Origin: Chrysophaeum taylorii
Lineage: Eukaryota; Sar; Pelagophyceae; Pelagomonadales; Pelagomonadaceae
Length of the DNA stretch: 60,498 bases
Direction of reading: 5' to 3'
Assembly (NCBI GenBank): GCA_029834535.1
Contig: JAQMWT010000609.1
Span: 1-60,498, forward strand
This document shows, piece by piece, positions 1 to 60,498 of the stretch (the stretch's first letter is position 1; every line of letters starts with the position of its first letter). Below the pieces are notes generated by a model. That model saw only the letters and a program-made list of their open reading frames with translations. It was not told the DNA's origin and made no database searches. The position numbers and the translations under genes were made by a program.

Positions 1-379
1 TCGTCGAGTTTTGGAACTCCATGACAACCAACGGCTGCTGACTTTGATCGCGAGCTCAAAGTCTTCGCAACCTCGACCCGTCGCACGGCCACTGCAACGG
101 TACCAGATAATGATCGATCGTGTCGTTGTCACCGAGGCTCCTTCAACCTGATCCTTAAGGCCGCCGACGCCAAACGTCTCACCACGACAGGGCAGACGCC
201 CCGCGGAGGTCGGCGTCCTCTTGGCGAAGCCCGTCTTCTGCCTCGTCCAGCTCTACGTGGCTCTCTGTCGATCGGCAACCCGAGGATATCTGTCTTTTTG
301 GTCGACGACTCCAACCCACTCCACACGGCTGCGCAATAACGATAAGCCCCTCCCAGCCGTCTACACGCGCACTATAGGT

Positions 380-680
380 TAACTTACTGGGACCCGGTGA
401 ATTTACTGAGGTTGGAGATTGGGACTAGGTGAACTTTTATGTGACCAGGTGCTGAAACTGGGACCAGGTGAACTAACTGGGGTTTTTAAGTAAAGGGTTT
501 TTAGGTAAACTCAAAGGGTGGCGGCCGTGCGGATCAAAGCAGCTTAGATTGGCGGAGGCGAGAGCGACGAGCTCAAAGGAGTTGGTGTGAGTAGGTGAAT
601 TACTGACCAGGTGACCTTATATGAAAATTTACTGAGACCAGACCGGAACTTACTAGGGTAAGAGTTTAAGAGTAGGTGAA
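380..680. repeat. degenerate short direct repeats (GGGACCAGGTGAAC-like)
   Basis: Several diverged copies of a phrase like GGGACCAGGTGAAC followed by TTACTG recur about every 25-45 bases. The rest of 1-1035 is non-coding as far as I can see; its short ORFs come from the repeats and show no recognisable domain. It adjoins the truncated 3' side of the methyltransferase retroelement, so it may be decayed element sequence. Confidence 0.5.
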
Positions 681-711
681 CTATCGACCTGCACTTGTCT
701 GTCTTAAATGT

Positions 712-766
712 CGACTGCTAAGAGGGGGGGGTGTGTGTTGGGAGCTGAAGGATGTGGGTGGGTCAC
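712..766 (+). repeat. dispersed GTCGACTGCTAAGAGG repeat, copy 1
   Basis: This G-rich block starts GTCGACTGCTAAGAGG, runs into a GTGTGTG stretch and ends near GGATGTGGGTGGG. It recurs at about 13471-13510, on the opposite strand at about 13658-13705, and twice at about 18186-18300 in and around the two copia elements. Its presence here, outside any copia element I can recognise, makes it a dispersed repeat in its own right or a remnant of a further element. Confidence 0.6.
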
Positions 767-859
767 TGTGGCATTCTCGGTGCCTACTCAAACACCACCT
801 ACCATGATCCTTACTCTGCGCTACCTGATCCTTACCTAAATCGAGGGACAACACACAGA

Positions 860-861
<2 letters not shown>

Positions 862-894
<33 letters not shown>

Positions 895-896
895 AC
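862..896 (+). repeat. (GACA)n microsatellite
   Basis: About eight tandem copies of GACA, slightly interrupted at the ends. It generates spurious cysteine/valine/leucine/serine-rich ORFs on the minus strand. Confidence 0.9.
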
Positions 897-1059
897 AAAC
901 ATCGTCGATTAGTAGATAAAGATAGTAGGCGAAAGCAAATGTACGAGTAAAAAACATCCTTGAGATTGGTTTCGCGACGAGGCTGAGGGTGATGGGACCA
1001 CGGGTGACCAGAGGACATCCTGGGAAAAGAGAGACCGATAAGATGGTAAAAGTGGCAGA

Positions 1060-2118
1060 GTGTGGGAGGGACACTTCAGATGGAGGTGTGGTGGCGGAAG
1101 TAGCGGGTGCAGGAGCAGCTGGAGAACATGCGGGAGCGGGAGCCGGGGCATGGAGATGAGAAGAAGGAGTCCCCCTTCATGGTCAGTGTCGGTAGGCATA
1201 GCATTCCCCCTCTGCGCCGCATCATTGGGGTGCTATGAACAGAGAAGGGAATGTCGGGTGAAGGTCGCGGAGGTGGATGTTGTTCATAATCAGGAGGAGA
1301 TTTAGAAATAAGATGGGGAAAAGTCAGTTTAGAGGAAACACGGACTTGACCGTTTTCAGGATTAAGGACAACATCGGCTAAATGATTAACATGGGGTGTT
1401 ATTAAAGGGTTTATAACGTTAGCACCGCATAAGTAGATGTAGGGACGACATCGGGGTTCATATTTATGAAATTCGTTCGGTTCCAAATGCAAATAACAAA
1501 AGGGAAACGTTAGGGAGGAGATTATATGATTGGATAGCATGTATAACAGCCCACGGGTAGTGTGGTGCCGGATCTGTTAGGGGGTGACCTTTATAGGATA
1601 CATTAAGCATATGCCTGAGTCGTGTAGACGCGGCAGTGGCTATGTGACCAACAGCGGCTTCGACTTCATGATTAAAGACATGTAAGTAAGGGGGGAACGC
1701 GGACATATTAATACCATGTTCCACACGGAAGGGGGTTGTAACATGCTGGGATAAATAGGGTTTAAAGGAATCACAATAAATTTGTTTTAGTTGTACATGA
1801 ACATAAGTAGAACAAAATTACGAACAAACTCAAGGGCGTTACAAAATTCGCTGGAGTTAGTGCTACGACAAAAGTACACTAACAGAAATTTAGAAATGAG
1901 ACACTTGAAGACAATGATATGTCGAAAGGATCCCCATTCCGAGAGCACAGAGACGTAACCACCGTCACATGCCCAAGCTTCACCAGGTTGAAAAATTTTT
2001 TCGAATGATGGTTGCTTGATAAGGTGGTGTGGATGAGGAAAGCGTTATTTATGAGCCGTACAATCCACACAGAACTTACGGTAGGGTACGTCAGATGGGT
2101 GGTGTCCCGGACTGGCAA
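1060..2118 (-). pseudogene. integrase domain of the left retroelement (broken)
   Basis: Translated fragments match the right-hand copy of the integrase. They include a zinc-binding CVDC segment just upstream, an acidic GEAWACDGG segment (first catalytic Asp), and FNHEVEAAVG with the catalytic Glu, which in the right copy follows the second Asp (YCDSF) by about 35 residues: a DDE integrase of the retroelement type. In this copy the frame is lost after the TAA at 2045-2047 and by further stops near 1725-1880, so no intact integrase can be made. A proline-rich linker follows the core. Downstream, where reverse transcriptase should lie, I find none. Retroelement integrase by motif; subfamily copia-like by inference. 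Confidence 0.65.
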
Positions 2119-4294
2119 TAACCTGAACAGCTTTTATGGCTTGAGAATCACTGGAATGGTGAATGTTGTGAAAATTGGTAGCTCGTTGTTGCGCATCTCG
2201 AAATGCGAGGGTGCCCCTGGCATGGTTTTTCTTATCGAAGGGCGCATGCTTCTCATGGAGCTGTCTTGGCGTTATGAGGGGTATTTGTTTTTCTTTAGTA
2301 GGGGACGATATATCTGCGGATAAGATGTTAGAGATGAAAGCATGAGCTACTGAATCAGTATGAAAAGAAGTAAGTTCGTGGTTTGGAGTGATAGTATCAC
2401 AACATAAGAGTTTTTTATTAGAAATGTAGAACATAGTAATAGAACTCTGGTGTAACGTTAAGGATGTATCTGTTGGGAATATATTTGTGAAGAAGGTTGA
2501 CCTATAGTTTTTGGTTAGAGGAGCGTGATCAGGGTCAAACGATGGTGATAGTGTTAATGTACGCAAGTCGTAAACAAGCTGACACGAGTGTTTATAAATT
2601 GTATGATATGTTCCAGCTGGAATAGCATTTGCGATGATATCACAGCATAGGTCAGGGGACAAAGACAAAAGAAAATTGATTTGGTACGCTGTGAAGTTAT
2701 TGGCGCATGCCAATTCGCGAGTTGAGTAGTGTCGAATGCGATCGAGTCGTGGATCGTACACCAGCATATTAGCAAATCCACGAATGGTAGGAGTGGGAGT
2801 ATATATAGAGTGAACTTTGGCACCCATCTTCCTATCGCTTGATGTTATAAAGCCCAAATATCTGCTTTGGGACAAATGCATGTCACTTAAAGCAAATATT
2901 TTGTCGATAAATTCAAGACGATTTTCCTGAGGGTAGAAGACAAAAGAATCGTGAAATACGGGAGAAGTATATGAAACCAGTGCTTGTACTAGACGACGTG
3001 TGTCTTGATTTTCAGTATGATGGTATGCTTGGCAAAGCCAAAGAAAACCGGTAACTGGTTCGAGAGAAGCTGTCTTTTTGATTCCGGCATCGTGTGTTAA
3101 AAGGGCGTAGGTTTCGCCAAAAGCATTTATGTGTTCCTGGTATTTAGAAGAAGAGTTAGAAACTGTTATCTCTCCGCTGGTATGTCTTCCACCAGTGATG
3201 TAAATGATGGGTGAAGTAGAGGATTTATTTAAGAATAACCTGTGAGATGGTTGGTTATATTCGATAGTTGTAATACGAAAGGACACAGGTAATGTGATGG
3301 ATTTAGGGAACAATCGCCCCATAATATTATAGAAGAGCACAAAAGCTTTGAGTTCAATAGGGGATCTCATGCAAGCAAGTGGTTTTCTTGAATTAGTCAA
3401 GAATCCCAGGCGAAAGTTAGAAATACCCTCCATTTCATCTTGACTGGGATGTTCGACTGTTTTATTAGAGTGCAGACGAAGGAACAGCATAGTTAAGGTT
3501 TCAAGTTCAGTCACAGTTAAGCGCACGGATCCTGTACGACTGAAAATATTGTAGGTTTTAGGTGTGGACACAAATAGTATGTCAGGGAAGACCTGCGTCC
3601 AAGATTCGTCGACTATTAACTTGCGACTGATGGAGTTAGCATGGTCTGCAATATCCAGAAAGGAAGTGACTCGTTTATTAGGCCATGAAAGCAGATCAAG
3701 AGGGCCGGTGTTATATTTGCGTGCGACGAGGATCCATCTTTCTCTGGCTTGATAATCTCCACATAAATAGCATGGAAATCGGTCACATATGTCCACCGTA
3801 TAGTGCATCGTTGAGAAGATGAGATTGGCAACTCGTATATGATCTTCGTATGATGCGGAGTGTGGTGGAGTCATTTCCATGAAGAGAACGAGCGGCTTTA
3901 AGAGCTCAAGTACACTTAGTGCACTTGGGAACAAAGAATCATCCATATCGCGCTCGAAGGTGGAAATGGATCTCCCATTGATTATGTTGCGATTTTTGCA
4001 TGGTGATGTCAATTCCACTATGTCAGTGTAATATCGTGCACGTTCAACGTCCGATGCTCGATGGAGATATGTCAAAAACTTAGGTAAGGATGGGAAAACT
4101 TCGATGGAATTACCAAAACGTCTTCGTAGCATGTGCGTGATATTGTCGTCGCTCTCAACAAGAACTATAACGTTGATGTTGATTTGCATGTCATTTGAAG
4201 CGCAAGCCAGGAATGCAGGAGTGGACATCCCAGAACAAAGTAAAGTTACTGTAGGTATTCGTGGGCTAGGAGATGAAGTTACTGTGTGGAGCAA
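2045..4294 (-). CDS. cytosine-C5 DNA methyltransferase-like domain fused to an integrase zinc-binding region (retroelement pol)
   Basis: This is a 749-residue ORF with the ordered motifs of a C5 DNA methyltransferase. VTLLCSGMSTPAF at residues 16-28 is the SAM-binding motif I region, VESDD at 46-50 is the acidic motif II, and TSPC at 96-99 carries the likely catalytic Cys99 (the usual PCQ is PCK here). Glu140 lies in LFMEM, in place of ENV. YQARER at 181-186 fits motif VIII (QxRxR), RHYSTREL is near 521-528, and IANAIPAG at 554-561 fits motif X. About 340 residues between VIII and IX give an unusually large target-recognition region. Residues about 700-749 run into an HH...CxxC integrase zinc-binding segment, so methyltransferase and integrase are one polyprotein. 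The ORF ends at a TAA where the right-hand copy has AAA (Lys). It lies in the same frame as the upstream gag-like ORF, separated by one TGA. Captured methyltransferases are known in some algal and dinoflagellate retroelements; activity here is inference. Confidence 0.7.
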   Translation of the reverse strand: MLHTVTSSPSPRIPTVTLLCSGMSTPAFLACASNDMQININVIVLVESDDNITHMLRRRFGNSIEVFPSLPKFLTYLHRASDVERARYYTDIVELTSPCKNRNIINGRSISTFERDMDDSLFPSALSVLELLKPLVLFMEMTPPHSASYEDHIRVANLIFSTMHYTVDICDRFPCYLCGDYQARERWILVARKYNTGPLDLLSWPNKRVTSFLDIADHANSISRKLIVDESWTQVFPDILFVSTPKTYNIFSRTGSVRLTVTELETLTMLFLRLHSNKTVEHPSQDEMEGISNFRLGFLTNSRKPLACMRSPIELKAFVLFYNIMGRLFPKSITLPVSFRITTIEYNQPSHRLFLNKSSTSPIIYITGGRHTSGEITVSNSSSKYQEHINAFGETYALLTHDAGIKKTASLEPVTGFLWLCQAYHHTENQDTRRLVQALVSYTSPVFHDSFVFYPQENRLEFIDKIFALSDMHLSQSRYLGFITSSDRKMGAKVHSIYTPTPTIRGFANMLVYDPRLDRIRHYSTRELACANNFTAYQINFLLSLSPDLCCDIIANAIPAGTYHTIYKHSCQLVYDLRTLTLSPSFDPDHAPLTKNYRSTFFTNIFPTDTSLTLHQSSITMFYISNKKLLCCDTITPNHELTSFHTDSVAHAFISNILSADISSPTKEKQIPLITPRQLHEKHAPFDKKNHARGTLAFRDAQQRATNFHNIHHSSDSQAIKAVQVIASPGHHPSDVPYRKFCVDCTAHK

Positions 4295-4312
4295 ACGTGT
4301 TGTAACCTTGCG

Positions 4313-4315
4313 TCA
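4313..4315 (-). promoter_or_regulatory. candidate readthrough stop (TGA-C) between gag-like ORF and DNMT-integrase
   Basis: The codon series reads GTA TGA CGC AAG GTT here and GTA TGA CAC AAG GTT in the right copy (stop at 52669-52671). The downstream methyltransferase ORF is in the same frame with no other stop. TGA followed by C is a context known to be leaky in other systems. Conservation between two copies with different inactivating mutations argues for function, although a shared inactivated ancestor is possible. Confidence 0.45.
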
Positions 4316-5395
4316 TACAGGAGGTGGGAAATGCTTGCGTGTGTAATGCAGCTGCGAATGCATTGACTCCAGGATGGTTTTAAGCCATGGGACGTAAATT
4401 ACTCGTTCCATGAGGGTGGAATATAGTTTGAGCATTTCACGTTGTTCATTAAAAACACATAGTCTGAACTGTAGTGAGCGAAGTTCCATTTTACGCGCTT
4501 TTGCTTGTTGTAGCGAATGAATTGGTAGAGTAGGCAACAGGCTATTAAGTCTAAGCAAAGTAATCTTGACATTATCATCAATTTTACTCTGGATAGATGA
4601 TTGTCCTTTAAATTCAACTCCACAAAGGTGTATACCAAGTTTATCTTCTCCCCATTGAGTCATACTGATGATGTGCAGATCGGGATCGTTATGGTCGTTG
4701 TGCTTGGGTAGAAAAAGCGCAACGTCTAGCTTTACATATCCCACATTTGGATGCTTTGGCAGAGCGGGAATGACGGTCCTTGTAATCATAGCATGTGTGA
4801 TTCTCTGCGTATCCGTAGCAGTCTGGATAGCAGGTGATAAAGACTCGGGTAGCTTTACGATGTGGATAGGATCAGCATAACGTTTAAAGTTAATTACATG
4901 TTGAGAAGCACATGTGTCATTATATCCTGGCGTAGTCATTGGCGGCAAATTGTACTCGTTGTACAGTTTAAGCATTGTTGCATAACAGGCGTGTGTTGAG
5001 CTTTGACCAAACACGTACTGTGTCATGAAACTTTGCGTTTGCTCGGAAGGCACAACGACAAGTGTAAAACCAGTATTTAATTTTGGTAGCAACACAGGGG
5101 GATCTGTACCATCTTCATTATGTTCATTGGTTAAATTACTGGGGAGCTCTGAGTGCGAAGAAGTTTCCCGAGCTTGACGACGAACAATAGCATTCTGAGC
5201 TTTAGCATTTATGTGCTGCAGTAGCGGCTGAGGGATGTTATCGATTTCATCATCTTTAATGGACAGGAAAGTGTGGAACATTTTCTCTGTATCAGCAGTC
5301 CCCCTCTGCTCCGCATCACTGGGGGACGCTTCGGGAGCAGATGTTTCAGTTTTATACTTTTCTTCTGAAACAAGTGATTCCTTATCGGCTTCCAA
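4313..5395 (-). CDS. gag-like C-terminal ORF of the left retroelement
   Basis: A 360-residue ORF beginning with an acidic Ser/Glu-rich stretch, followed by a globular region with the segment YVKLDVALFLP and a basic C-terminus ending FPPPV. I do not recognise the fold; it could be capsid, a chaperone-like gag module or a degenerate protease, but no DTG/DSG protease motif is visible. It ends with TGA at 4313-4315, and the same frame continues without interruption into the methyltransferase ORF. The right copy ends at the same TGA. Upstream in the same frame, TAG at 5402-5404 separates it from more gag-like sequence; the right copy has a serine codon there, so this stop is a private nonsense mutation. 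Confidence 0.55.
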   Translation of the reverse strand: MEADKESLVSEEKYKTETSAPEASPSDAEQRGTADTEKMFHTFLSIKDDEIDNIPQPLLQHINAKAQNAIVRRQARETSSHSELPSNLTNEHNEDGTDPPVLLPKLNTGFTLVVVPSEQTQSFMTQYVFGQSSTHACYATMLKLYNEYNLPPMTTPGYNDTCASQHVINFKRYADPIHIVKLPESLSPAIQTATDTQRITHAMITRTVIPALPKHPNVGYVKLDVALFLPKHNDHNDPDLHIISMTQWGEDKLGIHLCGVEFKGQSSIQSKIDDNVKITLLRLNSLLPTLPIHSLQQAKARKMELRSLQFRLCVFNEQREMLKLYSTLMERVIYVPWLKTILESMHSQLHYTRKHFPPPV

Positions 5396-5401
5396 GAGGT
5401 T

Positions 5402-6346
5402 CTATATGGTATTGGATATAGCATCAACTCGAGATAAGTAGAGATGAACTTGGGTGGCTTCATCAGGATCTAAGGACTGTGTCGAAGCTTGAGAAGCGGT
5501 TGTCCAAAGGGTACGCAATAAGCTTTTCATTTCCCCCTGTACCATTTTAGAGTCGGTGGAAGGATTGGGATTCGCTTCCTCCAATTTACCAAACAGGTGG
5601 CGAAGACGATCAACTTGATAAGTAGCCCGGTCCATAAGAGACATATTAGAGCGTGCATTACGGTTAGAGGAAGATGAGTAGACAGGACGATCGAAGCTGG
5701 TACCTCTGACGTTATAATTTGAGGGTGAACGATACTACGACGTGTCGCGCGGTGAGATTGTCGATGCTTTATCTTTTGCATTACGAAGCTTACGGGCGTT
5801 GAAGCCAGACTGTCCAGCTACAGTGGCTGACAACGAGTAAGCGTTGTTTAGAGAGTCGTGGGATTGATGAATAGTATCCATCAATAATACCTTAGGTGGC
5901 TTGGCAGCAGTAGCACCAGGGATGTAAGGGATCCAGGAAGCGGGTTTATCCAAGCGTCGGTTAGAAGAAAACTTTGTCTCATTATATATCTTTAACAAGA
6001 ATTCCAATAGTGGACGAACGTCGTTAGGATCAACTAGCTTTAACAATTCGGGATCGTGAATCGAGTTGTTACTAGAGCGTGTCTCGTAGAGTTTACACCA
6101 TTCCAATAACGATTGAGAATAGCGCTCGTGATCCGAGGGATTAGCATATAGACGGTAGATCTCCTCGTGAGCTTTAAGAGTGATTATGGAGTTATTAAAT
6201 TGGATTGATGCTTCATCATTATTTAATTGCCTTGCCTGAGATTGAAAGGCAAGGAGTTGTTCGTCAAATACATGGGCATACCAATTAACATTTAGAGACA
6301 TTCGATTAAACTGAGATTTAATCTCCGTTACATCTGTACAAGACAC
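5402..6346 (-). pseudogene. gag-like middle region of the left retroelement
   Basis: Two fragments, 6346-5735 (203 residues, hydrophilic and helical, starting MSCTDVTEI) and 5644-5402 (80 residues), match the right copy at 54656-53905. They are joined by a short stretch where stops interrupt the frame. The position ahead of the methyltransferase/integrase polyprotein suggests a gag product; no zinc knuckle is visible. The right copy carries a LINE insertion within the homologous stretch, near the first codons of this fragment. Function is unassigned beyond position. Confidence 0.5.
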
Positions 6347-6501
6347 TGTCTCATAGTAATGATAGGCTAAAGCATTACAGCAGGTAATTTATTGGGATGT
6401 GCAGGGATTGCATAAATTTTATTTAGCTGAGGCCACATAGCGAGAGCGGGCTTTTCCTGGAACTCGAGGTTAAAGAATATGTACAAAAAACCGGCATAAG
6501 T

Positions 6502-6975
6502 TTAGCAGTGTTTGATCCAATCGGCATTAGAGAGACCTGTAAATGATATGTTAGTTAAAGATGAATAATACACAATTGATTTCGGGAATCGGGTATCTAA
6601 TAAAGTGAGGACACGTTTGACATCCTCATTTAATTCGGGGCGAATAATGTTGTACGACTCTTGGGAATAAAGTCGTTCGAGATTATCACGGAAATCAACT
6701 GTTAGTTGATGTGATGAGTTGACGTGCCAAGTTTTAAGATGGTCAGGCAGGGCATCTTCATCAGGTAAGTTTAAATCGTTAACTAGTTCAGCTTTCCATT
6801 GAGCGAAGATGATATCAACTTCTTGTTCAAGGATTTGATTATATTCCGGAGCATTCCGGGTGTAAGCTTCATATGAATCAAAGCAGAATGACGCGTCCAC
6901 ATATGGACTTGTCATATGCCTGCGAAGCGCCTCAATTTGCAAGCTCACCTTGGTTGAGTTGTCTTGGAAACGCAA
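6502..6975 (-). pseudogene. gag-like N-terminal region of the left retroelement
   Basis: A 157-residue ORF, helical and acidic, whose counterpart is at about 57773-57297 in the right copy. It ends KHC then TAA, where the right copy has a Glu codon and reads about 14 residues further, so the left stop is a mutation. Homology to the right copy ends near 6950, where the right copy meets unrelated LINE-like sequence. No family is recognised; retroelement gag by context only. Confidence 0.45.
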
Positions 6976-6999
6976 TCCTGCGCTAATCTTATCAACGAG

Positions 7000-7862
7000 G
7001 ATTTGTTCTTGTTTGTAGATATCCGTGGTGGATATTGTTTTTTGTTTTGACTTGATTGTGGCCTATTAAGAGATAGGTTAGAGGATTGATAGACAGATTT
7101 GACACATAAGAATGAAGGGTTTCTCAAGTGCGGGTTCTATGTGCAGTACGCTATTTTAAGCGTGGACTTATTGACAAGACCAAACAAATCAACATGCTAT
7201 TTAAAACAGGGTGACTTGAGACTGAAGAATGGATTAGTTCTCGAGCAGTCAGTCTTTTGTTGGGGAAAAGAAGTAAAAACCCGTACAAGTTTCCGCGGCT
7301 TGCATAGGAAAAATTTTAATTTTATTGGTTATGCGAGTGCATGTGACCAGTGACCGACCCAACTCGGCCACAAACCAATTTAACTGGTAGGCACATACCG
7401 TCACACAACAAATATGTACAGTAGACCACCGCCAAACACATTGTCGCATTGTACTCGTGATCAGGCGTAAATTGATCATTCGGTTTAGACGTACAACACA
7501 GTTGGGCTGACACACCTACGCACCTGGGCCCATAACCTGGAGAGATTTGACCCTCTCCGGGTACATGGTAGAGACTGCGTGCAGTCTTAGGCGTGTACAG
7601 ACCATTCCGCTTGCCAGATGCTACTACACAAGGTAGGGCTTTAAGTCCTGACTCCTTAAGGACATTAGGTCCCATAGAAGCGTTTACACTGACAACGAGG
7701 AACGAAGCCTCTGTTAATTAAACAGACAACCCCGTACCTGACGGTACGCACCTGGAGGCCTACTCCATGTTGGAAAAGAGCTTCAGACTGGGTTCTTCAT
7801 AGTCATGAAAGATAAAAGGGCGGAAGGGTAAGGAAGGAAGGAGAGAAAGAGGGAAAGCCGTA
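7000..7862. other. unassigned DNA upstream of the left retroelement
   Basis: I see no supported gene, RNA or repeat here. If the retroelement on the minus strand is complete on this side, its 5' LTR and primer-binding site should lie here, but I could not find a matching LTR partner. Short ORFs are not convincing. Confidence 0.4.
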
Positions 7863-8174
7863 TTACGGAGAGAAAACCCTCGTGTAGAGATAGGTGTGAA
7901 AATGTTCCAGTATCGCACACATAATAGTGTAGCTCTCTGGAGATTTGAAGCCATTCCCCACGGCCACCTCGTGGTCGATCTCCCTCAGATGAGCCAATTT
8001 CCGCGGCTCGCGGCCTTCGTAAGTTTCAATGCAGTCGCGAGACTTGCCTGTCCTGCTAACGGGCATTTTCCTTCGGTCGTCATTCACAGCCTTCTCGAAC
8101 GCCAACTGAATGTCATCTTCGTCGCTGTCCCCGAACTCCATCGTACACCCGAGGGACTCCCGCCGTGCCTCCAT
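7863..8174 (-). CDS. hypothetical small protein, 103 residues
   Basis: The minus-strand ORF begins MEARRESLG and continues with an acidic stretch (GDSDEDD, residues about 15-21) and a charged, probably helical middle. I recognise no domain. It may be the first exon of a gene with introns, since this genome splices heavily, or a chance ORF. The antisense ORF over the same bases has poorer composition. Confidence 0.25.
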   Translation of the reverse strand: MEARRESLGCTMEFGDSDEDDIQLAFEKAVNDDRRKMPVSRTGKSRDCIETYEGREPRKLAHLREIDHEVAVGNGFKSPESYTIMCAILEHFHTYLYTRVFSP

Positions 8175-8742
8175 GGCGCTCCCACACCTCCCTGACCTGT
8201 CAGCCTCGCCAGCAGGCTACCATTGTCGCGTGTCGACCTAGTAGGAGCGTTGGTTATTCTTCCTTTCGTTGGTTATTCTTCCTTACATTACGCTCTGTAC
8301 AAGTACGGGTACTAGTACTGGACCACTACTGGTTTTGTTTGAAGAAAGTGCGGTGCACAATCCAGGGTTAATGCGCGGTGCCGCTCATCGTCGCGTCCGA
8401 AGACTATGCGAAGAGCACGATATTCTCGTCGTATCCCGCATGAATCGCGAGTCCATCGAATAAGCCCGCGCGCAGCACGGACATCTCCTGCGCGGGCGCC
8501 TCAAGAAAACGTCGGAGATCCCCTCGGAACCGAACGGAGAGCCACCACCCGAAGACCTATAGCGCGTGGGCGGCCTAGCGAGTTTAGTACATAACTTCTG
8601 TGACCTGTGCCATGCAGCTTTTGCGTCGGCACGGTTTCACAACATGCCGTGCGCGGGTGTGACGGGTGGCCACGGCACGGAAACTGGCGTGCGGGTTATT
8701 TTGGTGCACGTCCCAACGCTCCAGCTTAGTTTGAACCACCTG

Positions 8743-8777
8743 GGCTTAGTTTGATATCATTTGAATCAAACTAAGCC
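8743..8777. repeat. perfect 13-bp inverted repeat (hairpin)
   Basis: GGCTTAGTTTGAT at 8743-8755 and ATCAAACTAAGCC at 8765-8777 are exact reverse complements around a 9-nt loop. A partial extra copy, GCTTAGTTTGAA, lies just upstream at about 8724-8735. It lies about 60 bp from the copia insertion. It could be a terminator-like hairpin or a relic of a small inverted-repeat transposon. Confidence 0.7.
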
Positions 8778-8835
8778 ATCGACGTTGCCCCAACTAAGTA
8801 ATGATGAAGCTCTAATTAAACCACGGAATAGTTGG

Positions 8836-8931
8836 TGTCACAACTGGAATGGGGCGTTACACTAGCGATAAGGGAATGACGTAGGGATACTGGATACGTG
8901 GTGCAGGGGTAAGTGTCATAGCTTCCTCACA
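8836..8931 (-). repeat. 3' LTR of copia element 1 (96 bp)
   Basis: On the element strand it starts TGTGAGGAAGCTATGAC and ends CCAGTTGTGACA. It matches 13404-13574 except that the latter has an internal insertion. It is flanked outside by GTTGG. Confidence 0.8.
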
Positions 8932-8939
8932 CAGGTGCT

Positions 8940-9030
8940 GGAAAAAGAAAGAAAAGGAAAAAGGAGTAAGTGAGGTCCTCACACAGGTGCTGGAAAAGAA
9001 AGAAAAGGAAAAAAAAAAAAAGGGGGTAAG
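8940..9030 (+). repeat. duplicated A/G-rich block next to the 3' LTR of element 1
   Basis: Two tandem copies of a block starting ACACAGGTGCTGGAAAAG, followed by a purine run and GTAAGTGAGG. On the coding strand it reads as a long pyrimidine tract ending CCAG, the reverse of a usual polypurine tract. The same duplicated block occurs in element 2 at about 18440-18530. Confidence 0.65.
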
Positions 9031-9118
9031 TGAGGCTCTCACAGAGGAGAAGCTTGAAGGTGGAAAAAGACGTCAGGAGGTAGCGTGGCAGAAAGAAACA
9101 GGAGAGATCAGGGCGAAG

Positions 9119-10297
9119 TCACGAGGTGAGGTAACAAGCACTAAGCCGGAGGAAGGAAGGAGCTTCCGTACTGCGGGTGAAGATATCGCTGAGGTTGTCA
9201 AGGCGGGGAATGTGTTGGAGATCAATGATGTGGTTGCGATGATATTCGGCGGTGCTGTAAAAGCGAATATCAATATGGCGGGTGCGCCGCGTGAGACATT
9301 GGAGACGGACTTGGGTGACGGTGGTGCTGTTATCGACATACATTGATACCGTGTGACGAGGGAGATCAAAGTCATCAAAAAGTTTGAGAAGCCAAGAGAG
9401 CTCAGCAGTAGCGGCGTAAAGAGCGAGCAATTCAGGTTCAAAAGAGGAGCGGGCGAGGAGGTACTGCGAGCACGAGCAGTCGGCGATCATAGAGCCAGCA
9501 AGGAGAAAACAAAAGCCATTAGTGGAGTGGCGGTCATCAGGGTCGTCGGCCCAACTGGAGTCGGAATAACCACAGAGACGAAGGGTAGAATCGCGACCAA
9601 GAACAAGGGCAAGATCTTGAGAACCATTGAGATAACGGAGGGTATGAGATAAAGCGTGCCAGTGGGGTTTACCAGGATTGTGTGTAAAACGCGCACACTG
9701 ATTGACGGACCAAGTGATATCAGGGCGAGTCATAACGGAGATAAATAAAACACAGCCAACAATACGACGAAAAGGGATGCATGCCATGAAGACGTGATCG
9801 GGGGAGCCAGGTGCAGGACAATCAGCCGCAGAAAGATGAAGACCTTTGGGAACGGGAGGCAATTCTGGTTTACTGTTGATGAAGCGATGTTCGGTGAGGA
9901 TTTCACGGAGAGGAGGGATTGGTAGATAGCCGAGCGTGTGACGTGCGCGATCACGCGTAATGCGGAGACCAACGGAAGTGGGAAGGCTTTGAAAAACGCA
10001 AAAAGAGAAGCGTGGTAATGAACCGCGGACAAAGCTACAATCATTGACAAGGAGGCGTTCTAAGTAAAGCCACCAGTGGGAACATGCTTGCAGGCAACCG
10101 TACCAAGAGCGACAGAGCGTGTAAATGATTTTGAAACCATCGGTGGGTTGGCGAGGAGCATAACCTTCGGGTGGCCAGACATAGATGTCTTCGTCAATGG
10201 GAGCTTGGATAAAAGCGGAGCTGACATCCAACTTATGCAAATCCCAGTCGTGAACAGCAACGCCAGACAGGGGCTTGTATGAAAGCAGAGATGACAT
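9119..10297 (-). pseudogene. copia reverse transcriptase-RNase H, element 1 (internally deleted)
   Basis: The ORF contains the copia RT signature LDVSSAFIQAPIDEDIYV and the segment PPEGYAP, then jumps to VGLRITR. About 50 residues that hold the catalytic xVDD motif in element 2 are missing. The RNase H half is well preserved: GYSDSSWADDPDDRHST, SSFEPELLALYAATAE, MYVDNSTT and RTRHIDIRFY, with the DNLSDIFTR tail. This copy keeps a stretch (about RHTLGYLPIPP to PELPPVP) that element 2 has lost, so the two copies have complementary deletions. No active reverse transcriptase is expected. Confidence 0.85.
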
Positions 10298-10475
10298 CTA
10301 CAGGACGGTACGTGTCGTGGTAAGCAACGCCGTGAACCTGGGTGTAGCCGCGGACAACGAGATGAGCATTGTACGATTTGAAGCGGCCAGATTCATATAC
10401 TTCGTGCGGTGGACCCACTTCAAAGGGCAGATAGTGCCAGAAAAAGTAGAAGGAACGCGAACAACATCCGAGCAA

Positions 10476-12600
10476 CCGAGCTGACCGAGGGAATGATATT
10501 CTTAGGCAATGGCTTGTAACCGACGTGCAGGATTTGGATGGGCCAGAGCTTCGCGCAGATGAGGGGAAGTGAGAGCGCCGTCATCAATGTGTGGGCGAGA
10601 CAGCGGGGAAGGAAGACATAATGAACTAACAAACGAAAGCTAGAATAATTTACGTACAGGGAATGACAAGATGACACAGAATCGACATGAGATGACACAG
10701 AATCAACAGTGCGTGCTAAAACGCCAGTATTGTGGGTTTGAGTTGGTTCTCCATTTGTTTCTGAATAATGTGCGATTTTTGTCGACTTTGCGCGGTCGGC
10801 TCCGTTTGGCTCGACTTTGTTTCGCATGCTTTTTGATTTGTCGGCTCTGGTTGGCTCGACTGTGTTGTGCACTTTTCTGTGTGGGTTGTTGGTTCTTCGG
10901 AGGTCATGGGCTCGGAGAATGGTCGGTTCACGTGATGGGGTGATCAGTCCCAGTGAAACCGGCGCATTCTCATCAAACACAGGGGACAAGGGGGCAACAG
11001 CGGAAGAACAGGTGACAATCGGGCAACAGCAGGAACAGGTGACAATGGGGCAACAGTAGACGAGAGCTTGGAAGCCTGATTCGAGAAAGTCGGAACAACT
11101 TTGAAGTTCCTTCGGTGGTTGACATTGCAGGAAATCTGATAAGCGAAACTGTCAGCAAAATCGAGGTCTGAAGAACAATAGCGACAAAAGTGCCTGGGAT
11201 GACTTGCGTTAGGCGATTGGTGCCACTGAGAATCGCAGCGGGGCAAAGATAGCGGGAACACAGGCTGGTATATATGATGGCAGTGTACCAGACGTCTGAT
11301 GAGAACGTTGCCTTTGGGCAGATATGTTGTATGGTGACCAGGCTATGACGATGGTCGGAGGCGACTGAAGCAAAAACAGGCGTAAACAGGGTTGATGCGA
11401 ACGTTGGGTGTTTGGTTGTTGTGGCGCGAGCAAGTTGCCATGGGCACGACCGCGTCCTGTACGCGAAGATGGAAGACTTCTGACGCTCCAGCGTTGTAAG
11501 GAACGAACACGGGTAGACCAGGCTGCTGTATGCCAGCCTGCTGCGGCAGATAAGAAAGTGGCCCGTTTTTGCATTCGCAAGAACGAAGCAGCCATATGGG
11601 GCCAACGTTGGAGGAGCAAGCGGCGAGCTTTGCTCGTCATACTCGAATAGACTGCGGTAGAAGTTGGCGATAGTGACAAAACAGTTGTGGCACGTAAGAA
11701 CGTTGCAGATAGCGTCGCAGTGACACGTAAGAACATTGCAGATAGCGTCGCGGGTGCTGAGCACGGAATTCACATCGATAGCAAAACCGAATTTTAAAGG
11801 TCAGAAAAGCGGCGAAAAAGGCGACAGTGCGCGAAGGAGAACCACAACATTGTGTTGATACCGTAGACGAAGAAGCCGAATAACACAGCAAAGAAGCGTC
11901 GGTCCAGGATCCCGAAGATGAGCGATTCAACCACATAGGAAGCACGAAAGTTGCGCACGCGAAAAATTGACAGGCACAGCTTAGTTGGGGCGGGTGAAAT
12001 GCGCGATAGAACGTGATTCGCTGGTTTTACCAAAACCGACAAGCACAACGAGGAGTGGATCAACGAATAGGTGAAAATGCACAACGGGGAGTGGAGCAAC
12101 GAATAGGCGAAATACAGAACGAGGAGGGGAGCAACGACGAGGTGAAAATACAGAACGAGGGAGGAGCAACGAATAGCGGAAAATACAGAACGAAGGGCGC
12201 CTGTGCAATGGGAGCTAAAAACAAAAATCGAGGGGCTTCCGTGGGATGGGGTTGTTGATGTGCTTGTATCAGACAATCGGCGGTACACACGCTGACTTGG
12301 AATTATCTTGATTGGCAGAAAGGTGCAAATATGATGAGACCGAGTATCGGGAGGTGGATGTGAGACGTTGGGTGTGGCCGTTTAAGGCGGTAAAGGGGGT
12401 GTAATAGATGGTGGTAGTAAGAAAAGCGGCGGAGTGGAACTAGAATCAATCAAGGTGGGAGTAGGCAGAGGAGCAGAAAAGGTAGTGGTAGTGGTGTTGG
12501 TTGGGGTGGGTTGGTGTTGTTGTGTTGCTTTGAGAAGAACGGCGATGGTGGGTAGCGCGTTGGCGTGGAATAGCTAGGAACTTTGAAACTTGCGGCAGTC
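10476..12600 (-). other. copia element 1, protease-integrase interval (degenerate)
   Basis: A complete copia element should have protease and integrase here. Translations on the element strand are low-complexity and frame-broken (Ser/Pro/Arg-rich), and I see no DxG protease motif or convincing DDE core. The interval contains a minisatellite at about 12036-12196 and is shared, inverted, with element 2 at about 14640-16760. Either the family is non-autonomous for integrase or the genes have decayed. Confidence 0.5.
12036..12196. repeat. minisatellite of about 36-bp units (element 1)
   Basis: About four to five imperfect units containing AACGAGGAG, AGCAACGA and AAAATACAGAACG. The inverted equivalent in element 2 at about 15066-15262 has about five units, so copy number differs between the two element copies. 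Confidence 0.75.
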
Positions 12601-13394
12601 CCTCTTAAAGTGATCCTTGCAGCCGCCAAAATGACATTGGGTAGTGCGTCGGAATCGAGTAGAGCCAGGTTGTTGGGAAAGGGGAGCGTCTAGGGTAGGT
12701 CAGTTGGAAGAGTCTGAAGTCGGGGTTGTGGCTGACGACGCGGCGGATAGCGCGACGGTAGGGGTTGTGCATGCCATCTAAATTGATTGTTGTTGGTCTT
12801 CTCAAGGGTACAACCACATTCATCGGTACGAAACGCAAGACGATAAAACAAAGCCAGTAAGTCGTGACGCACGATGCACGTAGGCAAATGCGAGGACACA
12901 CTCGAGGGTACGTCGGATCAGGTACAATGCCGAGCAACTTGAACTCCGGTGATTGGTACAATGCCGAGCAACTTGTATACTCCGATGATGAACTTGCTGA
13001 GGAAGTTGGCTACGCGATCCCCATGGCCCATGTAGACATCGGTAATGCGCTTGTAAAGTCGCGTGAAGTTCATGTCGCGGTTTGCATGGATATCAACGTT
13101 GTTGCTTGATGAGAAATTCTTCTTCAGAGCAGCGAGATGCTGAGATGCTAGTCCAAGTATCGTTGGTCAAGATAATGTGATCGCCGGTGGAGATGATCAT
13201 GTTCTCAAGACGACGTGTCCATTGGTGGAAAAAATGTCGCTCACCGCTGAAGGCATCAAGTTTTTGCGAAAGCTTGCTAGCTTGAATTTCGATCGAGGAC
13301 ATGATAGACGACAACGAACCGAACACGTAGCAATGAACTGAAGCCGATGAGGAGTCGCCACGAAGTCAAGCAGAGGCTTGACCGTAGCGAACAC
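12590..13394 (-). pseudogene. copia gag region, element 1 (frame-broken)
   Basis: On the minus strand, directly inside the 5' LTR, fragments starting MFGSLSSIMSSIEIQASKL lead into SGERHFFHQWTRRLENMI, a tryptophan-containing helix typical of copia gag. Near 12590-12640 there is CHFGGCKDHFKRDC, a zinc-knuckle-like C-x4-C-x2-H-x4-C (the usual spacing is C-x2-C-x4-H-x4-C). The frame changes several times between these parts. Element 2 has the same motif near 14550-14600. Confidence 0.65.
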
Positions 13395-13403
13395 CTGCTG
13401 CCA

Positions 13404-13574
13404 TGTGACAACTGGAATGGGGCGTTACGCTAGCGATAAGGGAATGACGTCGGGATACTGGATATGTCTAAAGGGCGACTGCTAAGAGGGATGTGGGTGG
13501 GTTTTGTGGGGTAGGAGGGATGTGCAGGGATACTGGATACGTGGTGCAGGGGTAAGTGTCATAGCTTCCTTACA
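13404..13574 (-). repeat. 5' LTR of copia element 1 (171 bp, with internal insertion)
   Basis: It is longer than the 96-bp 3' LTR because about 75 bp containing the GTCGACTGCTAAGAGG-type dispersed repeat and a partial LTR duplication sit in the middle. The outer flank is GTTGG. The inner flank on the element strand reads TGGCAGCAGGTGTTCG, comparable to TGGTACCAGGTGCTCG of element 2, consistent with a primer-binding site starting TGG. Confidence 0.75.
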
Positions 13575-13719
13575 GTTGGATCTAACTAATCCGCCCTTGC
13601 CCTAATTCCGATTTCCCCTTATTATTATATTACGTGACGAACTCAGGCACCCACATCCTTCATGCTCCCCACACACACCCCCCTCTTAGCAGTCGACATT
13701 TAAAGACGAACTCAGGGGG
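13575..13719. other. spacer at the centre of the copia near-palindrome
   Basis: 145 bp separate the two head-to-head elements. It contains one target-site copy from each insertion and an inverted copy of the dispersed GTCGACTGCTAAGAGG repeat (about 13658-13705). No coding potential. Confidence 0.7.
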
Positions 13720-13794
13720 TGTGAGGAAGCTATGACACTTACCCCTGCACCACGTCCCCATTATAGTTCTCACATCCCCATTTTAGTTCTCACA
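13720..13794 (+). repeat. 5' LTR of copia element 2 (75 bp)
   Basis: Starts TGTGAGGAAGC and ends TTTTAGTTCTCACA, directly followed by TGGTACCAGG. It is shorter than the LTRs of element 1 because the stretch between CACCACGT and CCCCATT is missing. Terminal TGTGAG/CTCACA form a 6-bp inverted repeat. Confidence 0.75.
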
Positions 13795-13812
13795 TGGTAC
13801 CAGGTGCTCGTT
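13795..13812 (+). promoter_or_regulatory. primer-binding site (initiator Met tRNA-like), element 2
   Basis: TGGTACCAGGTGCTCG directly follows the LTR terminal CA. Plant and algal copia elements use TGGTATCAGAGC complementary to initiator Met tRNA, and this is a near match. Confidence 0.5.
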
Positions 13813-13859
13813 CACGATCGAGCCTGTGCTTGACTTCGTGGCGACTCCACCTCGGCTTC

Positions 13860-14600
13860 AGTTTATTGCTACGTGTTCGGTTCGTTGTCGTCTATCATGT
13901 CCTCGATCGAAATTCAAGCTAGCAAGCTTTCGCGAAAAACTTGATGCCTTCAGCGGTGAGCGACATTTTTTTTTTTCTTGAGAACATGATCTTTTCTACC
14001 GGCGATCACATTATCTCGACCAACGATCCTTGGACTAGCATCTCAGCATCTCGCTGCTCTGCAGAAGCATCTCGCTGCTCTGAAGGCGAATTTCGCGTCA
14101 AGCAACAACGTTGATATCCATGAAAACCGCGACATGAACTTCACGCGACTTTACAAGCGCATTACCGATGTCTACATGGGCCGTGGGGATCGCGTAGCCA
14201 ACTTCCTCAGCAAGTTCATCATCGGAGTATACAAGTTGCTCGGCATTGTACCAATCACTGGAGTTCAAGTTGCTCGGCATTGTACCTGATCCGACGTACC
14301 CTCGAGTGTGTTCTCGCATTTGCCTACGTGCATCGTGCGTCACGACTTACTGGCTTTGTTTTATCGTCTCGCGTTTCATACTGATGAATGTGGTTGTACC
14401 CTTGAGAAGTTCAACAACAAACAATTTAGATGGCATGCACAACCACTACCGTCGCGCTATCCGCCGCGTCGTCAGCCACGACTTCAGACTCTTCCAACTG
14501 ACCTACCCTAGACGCTCCCCTTTCCCAACAACCTGGCTCTACTCGATTCCGACGCACTACCCAATGTCATTTTGGCGGCTGCAAGGATCACTTTAAGGGG
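13860..14600 (+). pseudogene. copia gag region, element 2 (frame-broken)
   Basis: This is the mirror image of the element 1 gag. The N-terminal segment (IEIQASKL) is followed by a frameshift near 13930-13970, where a poly-T run replaces coding sequence. Later come DVYMGRGDRVANFLSKF and, near 14550-14600, CHFGGCKDHFKGDC, the same variant zinc knuckle. No intact gag can be read. Confidence 0.6.
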
Positions 14601-15065
14601 GACTGCCGCAAGTTTCAAAGTTCCTAGCTATTCCACGACAACGCCCTACCCACCATCGCCGTTCTTCTCAACAGCGCAACACTCCCAATGACTACAACAA
14701 CACCCAACAACACCAACCCACCAAAACCAACACCAGTAACACTACCTTTTCTGCTCCTATGCCTACTCCAACCTTGACTGATTCTAGTTCCACTCCGCCG
14801 CTTTTCTTAATACCACCATCTATTACACCCCCTTCACCGCCTTAAACGGCCGCACCCAGCGTCTCCCATCCACCTCCCGATACTCTATCTTATCATCTTT
14901 GCACCTTTCTGCCAATCAAGATAATACCAAGTCAGCGTGTGTACCGCCGATTTTCTGACGCAAGCACATCAACAACCCCCTCCCACGGAAGCCCCTCGTT
15001 TTTGTGAAGGAAAAGTGTTTTTGTGGAAGCCCCTCGTTTTTGTTTTTAGCTCCCATTGCACAGGC

Positions 15066-15262
15066 GCCCTTCGTTCTGTATTTTCCGCTATTCGTTGCTC
15101 CACCCCTCGTTCTGTATTTTCACCTCGTCGTTGCTCCCCTCCTCGTTGTCTTTTCACCTCGTCGTTGCTCCCCTCCTCGTTCTGTATTTCGCCTATTCGT
15201 TGCTCCACTCCCCGTTGTGCATTTTCAGCTGTTCGTTGATCCACTCCTCGTTGTGCTTGTCG
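15066..15262. repeat. minisatellite of about 36-bp units (element 2)
   Basis: Five imperfect units of 34-36 bp built on CGTTCTGTATTTTCACC and CGTTGCTCCCCTCCT. Mirror of 12036-12196. Confidence 0.75.
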
Positions 15263-16764
15263 GTTTTGGTAAAACCAGCGAATCACGTTCCATCGCGCAT
15301 TTCACCCGCCACAACTAAGCTGTGCCTGTCAATTTTTCGCGTGCGCAGCTTTGACAGGGATCCTGGCCAGACACTTCTTTGCTGTGTGAATTGTGGTTCT
15401 CCTTCGCGCACTCTCGCCTTTTCGCCGTTTTTCTGACCTTTAAAATCCGTTTTTGCTATCGACGTGAATTCCGTGCTCAGCACCCGCGACGCTATCTGCA
15501 ATGTTCTTACGTGCCACTGCGACGCTATCTGCAACGTTCTTACGTGCCACAGCTGTTTTGCCACTGTCGCCAACTTCTACCGCAGTCTATTCGAGTATGA
15601 CGAGCGAAGCTCGCCGCTTGCTCCTCCAACGTTGGCCCATATGGCAACTTCGTTCTTGCGAATGCGAAAACGGGCCACTTTCTTATCTGCCACAGCAGGC
15701 TGGCATACAGCAGCCTGGTCTACCCGTGTTCGTTCCTTACACCGCTGGCGCGTCCGAAGTCTTCCATTTTCGCGTACAGGACGCGGTCGTGCCCATGGCA
15801 ACTTGCTCGCACCACAACAACCAAACACCCACGTTCGCATCAAACCTGTTTACGCCTGTTTTTGCTTCTGTCGACTCCGACCATCGTCATAACCTGGTCA
15901 CCATGCACCATGCAACCTATCTGCCCAAAGGCCACGTTCTCATCAGACGTCTGGTACACTGCCATCATATATACCAGCCTGTGTTCCCGCTATCTTTACC
16001 CCGCTGGGATCCTCAGTGGCAACAATCGCTTAACGCAAGTCTTCCCAGGCACTTTTGTCGCTATTGTTCTTCAGACCTCGATTTTGCTGACAGTTTCGCT
16101 TATCAGATTTCCTGCAATGTCAACCACCGAAGGAACTTCAACGTTGTTCTGACTCGAATCACGCTTCCCAGCTCTCGTCTACTGTTGCCCCCTTGTCACC
16201 TGTTCCTGCTGTTTCCCGATTGTCACCTGTTCTTCCACTGTTGCCCCCTTGTCCCCTGTGTTTGATGAGAATGCGCCGGTTTCACTGGGACTGATCACCC
16301 CATCACGTGAACCGACCATTCTACGAGCTCATGAACTCCGACGAACCAAAGAGAGAAAACAACAAAACGTGCACAACAAAGTCGAGCCAACCAGAGCCGA
16401 CAAAACAACGAGCACGCAAAACAAAAAGCATGCAAAACAAAGTCGAGCCAAACGGAGCCGACCGCGCAAAGTCGACAAAAAGCGCACATTATTCAGAAAC
16501 AAATGGAGAACCAACTCAAACCCACATTACTGGCGTTTTACCACGCACTGTCGATTCTGTGTCATCTTGTCATTCCCTGTACGTTAATTATTCTAGCTTT
16601 CGTTTGTTAGTTCATTATGTCTTCCTTCCCCTCTGTCTCGCCCAGCCCATCCAAATCCTGCACGTCGGTTACAAGCCCTTACCACAGAATATCATTCCCT
16701 CGGTCAGCTCGGTTGCTCGGATGTTGTTCGTGTTCCTTCTTCTTTTTCTGGCACCATCTGCCCT

Positions 16765-18128
16765 TTGAAGTGGGTCCACCGCACGAAGTATGAATCTGGC
16801 CGCTTCAAATCGTACACTGCTCATCTCGTTGTCCGCGGTTACACCCAGGTTCACGGCATTGCTTACCACGACACGTACCGTCCTGTATATGTCATCTCTG
16901 CTTTCATACAAGCCCCTGTCTGGCGTTGCCGTTCACGACTGGGATTTGCATAAGTTGGATGTCAGCTCCGCTTTTATCCAAGCTCCCATTGACGAAGACA
17001 TCTATGTCTGGCCACCCGAAGGTTATGCTCCTCGCCAACCCACCGATGGTTTCAAAATCATTTACACGCTCCGTCGCTCTTGGTATGGTTGCAAACAAGC
17101 TTGTCGTAATTGGTGGCTTTATTTGGCACGCTTTCTCGTCAATGACTGTGGCTTCGTCCGCGGATCTGGTGACACTTGCCGTTACAAGCTCGTGCTTAAT
17201 TCTACCGTTGTTCTACGTCTCGTTCTTGTCGTTGATGATCTTCTTGTGGCGCACCCTCGTCCTTGCCTTGGTCATTACCCAGCCTTCTTCCTCCGTTTCC
17301 GAACCTTCACTGATGTTAACGAGCTTGATCTGACCACTTACGTTGGTCTCCGCATTACGCGTGCTCGCGCACAACCAGACTTGACTCCCGCTCCCAAAGC
17401 TTTTCCTCCTCTTTCTGCGGCTGCTTCTCCTGCACCTGGCTCCCCTGCTCACGTCTTCGTGGCACGCATCCCTTTTCGTCGTATTGTTGGCTGTGTTTTA
17501 TTTATCTCCATCATGACTCGCCCTGATATCACTTGGTCCGTCAATCAGTGTGCGCGTTTTTCACACAATCCTGGTAAACCCCACTGGCACGCTTTATCCC
17601 ACACTCAGCGTTATCTCAACGGTTCTCAGGCTCTTGCCCTTGTTCTTGGTCGCGATTCTACCCTTCGTCTCTGTGGTTATTCCGACTCCAGCTGGACCGA
17701 CGACCCTGATGACCGCCACTCCACTGCTGACTTTTGTTTTCTCCTTGCTGGCTCTATGATATCCTACTGCTCACGCTCGCAGTACCTGCTCGCCCGCTCC
17801 TCTTTTGAAGCTGAATTGCTCGCTCTTTACGCCGCTACTGCTGAGCTCTCTTGGCTTCTCAAACTTTTTGATGCCCTTTGATCTCCCTCGTCACACGGTC
17901 CCAATGTATGTCGATAACAGCACCACCGTCACCCAAGTCCGTCTCCAATGTCTCATGCGGCGCACCCGCCATATTGATATTCGTTTTTACAGCACCGCCG
18001 AATATCATCGCAACCACATCATTGATCTCCAACACATTCCCCACCTTGACAACCTTAGCGATATCTTCACCCGCAGTACGGAAGCTCCTTCCTTCCTCCG
18101 GCTTCGTGCTTGTTACCTCACCTCGTGA
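16765..18128 (+). pseudogene. copia reverse transcriptase-RNase H, element 2
   Basis: The main ORF, 16790-17881, contains LDVSSAFIQAPIDEDIYV, then LVLVVDDLLVA (the catalytic xVDD box; the second catalytic Asp pair is present), then a run with RNase H motifs GYSDSSWTDDPDDRHST and SSFEAELLALYAATAE. The frame shifts near 17875, after which MYVDNSTT, RTRHIDIRFY and LSDIFTRS continue in another frame to 18128. About 35 residues upstream of the FPPLSAAASPAP segment, present in element 1, are deleted. Upstream, 16765-16953 carries the conserved HLVVRGYTQV entry to copia RT in a different frame. It is therefore a pseudogene that still shows most diagnostic motifs. Confidence 0.85.
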
Positions 18129-18173
18129 CTTCGCCCTGATCTCTCCTGTTTCTTTCTGCCACAACGCCTCTAT

Positions 18174-18292
18174 TGACGTCTTTAAATGTCGACTGCTAAG
18201 AGGGGGGTGTGTGTGGGGAGCATGAAGGATATTGACGTCTTTAAATGTCGACTGCTAAGAGGGGGGTGTGTGTGGGGAGCATGAAGGATGTG
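18174..18292 (+). repeat. two tandem copies of a 59-bp unit
   Basis: The unit begins ATTGACGTCTTTAAATG, continues GTCGACTGCTAAGAGG and a GT-rich stretch, and ends GCATGAAGGAT; it occurs twice in succession. A fragment (ATTGACGTCTTCCTC) follows near 18392. The unit contains the dispersed GTCGAC repeat. Confidence 0.8.
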
Positions 18293-18530
18293 GGTGGGTT
18301 TGTGGGGGTAGGGATGTGCCTGACGGGCGGAGATAAGTACGCGGGACCTAGTCGGGGTCATCGCCGAGGCGTGGGGCAGGCGAAGAGAGGATATTGACGT
18401 CTTCCTCAAAGCTTCTCCTCTGTGAGCGTCTCACTTACCCCTTTTTCCTTCTTCCTTTTTCTTTCTTTTCCAGCACCTGTGTGAGGACCTCACTTACCCC
18501 TTTTTCCTTTTCTTTCTTTTCCAGCACATG

Positions 18531-18601
18531 TGTGAGGAAGCTATGACACTTACCCCTGCACTACTTCCCCATTATAGTTTTCACATTTCCAGTTCTACAC
18601 A
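18531..18601 (+). repeat. 3' LTR of copia element 2 (71 bp)
   Basis: Starts TGTGAGGAAGCTATGAC and ends AGTTCTACACA; followed by GGGGG. Confidence 0.75.
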
Positions 18602-18974
18602 GGGGGGGTTTAGTGTTTATTACGTCAGCTTACCCCCTTTTTTTTTTCACGACTGCGGCGGCGCTGGTGCTGCCCACCGTTCCTCGCTTTTCGCTCGCTC
18701 GTGCGTCGCGCGTCCCCGCCCTGACTACGCACGCCTGGCTCCAGGTGCTCACCCAGCGCACCCCCCGCCGCGCGACCGCGACCTCGACCTCTCGCCGCGT
18801 GACCGCGACCTCGCCACATCGCGCGCGGTTTATTATTATTGATGTAATTGTGCAACTCCGAGGCGAAACAGAAAATGGTAGAGGAAGAAAAAGCACAACT
18901 GCCAAGCTCAAAGAGCCAGTAGGAAGGAAAGTGGAAGGGGAGACAAAGGAGCGAGAGGTGTTGAGCTCGCCGTT

Positions 18975-19542
18975 CTAAATTGCTTTTTCTTGTTCTTTTT
19001 TCCAGCCGCCGGCGTCGTCGGCAGGGGTGGCGGCGGGGTCGTCGACGATCTCAACGTCGTTGTCTTCGTCGGCGGTGGCGCGGTCGTCCTCGCCGGTAAC
19101 GCACGGCATTTGGAAGTCGCCGATCTCGGCGATGTGTGCAATGAGGCAGAGGTTGATGTACGCGAAAGGAAGCACGTGCACCGTGTAGATATGGAGGCAG
19201 GAGCGGGCCTTGGTGTGGATGACCTTGTGGGCCTTGCAGGCGCGCTCGACATCGGCAGCCTGGACAGCGAGCGTGTCGAGGCTGCTCGGCAACTGGGAAG
19301 ATCCTGGGAAACGCGCTGGTTGCGGCCGGTGTCAGACGCGCCATTCAGCGAGGGAGGATGCCATCTAATTCTCCTTCCAGATGGTGATGCACATGCGGAT
19401 TTGCCCACGCGGGCGTGTTCTGCACGCTCCAGCTCTCGCCCTTGTTCATGACGTCCCCGGGTGCTCCAAATCCAAGCACGTCGATCGACACGACGTCATC
19501 GCGCAGCACTGCGGCCCCCAACAGCCCGATGTGGCTGCACAA
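18975..19542 (-). CDS. possible two-exon gene of unknown function
   Basis: Two minus-strand ORFs look more protein-like than their antisense partners. One is 19542-19345, containing LRDDVVSIDVLGFGAPGDV. The other runs from about 19300 to 18975, containing SSLDTLAVQAADVERACK and a hydrophobic FAYINLCLIAHIAEIGDF stretch, with an acidic C-terminus (DEDNDVEIVDDP). CCCAG acceptor-like sites precede the second ORF, so a short intron could join them, but I cannot fix the donor. A plus-strand alternative (about 19452-19816, ending at AAG|GTGAGC, a good donor) overlaps and cannot be excluded. I recognise no family. Confidence 0.25.
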
Positions 19543-20112
19543 CTCGAATTTGAACGATCAAAGGCCGTTTGTTTTGTGGGAGCCAACATCCATCCTGGAG
19601 TTTTTCCGGTTCATCCCGGCGAACGACAAAGCCGCAGAAGAAGCCACATCTCGAGGACCAGACCCACACCCCGCGCCATGCCGGCCGCCAAGCGCGTCCA
19701 CTACCACTTCTTCGCAACCGACATGTTCCGCGCCGCCAACATCCCGATCCTCGGTCTCGAGCTCCTCCCGCGGTCGCGCCGCCGCCGCGAGGCCATCGAA
19801 GAACTTTTGGCGAAGGTGAGCGCTGTCGTCGCCGGATTAGTTGGTCCACCGTCGCGCGCGCCGCGTCGTACCTTTTATAGCGATCTTCGTCGCGCGCTCC
19901 ATCGTGGCCTTGACGTGATCGTCGTTGTGATCGCGGCCAGCGACGAGCCAGGGTCCCTCTCTGTTGTTCGGTGTCGCGCTCCTGCCATTGTCGCGCTACT
20001 CGCTGTCCCGCGACCCCGCCCTTCTGCTGCTGTGTTCACGTCGTCGAGACCACTCGTTCCAAAGGCGATCGCGCTCGTCGACAACACCCTCGGGCTGATC
20101 GCGATCGCCTAG

Positions 20113-20499
20113 AGTGTCGAAACTTTTGATTTCACGAACAAGCGTAGTACTCTGAGAAAAGAAGTCACTCAGTCAAGCTTCGTCGACCCACCAGTGGACT
20201 CCCTGACATCCTCTCCTCAAACATATGGCCGAGTGTTGGTGACAGGCGGGTAGTTCATAAAGCTGTATATGAGTATGGAGCCGTATATAAGTATCTCTGG
20301 ACAAACATCGAGAAGGCGCGAAATGATTGTGCGTAGCTGGTGTGCGGTACACGTGTGTGGCGGTCGCGTTGTCGAAAGAAGGCGCGAGGGAAGGTGCGAA
20401 CAGGAAAGGCGCGAAACTCGAGGATGGCGAGCCGAGGGGCTTAGGATGATGGCAACTTGCACCCGCACGACCATATGCGCGCCTCACCAAGCGCATTCT
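20113..20499. other. 3' flank of gene A, conserved at gene C
   Basis: Nearly the same sequence lies at 31970-32355 downstream of gene C. It contains no convincing ORF; antisense ORFs span it only because stops are few. It may hold the 3' untranslated region, but I identify no clear polyadenylation signal. Confidence 0.5.
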
Positions 20500-23400
20500 T
20501 CAGCTGTCGCCTTTCTGATCCGCGTCATCTTCAGCATCAGCCGTCGCAGAGTCCTCAATTCCATCGATGCCGGAGTCTGCAAGCAATGCCATTGGTTGCT
20601 GCACATTAGCCGCAGTGGCGTCAGCAATAGCAGATTCCGCGTCCATCGGAGCGTAGTCGTGTTGACTGGCCGCTGCGAGGGCCATCGGGTGTTGCGCCGT
20701 CGGATCAGCAGCGTTGTCGACATCAGCCGAGTCACCAGTTCCCACCTCCAAGTCCTTTTGCTTAGGGTGACCACCTGCTTGCTGCTGGGCTTTGGCAAGC
20801 AACGAGACTGTACGAACATAAGCCCGAAATCGCGCCATCTTCACCGCACGTTCGAGCTGCGGAAGAACGACCGCAAGTTCCTGAGTAGATGAATGCCCCG
20901 AGCCAAGGGTTTTTTCGAAGATCGAGGCAGCTCGCTGCGCAAGTGGGAATGCCTCGGCAAATTTTCCCTGAACGGCGCGTGACGTTGTGTGCCATTGCAG
21001 TGCAAATCAAAGAGTTGCGCAAATTTCGAATGTACATCCATACAAAACACATCAGACCTGCTTGATTAACAACCCCGAGAGGTTCTTGATCCAAGTTGCG
21101 AGGTCGGGGTGGTTCTCGCCAAGCGTGACCTTGCCAATTTCGATGGCGCGGCGAAACAACGGCTCGGCCTCTTCGAGCTTGCCCTGCGTCGAATCTCGTT
21201 GCCACTTGGAACCTAAATAGTCCACCTGGTTGTACAACAACAACCCGAGGTTGTTGAGCCGTGCTGCGAGGCCGCGGTGGTTCTCGCCGAGCGTGACCTT
21301 GCCAATTTCGATGGCGCGGCGAAAGAGTGGCTCGGCCTCTTCGAGCTTGCCCTGCGTCGCGTCTCAGCGCTACTTGAAAGCTCAAACAATCAACCTGCTT
21401 GTGCAACAACACAGCGAGGTTGTTGAGCCATGTTGCGAGGTCGGGGTGGTTCTCGCCACGCGCGACCTTGCCAATTTCGATGGCGCGGCGAAACAGTGGC
21501 TCGGCCTCTTCCAGCTTGTCTTGCGTCGAATCTCGTTGCCACTTGGAACCTAAATCGTCCACCTGGTTGTACAACAACAACCCGAGGTTGTTGAGCCATG
21601 CTGCGAGGACGGGGTGGTTCTTGCCGAGCGTGACCTTGCCAATTTCGATGGCGCGGCGAAACAGTGGCCCGGCCTCTTCGAGCTTGCCCTGCGTCGCATC
21701 TCATGGCCACTTGAAATTTCAACAATCAACCTGGTTGATCAACAACATAGCAAGGTTGTTGAGTGAAGCAGCATACTGCGGATGCTCTTCGCCCAGCGTC
21801 TGCCTCTCGATTTGGAGACAGCGCGTGCGCAACTTCAGCGCCTCGACGTGTTTCCCCTGCGTCGCGTCTCAGTGCCACTTCGAACATCAACAATCAACCT
21901 GGTTGCTCATAAACACAGCGAGGTTGTTGAGGTCCGTCGCAACCATAGGGTGCGACGGCCCCAACGCCTCCTCGTCGATCTTGAGAGCACGGCGATAAAG
22001 TGCCTCGGCCTCGTTGAGCTTGCCCTGCGTCGCGTCTCAGCGCCACTTGGAACCTCAACAGCCCACCTTTTTGTGCAACAACCCCCCTAGGTTGTTTAGC
22101 CATGTTGCGAGGCCGGGGTGGTTCTCGCCAAGCGTGACCTTGCCAATTTCGATGGCGCGGCGATACAACGGCTCGGCCTCGTCGTATTTGCCCTGCGCCG
22201 CGTCTCGGTGCCACTTGGAATCTCAACAGCCCGACCTGGTGTTCCAACAAACCCCCGAGGTTGTTTCGCCATTTTGCGAGGTCGGGGTGGTTCTCGCCGA
22301 GCGTGACCTTGCCAATTTTGATGGCGCGGCGAAACAACGGCTCGGCCTCTTCGAGCTTGCCCTGCGTCGCTTCTCAGGGCCTTTTGGAACCTCAACAGTC
22401 CACCTGGTCGTACATCAACCCAGCGCGGTTGTTGAGCCATCTTGCGAGGTCGGGGTGGTTCTCGCCACGCGTGACCTTGCCAATTTCGATGGCGCGGCGA
22501 AACAGTGACTCGGCCTCTTCCAGCTTGCCCAGCGTCGAATCTCGGTGCCACTTGAAACCTAAATAGTCCACCTGGTCGTACAACAACAACCCGAGGTTGT
22601 TGAGTCGTGTTGCGAGGCCGGGGTGGTTCTCGCCAAGCGTGACCTTGCCAATTTCGATGGCGCGGCGAAACAGCGGCTCGGCCTCTTTGAGCTTACCCTG
22701 CGTCGCTTCTCAGGACTCTTTTAAGCCTCAACAACCCACCTGGTCGCGCAACAACGCAGCGAGGTTGTTGAGAACTGTCGCGACAATTTCGTGTTTCGAA
22801 CCGAACATCTTCGTTCGAGCGTCCAGCGCTTCTTCCAAGAGACCACGAGCTTCATCGTACTTTGCCTGCGTGTTGCCAGCGCACCCGTCATTTGTTATCC
22901 ACGGAAATGTGTGCGCCAAAATGCAATTCTCACCGACCTGATCTCTCAGCAACAGAGCGAGTTCGTTGATAAGCGGCGAAACCTCTCGCGCCTCGGACGG
23001 AAGTCGGTCGAGAGCAGCCCGCCCGGTCTTCGCAAACCATTCCCTCAACTGGCCGATGACAATTTGGTTCACTTTCACGAAACCAATGCCGGATTGCCGA
23101 ACGGCTTCGAAAATACGCGTCTTGTCCTTCTCCTTCGTGGCGGTAGCGTTTTGCATGTCGATTTCGGACACGACCTTCGCGAGTGAGTAGAAATCCTCGG
23201 CGAGGGACTTCTCGAAGTCCCGTGCCTCGGTGGGCGGCATGATTAACTCGAACTTCTTCTCGCATTGTACCGTCAAGAAACACTCGTTGAGGCACCACAC
23301 GCGGCCAAAAGCTGCCGGCTTCCTCCACGGCTCGGCCAACATCCACGTAGCGCCGCTCGTCCGGATGGGCCATCCCTCGTCCATCCGTTCGAGATCTTCC

Positions 23401-24095
23401 TTCTTATTGGCCTTGGCTCCAGAGACAAAATCATTTTGCGCGAGGCACAACATGTCAACCCAAAAGTAGGCGTCCTTGGGCGGTTTTTGTTGAGCGACGG
23501 CCGCGAGCATCGTCGAAAAACTCGAGGTCCAAGTGTGACTCAAAAAGTGTGTCGTCGATCCAAAGTACGGCCGGCCGTTGGCGTCGTGCGTAAAGGACCG
23601 ATCCCCGGTAACTTCTGCCGCCAGAAGCAAAGTCTCGACAAGGCATACCCCAGTTCCGCCCGTCAGAAATCGGATCGACCACGGTGGAGATTTCGTAGAC
23701 GGGAGCTTTTCCTCTGGAGATCCGGCGAACCAGTCGTCCGTCTCGACGCTCCTCTCCCCGACGATATGGAAGGAATTGACCTTTTTTGCCTCGTCGGCGC
23801 CAAGCTCCTTCTCGATACCAGAATGCCAGTCGCGGAGAAACAGGAGGGACACGGCGCGATGCTCGAGCGGGATCCGTTCTTCTCGTGAAGCAGCCGTGAG
23901 TCGCGTTAACACACTCCGAAGCTTGTCGATGAGGCTCGCTTCGCGTCGATCTGATCTTCCGCGATTATTCAGCAAAATCGCGACACCAACCGCGGCGACG
24001 GATGCAGCGGTTAAGGGAGCAATTGGCGACGAGGCGCACCGCTTCAGGAGCCTCCGAAGGGCGTCGGGGACTCGGAACGCTCTCCCAGCACACAT
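20500..24095 (-). CDS. TIR-like/TPR membrane protein A, 13 exons, about 1003 aa
   Basis: Exon 1 (24095-22938, 386 codons) starts ATG within a leader shared by A, B and C. Residues 22-42 form a hydrophobic, probably membrane-spanning segment. HFLSHTW at 183-189 resembles TIR box 1. [13 protein letters not shown] follows at about 210-222, and W267-C-L-N-E271 matches the W-x-x-x-E that places the NADase glutamate in TIR domains. After a 72-nt intron (22866-22937) come eleven 126-nt exons, each one kinesin-light-chain-type TPR of 42 residues: 22740-22865, 22572-22697, 22404-22529, 22236-22361, 22067-22192, 21899-22024, 21731-21856, 21563-21688, 21395-21520, 21226-21351, 21058-21183. Introns between them are 42-43 nt; the last is 90 nt (20968-21057). 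Exon 13 (20967-20500) is a degenerate TPR plus an Ala/Gln/Asp-rich tail. Two acceptors are damaged (CAA at 21521, CTG at 22530). A signalling or immune-type receptor is inferred from architecture only. Confidence 0.75.
21058..22865 (-). repeat. TPR exon cassette array of gene A (11 units, 168-bp period)
   Basis: Each unit is a 126-nt exon plus a 42-43-nt intron. Exons share GGCAAGCTCGAAGAGGCC at the start and end in CAG. The consensus 42-residue unit is [19 protein letters not shown] followed by [20 protein letters not shown] and a short end. Introns start GTKGA and usually end GACGCAG, with YGAGA ending ten nt before the exon as a candidate branch site. Confidence 0.85.
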
Positions 24096-24117
24096 GGCTC
24101 GACACGCGCTCGACTAA

Positions 24118-25814
24118 CTTATCGCCACTGTTTCGTCAAGGGTTTGGGACGGAGACACGTTGTATTAGGGTTTTGAAATGGTCGGGGGCGCAGTTGTGGC
24201 AGTATGTGCTTTTCGGGAACCAGAATTACCCCCCCGCCGTGCGCCGCGACCTCCGCGCGTGGGAGCCTGCCCTGGTACGTCCTGGGGTCTTCCTTGCTTT
24301 GGCCGTCACGATTGGACGCATGGGTTAGGGTTGTCCGTTCGCAGCCAGTTGCCCGAAACACCAGCGGGGACCTATTCGGGCTGCACCGCTCCGCATTCGA
24401 GGCAGATGACGAAGCCAGCGTCAATGTCAGGGGTGTAATGGGGGGTGGGGCGCGCGAGAATACGGAAAGAACGCCCCGCCAGCACGAAGGCTTAGCGCTG
24501 GGGGGTCGGAGTCCCCCCTCCTAGGACGACGGGCACCGCAGCACCTGAGTGGCTCCACAAGGTAGGCTGCGGTTTGGCAGGGAATTTGGGTTTCGAGGGG
24601 GGTGTTTGGCGACGCTGAATGGGTCGCAAGGAATGAAATGTGGCGGCCTCATAGTAGAATGTGGCGGCGTCTCCGAGGTCCATGAGGTAGTCGCGGAGGT
24701 TTTCCTCGGGAGCTGGGCTCTCATCCTCCTCCTCCTCCTCCTCCTCGAGGGCGGGTGCTCGTCGACGGAGTCTGGTTCGTTGGCCTCGCCATGTTCGTGG
24801 GGGGGCGGTTCGGTGTCGTCATCATCGTCGTCTTGAGGACAGGACGCGTACAATATCCCGACAAGTTTTACTCTGGCTCGGAGTCGCGCGTATGGCCAAG
24901 GCACAGTGATTTTCCTGAGGCCGCGCTCGCTCTGGTCCGATTCTCTTAACGCCTTTAATGCCCGCGAAGAGCGCGAGGCTAGCAGAGGCGCTCACTCCCG
25001 GCCGAGTCGCCGGCACCCAGTCCGTGGCCGTTCGTAGTTCTAATAGCTCTGCTGGCCACCTGGGCGCTCGGCAAGCATTCGAGGCCTCTTCTTCTAGAGT
25101 GCGCGCGCGGTGGTCAGGTCAGACACCCCCCTAGCACGAAACTTTCGTGCTGGAAGGTCGCAGACTCCCCCACGGGCACAAAACTTTAGCGCTGGGGCTC
25201 ACGCCCAGCAAAAACGCTATCCTCGCGCCCCCCCCCCCCCTCGAATGCGGCTGTAGCCCTGGCCGTCGTCTCAACCGATGCCTGCGCCGCCACAGCTGTC
25301 TGCGCCACGGCCTTCTGCTTGCTCTCGGCCCCCTCGGTAGGTAGCCTCTAACAATTTGGTTGCGGTTTCCGCAAGCGCCACTGCCAAATCAATTCGCCTC
25401 CAAGATGTGTATTTGCACCAAGTCGCCCCGTCTCGTCATCTGCGCTTGCGGAGCATCTTGTCTACTTTGTCCAGCACCTTCTGCTTATTCGCACGTCACC
25501 CCACGGCATCGACCACCCTACGGCATGGCGCCAGTGCGATGGTCACGCACCGCGGCGCGGCTGACAGGCTTTCCTCGCCGTGCTTCCAACCAGGCCACCG
25601 ATCTGCTCAAACGACGCCGCGGTCGCCCGTTTGCACGACATTATGGTGCGTAGCTGGAGTGTGGTGCAAGTGCGTGGCGGTCAGTGGCCAGCGCGTTGTC
25701 GAGGGACTGTGCTAGCAAGAAAGGCACGAAAAACGAGGATGGCGAGCCGAGGGGCTTAGGATGATGGAAACTGGCACCCGCACGACCATATGCGCGCCTC
25801 ACCAAGCGCATTCT
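24118..25814. other. A-B intergenic region (repeated at 36316-37960)
   Basis: No gene is supported. It should contain the promoter of gene A (minus strand) and the 3' flank of gene B. It holds a (CTC)n run near 24722-24750 and a C-homopolymer near 25220-25238. The homologous C-D region differs by indels, including a longer stretch near 36635-36800 that is absent here. GC-rich ORFs on both strands are not conserved in frame across those indels, arguing against coding. Confidence 0.55.
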
Positions 25815-28800
25815 TCAGCTGTCGGCTTTCTGATCCGCGTCATCGGCAGCATCCGCCGTCGCAGAGTCCTCGTTTCCATCGCTGCCGGAGTCTGCAAGCA
25901 ACGCCATTGGTTGCTGCACGTTAGCCGCAGTGGCGTCAGCAATAGCAGATTCCGCGTCCATCGGAGCGTGGTGGTGTTGACTGGCCGCTGCGAGGGCCAT
26001 CGGGCGCTGTGTCGTCAGATCAGCAGCGTTGTCGACAGCAGCCGAGTCACCAGTTCCCACCTCCAAGTCCCCTTGCTTTTGCTCAGGGTGACCACCTGCT
26101 TGCTGCTGCGCCTCGGCAGGCGACGAGATTGCATTAGCACCAGCCTGAAATCGCGCCATCATCACCGCACGTTCGAGCTGCGGAAGAACGACCGCAAGTT
26201 GCTGCGTAGATGAATGCCCCGAGCCAAGGGTTTTTTCGAAGATCGAGGCAGCTCGCTGCGCAAGTGGGAATGCCTCGGCAAATTTTCCCTGAACGGCGCG
26301 TGACGTTGTGTGCCATTGCAGTGCAAATCAAAGAGTTGCGCACATTTCGAATGTACATCCATACAAAACACATCAGACCTGCTTGATTAACAACCCCGAG
26401 AGGTTCTTGATCCAAGTTGCGAGGTCGGGGTGGTTCTCGCCAAGCGTGACCTTGCCAATTTCGATGGCGCGGCGAAACAACGGCTCGGCCTCTTTGAGCT
26501 TGCCCTGCGTCGAATCTCGTTGCCACTTGGAACCTAAATAGTCCACCTGGTCATACAACAACAACCCGAGGTTGTTGAGCCGTGCTGCGAGGCCGCGGTG
26601 GTTCTCGCCGAGCGTGACCTTGCCAATTTCGATGGCGCGGCGAAACAGTCGCTCGGCCTCCTCGAGCTTGCCCTGCGTCGAATCTCGGTGCCACTTGGAA
26701 CCTAAATAGCCCACCTTTTTGTGCAACAACGACCCGAGGTTGTTTCGCCATTTTGCGAGATCGGGGTGGTTCTCGCCGAGCGTGACCTTGACAATTTCGA
26801 TGGCGCGGCGAAACAACGGCTCGGCCTCTTCGAGCTTGCCCTGCGTCGAATCTCGGTGCCACTTGGAACCTAAATAGTCCACCTGGTCATACAACAACAA
26901 CCCGAGGTTGTTGAGACATGTTGCGAGGTCCGGGTGGTTCTCGCCGAGCGTGACCTTGCCAATTTCGACGGCGCGGCGAAACATGAGCTCGGCCTCTTCG
27001 AGCTTGCCCTGCGTCGCTTCTCATTGCCACTTGAAAATTCAACAATCAACCTGGTTGATCAACAACATAGCAAGGTTGTTGAGTGAAGCAGCATACTGCG
27101 GATGCTCTTCGCCCAGCGTCTGCCTCTCGATTTGGAGACAGCGCGTGCGCAACTTCAGCGCCTCGACGTGTTTCCCCGGCGTCGCGTCTCAGTGCCACTT
27201 CGAACATCAACAATCAACCTGGTTGCTCATAAACACAGCGAGGTTGTTGAGGTCCGTCGCAACCATAGGGTGCGACGGCCCCAACGCCTCCTCGTCGATC
27301 TTGAGAGCACGGCGAAACAGTGGCTCGGCCTCTTCGAGCTTGCCCTGCGTCGAATCTCGGTGCCACTTGGAACCTCAACAGCCCACCTTTTTGTGCAACA
27401 ACCCCCCTAGGTTGTTTAGCCATGTTGCGAGGCCGGGGTGGTTCTCGCCAAGCGTGACCTTGCCAATTTCGATGGCGCGGCGATACAACGGCTCGGCCTC
27501 GTCGTATTTGCCCTGCGCCGCGTCTCGGTGCCACTTGGAATCTCAACAGCCCGACCTGGTGTTCCAACAAACCCCCGAGGTTGCTTCGCCATTTTGCGAG
27601 GTCGGGGTGGTTCTCGCCGAGCGTGACCTTGCCAATTTCGATGGCGCGGCGAAACAACGGCTCGGCCTCTTCGAGCTTGCCCTGCGTCGCTTCTCAGGGC
27701 CTTTTGGAACCTCAACAGTCCACCTGGTCGTACATCAACCCAGAGAGGTTGTTGGTAAGTATTGCGACATTTTTGTGTTCCGAACCGAACTGTTTCGTGT
27801 AAGCGTCTAGCGCATCTTCCAAGAGACCACGAGCTTCATCGTACTTTGCCTGCGTGTTGCCAGCGCACCCGTCATTTGTTATCCACGGAAATGTGTGCGC
27901 CAAAATGCAATTCTCACCGACCTGATCTCTCAGCAACAGAGCGAGTTCGTTGATAAGCGGCGAAGCCTCTCGCTCCCCCGGCGGAAGTCGGTCGAGAGCA
28001 GCCCGCCCGGTCTTTGCAAACCATTCCCTCAACTGGCCGATGACGATTTGGTTCACCCTCACGAAACCAATGCCGGATTGCCGGACGGCCTCGAAAATAC
28101 GTACCTTGTCCTTCTCCTTTGTGGCGGTGGCGTTTTGCATGTCGATTTCGGACACGACCTTCGCGAGCGAGTCGAATTCCTCGACGAGAGACTTCTCGAA
28201 GTCTCGAGCCTCGGTGGGCGGCATGATTAACTCGAACTTATTCTCGCATTGCACCGTCAAGAAACACTCGTTGAGGCACCACACGCGGCCAAGAGCGGCC
28301 GGCTTCTTCCACGGCTCGGCCAACATCCATGTAGCGCCGCTCGTCCGGATGGGCCATCCCTCGTCCATCCGTTCGAGATCTTCCTTTTTTTTGGCCTTGG
28401 CCCCAGGAACAAAATCATTCTGTGCGACGCAAAACATGTCGACCCAAAAGTAGTTGTCCTCGGGAGGATCCTGCTGAGCGACGGCCGCCAGCGTCGTCGA
28501 AAAACTCGAGGTCCAAGTGTGACTCAAAAAGTGTGTCGTCGATCCAACAAAGTACGGCCGGCCGTTGGCGTCGTGCGTAAAGGACCGATCCCCGGTAACT
28601 TCTGCCGCCAGAAGCAAAGTCTCGACGAGGCTTAACTCAGTTCCGCCCGTCAGAAATCGGATCGACCACGGTGGAGATTTCGTAGACGGGAGCTTTTCCA
28701 CTGGAGATCCGGCGAACCAGTCGTCCGTCTCGACGCTCCTCTCCCCGACGATATGGAAGGAATTGACCTTTTTCGCCGCGTCGGCGCCAAGCTCCTTCTC

Positions 28801-29082
28801 GAGGGCCGAGTGCCAGTCGCGGAGAAACTGGAGGGACACGGCGCGATGCTCGAGCGGGATCCGCTCTTCTCGTGAAGCAGCCGTGAGTCGCGGTTGTACA
28901 TCCCGAAGCTTGTCGATGAGGCTCGCTTCACGTCGATGTGAGTTTCCGCGATTATTTAGCAAAATCGCGACACCAACCGCGGCGACGGATGCAGCTGTTA
29001 AGGGAGCGAGTGGCGACGAGGCGCACCGCGTGAGGAGCCTCCGAAGGGCGTCGGGGACTCGGAACGCTCTCCCAGCACACAT
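25815..29082 (-). CDS. TIR-like/TPR membrane protein B, 11 exons, about 922 aa
   Basis: Same plan as gene A. Exon 1 (29082-27922, 387 codons) has the same hydrophobic segment, FLSH box and WCLNE motif, with one extra Val before GSTTHFLSH. Intron 1 is 72 nt (27850-27921). Nine 126-nt TPR exons follow: 27724-27849, 27556-27681, 27387-27512, 27219-27344, 27051-27176, 26883-27008, 26715-26840, 26547-26672, 26379-26504. The last intron is 90 nt (26289-26378) and the last exon is 26288-25815. The intron at 27177-27218 has a CCG acceptor instead of CAG and contains a stop, so the exon 27051-27176 may be skipped. Several introns here are 3n long and stop-free (translating [14 protein letters not shown]), so unspliced sequence falsely appears as one long ORF at 26373-26984. 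Partner of A in duplicon unit 1. Confidence 0.75.
26379..27849 (-). repeat. TPR exon cassette array of gene B (9 units)
   Basis: Period 168-169 bp, with the same cassette types as A. The [10 protein letters not shown] unit (27051-27176) and the [23 protein letters not shown] unit (27219-27344) sit next to each other, as in A and C. Confidence 0.85.
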
Positions 29083-29141
29083 GGCTCGACACGTGCTCGA
29101 CTAACTTATCGCCACAGTTTTGTCAAGCGAAGGGTTTTTGT

Positions 29142-31657
29142 CAGCGTTGGGAATTCACTTCAGCAAGTGAACGTGAACCACTTCACCAGCCACGCAATAT
29201 TGGTGAAGTGATTTGAAGTGAACACGTCACCCTACGTGGCCATCGTGAACCTTTGTGAAGTGAACGCCACTTTTTTTTTTTTTTAACGCCAGCGCCGGTC
29301 CCTGCCGCGCCCCGTCAGTTCCGTGCCCTCCGCGCGCTATTGCCTAGGTCTGGTGCTCTTAGATTCTTTCGCGTTTCGGGGCGAAGGAGGAGTTACTGTG
29401 GATGGGGTTCAGTGTTTCTTACTTTAGGCGATGTGAACGACCTCGGTATCTTCGTCTGGTTCTTCCTCATCAACCTCCATCTCCGAAGAGTCTTCGGGGA
29501 ATCATGGTGCTCTCGGCATTTTTGAAAAACTCGGTCTCGTGTCCGATGTCCCTGTACTTAATCCAGGCCGCCGCAATGAAAGTCTTGTTCATGCGCAGTA
29601 GGGCAACTTTGCCCGTCTCGTCCGCGCCGAGAAACGTGTTTCCCTCGGTCAGGACAAGATTTCCAATGCTCAGGCAGCGCTCACAGTAGCTCTCCGCGCC
29701 ATGTGTACCAATTGAAAAAACCCTTAGAGGCTCTCGCCATGTCCGGAAGGAACCCATACTGCTCCTTGGTGAGCAGTCGATGCAGCTTTCCAACGTCGAG
29801 CACAGCCAGATCTGTGAAGCCGACTTCATCCATCTTCTCAAGTTCAGGATAATGCTCTTTCCAGTTGAGCGATCTCGAGAGCCTGATCCATTGAGTGAAG
29901 ACCTGTTCAAACTCCACATTGAAATCGGGCGTGTGGTTCTCAGGCATAGCAAAAGAAGGCACGTCGCCACTAATGTCGTCCCAAGCGCCGGGTGCATCGA
30001 GTGCCGCCAACAGACTGCGGGCGGGCGCAGGCGGAGGGCGGCGCAGACTCGGAGGAAGTCTTTGCCTTTTCGTGGTGGAATGCAGTCCGTGCGTAAATCA
30101 CTTATTCTTCATTGAGCAACTTCCTGGCCTGGTCGCCGTGTACACTTTGAGCACGTGGTGCATACGCAGCAAGGAACGAATAAGTTGGTATCGCGCCCGG
30201 GACCTCGTCTTATTGAGGTCGAGCTTGAGCTTCGGCGATTTATTTCCCCGGCTGTAATGGCAAAAGCGCATGCAGATCCTTCAAACGTGTGCCGTAAGAA
30301 AAGTACTTGGCTCCATCGTGGCCACCACTGTTCAGCAGCTCCTGGCCAGCTGGGATGAATGGATTGATCACCTGCTTGCCTCTGGATCGTGTCAAGTCGC
30401 CACATGCCGCTGCCGAGATTTTTGAGATATCATGCATGTCACACACGCTTCGACTTCAACAAAAAATTCTTGGGCGACGCCAATTTTGGAGCCCGGTCTC
30501 TTGAACAATGGTTGGTTGGGGCCGCCAAATCGATATCGATTCCCGCACGCTCCGCGACCTCAGAACGGAGCAGAAAAGCCGTGCCGGAATCGGTTCCGTC
30601 GTCAGCTGGAACAAGGCCCACGCACACCGTCTCAACGCCACTCCAATCGGGCCACATGAAAGATAGGCCAATGGCCTGTCGCTTGAAGTTTTCCTTGAGT
30701 GTCCCGCCGTCATGCAGCACCTGGGCGAATGGATTGCCGAAAGCCGCCGCTTCATAACACTCCGTAACGACGTGTATCAAGATTCGAACAAAGTAACGAT
30801 ATTCGGCGTCCACCCATTCAACAAACAGCGCCTTTCGAGTCATGAACGGGCACTTGCATTTCCCGCCACCGCCGCGGTAATACGCCGCCTCAATTAGGTT
30901 GCGATGATCTTCGTCGTCAAAGGTGCGCTTGGAGATCCGCTACGACGTGTACACGTAGTGCCGAGCCGAGAACGCCATCAGGGAAGCGTGCTTTGCCTGG
31001 CTGGGCATGGCCATGAAGTATCTCGTAATATCCGATTTACCCTTCGAGGCAGCCACAACGCCCAAGGCCGTCATAAAAAAAGCCCTCCTATTCTTGGTCT
31101 GTCTTCTGTTTCTTGGTGAGCTGCTGACGTCCCAGCTCGTCCTCCGGATGCACAGCCTTGAAGTGGGCCCCAAGCGGGCATGGTCGTCTGCCATGTACCT
31201 TTCTTGAAGTCTCTCGTCACCTTCAGGCGCTCCCAGCACCGGATACACACATGCGTCGTCGCCTTCCCACTGGTCAACGCGGTGGGTGGTCAGGATGATT
31301 TCCTTCAGTCGACGCACGCAGTCCCACCACACCTAGGAAAAACCTGGTTGATCGTCCACTTTTGTTGCCGGGTGTGTTATCCACGTCACAACGTCGACAT
31401 CGGCTCGTTCTTGTGAACTTCCTCCTTCTGTTAACACCGCGTTTAAATTCCTCCTCATCATCAACATTATCCTCCACCTCCAGGTAGCGGCTCGACTTCG
31501 CTCAGCAGACAGGGTCAGAGTCAGGCCGTCAGCCAAAGTGAATGAACGTGAAGTGAACATTGGACTTCGGACGAAAAAAATCGGTGAAGTGAAGTGAAGT
31601 GAAGTGAAGCAAATTCAGTGAACCTAGTGAAGTGAGCCCAGTAAATTCCCAACGTTG
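29142..31657 (-). mobile_element. hAT DNA transposon 1, with 8-bp target-site duplication
   Basis: The ends are imperfect 17-bp inverted repeats: CAGCGTTGGGAATTCAC at 29142 and, reverse-complemented, CAACGTTGGGAATTTAC at 31657. They are flanked by GTTTTTGT and GTTTTTGA (29134-29141 and 31658-31665), an 8-bp duplication differing at the last base; 8-bp duplications are diagnostic of hAT. Subterminal (GTGAA)n repeats lie inside both ends. The coding region on the minus strand matches the longer copy at 46259-49249 but lacks about 480 bp near 30125. It is inserted just upstream of gene B's start codon (60 bp away). Confidence 0.85.
29470..31280 (-). pseudogene. hAT transposase remnant, copy 1
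   Basis: Minus-strand pieces in several frames match hAT2: a BED-type zinc-finger region (CIRCWERLKVTRDFKK near 31200-31277), a central domain with VLHDGGTLKENFKR near 30690-30760, and an acidic region with VEFEQVFTQWI near 29880-29930. A C-terminal dimerisation-like segment (YCERCLSIGNLVL) lies near 29660-29700. Multiple stops, frameshifts and an internal deletion leave no complete transposase. Confidence 0.65.
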
Positions 31658-32355
31658 GTTTTTGAAATGACTTTTTTTTGCAAGTGTAGGGTTTCGAACA
31701 CGTGACTACTGGAAAGGGGTGGGGGGATAGCACAGTGACAGCAACCCTTGCTGTTGTTGACGTGATTGTCGTTGTGATCGCGCGCGTGGCCAGCGACGAG
31801 CCAGTGTCTTCGGGCCCCTCTCTGTTGTTCGGTGTCGCGCTCCTGCCATTGTCGCGCTACTCGCTGTCCCGCGACCCCGCCCTTCTGCTGCTGTGTTCAT
31901 GTCGACACCATTCGTTCCAAAGGCGATCGCGCTCGTCGACGACACCCTCGGGCTGATCGCGATCGCCTAGAGTGTCGAAACTTTTGATTTCACGAACAAG
32001 CGTAGTACTCTGAGAAAAGAAGTCACTCAGTCAAGTTTCGTCGACCCACCAGTGGACTCCCTGACATCCTCTCCTCAAACATGGCCGAGTGTTGGTGACA
32101 GGCGGGTAGTTCATAAAGCCGTATATGAGTATGGAGCCGTATATAAGTATCTCTGGACAAACATCGAGAAGACGCGAAATGATTGTGCGTAGCTGGTGTG
32201 CGGTGCATGTGTGTGGCGGTCGCGTTGTCGAAAGAAGGCGTGAGGGAAGGTGCGAACAGGAAAGGCGCGAAAAACGAGGATGGCGAGCCGAGGGGCTTAG
32301 GATGATGGCACCTTGCACCCGCACGACCATATGCGCGCCTCACCAAGCGCATTCT

Positions 32356-35300
32356 TCAGCTGTCGCCTTTCTGATCCGCGTCATCGGCAGCATCCGCCGT
32401 CGCAGAGTCCTCGTTTCCATCGCTGCCGGAGTCTGCAAGCAACGCCACTGGTTGCTGCACGTTAGCCGCAGTGGCGTCAGTAATGGCAGATTCCGCGTCC
32501 ATCGGAGCGTAGTCGTGTTGACTGGCCGCTGCGAGGGCCATCGGGCGTTGTGCCGTCGGATCAGCAGCGTCGTCGACAGCAGCCGAGTCACCAGTTCCCA
32601 CCTCCAAGTCCCCTTGCTTTTGCTCAGGGTGACCACCTGCTTGCTGCTGCGCCTCGGCAGGCAACGAGATTGCATTAGCACCAGCCTGAAATCGCGCCAT
32701 CATCACCGCACGTTCGAGCAGCGGAAGAGCGGCCGCAATTTGCTGAGTAGATGAATGCCCCGAGCCAAGGGTTTTTTCGAAGATCGAGGTAGCTCGCTGC
32801 GCAAGTGGGAATGCCTCGGCAAATTTTCCCTGAACGGCGCGTGACGGTGTGTGCCATTGCAGTGCAAATCAAAGAGTTGCGCACATTTCGAATGTACATC
32901 CATACAAAACACATCAGACCTGCTTGATTAACAACCCCATGAGGTTCTTGATCCAAGTTGCGAGGTCGGGGTGGTTCTCGCCAAGCGTGACCTTGCCAAT
33001 TTCGATGGCGCGGCGAAACAACGGCTCGGCCTCTTCGAGCTTGCCCTGCGTCGCATCTCATTGCCACTTGGAACCTCAACAGCTCACCTGGTTTTCCAAC
33101 AACACAGCGCGGTTGTTGAGCCATCTTGCGAGGTCGGGGTGGTTCTCGCCACGCGTGACCTTGCCAATTTCGATGGCGCGGCGAAACAGTGACTCGGCCT
33201 CTTCCAGCTTGCCCAGCGTCGAATCTCGGTGCCACATGGAACCTAAATAGTCCACCTGGTCGTGCAACAACAACCCGAGGTTGTTATGCCATGTTGCAAG
33301 GTCGCGGTGGTTCTCGCCGAGCGTGACCTTGCCAATTTCGATGGCGCGGCGAAACAACGGCTCGGCCTCCTCGAGCTTGCCCTGCGTCGAATCTCGGTGC
33401 CACTAGGAACCTAAATAGCCCACCTTTTTGTGCAACAACAACCCGAGGTTGTTTCGCCATTTTGCGAGGTCCGGGTGGTTCTCGCCGAGCGTGACCTTGC
33501 CACTGTCGATGGCGCGGCGAAACAGTGGCTCGGCCTCCTCGAGCTTGCCCTGCGTCGCGTCTCAGTGCTACTAGGAAGCTCAACAATCAACCTGCTCGTG
33601 CAACAACAACCCGAGGTTGTTATGCCATGTTGCAAGGTCGCGGTGGTTCTCGCCGAGCGTGACCTTGCCAATTTCGATGGCGCGGCGAAACAACGGCTCG
33701 GCCTCCTCGAGCCTGCCCTGCGTCGAATCTCGGTGCCACTAGGAACCTAAATAGCCCACCTTTTTGTGCAACAACAACCCGAGGTTGTTTCGCCATTTTG
33801 CGAGGTCCGGGTGGTTCTCGCCGAGCGTGACCTTGCTAATTTCGATGGCGCGGCGAAACAGTGGCTCGGCCTCCTCGAGCTTGCCCTGCGTCGCGTCTCA
33901 GTGCTACTAGGAAGCTCAACAATCAACCTGCTCGAGCAAGAACACAGCAAGGTTGTTGAGTGAAGTAGCATACTGCGGATGCTCTTCGACCAGCGTCAGC
34001 CTCTCGATTTGGAGACAGCGCGTGCGCAACTTCAGCGCCTCGACGTGTTTCCCCTGCGTCGCGTCTCAGTGCCACTTCGAACATCAACAATCAACCTGGT
34101 TGCTCATAAACACAGCGAGGTTGTTGAGGTCCGTCGCAACCTTAGGGTGCGACGGCCCTAACGCCTCCTCGTCGATCTTGAGAGCACGGCGATAAAGTGC
34201 CTCGGCCTCGTTGAACTTGCCCTGCGTCGCGTCTCAGCGCCACTTGGAACCTCAACAGCCCACCTTTTTGTGCAACAACCCCCCTAGGTTGTTAAGCCAT
34301 GTTGCGAGGCCGGGGTGGTTCTCGCCAAGCGTGACCTTGCCAATTTCGATGGCGCGGCGATACAACGGCTCGGCCTCGTCGTAATTACCCTGCGTCGCGT
34401 CTCATTGCCACTTGGAACCTCAACAGCTCACCTGGTTTTCCAACAAACTCCCGAGGTTGCTGAGCCATGTTGCGAGGTCGGGGTGGTTCTCGCCGAGGGT
34501 GACCTTGCCAATTTCGATGGCGCGGCGAAACAACGGCTCGGACTCGTCGTATTTGCCCTGCGTCGCGTCTCATTGCCACTTGGAACCTCAACAGCTCTCC
34601 TGGTTTTCCAACAACACAGCGAGGTTGTTGAGTCTTGTTGCGAGGTCGGGGTGGTTCTCGCCGAGGGTGACCTTGCCAATTTCGATGGCGCGGCGATACA
34701 ACGGCTCGGCCTCGTCGTAATTACCCTGCGTCGCGTCTCATTGCCACTTGGAACCTCAACAGCTCACCTGGTTTTCCAACAACAAAGCGAGGTTGTTGAG
34801 TCGTGTTGCGAGGTCGGGGTGGTTCTCGCCGAGGGTGACCTTGCCAATTTCGATGGCGCGGCGATACAACGGCTCGGACTCGTCGTATTTGCCCTGCGTT
34901 GCGTTTGAGGCCACCTCCTGGAACCTCAAAAGCCCACCTGGTCGCGCAACAATGTAGCGAGGTTGTTGAGAACTGTCGCGACATTTTCGTGTTCCGAACC
35001 GAACACCTTCGTGTGAGCGTCCAGCGCTTCTTCCAAGAGACCACGAGCTTCATCGTACTTTGCCTGCGTGTTACCGGTGCACCCATCATTTGTCTTCCAC
35101 AGAAATGCGTCTGCCAAAATGCAACTCTAACCGACCTGATCTCGCAGCAATAAGGCGAGCGAAACAATAAGCGGCGAAACCTCTCGCTCCCCGGGCGGAA
35201 GTCGGTCGAGAGCAGCCCGCCCGGTCTTCGCAAACCATTCCCTCAACTGGCCGATGACGAGTTGATTCACCCTCACGAAACCAATGCCGGATTGCCGGAC

Positions 35301-36293
35301 GGCCTCGAAAATACGTACCTTGTCCTTCTCCTTTGTGGCGGTGGCACGTTGCATGTCGATTTCGGACACGACCTTCGCGAGCGAGTCGAATTCCTCGACG
35401 AGAGACTTCTCGAAGTCTCGAGCCTCGGTGGGCGGCATGATCAATTCGAACTTGTTCTCGTATCGCACCGTCAAGAAACATTCGTTGAGGCACCAGGCGC
35501 GGCCAAAAGCTGCCGGCTTCTTCCACGGCTCGGCCAACATCCATGTAGCGCCGCTCGTCCGGATGGGCCATCCCTCGTCCATCCGTTCGAGATCTTCCTT
35601 TTTTTTGGCCTTGGCCCCAGGAACAATATCATTCTGTGCGACGCAAAACATGTCGACCCAAAAGTAGGCGTCCTCGGGAGGATCCTGCTGAGCGACGGCC
35701 GCCAGCGCCGTCGAAAAACTCGAGGTCCAAGTGTAACTCAAAAAGTGAGTCGTCGATCCAAAGTAGGGCCGGCCGTTGGCGTCGTGCGTAAAGGACCGAT
35801 CCCCGGTAACTTCTGCCGCCAGAAGCAAAGTCTCGACGAGGCTTACCGCAGTTCCACCCGTCAGAAATCGGATCGACCACGGTGGAGATTTCGTAGACGG
35901 GAGCTTCTCCTCTGGAGATCCGGCGAACCAGTCGTCCGTCTCGACGCTCTTCTCCCCGACGATATGGAAGGAATTGACCATTTTTGCCGCGGTGGCGCCA
36001 AGCTCCTTCTCGAGACCAGAATGCCAGTCGCGGAGAAACTGGAGGGACACGGCGCGATGCTCGAGCAGGATCCGCTCTTCTCGTGAAGCAGCCGTGAGTC
36101 GCGGTTGTACATCTCGAAGCTTGTCGATGAGGCTCGCTTCGCGTCGATTTGATCTTCCGCGATTATTCAGCAAAATCGCGACACCAACCGCGGCGACGGA
36201 TGCAGCGGTTAAGGGAGCGAGTGGCGACGAGGCGCACCGCGTGAGGAGCCTCCGAAGGGCGTCGGGGACTCGGAACGCTCTCCCAGCACACAT
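32356..36293 (-). CDS. TIR-like/TPR membrane protein C, 15 exons, about 1089 aa
   Basis: Exon 1 (36293-35136, 386 codons) has the hydrophobic segment near residues 22-42, HFLSYTW in place of HFLSHTW, and WCLNE. Intron 1 (35064-35135, 72 nt) has an in-frame TAG here, which confirms it is an intron; in A and B it is open. Thirteen 126-nt TPR exons follow: 34938-35063, 34768-34893, 34600-34725, 34432-34557, 34264-34389, 34096-34221, 33928-34053, 33760-33885, 33592-33717, 33424-33549, 33256-33381, 33088-33213, 32920-33045. The last intron is 32830-32919 and the last exon 32829-32356. The intron at 34558-34599 has donor GA instead of GT, and the intron at 33214-33255 ends CTG instead of CAG. Exon pairs 33256-33549 and 33592-33885 are near-identical: a recent two-cassette duplication. 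It has the largest cassette number of the four. Confidence 0.75.
32920..35063 (-). repeat. TPR exon cassette array of gene C (13 units)
   Basis: A 168-bp period with one 44-nt intron. It includes a 336-bp tandem duplication (about 33256-33591 versus 33592-33927), and a run of near-identical [23 protein letters not shown] units at 34264-34893. Confidence 0.85.
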
Positions 36294-36315
36294 GGCTCGA
36301 CACGCGCTCGACTAA

Positions 36316-37960
36316 CTTATCGCCACTGTTTCGTCAAGGGTTTGGGACGGAGACACGTTGTATTAGGGTTTTGAAATGGTCGGGGGCGCAGTATGTGTTT
36401 TTCAAGAACCAGAATTACCCCCCCGCCGTGCGCCGCGACCTCCGCGCGTGGGAGCCTGCCCTGGTACGTCCTGGGGTCTTCCTTGCTTTGGCCGTCACGA
36501 TTGGACGCATGGGTTAGGGTTGTCCGTTCGCATTCAGTTGCCCGAAACACCAGGGACCTATTCGGGCTGCACCGCTCCGCATTCGAGGCAGATGACGAAG
36601 CCAGCGTCAATGTCAGGGGTGTAATGGGGGGATCATCTCGGCATCCAAGTCGACGACGCCCTTGGTGGTGTCTTTGTCTTTTTTTGTAGGGGACGATCGG
36701 TGGTAGTGCTCTGCGGTTGGGCATTACCGCGAGTCGGTGATGATTCGGAGGGCGATGCGGGCTTTTTTGAGAAGGGCCTTCTGGGCTTGGCGACAGCCGC
36801 ATCCCGGGGGGGGCGCGCGAGAATACGGAAAGAACGCCCCGCCAGCACGAAAGCTTAGCGCTGGGGGGTCGGAGTCCCCCCTCCTAGGACGACGGGCACC
36901 GCGGCACCTGAGTGGCTCCACAAGGTAGGCTGCGGTTTGGCAGGGAAATTGGGTTTCGAGGGGGGTGTTCGGTGTCGTCATCATCGTCGTCTTGAGGACA
37001 GGACGCGTACAATATCCCGACAAGTTTTACTTTGGCTCGGAGTCGCGCGTATGGCCAAGGCACAGTGATTTTCCTGAGGCCGCGCTCGCTCTGGTCCGAT
37101 TCTCTTAACGCCTTTAATGCCCGCGAAGAGCGCGAGGCTAGCAGAGGCGCTCACTCCCGGCCGAGTCGCCGGCACCCAGTCCGTGGCCGTTCGTAGTTCT
37201 AATAGCTCTGCTGGCCACCTGGGCGCTCGGCAAGCATTCGAGGCCTCTTCTTCTAGAGTGCGCGCGCGGTGGTCAGGTCAGACACCCCCCTAGCACGAAA
37301 CTTTCGTGCTGGAAGGTCGCAGACTCCCCCACGGGCACAAAACTTTAGCGCTGGGGCTCACGCCCAGCAAAAACGCTATCCTCGCGCCCCCCCCCCCCGC
37401 CCCCCCTCGAATGCGGCTGTAGCCCTGGCCGTCGTCTCAACCGATGCCTGCGCCGCCACAGCTGTCTGCGCCACGGCCTTCTGCTTGCTCTCGGCCCCCT
37501 CGGTAGGTAGCCTCTAACAATTTGGTTGCGGTTTCCGCAAGCGCCACCGCCAAATCAATTCGCCTCCAAGATGTGTATTTGCACCAAGTCGCCCCGTCTC
37601 GTCATCTGCGCTTGCGGAGCATCTTGTCTACTTTGTCCAGCACCTTCTGCTTATTCGCACGTCACCCCACGGCCTCGACAACCCTACGGCATGGCGCCAG
37701 TGCGATGGTCACGCACCGCGGCGCGGCTGACAGGCTTTCCTCGCCGTGCTTCCAACCAGGCCACCGATCTGCTCAAACGACGCCGCGGTCGCCCGTTTGC
37801 ACGACATTATGGTGCGTAGCTGGAGTGTGGTGCAAGTGCGTGGCGGTCGGTGGCCAGCGCGTTGTCGAGGGACTGTGCTAGCAAGAAAGGCGCGAAAAAC
37901 GAGGATGGCGAGCCGAGGGGCTTATGATGATGGCAACTTGCTCGCGCACGACCATATGCG
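36316..37960. other. C-D intergenic region (repeat of 24118-25814)
   Basis: No gene is supported. It should contain the promoter of gene C on the minus strand. It holds a C-homopolymer near 37387-37406. The last part (about 37800-37960) continues into the non-coding 3' side of gene D. Confidence 0.5.
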
Positions 37961-38133
37961 CGCCTCACCAAGCGCATTCTTCAGCTGTCGCCTTTCTGAT
38001 CCGCGTCATCGGCAGCATCCGCCGTCGCAGAGTCCTCGTTTCCATCGCTGCCGGAGTCTGCAAGCAACGCCATTGGTTGCTGCACGTTAGCCGCAGTGGC
38101 GTCAGCAATGGCAGATTCCGCGTCCATCGGAGC

Positions 38134-40587
38134 TTAGTCGTGTTGACTGGCCGCTGCGAGGGCCATCGGGCGTTGCGCCGTCGGATCAGCAGCGATGTCG
38201 ACAGCAGCCGAGTCACCAGTTCCCACCACCAAGTCCCCTTGCTTTTGCTCAGGGTGACCACCTGCTTGCTGCTGCGCCTCGGCAGGCGACGAGACTGCAT
38301 TAGCACCAGCCTGAAATCGCGCCATTATCACCGCAATTTTGAGCTTCTGGACGTCGGCAGCAAGTTTCTGAGTACGTGGATGCCCCAAGCCAAGGGTTTG
38401 TTGGAAGATCGAGGCAGCTCGCTGCGCAAAAGGGAGTGCCTCGGCATGGTTTCCCTGAAACAACAGCGGGCGACGTTGGATGCCACTGCCATGCTTTTCG
38501 ACGAGTTGGGCACATTTCGAACGTACATACAGACAAACACATCAGACCTGCTCGCTCAACACCGAAGCGAGGTTGTTGAGGTCCGTCGCAACCTCAGGAT
38601 GCGACGGCCCCACCGCCTCCTCGTCGATCTTGAGAGCACGGCGATAAAGTGCCTCGGCCTCGTTGAGCTTGCCCTGCGTCGCGTCTCAGCGCCACTTGGA
38701 ACCTCAACAATCAACCTGGTTTTTCAGCAAACCAGCGAGGTTGTTGAGCAACGTGGCGACAGCCGGATGGCTGTCGCCGAGCGCCTCTTGACGGATTTTG
38801 AGCGAGCGATCGTAGAGCAGCCTGGCCTCGTCGTATTGACCCTGCGTCGCGTCTCAAGGCCACCTGGAACCTCAACAACCAACCTGGTCGTGCAACCACC
38901 CTGCAAGGTTGTTGAGCAATGTCGCGACAGCCGGATGGCTGTCGCCGAGCGCCGCCTCGCTGATTTTGAGTGAGCGATCGAAGAGCGGCTTGGCCTCGTC
39001 GAATTTGCTCTACGTCGCGTCTCAGGGCAACCTGGAACCTCAACAGCCCACCTGTTTCTGCAACAAGAGAGCGAAGTTGTCGAGCCACGTTGCGAGGTCG
39101 GTGTGGTTCTCGCCAAGCGTGACCTCGCCAATTTCGATGGCGCGGCGATGCAACGGCTCGGCCTCGTCGTATTTGCCCTGCGCCGCGTCTCATTGCCACT
39201 TGGAATCTCAACAGCTCACCTGGTTTTCCAACAACACAGCGAGGTTATTGAGCCGTCTTGCGAGGTCGGGGTGGTTCTCGCCGAGCGTGACCTTGCCAAT
39301 TTCGATGGCGCGGCGAAACAGCGGCTCGGCCTCTTTGAGCTTACCCTGCGTCGCTTCTCAGGACTCTTTTAAGCCTCAACAACCCACCTGGTCGCGCAAC
39401 AACGCAGCGAGGTTGTTGAGAATTGTCGCAACATTTTCGTGTTCCGAACCGAACTGTTTCGTGTAAGCGTCTAGCGCATCTTCCAAAAGACCACGAGCTT
39501 CGTCGTACTCTGCCTGCGTGTTGCCGGCGCACCCGTCATTTGTTCTCCACAGAAATGCGTCTGCCAAAATGCAGGTTTCACCGACCTGATCTCGCAGCAA
39601 CAAGGCGAGCGAAACAATAAGCGGCGAAACCTCTCGCTCCCCGGGCGGAAGTCGGTCGAGAGCAGCCCGCCCGGTCTTCGCAAACCATTCCCTCAACTGG
39701 CCGATGACGAGTTGATTCACCCTCACGAAACCAATGCCGGATTGCCGGACGGCCTCGAAAATACGTACCTTGTCCTTCTCCTTTGTGGCGGTGGCGTTTT
39801 GCATGTCGATTTCGGACACGACCTTCGCGAGCGAGTCGAATTCCTCGACGAGAGACTTCTCGAAGTCTCGAGCCTCGGTGGGCGGCATGATCAACTCGAA
39901 CTTGTTCTCGCATCGCACCGTCAAGAAACACTCGTTGAGGCACCAGGCGCGGCCAAAAGCTGCTGGCTTCCTCCACGGCTCGGCCAACGTCCACGTAGCG
40001 CCGCTCGTCCGGATGGGCCAGCCTGCATCCATTCGTTCGAGATCTTCCTTTTTTTTGGCCTTGGCCCCAGGAACAAAATCATTCTGTGCGACGCAAAACA
40101 TGTCGACCCAAAAGTAGTTGTCCTCGGGAGGATCCTGCTGAGCGACGGCCGCCAGCATCGTCGAAAAACTCGAGGTCCAAGTGTAACTCAAAAAGTGTGT
40201 CGTCGATTCAAAGTACGGCCGGCAGTTGGCGTCGTGCGTAAAGGACCGATCCCCGGTAACTTCTGCCGCCAGAAGCAAAGTCTCGACGAGGCTTAACTCA
40301 GTTCCACCCGTCAGAAATCGGATCGACCACGGTGGAGATTTCGCGGACGGGAGCTTCTTCTCTGGAGATCCGGCGAACCAGTCGTCCGTCTCGACGCTCC
40401 TCTCCCCGACGATATGGAAGGAATTGACCTTTTTTGCCTCGTCGGCGCCAAGCTCCTTCTCGAGACCAGAATACCAGTCGCGGAGAAACTGGAGGGACAC
40501 GGCGCGACGCTCGAGCAGGATCCGCTCTTCTCGTGAAGCAGCCGTGAGTCGCGGTTGTACATCCCGAAGCTTGTCGATGACGTCCAT
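38134..40587 (-). pseudogene. TIR-like/TPR gene D, truncated at both ends
   Basis: Homology to the family starts at about codon 54 of exon 1: the membrane segment and normal start are missing, replaced by unrelated sequence giving an ATG at 40587. The rest of exon 1 (to 39586) keeps HFLSYTW and WCLNE. Intron 1 is 39514-39585 (72 nt). Six 126-nt TPR exons follow: 39388-39513, 39220-39345, 39052-39177, 38884-39009 (acceptor TAG), 38716-38841, 38548-38673. The last intron is 93 nt (38455-38547). The last exon ends at TAA (38134-38136) where A and C read TAC, cutting about 46 residues of the shared tail. Two TPR units (SLKIxxxALGDSHPAVATLL type) are found only here. It may be a pseudogene, or a soluble short form of about 692 aa. 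Confidence 0.7.
38548..39513 (-). repeat. TPR exon cassette array of gene D (6 units)
   Basis: Exactly 168-bp period. Two units are of a type absent from A-C, while the flanking units are shared, indicating different cassette content. Confidence 0.85.
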
Positions 40588-42000
40588 GATCTATCGACGA
40601 TTCCGATTCAAATCTGCTGCGAACGAGGTTTTTTTTTTAATTATTCGCCGGCTCGCGGGTTGTGGCGACTCCCACTCGCTTCCGGTGTCGACCGCGAACC
40701 GAAAGGCCCCGTAGAGCGCCGCGTGAGGACCAACTCGGAGGGTCTTGATTACAACACACAGACTCCGGCTCTCCTCGCTCCTCTTGAAACCTGGTTATGG
40801 TAATAACGTCGTTTTACCAGCGTGTGACTCACTGTGAGCTGTTTTCCATGGAAAACACGGGTTAGGGTTAGCATGAGTTGTTAAGGGTCATAATAATGGC
40901 AAGAGTTACCGCGAACGTCGCGAGGTCCTTTTTTTTTTGTGTTTTAAACCGGTAAAAAACTGACACGCACATTTGGGGGGGTTAGGTTTTGAACCGCCAC
41001 GTCAGCTCACTTCCACCGCCAAAAATCTAAGCTGCTTTGATCACCGCACGTTCCGCCCTTTAAAACCTCCTTTGAGTGTGTACTCCTAATAAACCCCGAG
41101 TTGACCCGAGGAGCAAACGAAACTAGCGCAGGGCGAACGAACCTCGGAATGGCGTGTGGCTGTGGGGCGCGGCGTGCGGGGGCTTCTGCGGTTTGCCACC
41201 GGCTTCGGTGCTGGCTGAGCATCGTCGGTGTCGTCAGCGCGGCAAGGGACTCGACGAGCAAAGGATCGTCGTCGTCTTCACAGCCACCCACGCACTCCAG
41301 GAGGAACTAGCCATGCTCCACATTGTGCATTGGTTGAGCAGGTCGACGTAGGTAAAGAGGAGGTGGTGAACGGTCTTTGGTGTGGTGGTGGCAACGTCGG
41401 GATTTGGTGTGGACGACCTTGCAGCAGCAGGAGCGCGGACTGGACGGCGAGGTGATCAAGTCGGGGGGCGAGCAGGGGGATCTAACTGGGCAGCGCCATG
41501 GACGGCCCAGTCGGAGGCAGTGGTCATTTTCTTCTGCTTCCATATCTGGGACGTCGACGACGACGACGGTGGCGAGGACGCCTGCTCAACCCATAGAGCT
41601 GACGTAATTTGCCCGTGCGTGAGTGCGTGCAGACCGCGTGTCGCGCATTTCTATTCGAACGTACTGTCGCCGTTTTGCGTTGTGATCGCGTAGCTGCCCA
41701 CCAACTCCTGGTCCCTCCGACCATAACGGTTACCGGCAACTTCCTTCAACGGGAGGCAGTAGAAGAGAAAAAGTTTTTGAGCAGCGTCAACTCTGAGGCG
41801 AGATGTTAATAAAACCGGTCGTAAAATAATCAATCGCAGCAAAATCCCGGATAATTAAAGCATGTCCGGTTCGGTAGTAGCAAGAGTGTGCTGACGCAAG
41901 AGTTTTTGTTCTTCTCGCCATCACGAGTCAGCCAGCCAAAAGTAGTAGTTTTAGGGCTGCCAAAAACTAAACTGGACGTCATCAAGCTCTTCTTCTTCTG
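40588..42000. other. unassigned DNA between gene D and the channel-like gene
   Basis: Begins at the duplicon breakpoint. GGGTTAGGGTTAG at 40859-40871 is two telomere-like repeats only. Short poly-T runs are present. I see no convincing gene; plus-strand ORFs near 41200-41700 are Arg/Thr/Trp-rich and look spurious. Confidence 0.4.
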
Positions 42001-42533
42001 TAATCTGCTCACGCGCATTGAGCTGTCGTCTCTTCGGCAACGCGAGCTGTCGCAGAGTTTGGCCGCTGCTGCTGCTGCGAGGGCCAAAAGACCGCGGGAA
42101 GCCTATCGAAGAAGAAGAGTTGTACGCGCAAAAGACGACAGCAGACACGTTGTAACAATTGCGGTTCTCGTCCGACACGAGGTCTCCTCGCTCGTAGTGG
42201 AAACTTCTACTTCGCTCGGACCGACCTGACCCTTTTCTCCCCTTTGTTCGCGCGCCATCCCAGACGCGGGGATTTTTCGGAGACAAACAACATCCAGGGG
42301 CGAATCCTTCAAAGGAGAAAGATGCGGCCCAAATCGCTCGCTCGACCACATCATCCGATGGCATTTTTGGAGTTGAACCCTCAAACATGTCGCCTTTCCA
42401 ACTCGGTCGCCGTCCGTCCGTCACCGAGAGGAGAAGAAAAAGCAAAGACTCTCTCCCGGTGGGAGTAGGAGGAGTCGCCCACGTTTGCTTCGTCTGCGGG
42501 TTTTTTTGGTCTCGCAAGTCGCGTCTCGATGAA

Positions 42534-43787
42534 CTAGGGTGGCGACAGGGGGAGGAGGAGAGGCGTTGATTCGCTCGGCGGCGGCTCAGATTGAACCTTT
42601 TCTTCGCTTGGCAGCTTGGGCGAATCAAGGGCTTCGCCGTGCGCGATCTTCGTTCTGGACGCCGCGTAGGGGCCGTCGTCTTTGAACACTTTTTCCAGAA
42701 ATTCGTCCCAAGTCCCGCGAAGGCGAGTCTTTTGCGTATCCAAGGTGTGCAGAACCATGGGAGGTGTACGAGAATCCATCCGGCGATGAGGACCAGAGAA
42801 GTGACGAAGTCGACGAAACCAGAGATCGACGGCAGCGCGTACTCGACCACGAGCGTCTCCAAGACTGGAACGAGCAAGAAGCCGAAACACGCGATGATGT
42901 AGGAGTCTGCCTTGGTCATCGTTTGCGGCACGTCGGGGAGTTTGTCGGTTATGGTTGTCTTGTACGCGCTCACGGTCAGCATGCCGGTCACGATCACCTC
43001 TAGTCTCGCACTCCGGTCCTTGAGTAATGCCATAAAAACGCAGACACAAGCTAGGACAATCACGAAGAGCGGCGCGACAATCTTGTGAACGAAAGATGCG
43101 AGGTTGCGCTCGCACACCACGCAAAGCACGGGACGATCGGGCTTGTTGGCGCGCGGCAGGTAGGCGACGCGCGACTTGCCGAACACGAGGTCCCCAACCG
43201 GCGTCGACGGCCGCACGTTGATCGGATACTTGTCCTCTTTATATTCTTGCGCGACTCTCTTGCCGAGCTCCGAGTCGAGGTACCACGTCTTGTTATTCGA
43301 TTGTCGTATTTTTAGCTGCAGCGGCACGACGACGGCATCTTCCGGGTAGTCGCGCAGCTCCGCGAATATCGCCAACTTCGCGCCCACGACGTGCTTGCTG
43401 CACCGAGACCAGGTTGCCATCAAACCTAGTCCAGCACGAGTTTTGGTGCCTCTCGAGCTGGCCGAGCTGGTTCTCGAACATCCTGTCGAGTTCGACGGGG
43501 AACGAACGAACGTCTCCTACGGGCCAACATCCGTAAGCTCTGTTTTTTAGCTCTTCGATCTTCGAATCCTTCGAGAGACGGATCTCCTCATTCCTCAGTT
43601 TGTCGCAGAATTCCGCGTCGATCCAAAACCACTTTAATTCGATTTCGACATCGGCGCTTTGTTTCACAAAATCCAGCTCTTGCACCTTGACGGTGACGAC
43701 AACCCAGAACCGACGCGGATCTTCTTCCCGTCAAACTCTTCGTCCGTTCCGTAGATAGTCTCGAAGCCTCCACTCATCGCTGTGGAC
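42534..43787 (-). CDS. pentameric ligand-gated ion channel-like protein (frames need joining)
   Basis: Minus strand. A start MSGGFETIYG at 43787 leads to a beta-rich segment (VVVTVKVQELDFV, WFWIDAEFCD) in a second frame (43700-43430), then a third frame (43423 onward) with AELRDYPEDAVVVPLQL. The last equals the FPFD region of the extracellular domain but lacks the two cysteines of the Cys-loop. Four transmembrane segments follow: residues about 112-134, 139-160 (RLEVIVTGMLTVSAYKTTITD, the pore helix with its Pro-containing turn KLPDVP), 171-195 and 204-222 of that ORF. The spacing and the M2-M3 sequence are typical of the Cys-loop receptor membrane domain. After M4, the frame ending at 42534 (acidic, Pro/Ser-rich tail) looks more natural than the long ORF running to 41951. 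The frame changes near 43420 and 43710 may be tiny introns, assembly errors or damage. Confidence 0.6.
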
Positions 43788-44321
43788 CTTTTGCAACACA
43801 GTGGTGTCGTCGCGGCAAGATTGGGTAATAATGACGTCTCGAAAGACAGAGAATGTGGGGAGTAAAGAAACTCAAGGGTTAGTGTTAGAACGTGCGCGCT
43901 TAGAGTCTCGAGTGGGTGTGAGCCGGAAGGCCCTATAGCCTAACCGTCCAGGCGTCGGTGGTGCAGGGAACTGGCGGCGACCGAGTGACAGACAGACGGA
44001 GGGGCAAAAAGGTTTCTGTAAGCGTCTTGGCGCTCCCTCAAGTGCTGCGCCTCAATGCCGGAGGTGGCCGCCTTCGACATACTGGAGGCCCGCTAGAAGG
44101 AGACGGGCACGCTCACGGTGGTGCACCGTGATGGAGAGACGCCATCGTAGAGGCGCGGAAGGGAAGGAGCACGCAGTGTTGATGCCAACTTGACGGGCAA
44201 GACGGTGGAGAAAAAAAAGCCTCGTAGGTTGTCACTACCCTCCGCGAAATTACCAACGACAAAGCACGGGCCGAAACTCCGAGAGGCGGTCCCGGAACGG
44301 GCCCCGCGAGGCTGCCGGGTC

Positions 44322-45063
44322 TCAGAATTTCATTTCCTGTCGGCGTACGCAGCGTGCTGCGCGACGGATTTGATGTCGTTGGCCCGTTCCTTGTCGACCG
44401 GGCTCGGAGTGCTGCCATAATTCGCGGCGGCGATCGACGTTAGTGGTCGGATACCAAGACGATCGTTTTTTTTGCCCTCGGCGGAGACCACCCGGAGTAG
44501 GCGTCGTTCCCGGTGGCTCCGCGATTGAAAAGTCAGGAACGGGCCTCGACGCGGAAAGTCGAAAACTCAAAAGAACGGAAAGAACGCCGGGCGAGGGGTG
44601 GGCAACACAATTCCAGAACAACAAGCCCGAGGGCTCGACCGTGTGCCGGACGCCCCCTTCGCGCATACGAGGCCACTCAACACGTAATGCACCGAGTCGT
44701 CGTGCATACGCAGGACCGAGCTCCGTTGCGGTTGACCGAGCGCGATTGTCCGCGAGCAAGACGTTGCCGTACGGGTCGTCGAGAACCCGCTGGGTGTCTG
44801 TCGCCAAGAATGCCACGCCCCGGACAGTACGCAGGCAACGGCAGCCCGAAGAGGAAGTTGCCACAACGACTTCCGGCGGGAAGTCGCTGTTCGAGAATGC
44901 CAGAGATGGCGAGGAAGCCACCCAGGCGGTGGAGAGCTAGCGTGTCGTCGGCGCATAGGAAGGACACCACCTTGCGGACGTCACGCGCGGGGAGAGCACG
45001 AAGGTCCACCTCGAGGCGCTCGACGCCAAGAGCCTCGCGTTGTCTCTTCGCGACCCGCTGCAC
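44322..45063 (-). CDS. possible gene fragment of unknown family
   Basis: Two overlapping minus-strand ORFs have protein-like stretches: LRALPARDVRKVVSFLCADD with LALHRLGGF (from 45063), and in another frame LATDTQRVLDDPYGNVLLAD with LGALRVEW (from about 44921). The switch near 44920-44940 could be a 35-nt intron (GTGGCTTCC...GAACAG) or a frameshift, but the reading phase does not fit a simple splice. No family is recognised, though LPARDVRKVVSFL faintly resembles an F-box-like helix. DNA on either side (43790-44320 and 45400-46140) has no supported gene. Confidence 0.25.
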
Positions 45064-45178
45064 CTCTTCCCGTACGGGGCACTGCCCGATGTGTCAATGC
45101 CCGCGCATCGTACTGTCGCGGCCAACGGGCCATCGTCAAGCCTCCCGGCGTCCGCCTGCAAACGGCTCCAAGCGCCAC

Positions 45179-45379
45179 AGAAAGAAAAGAAAAGAAAAGA
45201 AAAGAAAAGAAAAGAAAAGAAAAGAAAAGAAAAGAAAAGAAAAGAAAAGAAAAGAAAAGAAAAGAAAAGAAAAGAAAAGAAAAGAAAAGAAAAGAAAAGA
45301 AAAGAAAAGAAAAGAAAAGAAAAGAAAAGAAAAGAAAAGAAAAGAAAAGAAAAGAAAAGAAAAGAAAAGAAAAGAAAAG
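45179..45379. repeat. (AAAAG)n microsatellite, about 40 copies
   Basis: An uninterrupted 5-bp repeat for about 200 bp. On the minus strand it translates as endless FFSFL, which explains long spurious ORFs at 44937-45514. Confidence 0.95.
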
Positions 45380-46148
45380 CGCGGGCCAGCAAGGACGTTG
45401 GTTGGGACGCCGCAAGGGTCGCGAAGCGCGAACTCGTGTTGGCTGCGTCGTCGTCGAAGGAGTTATTACGCGCCCCAGCAGCAAAGGCGCGAGCGGCTCG
45501 CAGAAGCCGCGCACTGTGCCGGGATTATGGCCGGAGAGCGGCTGAGCATGCGGGGGAGGACCGCACAGGCGGTCCCAGCAAAGGCCGCATCAGCGACATC
45601 GGCACGCGAGCGCATTGATTCCCAGGCCACGCAACCGACTGGGTGGCGTGTCGCAAAAAAAGGGGTCCGCAGCCGCAATATCGCCGGCATTGCCCTGCGC
45701 CGTGTAGTAGGAGTCGAGGGCCGCGGCGTCGAAACGGGTGAGGGCTGCGCGCGGGTACGGCGTGCTGGGTAACGTATTACCTGACAGGGGTCTCCTTTGC
45801 CAAATGCTATGCGCGCGACGGCCGTTCGACTAAACTCCGCCGCTTCCAAGGGAGCTGCTTTGCGGTTCGAATTTTGGGGGAAAAAGTCTTGAAACCCCGA
45901 TGAAAACTTGGGGATCGCTTTTTCTGGCTGCCTAGAGGACGTGGGGAATTATCCTGGGAAACCTGCCGAGCACAAACCCTCTCCCGCGAGCGCGGCGCGC
46001 ACTTTACTCGCGGTGCCCTTGTTCTTCTGCTCGCGACGAACCTCAGCCGATCAGTTATCACTCCGTCCTTGTCCAATTGAAGACGCTCGAAGTTATGCGT
46101 CAAGGTTTGGGGACTTTCGTTCGTTTTACCACACCCCCCAAGACACGC

Positions 46149-46182
46149 GAGAATAGAATAGAATAGAATCGAATCGAATCCC
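46149..46182. repeat. (GAATA)n/(GAATC)n short pentamer array
   Basis: Three to four copies of AGAAT followed by CGAAT copies. It lies about 80 bp before the hAT2 terminus. Confidence 0.85.
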
Positions 46183-46258
46183 TGCCGACAACGCGGAGTC
46201 CGGCTCGACGCGGGTCGCTGCTGCAGCTCAACGACTGGGCAGATTTTAGTAATGAAAG

Positions 46259-49249
46259 CAGCGTTGGGAATTCACTGGGCTCACTTCACTAGGTTCGCTG
46301 AATTTGGTTCACTTCACTTCACTTCACTTCACCGAAATTTTTCGTCCGAAGTCCAATGTTCACTTCACGTTCATTCACTTCGGCTAACGGCCTGACCCTG
46401 ACCCCGTCTGATATGCCAAGTCGAGCCGCACTATACCTGGAGGTGGAGGATAATGTTGATGATGATGAGGAATTTAAACGCGGTGTTAACAGAAGGAGGA
46501 AGTTCACAAGAACGAGCCGATTGCGACGTCGATGTTGTGACGTGGAGCACACCACCCGGCAACAAAAGTGGACGATCAACCAGGTCTTTCCAAGGGGTGG
46601 TGGTGGGACTGCGTGCGTCGACTGAAGGAAAATCATCCTGACCACCGCGTTGACCAGTGGGAAGGCGACGACGCATGTGTGTGTCCGGTGCTGGGAGCGC
46701 CTGAAGGTGACGAGAGACTTCAAGAAATGCACATGGCAGACAGACGACCAAGCCCTCTTGGGGCCGGCCCACTTCAAGGCTGCGCATCCGCAGGAGGAGG
46801 ATTCGACGAGCTGGGACGTGTTGACAGCTCACCAAGAAACAGAAGACAGACCAAGAAAAGGAGGGCGTTTTTTATGACGGCCGTGGGCGTTGTGGCAGCC
46901 TCGAAGGGTAAATCGGATATTACGAGTTACTTCATGGCCATGCCCAGCCAGGCAAAGCACTCTTCCGTGATGCCGTTCTCGGCTTGACACTACGCGTACA
47001 CGTCGCAGCGGATTTCCAAGCGCACCTTTGACGACGAAGATCATCGCAACCTAATTGAGGCGGCGTATTACCGCGGTGGTGGCGGGAAAGGCAAGTGCCC
47101 TCGTTCATGACTCGAAAGGCGCTGTTTGAATGGGTGGACGCTGAATGTCGTTGTTTTGTTGTTCGAATCTTGAAGCATGTCGTTACGGAGTGTTATTTAT
47201 GAAGCGGCTTTCGGCAATCCATTCGCCCAGGTGCTGCATGACGGCGGGACACTCAAGGAAAACTTCAAGCGACAGGCCATTGGCCTATCTTTCATGTGGC
47301 CCGATTGGAGTGGCGTTGAGACGGTGTGCGTGGGCCTTGTTCCAGCTGACGACGGAACCGATTCCGGCACGGCTTCTCTGCTCCGTTCTGTGGTCGCGGA
47401 GCGTGCGGGAGTCGATATCGATTTGGCGGCCGCAACCATTGTTCAAGACCGGGCTACAATTGGCGTCGCCGAAGAATTTTTTGTTGAGGTCGAAGCGTGT
47501 GACATGTGCATGATATCTCAAAAATCTCGGCAGCGGCATGTGGCGACTTGACACGATCCAGAGGCAAGCAGGTGATCAATCCATTCCCAGCTGGCCAGGA
47601 GCTGCTGAACAGTGCCCACGATGGAGCCAAGTACTTTTCTTACGGCACACGTTTGAAGGATCTGCATGCGCTTTTGCCATTACAGCCGGGGAAATCGCCG
47701 AAGCTCAAGCTCGACCTCAATAAGACGAGGTTCCGGGCGCGATACCAACTTATTCGTTCCTTGCTGCGTATGCACCACGTGCTCAAACTATACGCGGCTA
47801 CCAACATTGGACTCCCCTGGACAATCAGTGATGAGCAATGGGTGGCGTTGGCTGAATTCGAGGCGATTTTTGCTATAACGGATGCGGCCGTTGTTTTCGT
47901 GCAACTTGAACGTTTATACCTGGTGGCGTGCGCCGCATTGATCAAGCACAACATGATCGAGTCTCTGCGAGCTGGGACGCTAGAAGAGTCATTGATCTCC
48001 CGAACATAAATAACTACGAAATCCATGCCACGTAAGACTGTCGATGTTGACGACCTCAGCGAGACCGGCAAAGTCTATCTTGAGCGGGCTATTCTCGAAT
48101 GTGAGCGTCGGTGCTGCGGGAATAATGAAAACAACTACGTGCGTCACTTCGACTACGAATTCAACGATCGCGAGCTGATTGCCTTCCTTCTTGACTTTCG
48201 GACTATCAACTGCCGGCGCCTGTCGTCCAATCAGAGAGCTCAGGCCAGGAAGTTGCTCAAGGGAGAAAATGTGATTTACGCACGGACTGCATTCCACCAC
48301 GAAAAGGCAAAGACTTCCTCCGAGTCTGCGCCCCCCTCCGAGCCTGCGCCTGCCCGCAGTCTCTTGGCGGCACTCGACGCACCCGACGCTAGGGACGACG
48401 ACATTAGTGGCGACGTGCCTTCTTTTGCTATGCCTGAGAACCAGATGCCCGATTTCAATGTGGAGTTTGAACAGGTCTTCACTCAATGGATCATCAGGCT
48501 CTCGAGATCGCTCAACTGGAGAGAACATTATCCTGAGCTTGAGAAGAAGGATGAAGTCTCAGCTTCACAGATCTGGCTGCGGTGCTCGACGTGGGAAAGC
48601 TGTATCGACCGCTCACCAAGGAGCAGTATGGGTTCCTTCCGGACATGGCGAGAGCCTCTAAGGGTTCAATTGGTACACATGGCGCGCAGAGCTACTGTGA
48701 GCGCTGCCTGAGCATTTGAAATCTTGTCCTGACCGAGGGAAACACGTTGCTCGGCGCGGACGAGACGGACAAAGTTGCCCTACTGCGCATGAACAAGAAT
48801 TTCATTGCGGCGGCCCGGATTAAGTACAGGGACTTATTAAGTACAGGGACCTCGGACACGAGACCGAGTTTTTCACAAACGCCGAGAGCACCATCCCCGA
48901 GACTCTTTGGAGATGGAGGTTGATGAGGAAGAACCAGACGAAGATACCGAGGTCGTTCACATTGCCTAAAGTAAGAAACACTGAACCCCATCCACCGTAG
49001 CTCCTCCTTCGTCCCGAAACACGAATGAATCTAAGAGCACCAGACCTAGGCAATAGCACGCGGTTGGGACGGAACTGACGGGGCGCGGCAGGGATCGGCG
49101 CTGGCGTTAAAAAAAACAAAGTGGCGATCACTTCACAAAGGTTCACGATGGCCACGTAGGGTGACGTGTTCACTTCAAATCACTTCACCAATATTGCGTG
49201 GCTGGTGAAGTGGTTCACGTTCACTTGCTGAAGTGAATTCCCAACGCTG
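46259..49249 (+). mobile_element. hAT DNA transposon 2 (inverted relative to copy 1), no target-site duplication
   Basis: The ends are CAGCGTTGGGAATTCAC at 46259 and its complement (CAGCGTTGGGAATTCAC reversed) at 49249. It is 2991 bp, about 480 bp longer than copy 1. A (CACTT)n subterminal repeat is at 46300-46335. The 8-bp flanks differ: AATGAAAG on the left, GATAAGAC on the right. The right flank is retroelement sequence whose intact form is visible in the left copy near 1036-1045. The lack of a matching duplication implies a rearrangement after insertion. Confidence 0.8.
46568..48960 (+). pseudogene. hAT transposase remnant, copy 2 (longest version)
   Basis: Plus-strand pieces in order. 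A BED-type zinc finger region (VCVRCWERLKVTRDFKKCTW, about 46675-46740) is followed by a GGTLKENFKRQAIGLSFMW segment (from about 47245). Next is LIRSLLRMHHVLKLYAA with a DEQWVALAEFEAIF helix (about 47750-47870), then an acidic domain (48025-48600) with VEFEQVFTQWI. A hAT C-terminal dimerisation-like region (CERCLSIxNLVLTEGN...LLRMNKNFI, about 48690-48810) ends it. Frames change several times, so it is inactive as read, unless some breaks are short introns. Confidence 0.65.
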
Positions 49250-49499
49250 GATAAGACGGTAAGAGGGGTAAAGTGTTGGAGGACACTTCAGATGTGGGAG
49301 GTGTGGTGACAGAAGCAGCGGGTGCAGCAGCAGCAGCTGGAGCACATGCGGGAACGGGAGAAGGAGCATGGGCAGGAGAAGAAGGAGTCCCCCTCTCGTG
49401 TTCAGTGTCGGTGGACATAGCATTCCCCCTCTGCGCCGCATCATTGGGGGTGCTGTGAACAGAGAAGGGGATGTCGGGTGAAGGTGCGGGTGGAGGATT

Positions 49500-50471
49500 T
49501 TGTTCATAATCAGGAGGGGATTTAGAAATAAGATGAGGAAAAGTCAGTTTAGAGGAAACACGGACTTGGCCGTTCTCAGGATTAAGGACAACATCAGCTA
49601 AATGATTGACATGGGGTGGTGTTAATGAGTTTATAACATTGGCACCACATAAGTAGATGTGAGGACGACATCGAGGTTCATATTTGTGAAATTCGTTGGG
49701 TTCCAAATGCAAGTAACAAACAGAGAAATTCGTTGGGTTCCAAATGCAAGTAACAAACAGAGCCAAAAGGTTTGAGGTAATCTTGTTGGGGAACATTACA
49801 TTGATCCAACAAAACTTGTTGGGGGCTTAGGACTTTATTGTAAATACGTTCGAGGGAAACGTTAGGAAGGAGATTATACGATTGGACAGCATGTATAACA
49901 GCCCACGGGTAGTGTGGGGCCGGATCTGTTAGGGGGTGACCTTTATAGGATACATTAAGCATGTGCAGGAGTCGTGTAGACGCGGCAGTTGCTATATGAC
50001 CAACAGCGGCTTCTACTTCATGATTAAAAACATGTAAGTAAGGGGGGAAAGCAGACATATTAATACCGTGTTCAACACGAAAGGGAGTGGTAACATGTTG
50101 AGATAAGTAAGGTTTAAAAGAATCACAATAAATTTGTTTTAGTTGTACATGAACATAAGTAGAGCAAAAGGTGCGAACAAACTCGAGGGCATTACAAAAT
50201 TCGCTAGAATTGGTGCTACGACAAAAGTACACTAACAAAAATTTAGAAATGAGACACTTAAAGACAATGATATGGCGAAAGGATCCCCATTCCGAGAGGA
50301 CAGATACGTAACCACCATCACATGCCCAGGCTTCACCAGGTTGAAAAATTTTTTCGAATGATGGTTGCTTGGTAAGATGATGTGGATGAGGAAAACGTTT
50401 TTTATGTAAGGTACAATCCACACAGAACTTACGGTAGGGTACATCAGAAGGATGATGTCCCGGACTGGCAA
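49500..50471 (-). pseudogene. integrase domain of the right retroelement
   Basis: The ORF 50421-49678 (247 residues) gives the best view of the catalytic core. GEAWACDGGYVSV holds the first Asp; STNSSEF follows; IYCDSFKPYL holds the second Asp. FNHEVEAAVG holds the Glu about 35 residues later, giving a D-D-35-E spacing. HYPWAVIHAVQSYNLLPN matches the region after the copia integrase core (FWxxAxxxAxYxxN). The zinc-binding half lies upstream in another frame because of a frameshift near 50503. A small duplication (about 49684-49758, EFLCLLLAFG/NEFHKYEP) breaks the 3' part. Confidence 0.7.
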
Positions 50472-50502
50472 TAACCTGAACAGCTTTTATAGCTTTGAAT
50501 CA

Positions 50503-52584
50503 CTAGAGATGTATATTGTGAAAATTGGCAGCACGTCGCCGAGCATCTCGAAACGCGAGGGTGCCTCTGGCATGAATTTTTCTGTCAAAGGGTGCATGTT
50601 TCTCATGTGGCTGTCTTGGAGTTATGAGAGGAATATGGTTGGTTTTTGTAGGAGATGATATATCTGCGGATGAAGTGTTAGAGAGGACGACGTGAGCTAC
50701 TGAATCGAGATGAAAGCGTGGAAGTTCGCGGTTAGAAGCGAGATTATAACAACATGGAAAGATTTTATTAGAAATGTATAACATTGTAATGGAACTCTGG
50801 TGTAATATTAAGGATGTGTCAGTAGGAAATATGTTTGTGAAAAAGGTTGACCTGTAGTTTTTGGTTATTGAAGCAGCGTGATCAGGGTCAAAGGCTGGTG
50901 ATAACGTTAATTTACGCAAGTCATAGACAATCTGACACAAATGTTTATAGATTACATGATAGGTTCCAGCCGGAATAGCATTAGCGATTATGTCACAGCA
51001 TAAATCCGAGGACAAAGACAAAAGAAGATTAATTTGGTACGCTGTAAAATTATTGGCGCGTGCCAATTCGCGAGTTGAGTAATGTCGAATGCGATCGAGC
51101 CGTGGATCGTAAAGGATCATGTTAGCAAACCCACGAATAGTAGGAGTGGGAGTGTATATAGAATGAAGTTTGGCGCCCATCTTCCTATCACTGGATGTGA
51201 TGAAGCCAAGGTATCTGCTTTGAGACAGATGCATGTCACTTAAAGCAAAAAGTTTATCGATGAACTCGAGACGATTTTCCTGAGGGTAAAAAATGAAAGA
51301 ATCGTGAAGCACAGGTGAAGTATAGGAGACCAATGTTTGTACTAGACGACGCGTGTCTTGATTTTCATTATGATGGTGATAGGCTTGACATAACCAAAGA
51401 AAACCGGTAACAGGAGTAAGAGAAGTAGTCTTATCGATTCCTGTATCATGTGTTTGGAAAATGTAGGTTTCACCAAATGCATTTATGTGTGCCTGGTATT
51501 TAGAAGAAGAGTTAGAAACTATGATGTCTCCACCTATGTGTCTTCCACCAGTGATGTAAATGATGGAGGAAGTAGAAGATTTATTTAAGAATAACCTGTG
51601 AGATGGTTGGTTAGACTCGATAGTTGTAATACGAAAGGACACAGGTAATGTGATAGAGTTTGGGAACAAGCGTCCCATAATATTATAGAGGAGCACAAAA
51701 GCCTTGAGTTCAATAGGAGAGCTCATACAAGAGAGGGGCTTTCTTGAATTAGTTAAGAATCCTAAGCGAAAGTTAGAAATGCCCTCCATTTCATCTTGAC
51801 TTGGATGTTCGACTGTTTTGTTTGAGTGCAGACGAAGAAACAGCATGGTTAAAGTTTCGAGCTCAGTAACTGTTAAGCGAACGGATCCTGTGCGACTGAA
51901 GCTGCTGTAAGTTTTGGGTATGGATACAAATGGCATGTCAGAGAAAACCTGCGTCCAAGGTTCGTTGACAATTAACTTGCGACTGATGGAGTTAGCGTGA
52001 TCAGCAATGTCCAGGAAGGAAGTGACTCGTTTATTAGGCCAGGAGAGCAAATCCAGATGACCGGTATTATATTTGCGAGCAACAAGAATCCATCTTTCTC
52101 CGGCTTGATACTCTCCACACAAGTAGCATGGAAATCGATCACATATATCCGCCGTATAGTTCATCGTAGAGAAGATAAGATTAGCAACTCGTATATGATC
52201 TTCATACGATGCAGAGTGTGGTGGCGTCATGTCCATAAAAAGAACGAGGGGCTTTAAAAGCTCAAGTACACTTAGAGCACTTGGAAACAAGGAGTCGTCC
52301 ATATCACGCTCGAAGGTTGAAATGGATCTCCCATTGATTATGTTGCGATTTGTGCATGGGGATGTCAGTTCCACTATATCGGTGTAATATCGTGCACGTT
52401 CAACGTCCGATGCTCGATGGAGATATGTCAGAAACTTGGGTAGGGATGGGAAAACTTCGATGGAATTACCAAAACGTCTTCGTAGCATGTGCGTGAGATT
52501 TTCGTCGCTCTCAACAAGAACTTTAACGTTGATGTTGATTTGCAAGTCATTAGAAGCGCAAGCCAAGAAGGCAGGAGTGGACAT
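50503..52584 (-). CDS. cytosine-C5 DNA methyltransferase-like protein, right copy
   Basis: A 693-residue ORF closely similar to the left copy, with the same motif series: MSTPAFLACASND, VESDEN, TSPCTNRNI (catalytic Cys), LFMDM, YQAGER, TRELARANNF, IANAIPAG. Differences include PCT for PCK, and Asp in LFMDM where the left has Glu. The latter is a potentially damaging change, because the ENV glutamate contacts the cytosine in active enzymes. The ORF stops at 50503 after a frameshift, losing the fused integrase. Its frame is continuous, through TGA at 52669-52671, with the upstream gag-like ORF. Confidence 0.7.
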   Translation of the reverse strand: MSTPAFLACASNDLQININVKVLVESDENLTHMLRRRFGNSIEVFPSLPKFLTYLHRASDVERARYYTDIVELTSPCTNRNIINGRSISTFERDMDDSLFPSALSVLELLKPLVLFMDMTPPHSASYEDHIRVANLIFSTMNYTADICDRFPCYLCGEYQAGERWILVARKYNTGHLDLLSWPNKRVTSFLDIADHANSISRKLIVNEPWTQVFSDMPFVSIPKTYSSFSRTGSVRLTVTELETLTMLFLRLHSNKTVEHPSQDEMEGISNFRLGFLTNSRKPLSCMSSPIELKAFVLLYNIMGRLFPNSITLPVSFRITTIESNQPSHRLFLNKSSTSSIIYITGGRHIGGDIIVSNSSSKYQAHINAFGETYIFQTHDTGIDKTTSLTPVTGFLWLCQAYHHHNENQDTRRLVQTLVSYTSPVLHDSFIFYPQENRLEFIDKLFALSDMHLSQSRYLGFITSSDRKMGAKLHSIYTPTPTIRGFANMILYDPRLDRIRHYSTRELARANNFTAYQINLLLSLSSDLCCDIIANAIPAGTYHVIYKHLCQIVYDLRKLTLSPAFDPDHAASITKNYRSTFFTNIFPTDTSLILHQSSITMLYISNKIFPCCYNLASNRELPRFHLDSVAHVVLSNTSSADISSPTKTNHIPLITPRQPHEKHAPFDRKIHARGTLAFRDARRRAANFHNIHL

Positions 52585-52668
52585 CCCGGAATAAAGTAGA
52601 GTTACAGTAGGTGTTCGTGAACTTGGAGACGTAGTTACCGTATGGAGTAAGCGTGTAGTAACCTTGTG

Positions 52669-53904
52669 TCATACAGGAGGTGAGAAATGCTTGCGTATGT
52701 AAGGCAACTGCGAATGCATTGACTCCAAGATGGTTTTGAGCCACGGGACGTAAATTACACGTTCCAGAAGGTTGGAGTATAGCTTAAGCATTTCGCGTTG
52801 TTCGTTAAAAGCACTTAGTCTGAACTGTAAGGAGCGAAGTTCCATTTTCCGAGCCTTCGCTTGGTGTAGCGAGTAAATTGGGAGAGTAGGCAATGAGTTG
52901 TTTAATCTAAACAAAGTAATCTTGACATTGTCGTCAATTTTACTCTGGATAGATGATTGTCCTTTAAACTCAACCCCATAAAGATGTATACCAAGTTTAT
53001 CTTCTCCCCATTGAGCCATGCTGATGATGTGCAGATCGGGATCGCTATGGTCGTTTTGCTTGGGTAGGAAAAGCGCAACATCTAGCTTTACATATCCCAC
53101 GTTAGGATGCTTTGGGAGAGCGGAGATGACGTTTCTTATTATCATGGCATAAGTGATACTTTGAGTATCAGTAGCAGTCTGGATAATGGGTGACGAGGAC
53201 TCGGGTAGTTTAACGATATGTATTGGATCAGCGTAACGTTTAAAGTTAATCACATGTTGAGAGGCACACGTGTCAGCATATCCTGGCGTAGTCATTAGCG
53301 GTAAATTGTACTCATTGCACAATTTAAGCATTGTTGCATAACAGGCATGTGTAGAGCTTTGACCAAACACGCACTGTGTCATGAAACTTTGCGTTTGTTC
53401 GGAAGGTACTACGACAAGTGTAAAGCCATTGTTTAATTTCGGTAGCAACACAGGGGGATCTGTACCATCCTCATTGTCTTCGTTAGGTTGGTTATTGGGG
53501 AGCTCGGAGTGCGAAGAAATTTCCCGAGCTTGACGACGAACGATGGCATTCTGGGCTTTAGCATTTATGTGCTGCAGTAGTGGTTGAGGAATGTTATCGA
53601 TTTCATCATCTTCGATAGATAGAAAAGTATGAAACATCTTTTCTGTTTCAGCAGTCCCCCTCTGCTCCGCATCACTGGGGGACGCTGCAGGAGCAGAAGT
53701 TTCAGCTTGACACTTTTCTTCTTCGATAACATGAGATTCTTTATCGGCTTCGAAGAGGTTCGAGATGGTGTTGGACATCGTATCAACTCGTGATACGTAT
53801 AGATGAACTTGAGTAGCTTCGTCAGGATCTAGAGACTGTGTCGAAGCTTGGGAAGCGGTTGTCCAAAGGGTACTCAGCAAGCTCTTCATTTCCTCCTGTA
53901 CCAT
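52669..53904 (-). CDS. gag-like C-terminal ORF of the right retroelement
   Basis: 411 residues, the intact equivalent of 4313-5404 plus the adjoining fragment. Features: an N-terminal helical region (EEMKSLLSTLWTTASQ), an acidic stretch with SPSDAEQRG, and a globular C-terminal region with YVKLDVALFLP. It ends at the TGA shared with the left copy. Upstream the same frame meets a private TAG at 53977-53979, where the left copy has TAT (Tyr). No recognised domain; gag by position. Confidence 0.55.
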   Translation of the reverse strand: MVQEEMKSLLSTLWTTASQASTQSLDPDEATQVHLYVSRVDTMSNTISNLFEADKESHVIEEEKCQAETSAPAASPSDAEQRGTAETEKMFHTFLSIEDDEIDNIPQPLLQHINAKAQNAIVRRQAREISSHSELPNNQPNEDNEDGTDPPVLLPKLNNGFTLVVVPSEQTQSFMTQCVFGQSSTHACYATMLKLCNEYNLPLMTTPGYADTCASQHVINFKRYADPIHIVKLPESSSPIIQTATDTQSITYAMIIRNVISALPKHPNVGYVKLDVALFLPKQNDHSDPDLHIISMAQWGEDKLGIHLYGVEFKGQSSIQSKIDDNVKITLFRLNNSLPTLPIYSLHQAKARKMELRSLQFRLSAFNEQREMLKLYSNLLERVIYVPWLKTILESMHSQLPYIRKHFSPPV

Positions 53905-54717
53905 TTTAGAGTCGGTAGAAGGATTAGGATTCGCTTCCTGTAATTTACCAAACAGGTGGCGAAGACGGTCAACTTGCTAAGTAGCCCTGTCCATAAGTGA
54001 CATATTGGAGCGTGAGTTGCGGTTAGAGGACTGTGAGTAGACAGGACGGTCGAAACTGGTGGTGCCTTTGACATTATAATTTGAGGGTGGGCGATAGTAG
54101 GACGTGTCACGAGGTGAAATTTATTGTCGGTGCTTTATCTTTTTTCATTACGAAGCTTACGAGCGTTAAAACCAGACTGTCCAGCAACAGTGGCTAACAA
54201 TGAGTAAGCATTGTTTAGAGAATCATGAGATTGATGAATAGTATCCATCAATAATACCTTCGGTGGCTTGGTAGCGGTAGTACCAGGGATATATGGAATC
54301 CATGATGCGGGTTTATCCAAGCGTCGGTTAGATGAAAACTTTGTCTCATTATATATCTTTAACAAGAACTCCAATAACGGACGAACATCATTGGGATCAA
54401 CTAGCTTTAAATTTTCAGGATCGTGAGTCGAGTTGTTCCCTGAGCGTGTCTCGTAGAGTTTGCACCACTCCAATAGAGACTGAGAATAGCGTTCGTGATC
54501 AGAGGGATTAGCATATAGACGATAGATCTCCTCGTGAGCTTTGAGAGAGATTATGGAATCATTAAATTGAATTGATGCTTCGTCATGGTTCAATTGATTT
54601 GCCTGAGTTTGGAAAGCAAGGAGTTGTTCAACAAATACATGAGCATACCTAACCAACTAACTTCGGACCTCTCCCGGGCATGGGAGCCAGGCTGGGCCGG
54701 TAGTAGCCGGCCCAGGA

Positions 54718-56130
54718 TCACAGAGCAAAAATCACACAGTTGGGGTAGAGGCGAGGGATGAAAGTGCATGGATGGCGAACCGCCACTGCGCGTGGTCTTG
54801 TGCGAGGTCGTGCCACGAGTTGAAGGGGATGTCGCATTTCCGGAGTGCCTTGGCGAGCGACCTCCTGTACGTCATCTGCGGAGCCCCCGGTGGGCGCTTG
54901 GAGCGGACCCAAGACGAGAGCATCTTGCGAGGGAGTCGGGAGAAGGGCATGCGGGCGACGTGACCGGCCCAGCGGAGCTGGCGGCGCGTGACGTAGACGT
55001 CGATGGACTCGAGGCCGAGGCGCCGCAGCAGGATCTCCGTTGAGATGTGGTGGAACCAGGTGTGTCACACGACACATGACGCGGGCGCACTGCGCGTGGA
55101 AACACCGCAGCCGGCGGAACAGGACCTCGGTGAGGCACCACGATTCCGCACCGTGAAGGAGGATGGCCAGGACGAGCGAGACATAGACGAGGCGCTTGGC
55201 GCGAGCAGAGACGGACTTCGAGGCGAAGATGCAGTCCCGCAAGGCACCGAAGGCCTGAGACGCCTTCTTGATCCGCGCGTCGACGTCTGAGTCGTCGCGG
55301 CAGTCGCGCGAGAGGACCGAGCCGAGGTACTTAAACTGGTCGACGACCGGTATGAAGCGGCCGCGCCCGAGCTCGATGTCCGAGAGGTTCGTGTCGTCGA
55401 ACGACTTTGGGTCGCCGTGCAGGTGTGCCGGGCGAGCGACGAACAGCATCTCCGTTTTGGACGCCGCTTTCGTGTGTCGGTTGCCGCAATGCACCTCCAT
55501 GCCCCAGGCGTCGCAGTGTTCGATGAGGCGCGGTGTCTCGCTGGCGGCGATGTGGCGGTCCCAGAAGAGAAAGGCAACGTCGTCGGCGTACGCCGATTCA
55601 TCGAAGGGAAACTCGTCGCCGCGAGCGGACCAACCCCGGTTCGTCATCTGAAAGTCTTTCCGCGTACGGTAGACACACGGGGCGCGGCCATGGCGTCGTC
55701 GAAACGACGTCGTCAGTGCCGCCATGAACAGCACGAACAGGACGGGGCCCAGGACGTCGCCCTGCTTGACGCCGATGATCGAGTCAACCGAGGCGACGAC
55801 ACCGCTGACCGAGAAGTGGACCTGGATTCGGTGGAGGCCCTTGATGACTGCGACGAGCTTCGGCGGGACGCCGAACTTCAGGAGCACCTCCCAGAGAAGC
55901 TCTCGCGGGACGCGGTCGAACGCCTTAACGAAATCGATGAACAGTACCCACGAGTCCTGACCGTGCTCACGCCGCTTCTTCAGCGCTAGCTTGAGCGAGA
56001 AGGTGGCGTCGGACGTACCGCGCTCGGGTCGGAAGCCACATTGGGACTCGTGATCGAGGGCCTCGCAGATGACGTTGAGTCGCGCACGGACGATGTTCGA
56101 AACGATCTTCTGCGCGACCTCGAGCATCAT
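54718..56130 (-). pseudogene. LINE reverse transcriptase (ORF2, 3' part)
   Basis: A 470-residue ORF with all main RT motifs: QCGFRPERGTSDA, LFIDFVKAFDRVPRELLWEVL (first catalytic Asp), GVKQGDVLGPVLFVLF, and YADDVAFLF (catalytic Asp pair). VVDQFKYLGSVLSRD and AKRLVYVSLVLAILLHGAE follow. Near 55060 the frame shifts: the family C-terminal segment (LRWAGHVARMP and RSLAKALRKCDIPFNSWHDL) continues in another frame to about 54735. The type is that of Jockey/CR1/RTE-like elements with a simple C-terminal half and no RNase H visible. It cannot produce full ORF2 as read. Confidence 0.85.
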
Positions 56131-56192
56131 GATCCCGCGGTAGTTGCCCGGCAGGGAGAGGTCCCCCTTCTTGGGGAGAATCCCGAGGAGGC

Positions 56193-57095
56193 CTACGTCC
56201 CACTCGGCTGGACTTCGGACTCCCAGAACTCGAGGACTACACGCTCCAACAGCGGGAGCGTGCGAGCGTCGGTGGCGAGCGCCTTCCAGACCTCCGCGCG
56301 CAGGCCCGATTCGCCGGGCGCGGTGCAGTTCAGCTGACCAACGGCCCGTTTTATCTCCTCCTGCATCGGTGGTTCCCCGAGTTCCGGACGGATCGGCAAC
56401 TGGTCAACGTCGTTGATCACGGTGGAGTCGTAGCGAGCTTGTCGACTGTAGAGCTGCTTGAAGTGCGCCTTGAACACGTCGGCGTTCTCCTGTGGCGACG
56501 AGCACCTGCTACCGTCGGCCTTCGTCATCTGCACCTGCCTAGCCAATGTGGTCTTCGTGAGACCGCGTCGGAGCCGTCCGACCGTATTCCAGTATTTCGA
56601 GGTGCCGCCGAGCGACTCGCTTCCCGCGTTGAGTCCGGCGCACAGACGAGTAATCCATCGCTCTTTCGCCCGTGCTACGGCCTTCGCGAGCCGCGACTTG
56701 ATCGCCCGAAGGTCGTCGAGGATCGTGGACGCCGAGCGAAGACGGCGCCGGGCACCGAGCGAGCACAAACGCGTGGAGGGAGTTGCGTCGCTCGATCAGA
56801 GGCTGGAGCTCTTCCGCCGCGTCCTCAAACCATCCGGGTCGGAGGCGTCGGGTCTTCGGCAGTAAGGCGTCAGAGGCCGAGGCCGCCGCCCGCGCAAGGC
56901 GGGAGTACGGCGAGGACGGCGAGCCCTGGTCGGCGTCGAGTACCTCGTCCGTGGCGTCGGTCGGTGCGTCGTCGGTCGCGTTGTCATGTGACCCACGGCC
57001 CAAGCCGAAGATGTCGAGCACTTTCGAGCACCACTGGCGCCGGAATCCGAAGCGCGTGCTTTCTGAGCGCAGGGGAGCGTAGTCGAGGCGCGCCA
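56193..57095 (-). pseudogene. LINE ORF2 upstream of the RT core (partial)
   Basis: Two frames, 57117-56539 and 56768-56193, carry the segment between endonuclease and RT: KAVARAKERWITRLCAGLN, SKYWNTVGRLRRGL and DVFKAHFKQLY, then LNCTAPGESGLRAEVWKALA at the start of RT. It joins the RT ORF near 56150-56190 after a frameshift (about EVQPSGT). Confidence 0.7.
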
Positions 57096-57773
57096 GAGAG
57101 GGCCATGAGCATACCAATTAACATTTAAGGACATTCGATTAAACTGAGATTTAAGTTCAGTGACATCTGTACATGACACTGTCTCATAGTAGTGGTAAGC
57201 TAAAAGCATTACTGCACGTAATTTATTAGGGTGTGCAGTAAACGCGTAAATCTTCTTTAACTGCGGCCACATGGCGAGGGCAGGGCGTTCTTGAGATTAT
57301 AGGTTGAAGAACGCGTACTGGAAACCGGCGTAAGTTTCGCAATGTTTAATCCAATCGGCATTAGAGAGACCTGTGATGGATATGTTAGTTAGAGATGAGT
57401 CATACACAATTGATTTAGGGAATCGGGTATCTAATAAAGTGAGGACACGCCTAACATCCTCATTTAATTCGGGTCGAAAAAGATTATACGACTCTTGATA
57501 GAAAAGTCGTTCGAGATTATTTCGTGCATCAACTGATAGTTGATGGGAAGAGTTTACGTGCCAAGTCTTGAGATGATCAGGCAGGGCATCTTCATTGGGT
57601 AACTGCAATTCTTTTCAGCTTTCCATTGAGCGAAAATGATATCAACTTCGTGTTCGAGAAGTCGGTCATATTCTGGGACTATTTTTCGTGTATATGAGTC
57701 ATAAGAATCATACAAGAAAAACGCATCCACATGAGGGCTTGTCATATGCCTGCGAAGCATCTCAATTTGTAAG

Positions 57774-57905
57774 GTGGCGCGTGCAATCAGAGTCGCCGGG
57801 CAGTCGGAGGGCACGTAGATGGTCTGTCGGCGCCAGTTGCCACGGTCTTGAGCGCGGGAGTACCATATCTTCGTGGGTATGTGAAATTTTCGGAGTGCCT
57901 TGATG
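57774..57905 (-). mobile_element. 3' fragment of a second, related LINE
   Basis: On the minus strand the translation gives ALRKFHIPTKIWYSRAQDRG then NWRRQTIYVP. It parallels ALRKCDIPFNSWHDLAQDHA then QWRFAIHA at the C-terminus of the LINE above. It abuts the truncated 5' side of the right retroelement, so a LINE end marks that junction. Confidence 0.6.
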
Positions 57906-58149
57906 AGACCCCGGCCGTACGTGAACTATCTTCGCCTCGTTTTTGAGACCGCGGACATTCGGACTCACTGTCAACGTCGTCGTCACCTTCCTTCCGCGCC
58001 CCCCGGCTATCTCTCGTCCCGCTGTGAACGTTCCGGCTGCCAACCGGCCCGTTCGGGAGGCGAACAGGTGCCAACCTACGCCGGGAGGACCGATTCCTTC
58101 ACACAAGGAGCGGGTTCAGAAGGCACCGTTGCGAAAATTATGGCGCTAT

Positions 58150-60498
58150 GAGAGACTTGAAGGTTGAATGTACAATCAGGGTGAAAATCAACAGCGCGTC
58201 ATTTATCATCTTTTTCGGCATCGTGTCGCGAACGACAAGGTTCCCAAAACCGAGTTCTCTAGCCGAAAGGGCCCACAATTAGCCCGTAAAGGAAAAGGGC
58301 AAATGAATCCAATCTTCTAGAGATTGCTGCGCTTCGTGCCCCTTGGTCGCGGCGCCGAGTCCGTGTTCTGTGTCGGAATGACTCAGCAACAAAATCTTTC
58401 TTTAAACTTCTCAATACTTCTCTTATTTTCAACGGTCACCAAAATACCCCCTTGGTACTGTTGGTAGATTGGTTCCGGTACATCGGACTGTGTGTCCGGT
58501 ACCATCATGTAACGGAACATGACGGTACTTACCCCTTACCTGCCCAATCATCATTCCATCATCAACATGGTAGCAGGTGTTCGTTCCGATCGAAGGACCT
58601 CTGGGTTATGAGGGTGTCAGAAGAGTGGTGGTTATACCGACGGTGTCCAGCAGAGAGGGCAGGTCAGAGACATTGCCACACTATGCCCGGACCAGATTTT
58701 TCCACATTGGTGTCCACGTGCATAGCATACAGGGTGGCCTATGATGAGAAACCACCTATGACCTTACAATCTTCTTTGGTCATGACGTTGTTTCAGTACA
58801 GGCACAGTGAAGTGTACAACTTTATGGTTATAGATGATACTAGCACCATTGTACGGAGCATGGTGGCTACCAGGTTGATACAACACCACTTCGAGTTGAG
58901 CGCCGCCGACAGTTTTCATGCCTGTCTCAACGTTGTGGGGTCAGACTGTACCTTCAAACACGTAGATGATCGTACGTGGCAGGCACAAAGCCTATCACGG
59001 GAGCAAAGATACTAAGTGAGGGGTCATCCACTGATAGCAAGAGTAGAGGCACTGCCAGTACAACAAGAGAAAGTGGCCCTCATATGATAGATAGTCCACA
59101 ATACAGAGCTTCTAGAGAGTCTAGTAACTGCAGAGCATTAGCAAGCAGTGGTAGTCACCTGGGAAACCATCCCGTCTCATCATGAACGTCTGGAAGTATT
59201 TAATTCGGGAATGAAAAGGTATGTTCCTATATCCTCAGAACACGACAGGCGGCATCTAGAACTACACGAGAAAGGTAAAGTATAGTGCTACATACCTCGG
59301 GACGCTAGACCATGATGATGAGCGTAGGCACAAATCAGAGGACTATTTGATTGTGTAAAAGGACGAAGAAGGGTAAGGAAGAGATCACGTCTCAACGGAC
59401 GGATAAGGGAAGAGGCAGCAGATTTCTCAGCACCCCTCGAGATGTCTTGAGCGCAGGTGCGCCGCAGACGTATCTTTGAGAAAGAGATGATGAAGACCGA
59501 AGCAAAAAAACAACGAGAAGGATAGGAAAGGAGATACAGTTATTTGATGGTCAGAGGTTCACATAAGAAGCCTCCAGAGCCTAGCAGGTGTCTTAGGGTT
59601 AGGAATTGGATTGGTGGAGTGAGGTCGTACTTGACGCTTTTTTTCTTATTTTTTTTCTTTTTGTTTTTAAACAGGTATTAACGAAACACACCGGTACAAA
59701 GAACAGTGTGGGCGGCGACTGAGCGGTGCTGGTGGGGACATCGTTATGGTTGGGGTTGCGGTATCTCTTAGTCAGCTTCTGCTGCAGGTGTGTGAACACC
59801 AATAGCCTAATGTGTGCACGATCGGTACAATACAGAAACGTGCCGAGGCAAGAAGTAACGAAGAATTAGTATGATGGCACCAGCGAGTCAAGTTTGTCGG
59901 TGTAAGTTGGTTTTTCCAAGAAGTTGTGTGTTGTTCATGGACCTAAGCGAAACGGCTAGAGAAGATAGAAGAGTCTTCCAGATGCACCTGCCCGACGGGA
60001 ATGTTCCTTTCTTCCACATCCCCCGAGAGCAAATTATCACGCAGATGATGGAGGTGATCGTCCGGGAGGAGTGGTTGGCGGCATATTGGTCATGAGCTGT
60101 AGAGTTAAGCGAGACAGCAGCTCTGTGATCTTGAACAGTGTTACGAGCAACACGTGTGTACATTGGCTGTAGGAGGAAAGAGCCGGTTCTTCAGGGAGGT
60201 AATTGAAGCAATGGCAGCCTGCAGATCTGTGCGCAGAGATAGATTCTCAGCACTGAGGTGTTGACTTTGCGAATATGTAGGCGAAGAGTTTCCTGGAGTA
60301 GCGCGATTTTGATGTAAGGCATCGACATCAGGCGAGGCAGAAGGAGCAGGGTGTGTCGATGGCGAAGACATTTCCAGAGCGGGTTCTGATGTGGGGTGAG
60401 TAGTTTAATGACGTTTGGTCAACACATGCTGTGCAGGTAGGGGTATTTCGCGTTTAGAAAGTGCAGAAACTCTTGTTCTGCAGATGCCATCTTGTGAT
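58150..60498. other. unassigned right-hand DNA
   Basis: AT-richer sequence. A 187-residue ORF at 58452-59015 (+) has no recognised domain and ordinary composition. A minus-strand ORF at 60371-60141 (Ser/Pro-rich, with a helical LSAENLSLRTDLQAAIAS stretch), with a possible start MASAEQEF near 60490, could be the N-terminus of a gag-like or coiled-coil protein running off an exon; I cannot join the frames. A poly-T/A run is at 59640-59670. Nothing else is supported. Confidence 0.35.

Follow-up and report, generated by a model that had tools for sequence, protein, structure and literature searches.

One-TPR-per-exon arrays with very short introns in putative receptor genes of the pelagophyte Chrysophaeum taylorii

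The window analysed here, the whole of contig JAQMWT010000609.1 of Chrysophaeum taylorii (60,498 nt), encodes on its minus strand four tandem TPR paralogs (G1 to G4, with 11, 9, 13 and 6 cassettes) in which every TPR is carried by an exon of its own. Exon and downstream intron are duplicated together, amino-acid change is concentrated on ligand-facing positions of the repeat in most of the sets compared, and further arrays elsewhere in the genome adjoin kinase, ROC-COR or membrane domains. We consider it probable that one-TPR-per-exon arrays, tiny introns and a diversifying sensor surface together explain these genes. The array is most likely the variable binding surface of intracellular sensors, which are possibly immune; this putative receptor role rests on the diversification of the ligand face and on the neighbouring domains.

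Organization of the TPR genes

All 39 cassettes in the window are exactly 126 nt long and phase 0, and encode 42 amino acids without a stop, which bears out the count and the cassette numbers of the first-pass annotation. Tandem Repeats Finder reported a period of 168 in all four arrays (scores 1382, 1807 and 2249, and 673 for G4), so the periodicity is more than chance. Exon borders were drawn from the sequence together with the deposited gene models. Intron 1 is 72 nt long in all four genes, the last is 90 nt in G1 to G3 and 93 nt in G4, and one further predicted exon ends each gene after the array. The contig also carries a retroelement. The features are as follows.

22938..24095, minus strand: G1 N-terminal exon (386 aa; hydrophobic N-terminal segment, then HET-like domain; ends in ...LLLRDQ, followed by GT)
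22866-22937, minus strand: G1 first intron (72 nt)
21058..22865, minus strand: G1 TPR array (11 exons of 126 nt, 10 introns of 42-43 nt)
20968-21057, minus strand: G1 last intron (90 nt)
20500..20967, minus strand: G1 predicted C-terminal exon ([15 protein letters not shown]... to the stop; absent from the deposited models)
27922..29082, minus strand: G2 N-terminal exon (387 aa; deposited model P0001, CTAYLR_009933)
26379..27849, minus strand: G2 TPR array (9 exons of 126 nt, 8 introns of 42-43 nt)
25815..26288, minus strand: G2 predicted C-terminal exon
35136..36293, minus strand: G3 N-terminal exon (386 aa)
32920..35063, minus strand: G3 TPR array (13 exons of 126 nt, 12 introns of 42-44 nt)
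33256-33885, minus strand: internal dimer duplication inside the G3 array
32356..32829, minus strand: G3 predicted C-terminal exon
39586..40587, minus strand: G4 N-terminal exon (334 aa, without the hydrophobic N-terminus of G1 to G3; deposited model P0002, CTAYLR_009935)
38548..39513, minus strand: G4 TPR array (6 exons of 126 nt, 5 introns of 42 nt)
38134..38454, minus strand: G4 predicted C-terminal exon (an in-frame TAA gives an earlier end than in G1 to G3)

Spacers between cassettes

The first-pass annotation had read the spacers as introns of 42-44 nt with CAG|GT and usually CAG|G at the borders. The lengths stand: the 35 spacers in the window are 42 nt (31), 43 nt (3) or 44 nt (1), and two of the 43-nt introns are identical in sequence between G1 and G2. 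The donor is GT in 34 and the acceptor AG in 31. That annotation does not mention that five of the 35 lack a canonical splice dinucleotide (G3 introns 3 and 11, G2 intron 4, G1 introns 2 and 8), or that seven are in frame and open. When the exon frame is continued into the spacer, 25 of the 35 run into a stop, and four are not a multiple of three. Over all arrays tabulated (76 cassettes and 68 spacers, including one C324 cassette of 132 nt with a 42-nt spacer), an in-frame stop occurs in 52 spacers and in none of the exons, and 10 spacers are not a multiple of three. The deposited model P0002, a gene prediction, splices all five G4 introns. In-frame stops, frame-shifting lengths, GT...AG ends and the splicing in P0002 make it well supported, at the level of sequence, that the spacers are spliceosomal introns, and we infer that they are spliced in vivo. 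The argument from length alone (odd lengths in 4/35 window spacers versus 0/39 exons) is only suggestive.

If the spacers were instead translated, each array would be one long exon encoding a 56-residue repeat (42 of TPR and 14 of linker). A length of 42 is divisible by three, seven spacers would allow such a reading, and the deposited model P0001 (G2) translates two open spacers in full, with [18 protein letters not shown] as linkers, and a third in part. The same model, a gene prediction and not a transcript, omits G2 exon 5, whose upstream intron ends in CG. For the whole array this reading is already unlikely and we give it very little credence, in view of the stops and frame shifts counted above, the conserved GT...AG ends and the alternation of 42 and 43 nt among the ten C324 introns. 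The relatives of the spliced array also speak against it: in 118 of the 118 others listed the best self-match offset is 42 residues, without a 56-residue period. Some window copies may be decaying, because splice dinucleotides are broken in 5/35 introns and, in G4, the tail is shortened and the hydrophobic N-terminus missing.

Other arrays and linked domains

Four more arrays of the same cassette were identified in the genome (C165, C324, C578 and C555). The introns of C165 are 45 nt; in C578 the same joint is also found between one-TPR exons whose introns (40, 48, 57 and 48 nt) are dissimilar. The exons are of equal length, symmetric and of one phase, as in exon-shuffled repeat genes; outside the window there are in-frame exceptions of 120 and 132 nt (C324), 135 nt (C578) and a fused 252 nt (C165).

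P0002 is a KLC/NPHP3-type TPR protein (Pfam TPR_12, E = 3e-93; TPR_10, E = 8.2e-73; both above cut-off). The further arrays are in line with a kinase (E = 4.9e-22), a ROC-COR region (Roc, E = 1.1e-8; COR-A, E = 3.1e-7) or a membrane domain. The putative ROC-COR region comes after the array at C324, where Roc is above the Pfam cut-off (35.8 versus 27 bits) and COR-A below it (30.8 versus 35.3 bits). By eye, the hydrophobic segments of the C578 membrane domain look channel-like; Pfam gave one weak, unrelated match. Each module and its array would form one gene. The HET profile (PF06985) matches the N-terminal region in five of six members at E up to 5, the best (E = 0.0056) lying below the Pfam cut-off; member 1 scores 14.9 against a gathering cut-off of 22.5 bits. 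NB-ARC was not found by Pfam in the N-terminal exon, in P0001 (best 25 of 29 families) or in P0002 (best 25 of 34), and the N-terminal exon gave no match in a PDB sequence search and no PADLOC family. By eye the C324 gene seemed to have a CHAT-like end; Pfam reported no CHAT and it is not claimed.

Duplicating unit and cassette turnover

The duplicating unit is the exon plus its downstream intron. Exon distance tracks downstream-intron distance (r = 0.54 in the window and 0.43 in C165; Mantel p = 0.0005 each) and does not track that of the upstream intron (r = 0.01 and -0.08); the 132-nt C324 exon is outside the sets used for this and for the selection and intron-constraint tests. Paralogs share an anchor block with differing cassette numbers on its flanks, and only G3 has a D-E-D-E dimer repeat. 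Of the gain, loss and swap of cassettes proposed in the first-pass annotation, whole-cassette gain and loss between paralogs are thus supported by the anchor flanks and the G3 dimer, and swap is weak. The clearest candidate is G3.12, which is nearest to G1.3 across the anchor block (5 differences, versus 8 to the collinear G1.9).

Symmetric cassettes with matching joints would also allow somatic or regulated recombination that generates receptor diversity within one organism, as was proposed for Ectocarpus (cited in PMC11378527). Germline unequal exchange would suffice and nothing seen here needs more; PMC11378527 states that no somatic recombinants have been reported in brown algae. We regard somatic recombination as very improbable in these genes.

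Intron origin

In C. taylorii, most of the conserved genes that were tested are uninterrupted. With up to three mismatches allowed, the intron core is found at 30 places, all 30 inside these TPR arrays; the pattern misses more divergent copies such as the 45-nt C165 introns. An origin as introner elements, transposon-derived introns inserted repeatedly as in the pelagophyte Aureococcus, would fit the resemblance of the array introns to one another, and pelagophyte introners of about 210 bp have been reported (PMC9481584). The introns here are 42-45 nt, their core matches are confined to the arrays rather than dispersed in unrelated genes, and they co-vary with the upstream exon, which indicates that they spread with the repeat unit. 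Introners are therefore a very unlikely source.

Substitution pattern

At concave positions pN/pS is 2.04 in the window (n = 26) and 2.26 in C165 (n = 14), versus 0.44 and 0.49 at the remaining cassette positions (p = 0.0001 and 0.012 with positions permuted). Diversification at exposed TPR positions, which the first-pass annotation proposed to check, thus appears, in three of the four sets tested, as excess amino-acid change at ligand-facing sites; the test fails in the C324 KL-type set (n = 4, p = 0.36). Strongly variable positions also lie beyond the concave set (e.g., 3, 32 and 36 in the window; 31 and 38 in C165). The N-terminal exons have pN/pS of 0.32-0.36 in five of six pairs and 0.64 in the sixth.

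These values bear on whether a TPR scaffold gene has expanded neutrally, in the manner of a satellite, with cassette number drifting by slippage or unequal exchange and no role in recognition. The arrays are minisatellite-like, splice sites are broken in some introns and a retroelement lies on the contig, all of which would suit drift. Values near 2 at the concave positions of two separate arrays, with less than 0.5 elsewhere in the cassettes, argue against it, and we think neutral expansion rather unlikely. Window introns differ less than four-fold sites (divergence ratio 0.60, bootstrap 0.47-0.78). The ratio is 1.39 (0.90-2.75) in C165, and 0.74 and 0.88 with wide intervals in C324; since the lower divergence is not seen in C165 or C324, no claim of intron function is made.

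Proposed mechanism

In our reading of these KLC/NPHP3-type proteins of 42-residue repeats, one TPR corresponds to one phase-0 exon of 126 nt, and very short spliceosomal introns (42-45 nt) join the exons. The border between two exons falls behind helix A of the TPR, where an exon closes (usually with ...Q), and ahead of helix B, with which its successor opens (usually G-K-). Exons of upstream domains close with this helix A too, and exons downstream of the array open with this helix B, so that all joints match, including those to the flanking domains. The exon and its downstream intron (168-171 bp) are duplicated, lost and homogenised as a unit, probably through unequal recombination among tandem copies or gene conversion between them, as the linkage of exon and intron suggests. 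Framework residues are retained while ligand-facing helix-A residues diversify. From locus to locus the array is in line with different modules (HET-like domain, kinase, membrane domain, ROC-COR).

A more ambitious reading, which we hold doubtful, is that an otherwise intron-poor alga has retained or gained introns at TPR borders in particular. One phase-0 joint would then allow a variable array to be plugged into modules of HET-like, kinase, channel-like and GTPase type, the arrays would diversify in cassette number and on the ligand face, cassette-skipping isoforms would arise, and minimal introns would be maintained for the evolvability of the sensor repertoire.

On the probable reading, matching one-repeat exons could permit binding units to be gained, lost and varied with the protein unbroken. 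An intron every 126 nt, in a genome whose tested conserved genes are mostly uninterrupted, also provides a clean setting in which to ask whether introns persist because they allow repeat proteins to recombine. The public genome and RNA-seq run SRR22085759 make splicing and skipping directly testable.

Comparison with known systems

Brown-algal NB-ARC-TPR genes reportedly shuffle TPR exons, occur in tandem copies and show diversifying selection on their repeats. The C. taylorii genes, also from an ochrophyte, share TPR exons, tandem gene copies and diversification of the repeat domain; they differ in having no detected NB-ARC and introns of 42-45 nt. The likeness to brown algae drawn in the first-pass annotation holds in kind, but the N-terminus is HET-like at best and Tetrahymena is equally close. 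Candidate receptor genes with one repeat per exon are thereby extended from brown algae to a pelagophyte. Among the papers listed in our literature search there was no report of such arrays in pelagophytes; most subscription papers lay outside its scope, and absence from print is not established. New here are the four further arrays, the mostly uninterrupted conserved genes, the duplicating unit, the change on the ligand face and the array-restricted intron core.

In brown-algal LRR-ROCO genes the LRR exons are 72 bp long and phase 2, and no architecture other than LRR-ROC-COR is said to occur (PMC11378527). These genes resemble the present ones in fixed-length one-repeat exons and diversifying selection, and at C324 a putative ROC-COR region likewise follows the array, whereas the C. 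taylorii TPR exons are 126 nt and phase 0. PMC6564038 describes nearly 50,000 phase-2 LRR exons of 90 bp over ten Tetrahymena species, proposes unequal exchange for their expansion and notes fusion to kinase and other domains. Tandem equal exons, a single intron phase and such domain partners are shared; unlike that ciliate LRR system, the TPR arrays are at few loci in one alga and have very short introns.

Among the matches listed, several uninterrupted TPR relatives come from bacteria, and some relatives also carry an NB-ARC, CHAT or kinase domain. They share the 42-residue period and the pairing of an array with varied domains. The bacterial genes, unlike those of C. taylorii, are without introns, so repeat exchange in them must keep the frame without the help of exon borders.

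Anatomy of the cassette arrays

The assembly of Chrysophaeum taylorii, a pelagophyte (ochrophyte) alga, comprises 70.8 Mb in 697 contigs. The window is its contig C609, on whose minus strand four TPR-array paralogs (G1-G4) follow one another head to tail. The first-pass annotation had counted 11, 9, 13 and 6 cassettes in four paralogs, with 39 TPR exons of exactly 126 nt and spacers of 42-44 nt that vary by 1-2 nt. We found the same cassette counts for G1, G2, G3 and G4, an exon length of 126 nt in 39/39, and 35 spacers of 42 nt (31), 43 nt (three) or 44 nt (one). The repeats are of the 42-residue KLC/NPHP3 type (TPR_12 E = 3e-93 for P0002, the deposited model of G4). A DNA search of the genome with one cassette unit gave 70 matches on five contigs (C609, C165, C324, C578 and C555), which carry these arrays:

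C609, G1-G4, minus strand: predicted plan of N-terminal exon, 72-nt intron, array of 126-nt TPR exons, last intron (90 nt; 93 nt in G4) and C-terminal exon
C165: 14 cassettes tabulated, introns of 45 nt
C324: HET-like N-terminus, then cassettes; introns alternate 43/42 nt over the first ten
C578: membrane domain (by eye), one-TPR exons, then cassettes whose introns are of the usual kind, then last intron and C-terminal exon
C555: two cassettes, apparently a degraded copy

Further TPR stretches, mostly without internal stops, occur on contigs C351, C675 and C533. The first C324 cassette is 120 nt long (locus L040, 3713-3832). It is followed by a 63-nt intron (3833-3895) in which the intron start seems to be present twice.

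The spacers as putative introns

GT begins 34/35 window spacers and AG ends 31/35. The first-pass annotation had said that the introns can contain stops; translated in continuation of the exon before them, 25/35 run into a stop codon, and four of the 35 have a frame-shifting length. Across all tabulated arrays, 52/68 spacers hold such a stop and 10/68 have a length that is not a multiple of three, whereas stops are found in 0/76 exons; the other exon lengths found (120 and 132 nt in C324, 135 nt in C578) depart from 126 nt by multiples of three. A spliced array query of 253 residues aligns with 118 other proteins (from the best 120 of 4540 matches, the remaining two being the alga's own) at 39-59% identity and 93-100% query cover; named sources among these listed relatives include Chlorobaculum, Moorea, Microcystis, Ectocarpus and Scytosiphon. 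In self-comparison, 118/118 of these listed relatives match best at an offset of 42 residues, and thus they lack a 14-residue linker.

Counting against the intron reading, however, 7/35 window spacers can be read through in frame, and a splice dinucleotide is broken in 5/35. Retention of the seven open 42-nt introns (26505-26546, 26673-26714, 26841-26882 and four more) may be optional, which would yield linkers of 14 residues. The window encodes two deposited proteins, CTAYLR_009933 (P0001, from G2) and CTAYLR_009935 (P0002). In P0002 all five G4 introns are spliced out. P0001 splices part of the G2 introns, keeping 26505-26546 and 26673-26714 whole and 26841-26882 partly as linkers; it also leaves out G2 exon 1 and skips exon 5 (the intron ahead of exon 5 ends in CG). 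Missing from both models is the C-terminal exon. The genome paper (PMC10366177) describes the gene annotation as drawing on RNA-seq and protein evidence and lists the run SRR22085759; "intron", "exon" and "tetratricopeptide" are absent from its main text.

The putative introns of the window arrays (35 in 4,914 coding bases, or roughly 7 per kb) stand out against conserved genes, which are mostly uninterrupted in a small sample of three families. Six-frame searches recovered Cpn60/TCP1 in one piece over at least 485 of 490 profile positions in 9/11 matches, HSP70 over at least 590 of 599 positions in 9/14 loci (one of the 14 is split by a 55-nt gap), and the myosin head over at least 640 of 679 positions in 18/27 loci (our own grouping of 39 matches), with 5/27 divided among separate open frames. 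At two myosin loci, three ordinary introns are 52, 59 and 90 nt long. For the pelagophyte Pelagomonas, 0.45 intron per gene is reported (PMC9481584).

Putative partner domains

Upstream of the C165 array is a protein kinase (PF00069 E = 4.9e-22), and its cassettes are preceded by a 252-nt exon of two fused TPRs (counted from translation). In C324 the cassettes are followed by an exon that opens as TPR helix B and continues into a Roc domain (E = 1.1e-8); COR-A lies further along (E = 3.1e-7, below cut-off). The C578 one-TPR exons (126, 135, 126 and 126 nt, one further exon border being left out) have introns of 40, 48, 57 and 48 nt, unlike the cassette intron, and we read them as an older state of the family; the last intron and C-terminal exon are of the same type as in the window genes. 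Upstream exons at these loci finish in helix A (...LLLRDQ, LVEIGAVLQAQ, VALINYARLLQSQ) and downstream exons open with helix B, except at the end of the C165 array, whose final TPR continues straight on with no intron. Because these joints match, we infer that each array forms one gene with its neighbouring domains.

The N-terminal exons weakly match Pfam HET in 5/6 members (best E = 0.0056, under cut-off). A search of 5.8 billion proteins with this domain (8000 candidates scored) yielded three from C. taylorii itself and a single protein of other origin, P0003, which runs on into a TPR of exactly 42 residues.

Duplication and selection

Exon and intron types were clustered, with letters naming exon types. 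An anchor block is common to three paralogs (F-A-C-G in G1, F-A-U-G in G2, A-C-R in G3), flanked by differing cassette numbers. A D-E-D-E dimer duplication occurs in G3 only among the paralogs, and two exon pairs are identical between G1 and G2. Among introns of the commonest length, exon distance predicts the distance of the downstream intron (r = 0.54 in the window, n=31; 0.43 in C165, n=13; Mantel p = 0.0005 each) but not of the upstream one (r = 0.01 and -0.08), so the moving unit is the exon with its following intron. A 28-base intron core (at most three mismatches) occurs at 30 places genome-wide, 30/30 inside the C609, C324 and C578 arrays; a reversed control pattern gave 0 matches. The divergent C165 introns lie beyond this pattern, and therefore a distant dispersed relative may exist. 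By eye, the intergenic stretches 24140-25800 (G1-G2) and 36300-37900 (G3-G4) are alike, which suggests duplication of a gene-plus-flank block.

Cassette positions 30, 33, 37, 40 and 41 we take to be TPR positions 2, 5, 9, 12 and 13, from an alignment of the TPR signature residues. These five are named as ligand-facing, as are 33 and 34 (PMC1261162). The first-pass annotation had proposed a dN/dS test on solvent-exposed TPR positions. A comparison of pN at ligand-facing positions (33 and 34 left out) with overall pS was positive in three of four cassette sets, by permutation p-values whose unit is positions rather than cassettes, the latter being related to one another. Ratios at ligand-facing positions versus elsewhere were 2.04 versus 0.44 in the main window type (n=26, 13 divergent cassettes left out; p = 0.0001), 2.26 versus 0.49 in C165 (n=14, p = 0.012) and 1.35 versus 0.57 in the C324 KH-type (n=5, p = 0.012); the C324 KL-type had no significant excess (n=4, 0.78 versus 0.60, p = 0.36). 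N-terminal exons gave 0.32-0.36 in five pairs and 0.64 for G3-G4. Variable positions outside the ligand-facing set include 3, 32 and 36 (window) and 27, 31 and 38 (C165).

The arrays most likely represent a repeat-protein family with a diversifying binding surface, made by duplication of exon-intron units and placed in line with several signalling modules. The proteins are probably intracellular sensors. Genes of this kind are already known from brown algae (PMC11378527) and Tetrahymena (PMC6564038); what appears new is their combination with very short introns, a mostly uninterrupted gene background and several partner domains.

Other features of the contig

A near-complete 9-kb inverted repeat (9085-18162), with arms 92-99% complementary in most segments, holds Ty1/copia-type reverse transcriptase fragments in both arms. 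It may represent a genuine palindrome or else a chimera, the latter because one sequencing library was whole-genome amplified. A further retroelement is marked by an RVT_1 reverse transcriptase ORF (54718-56130, E = 2.1e-21), and an AAAGA microsatellite of about 40 perfect copies lies at 45181-45379.
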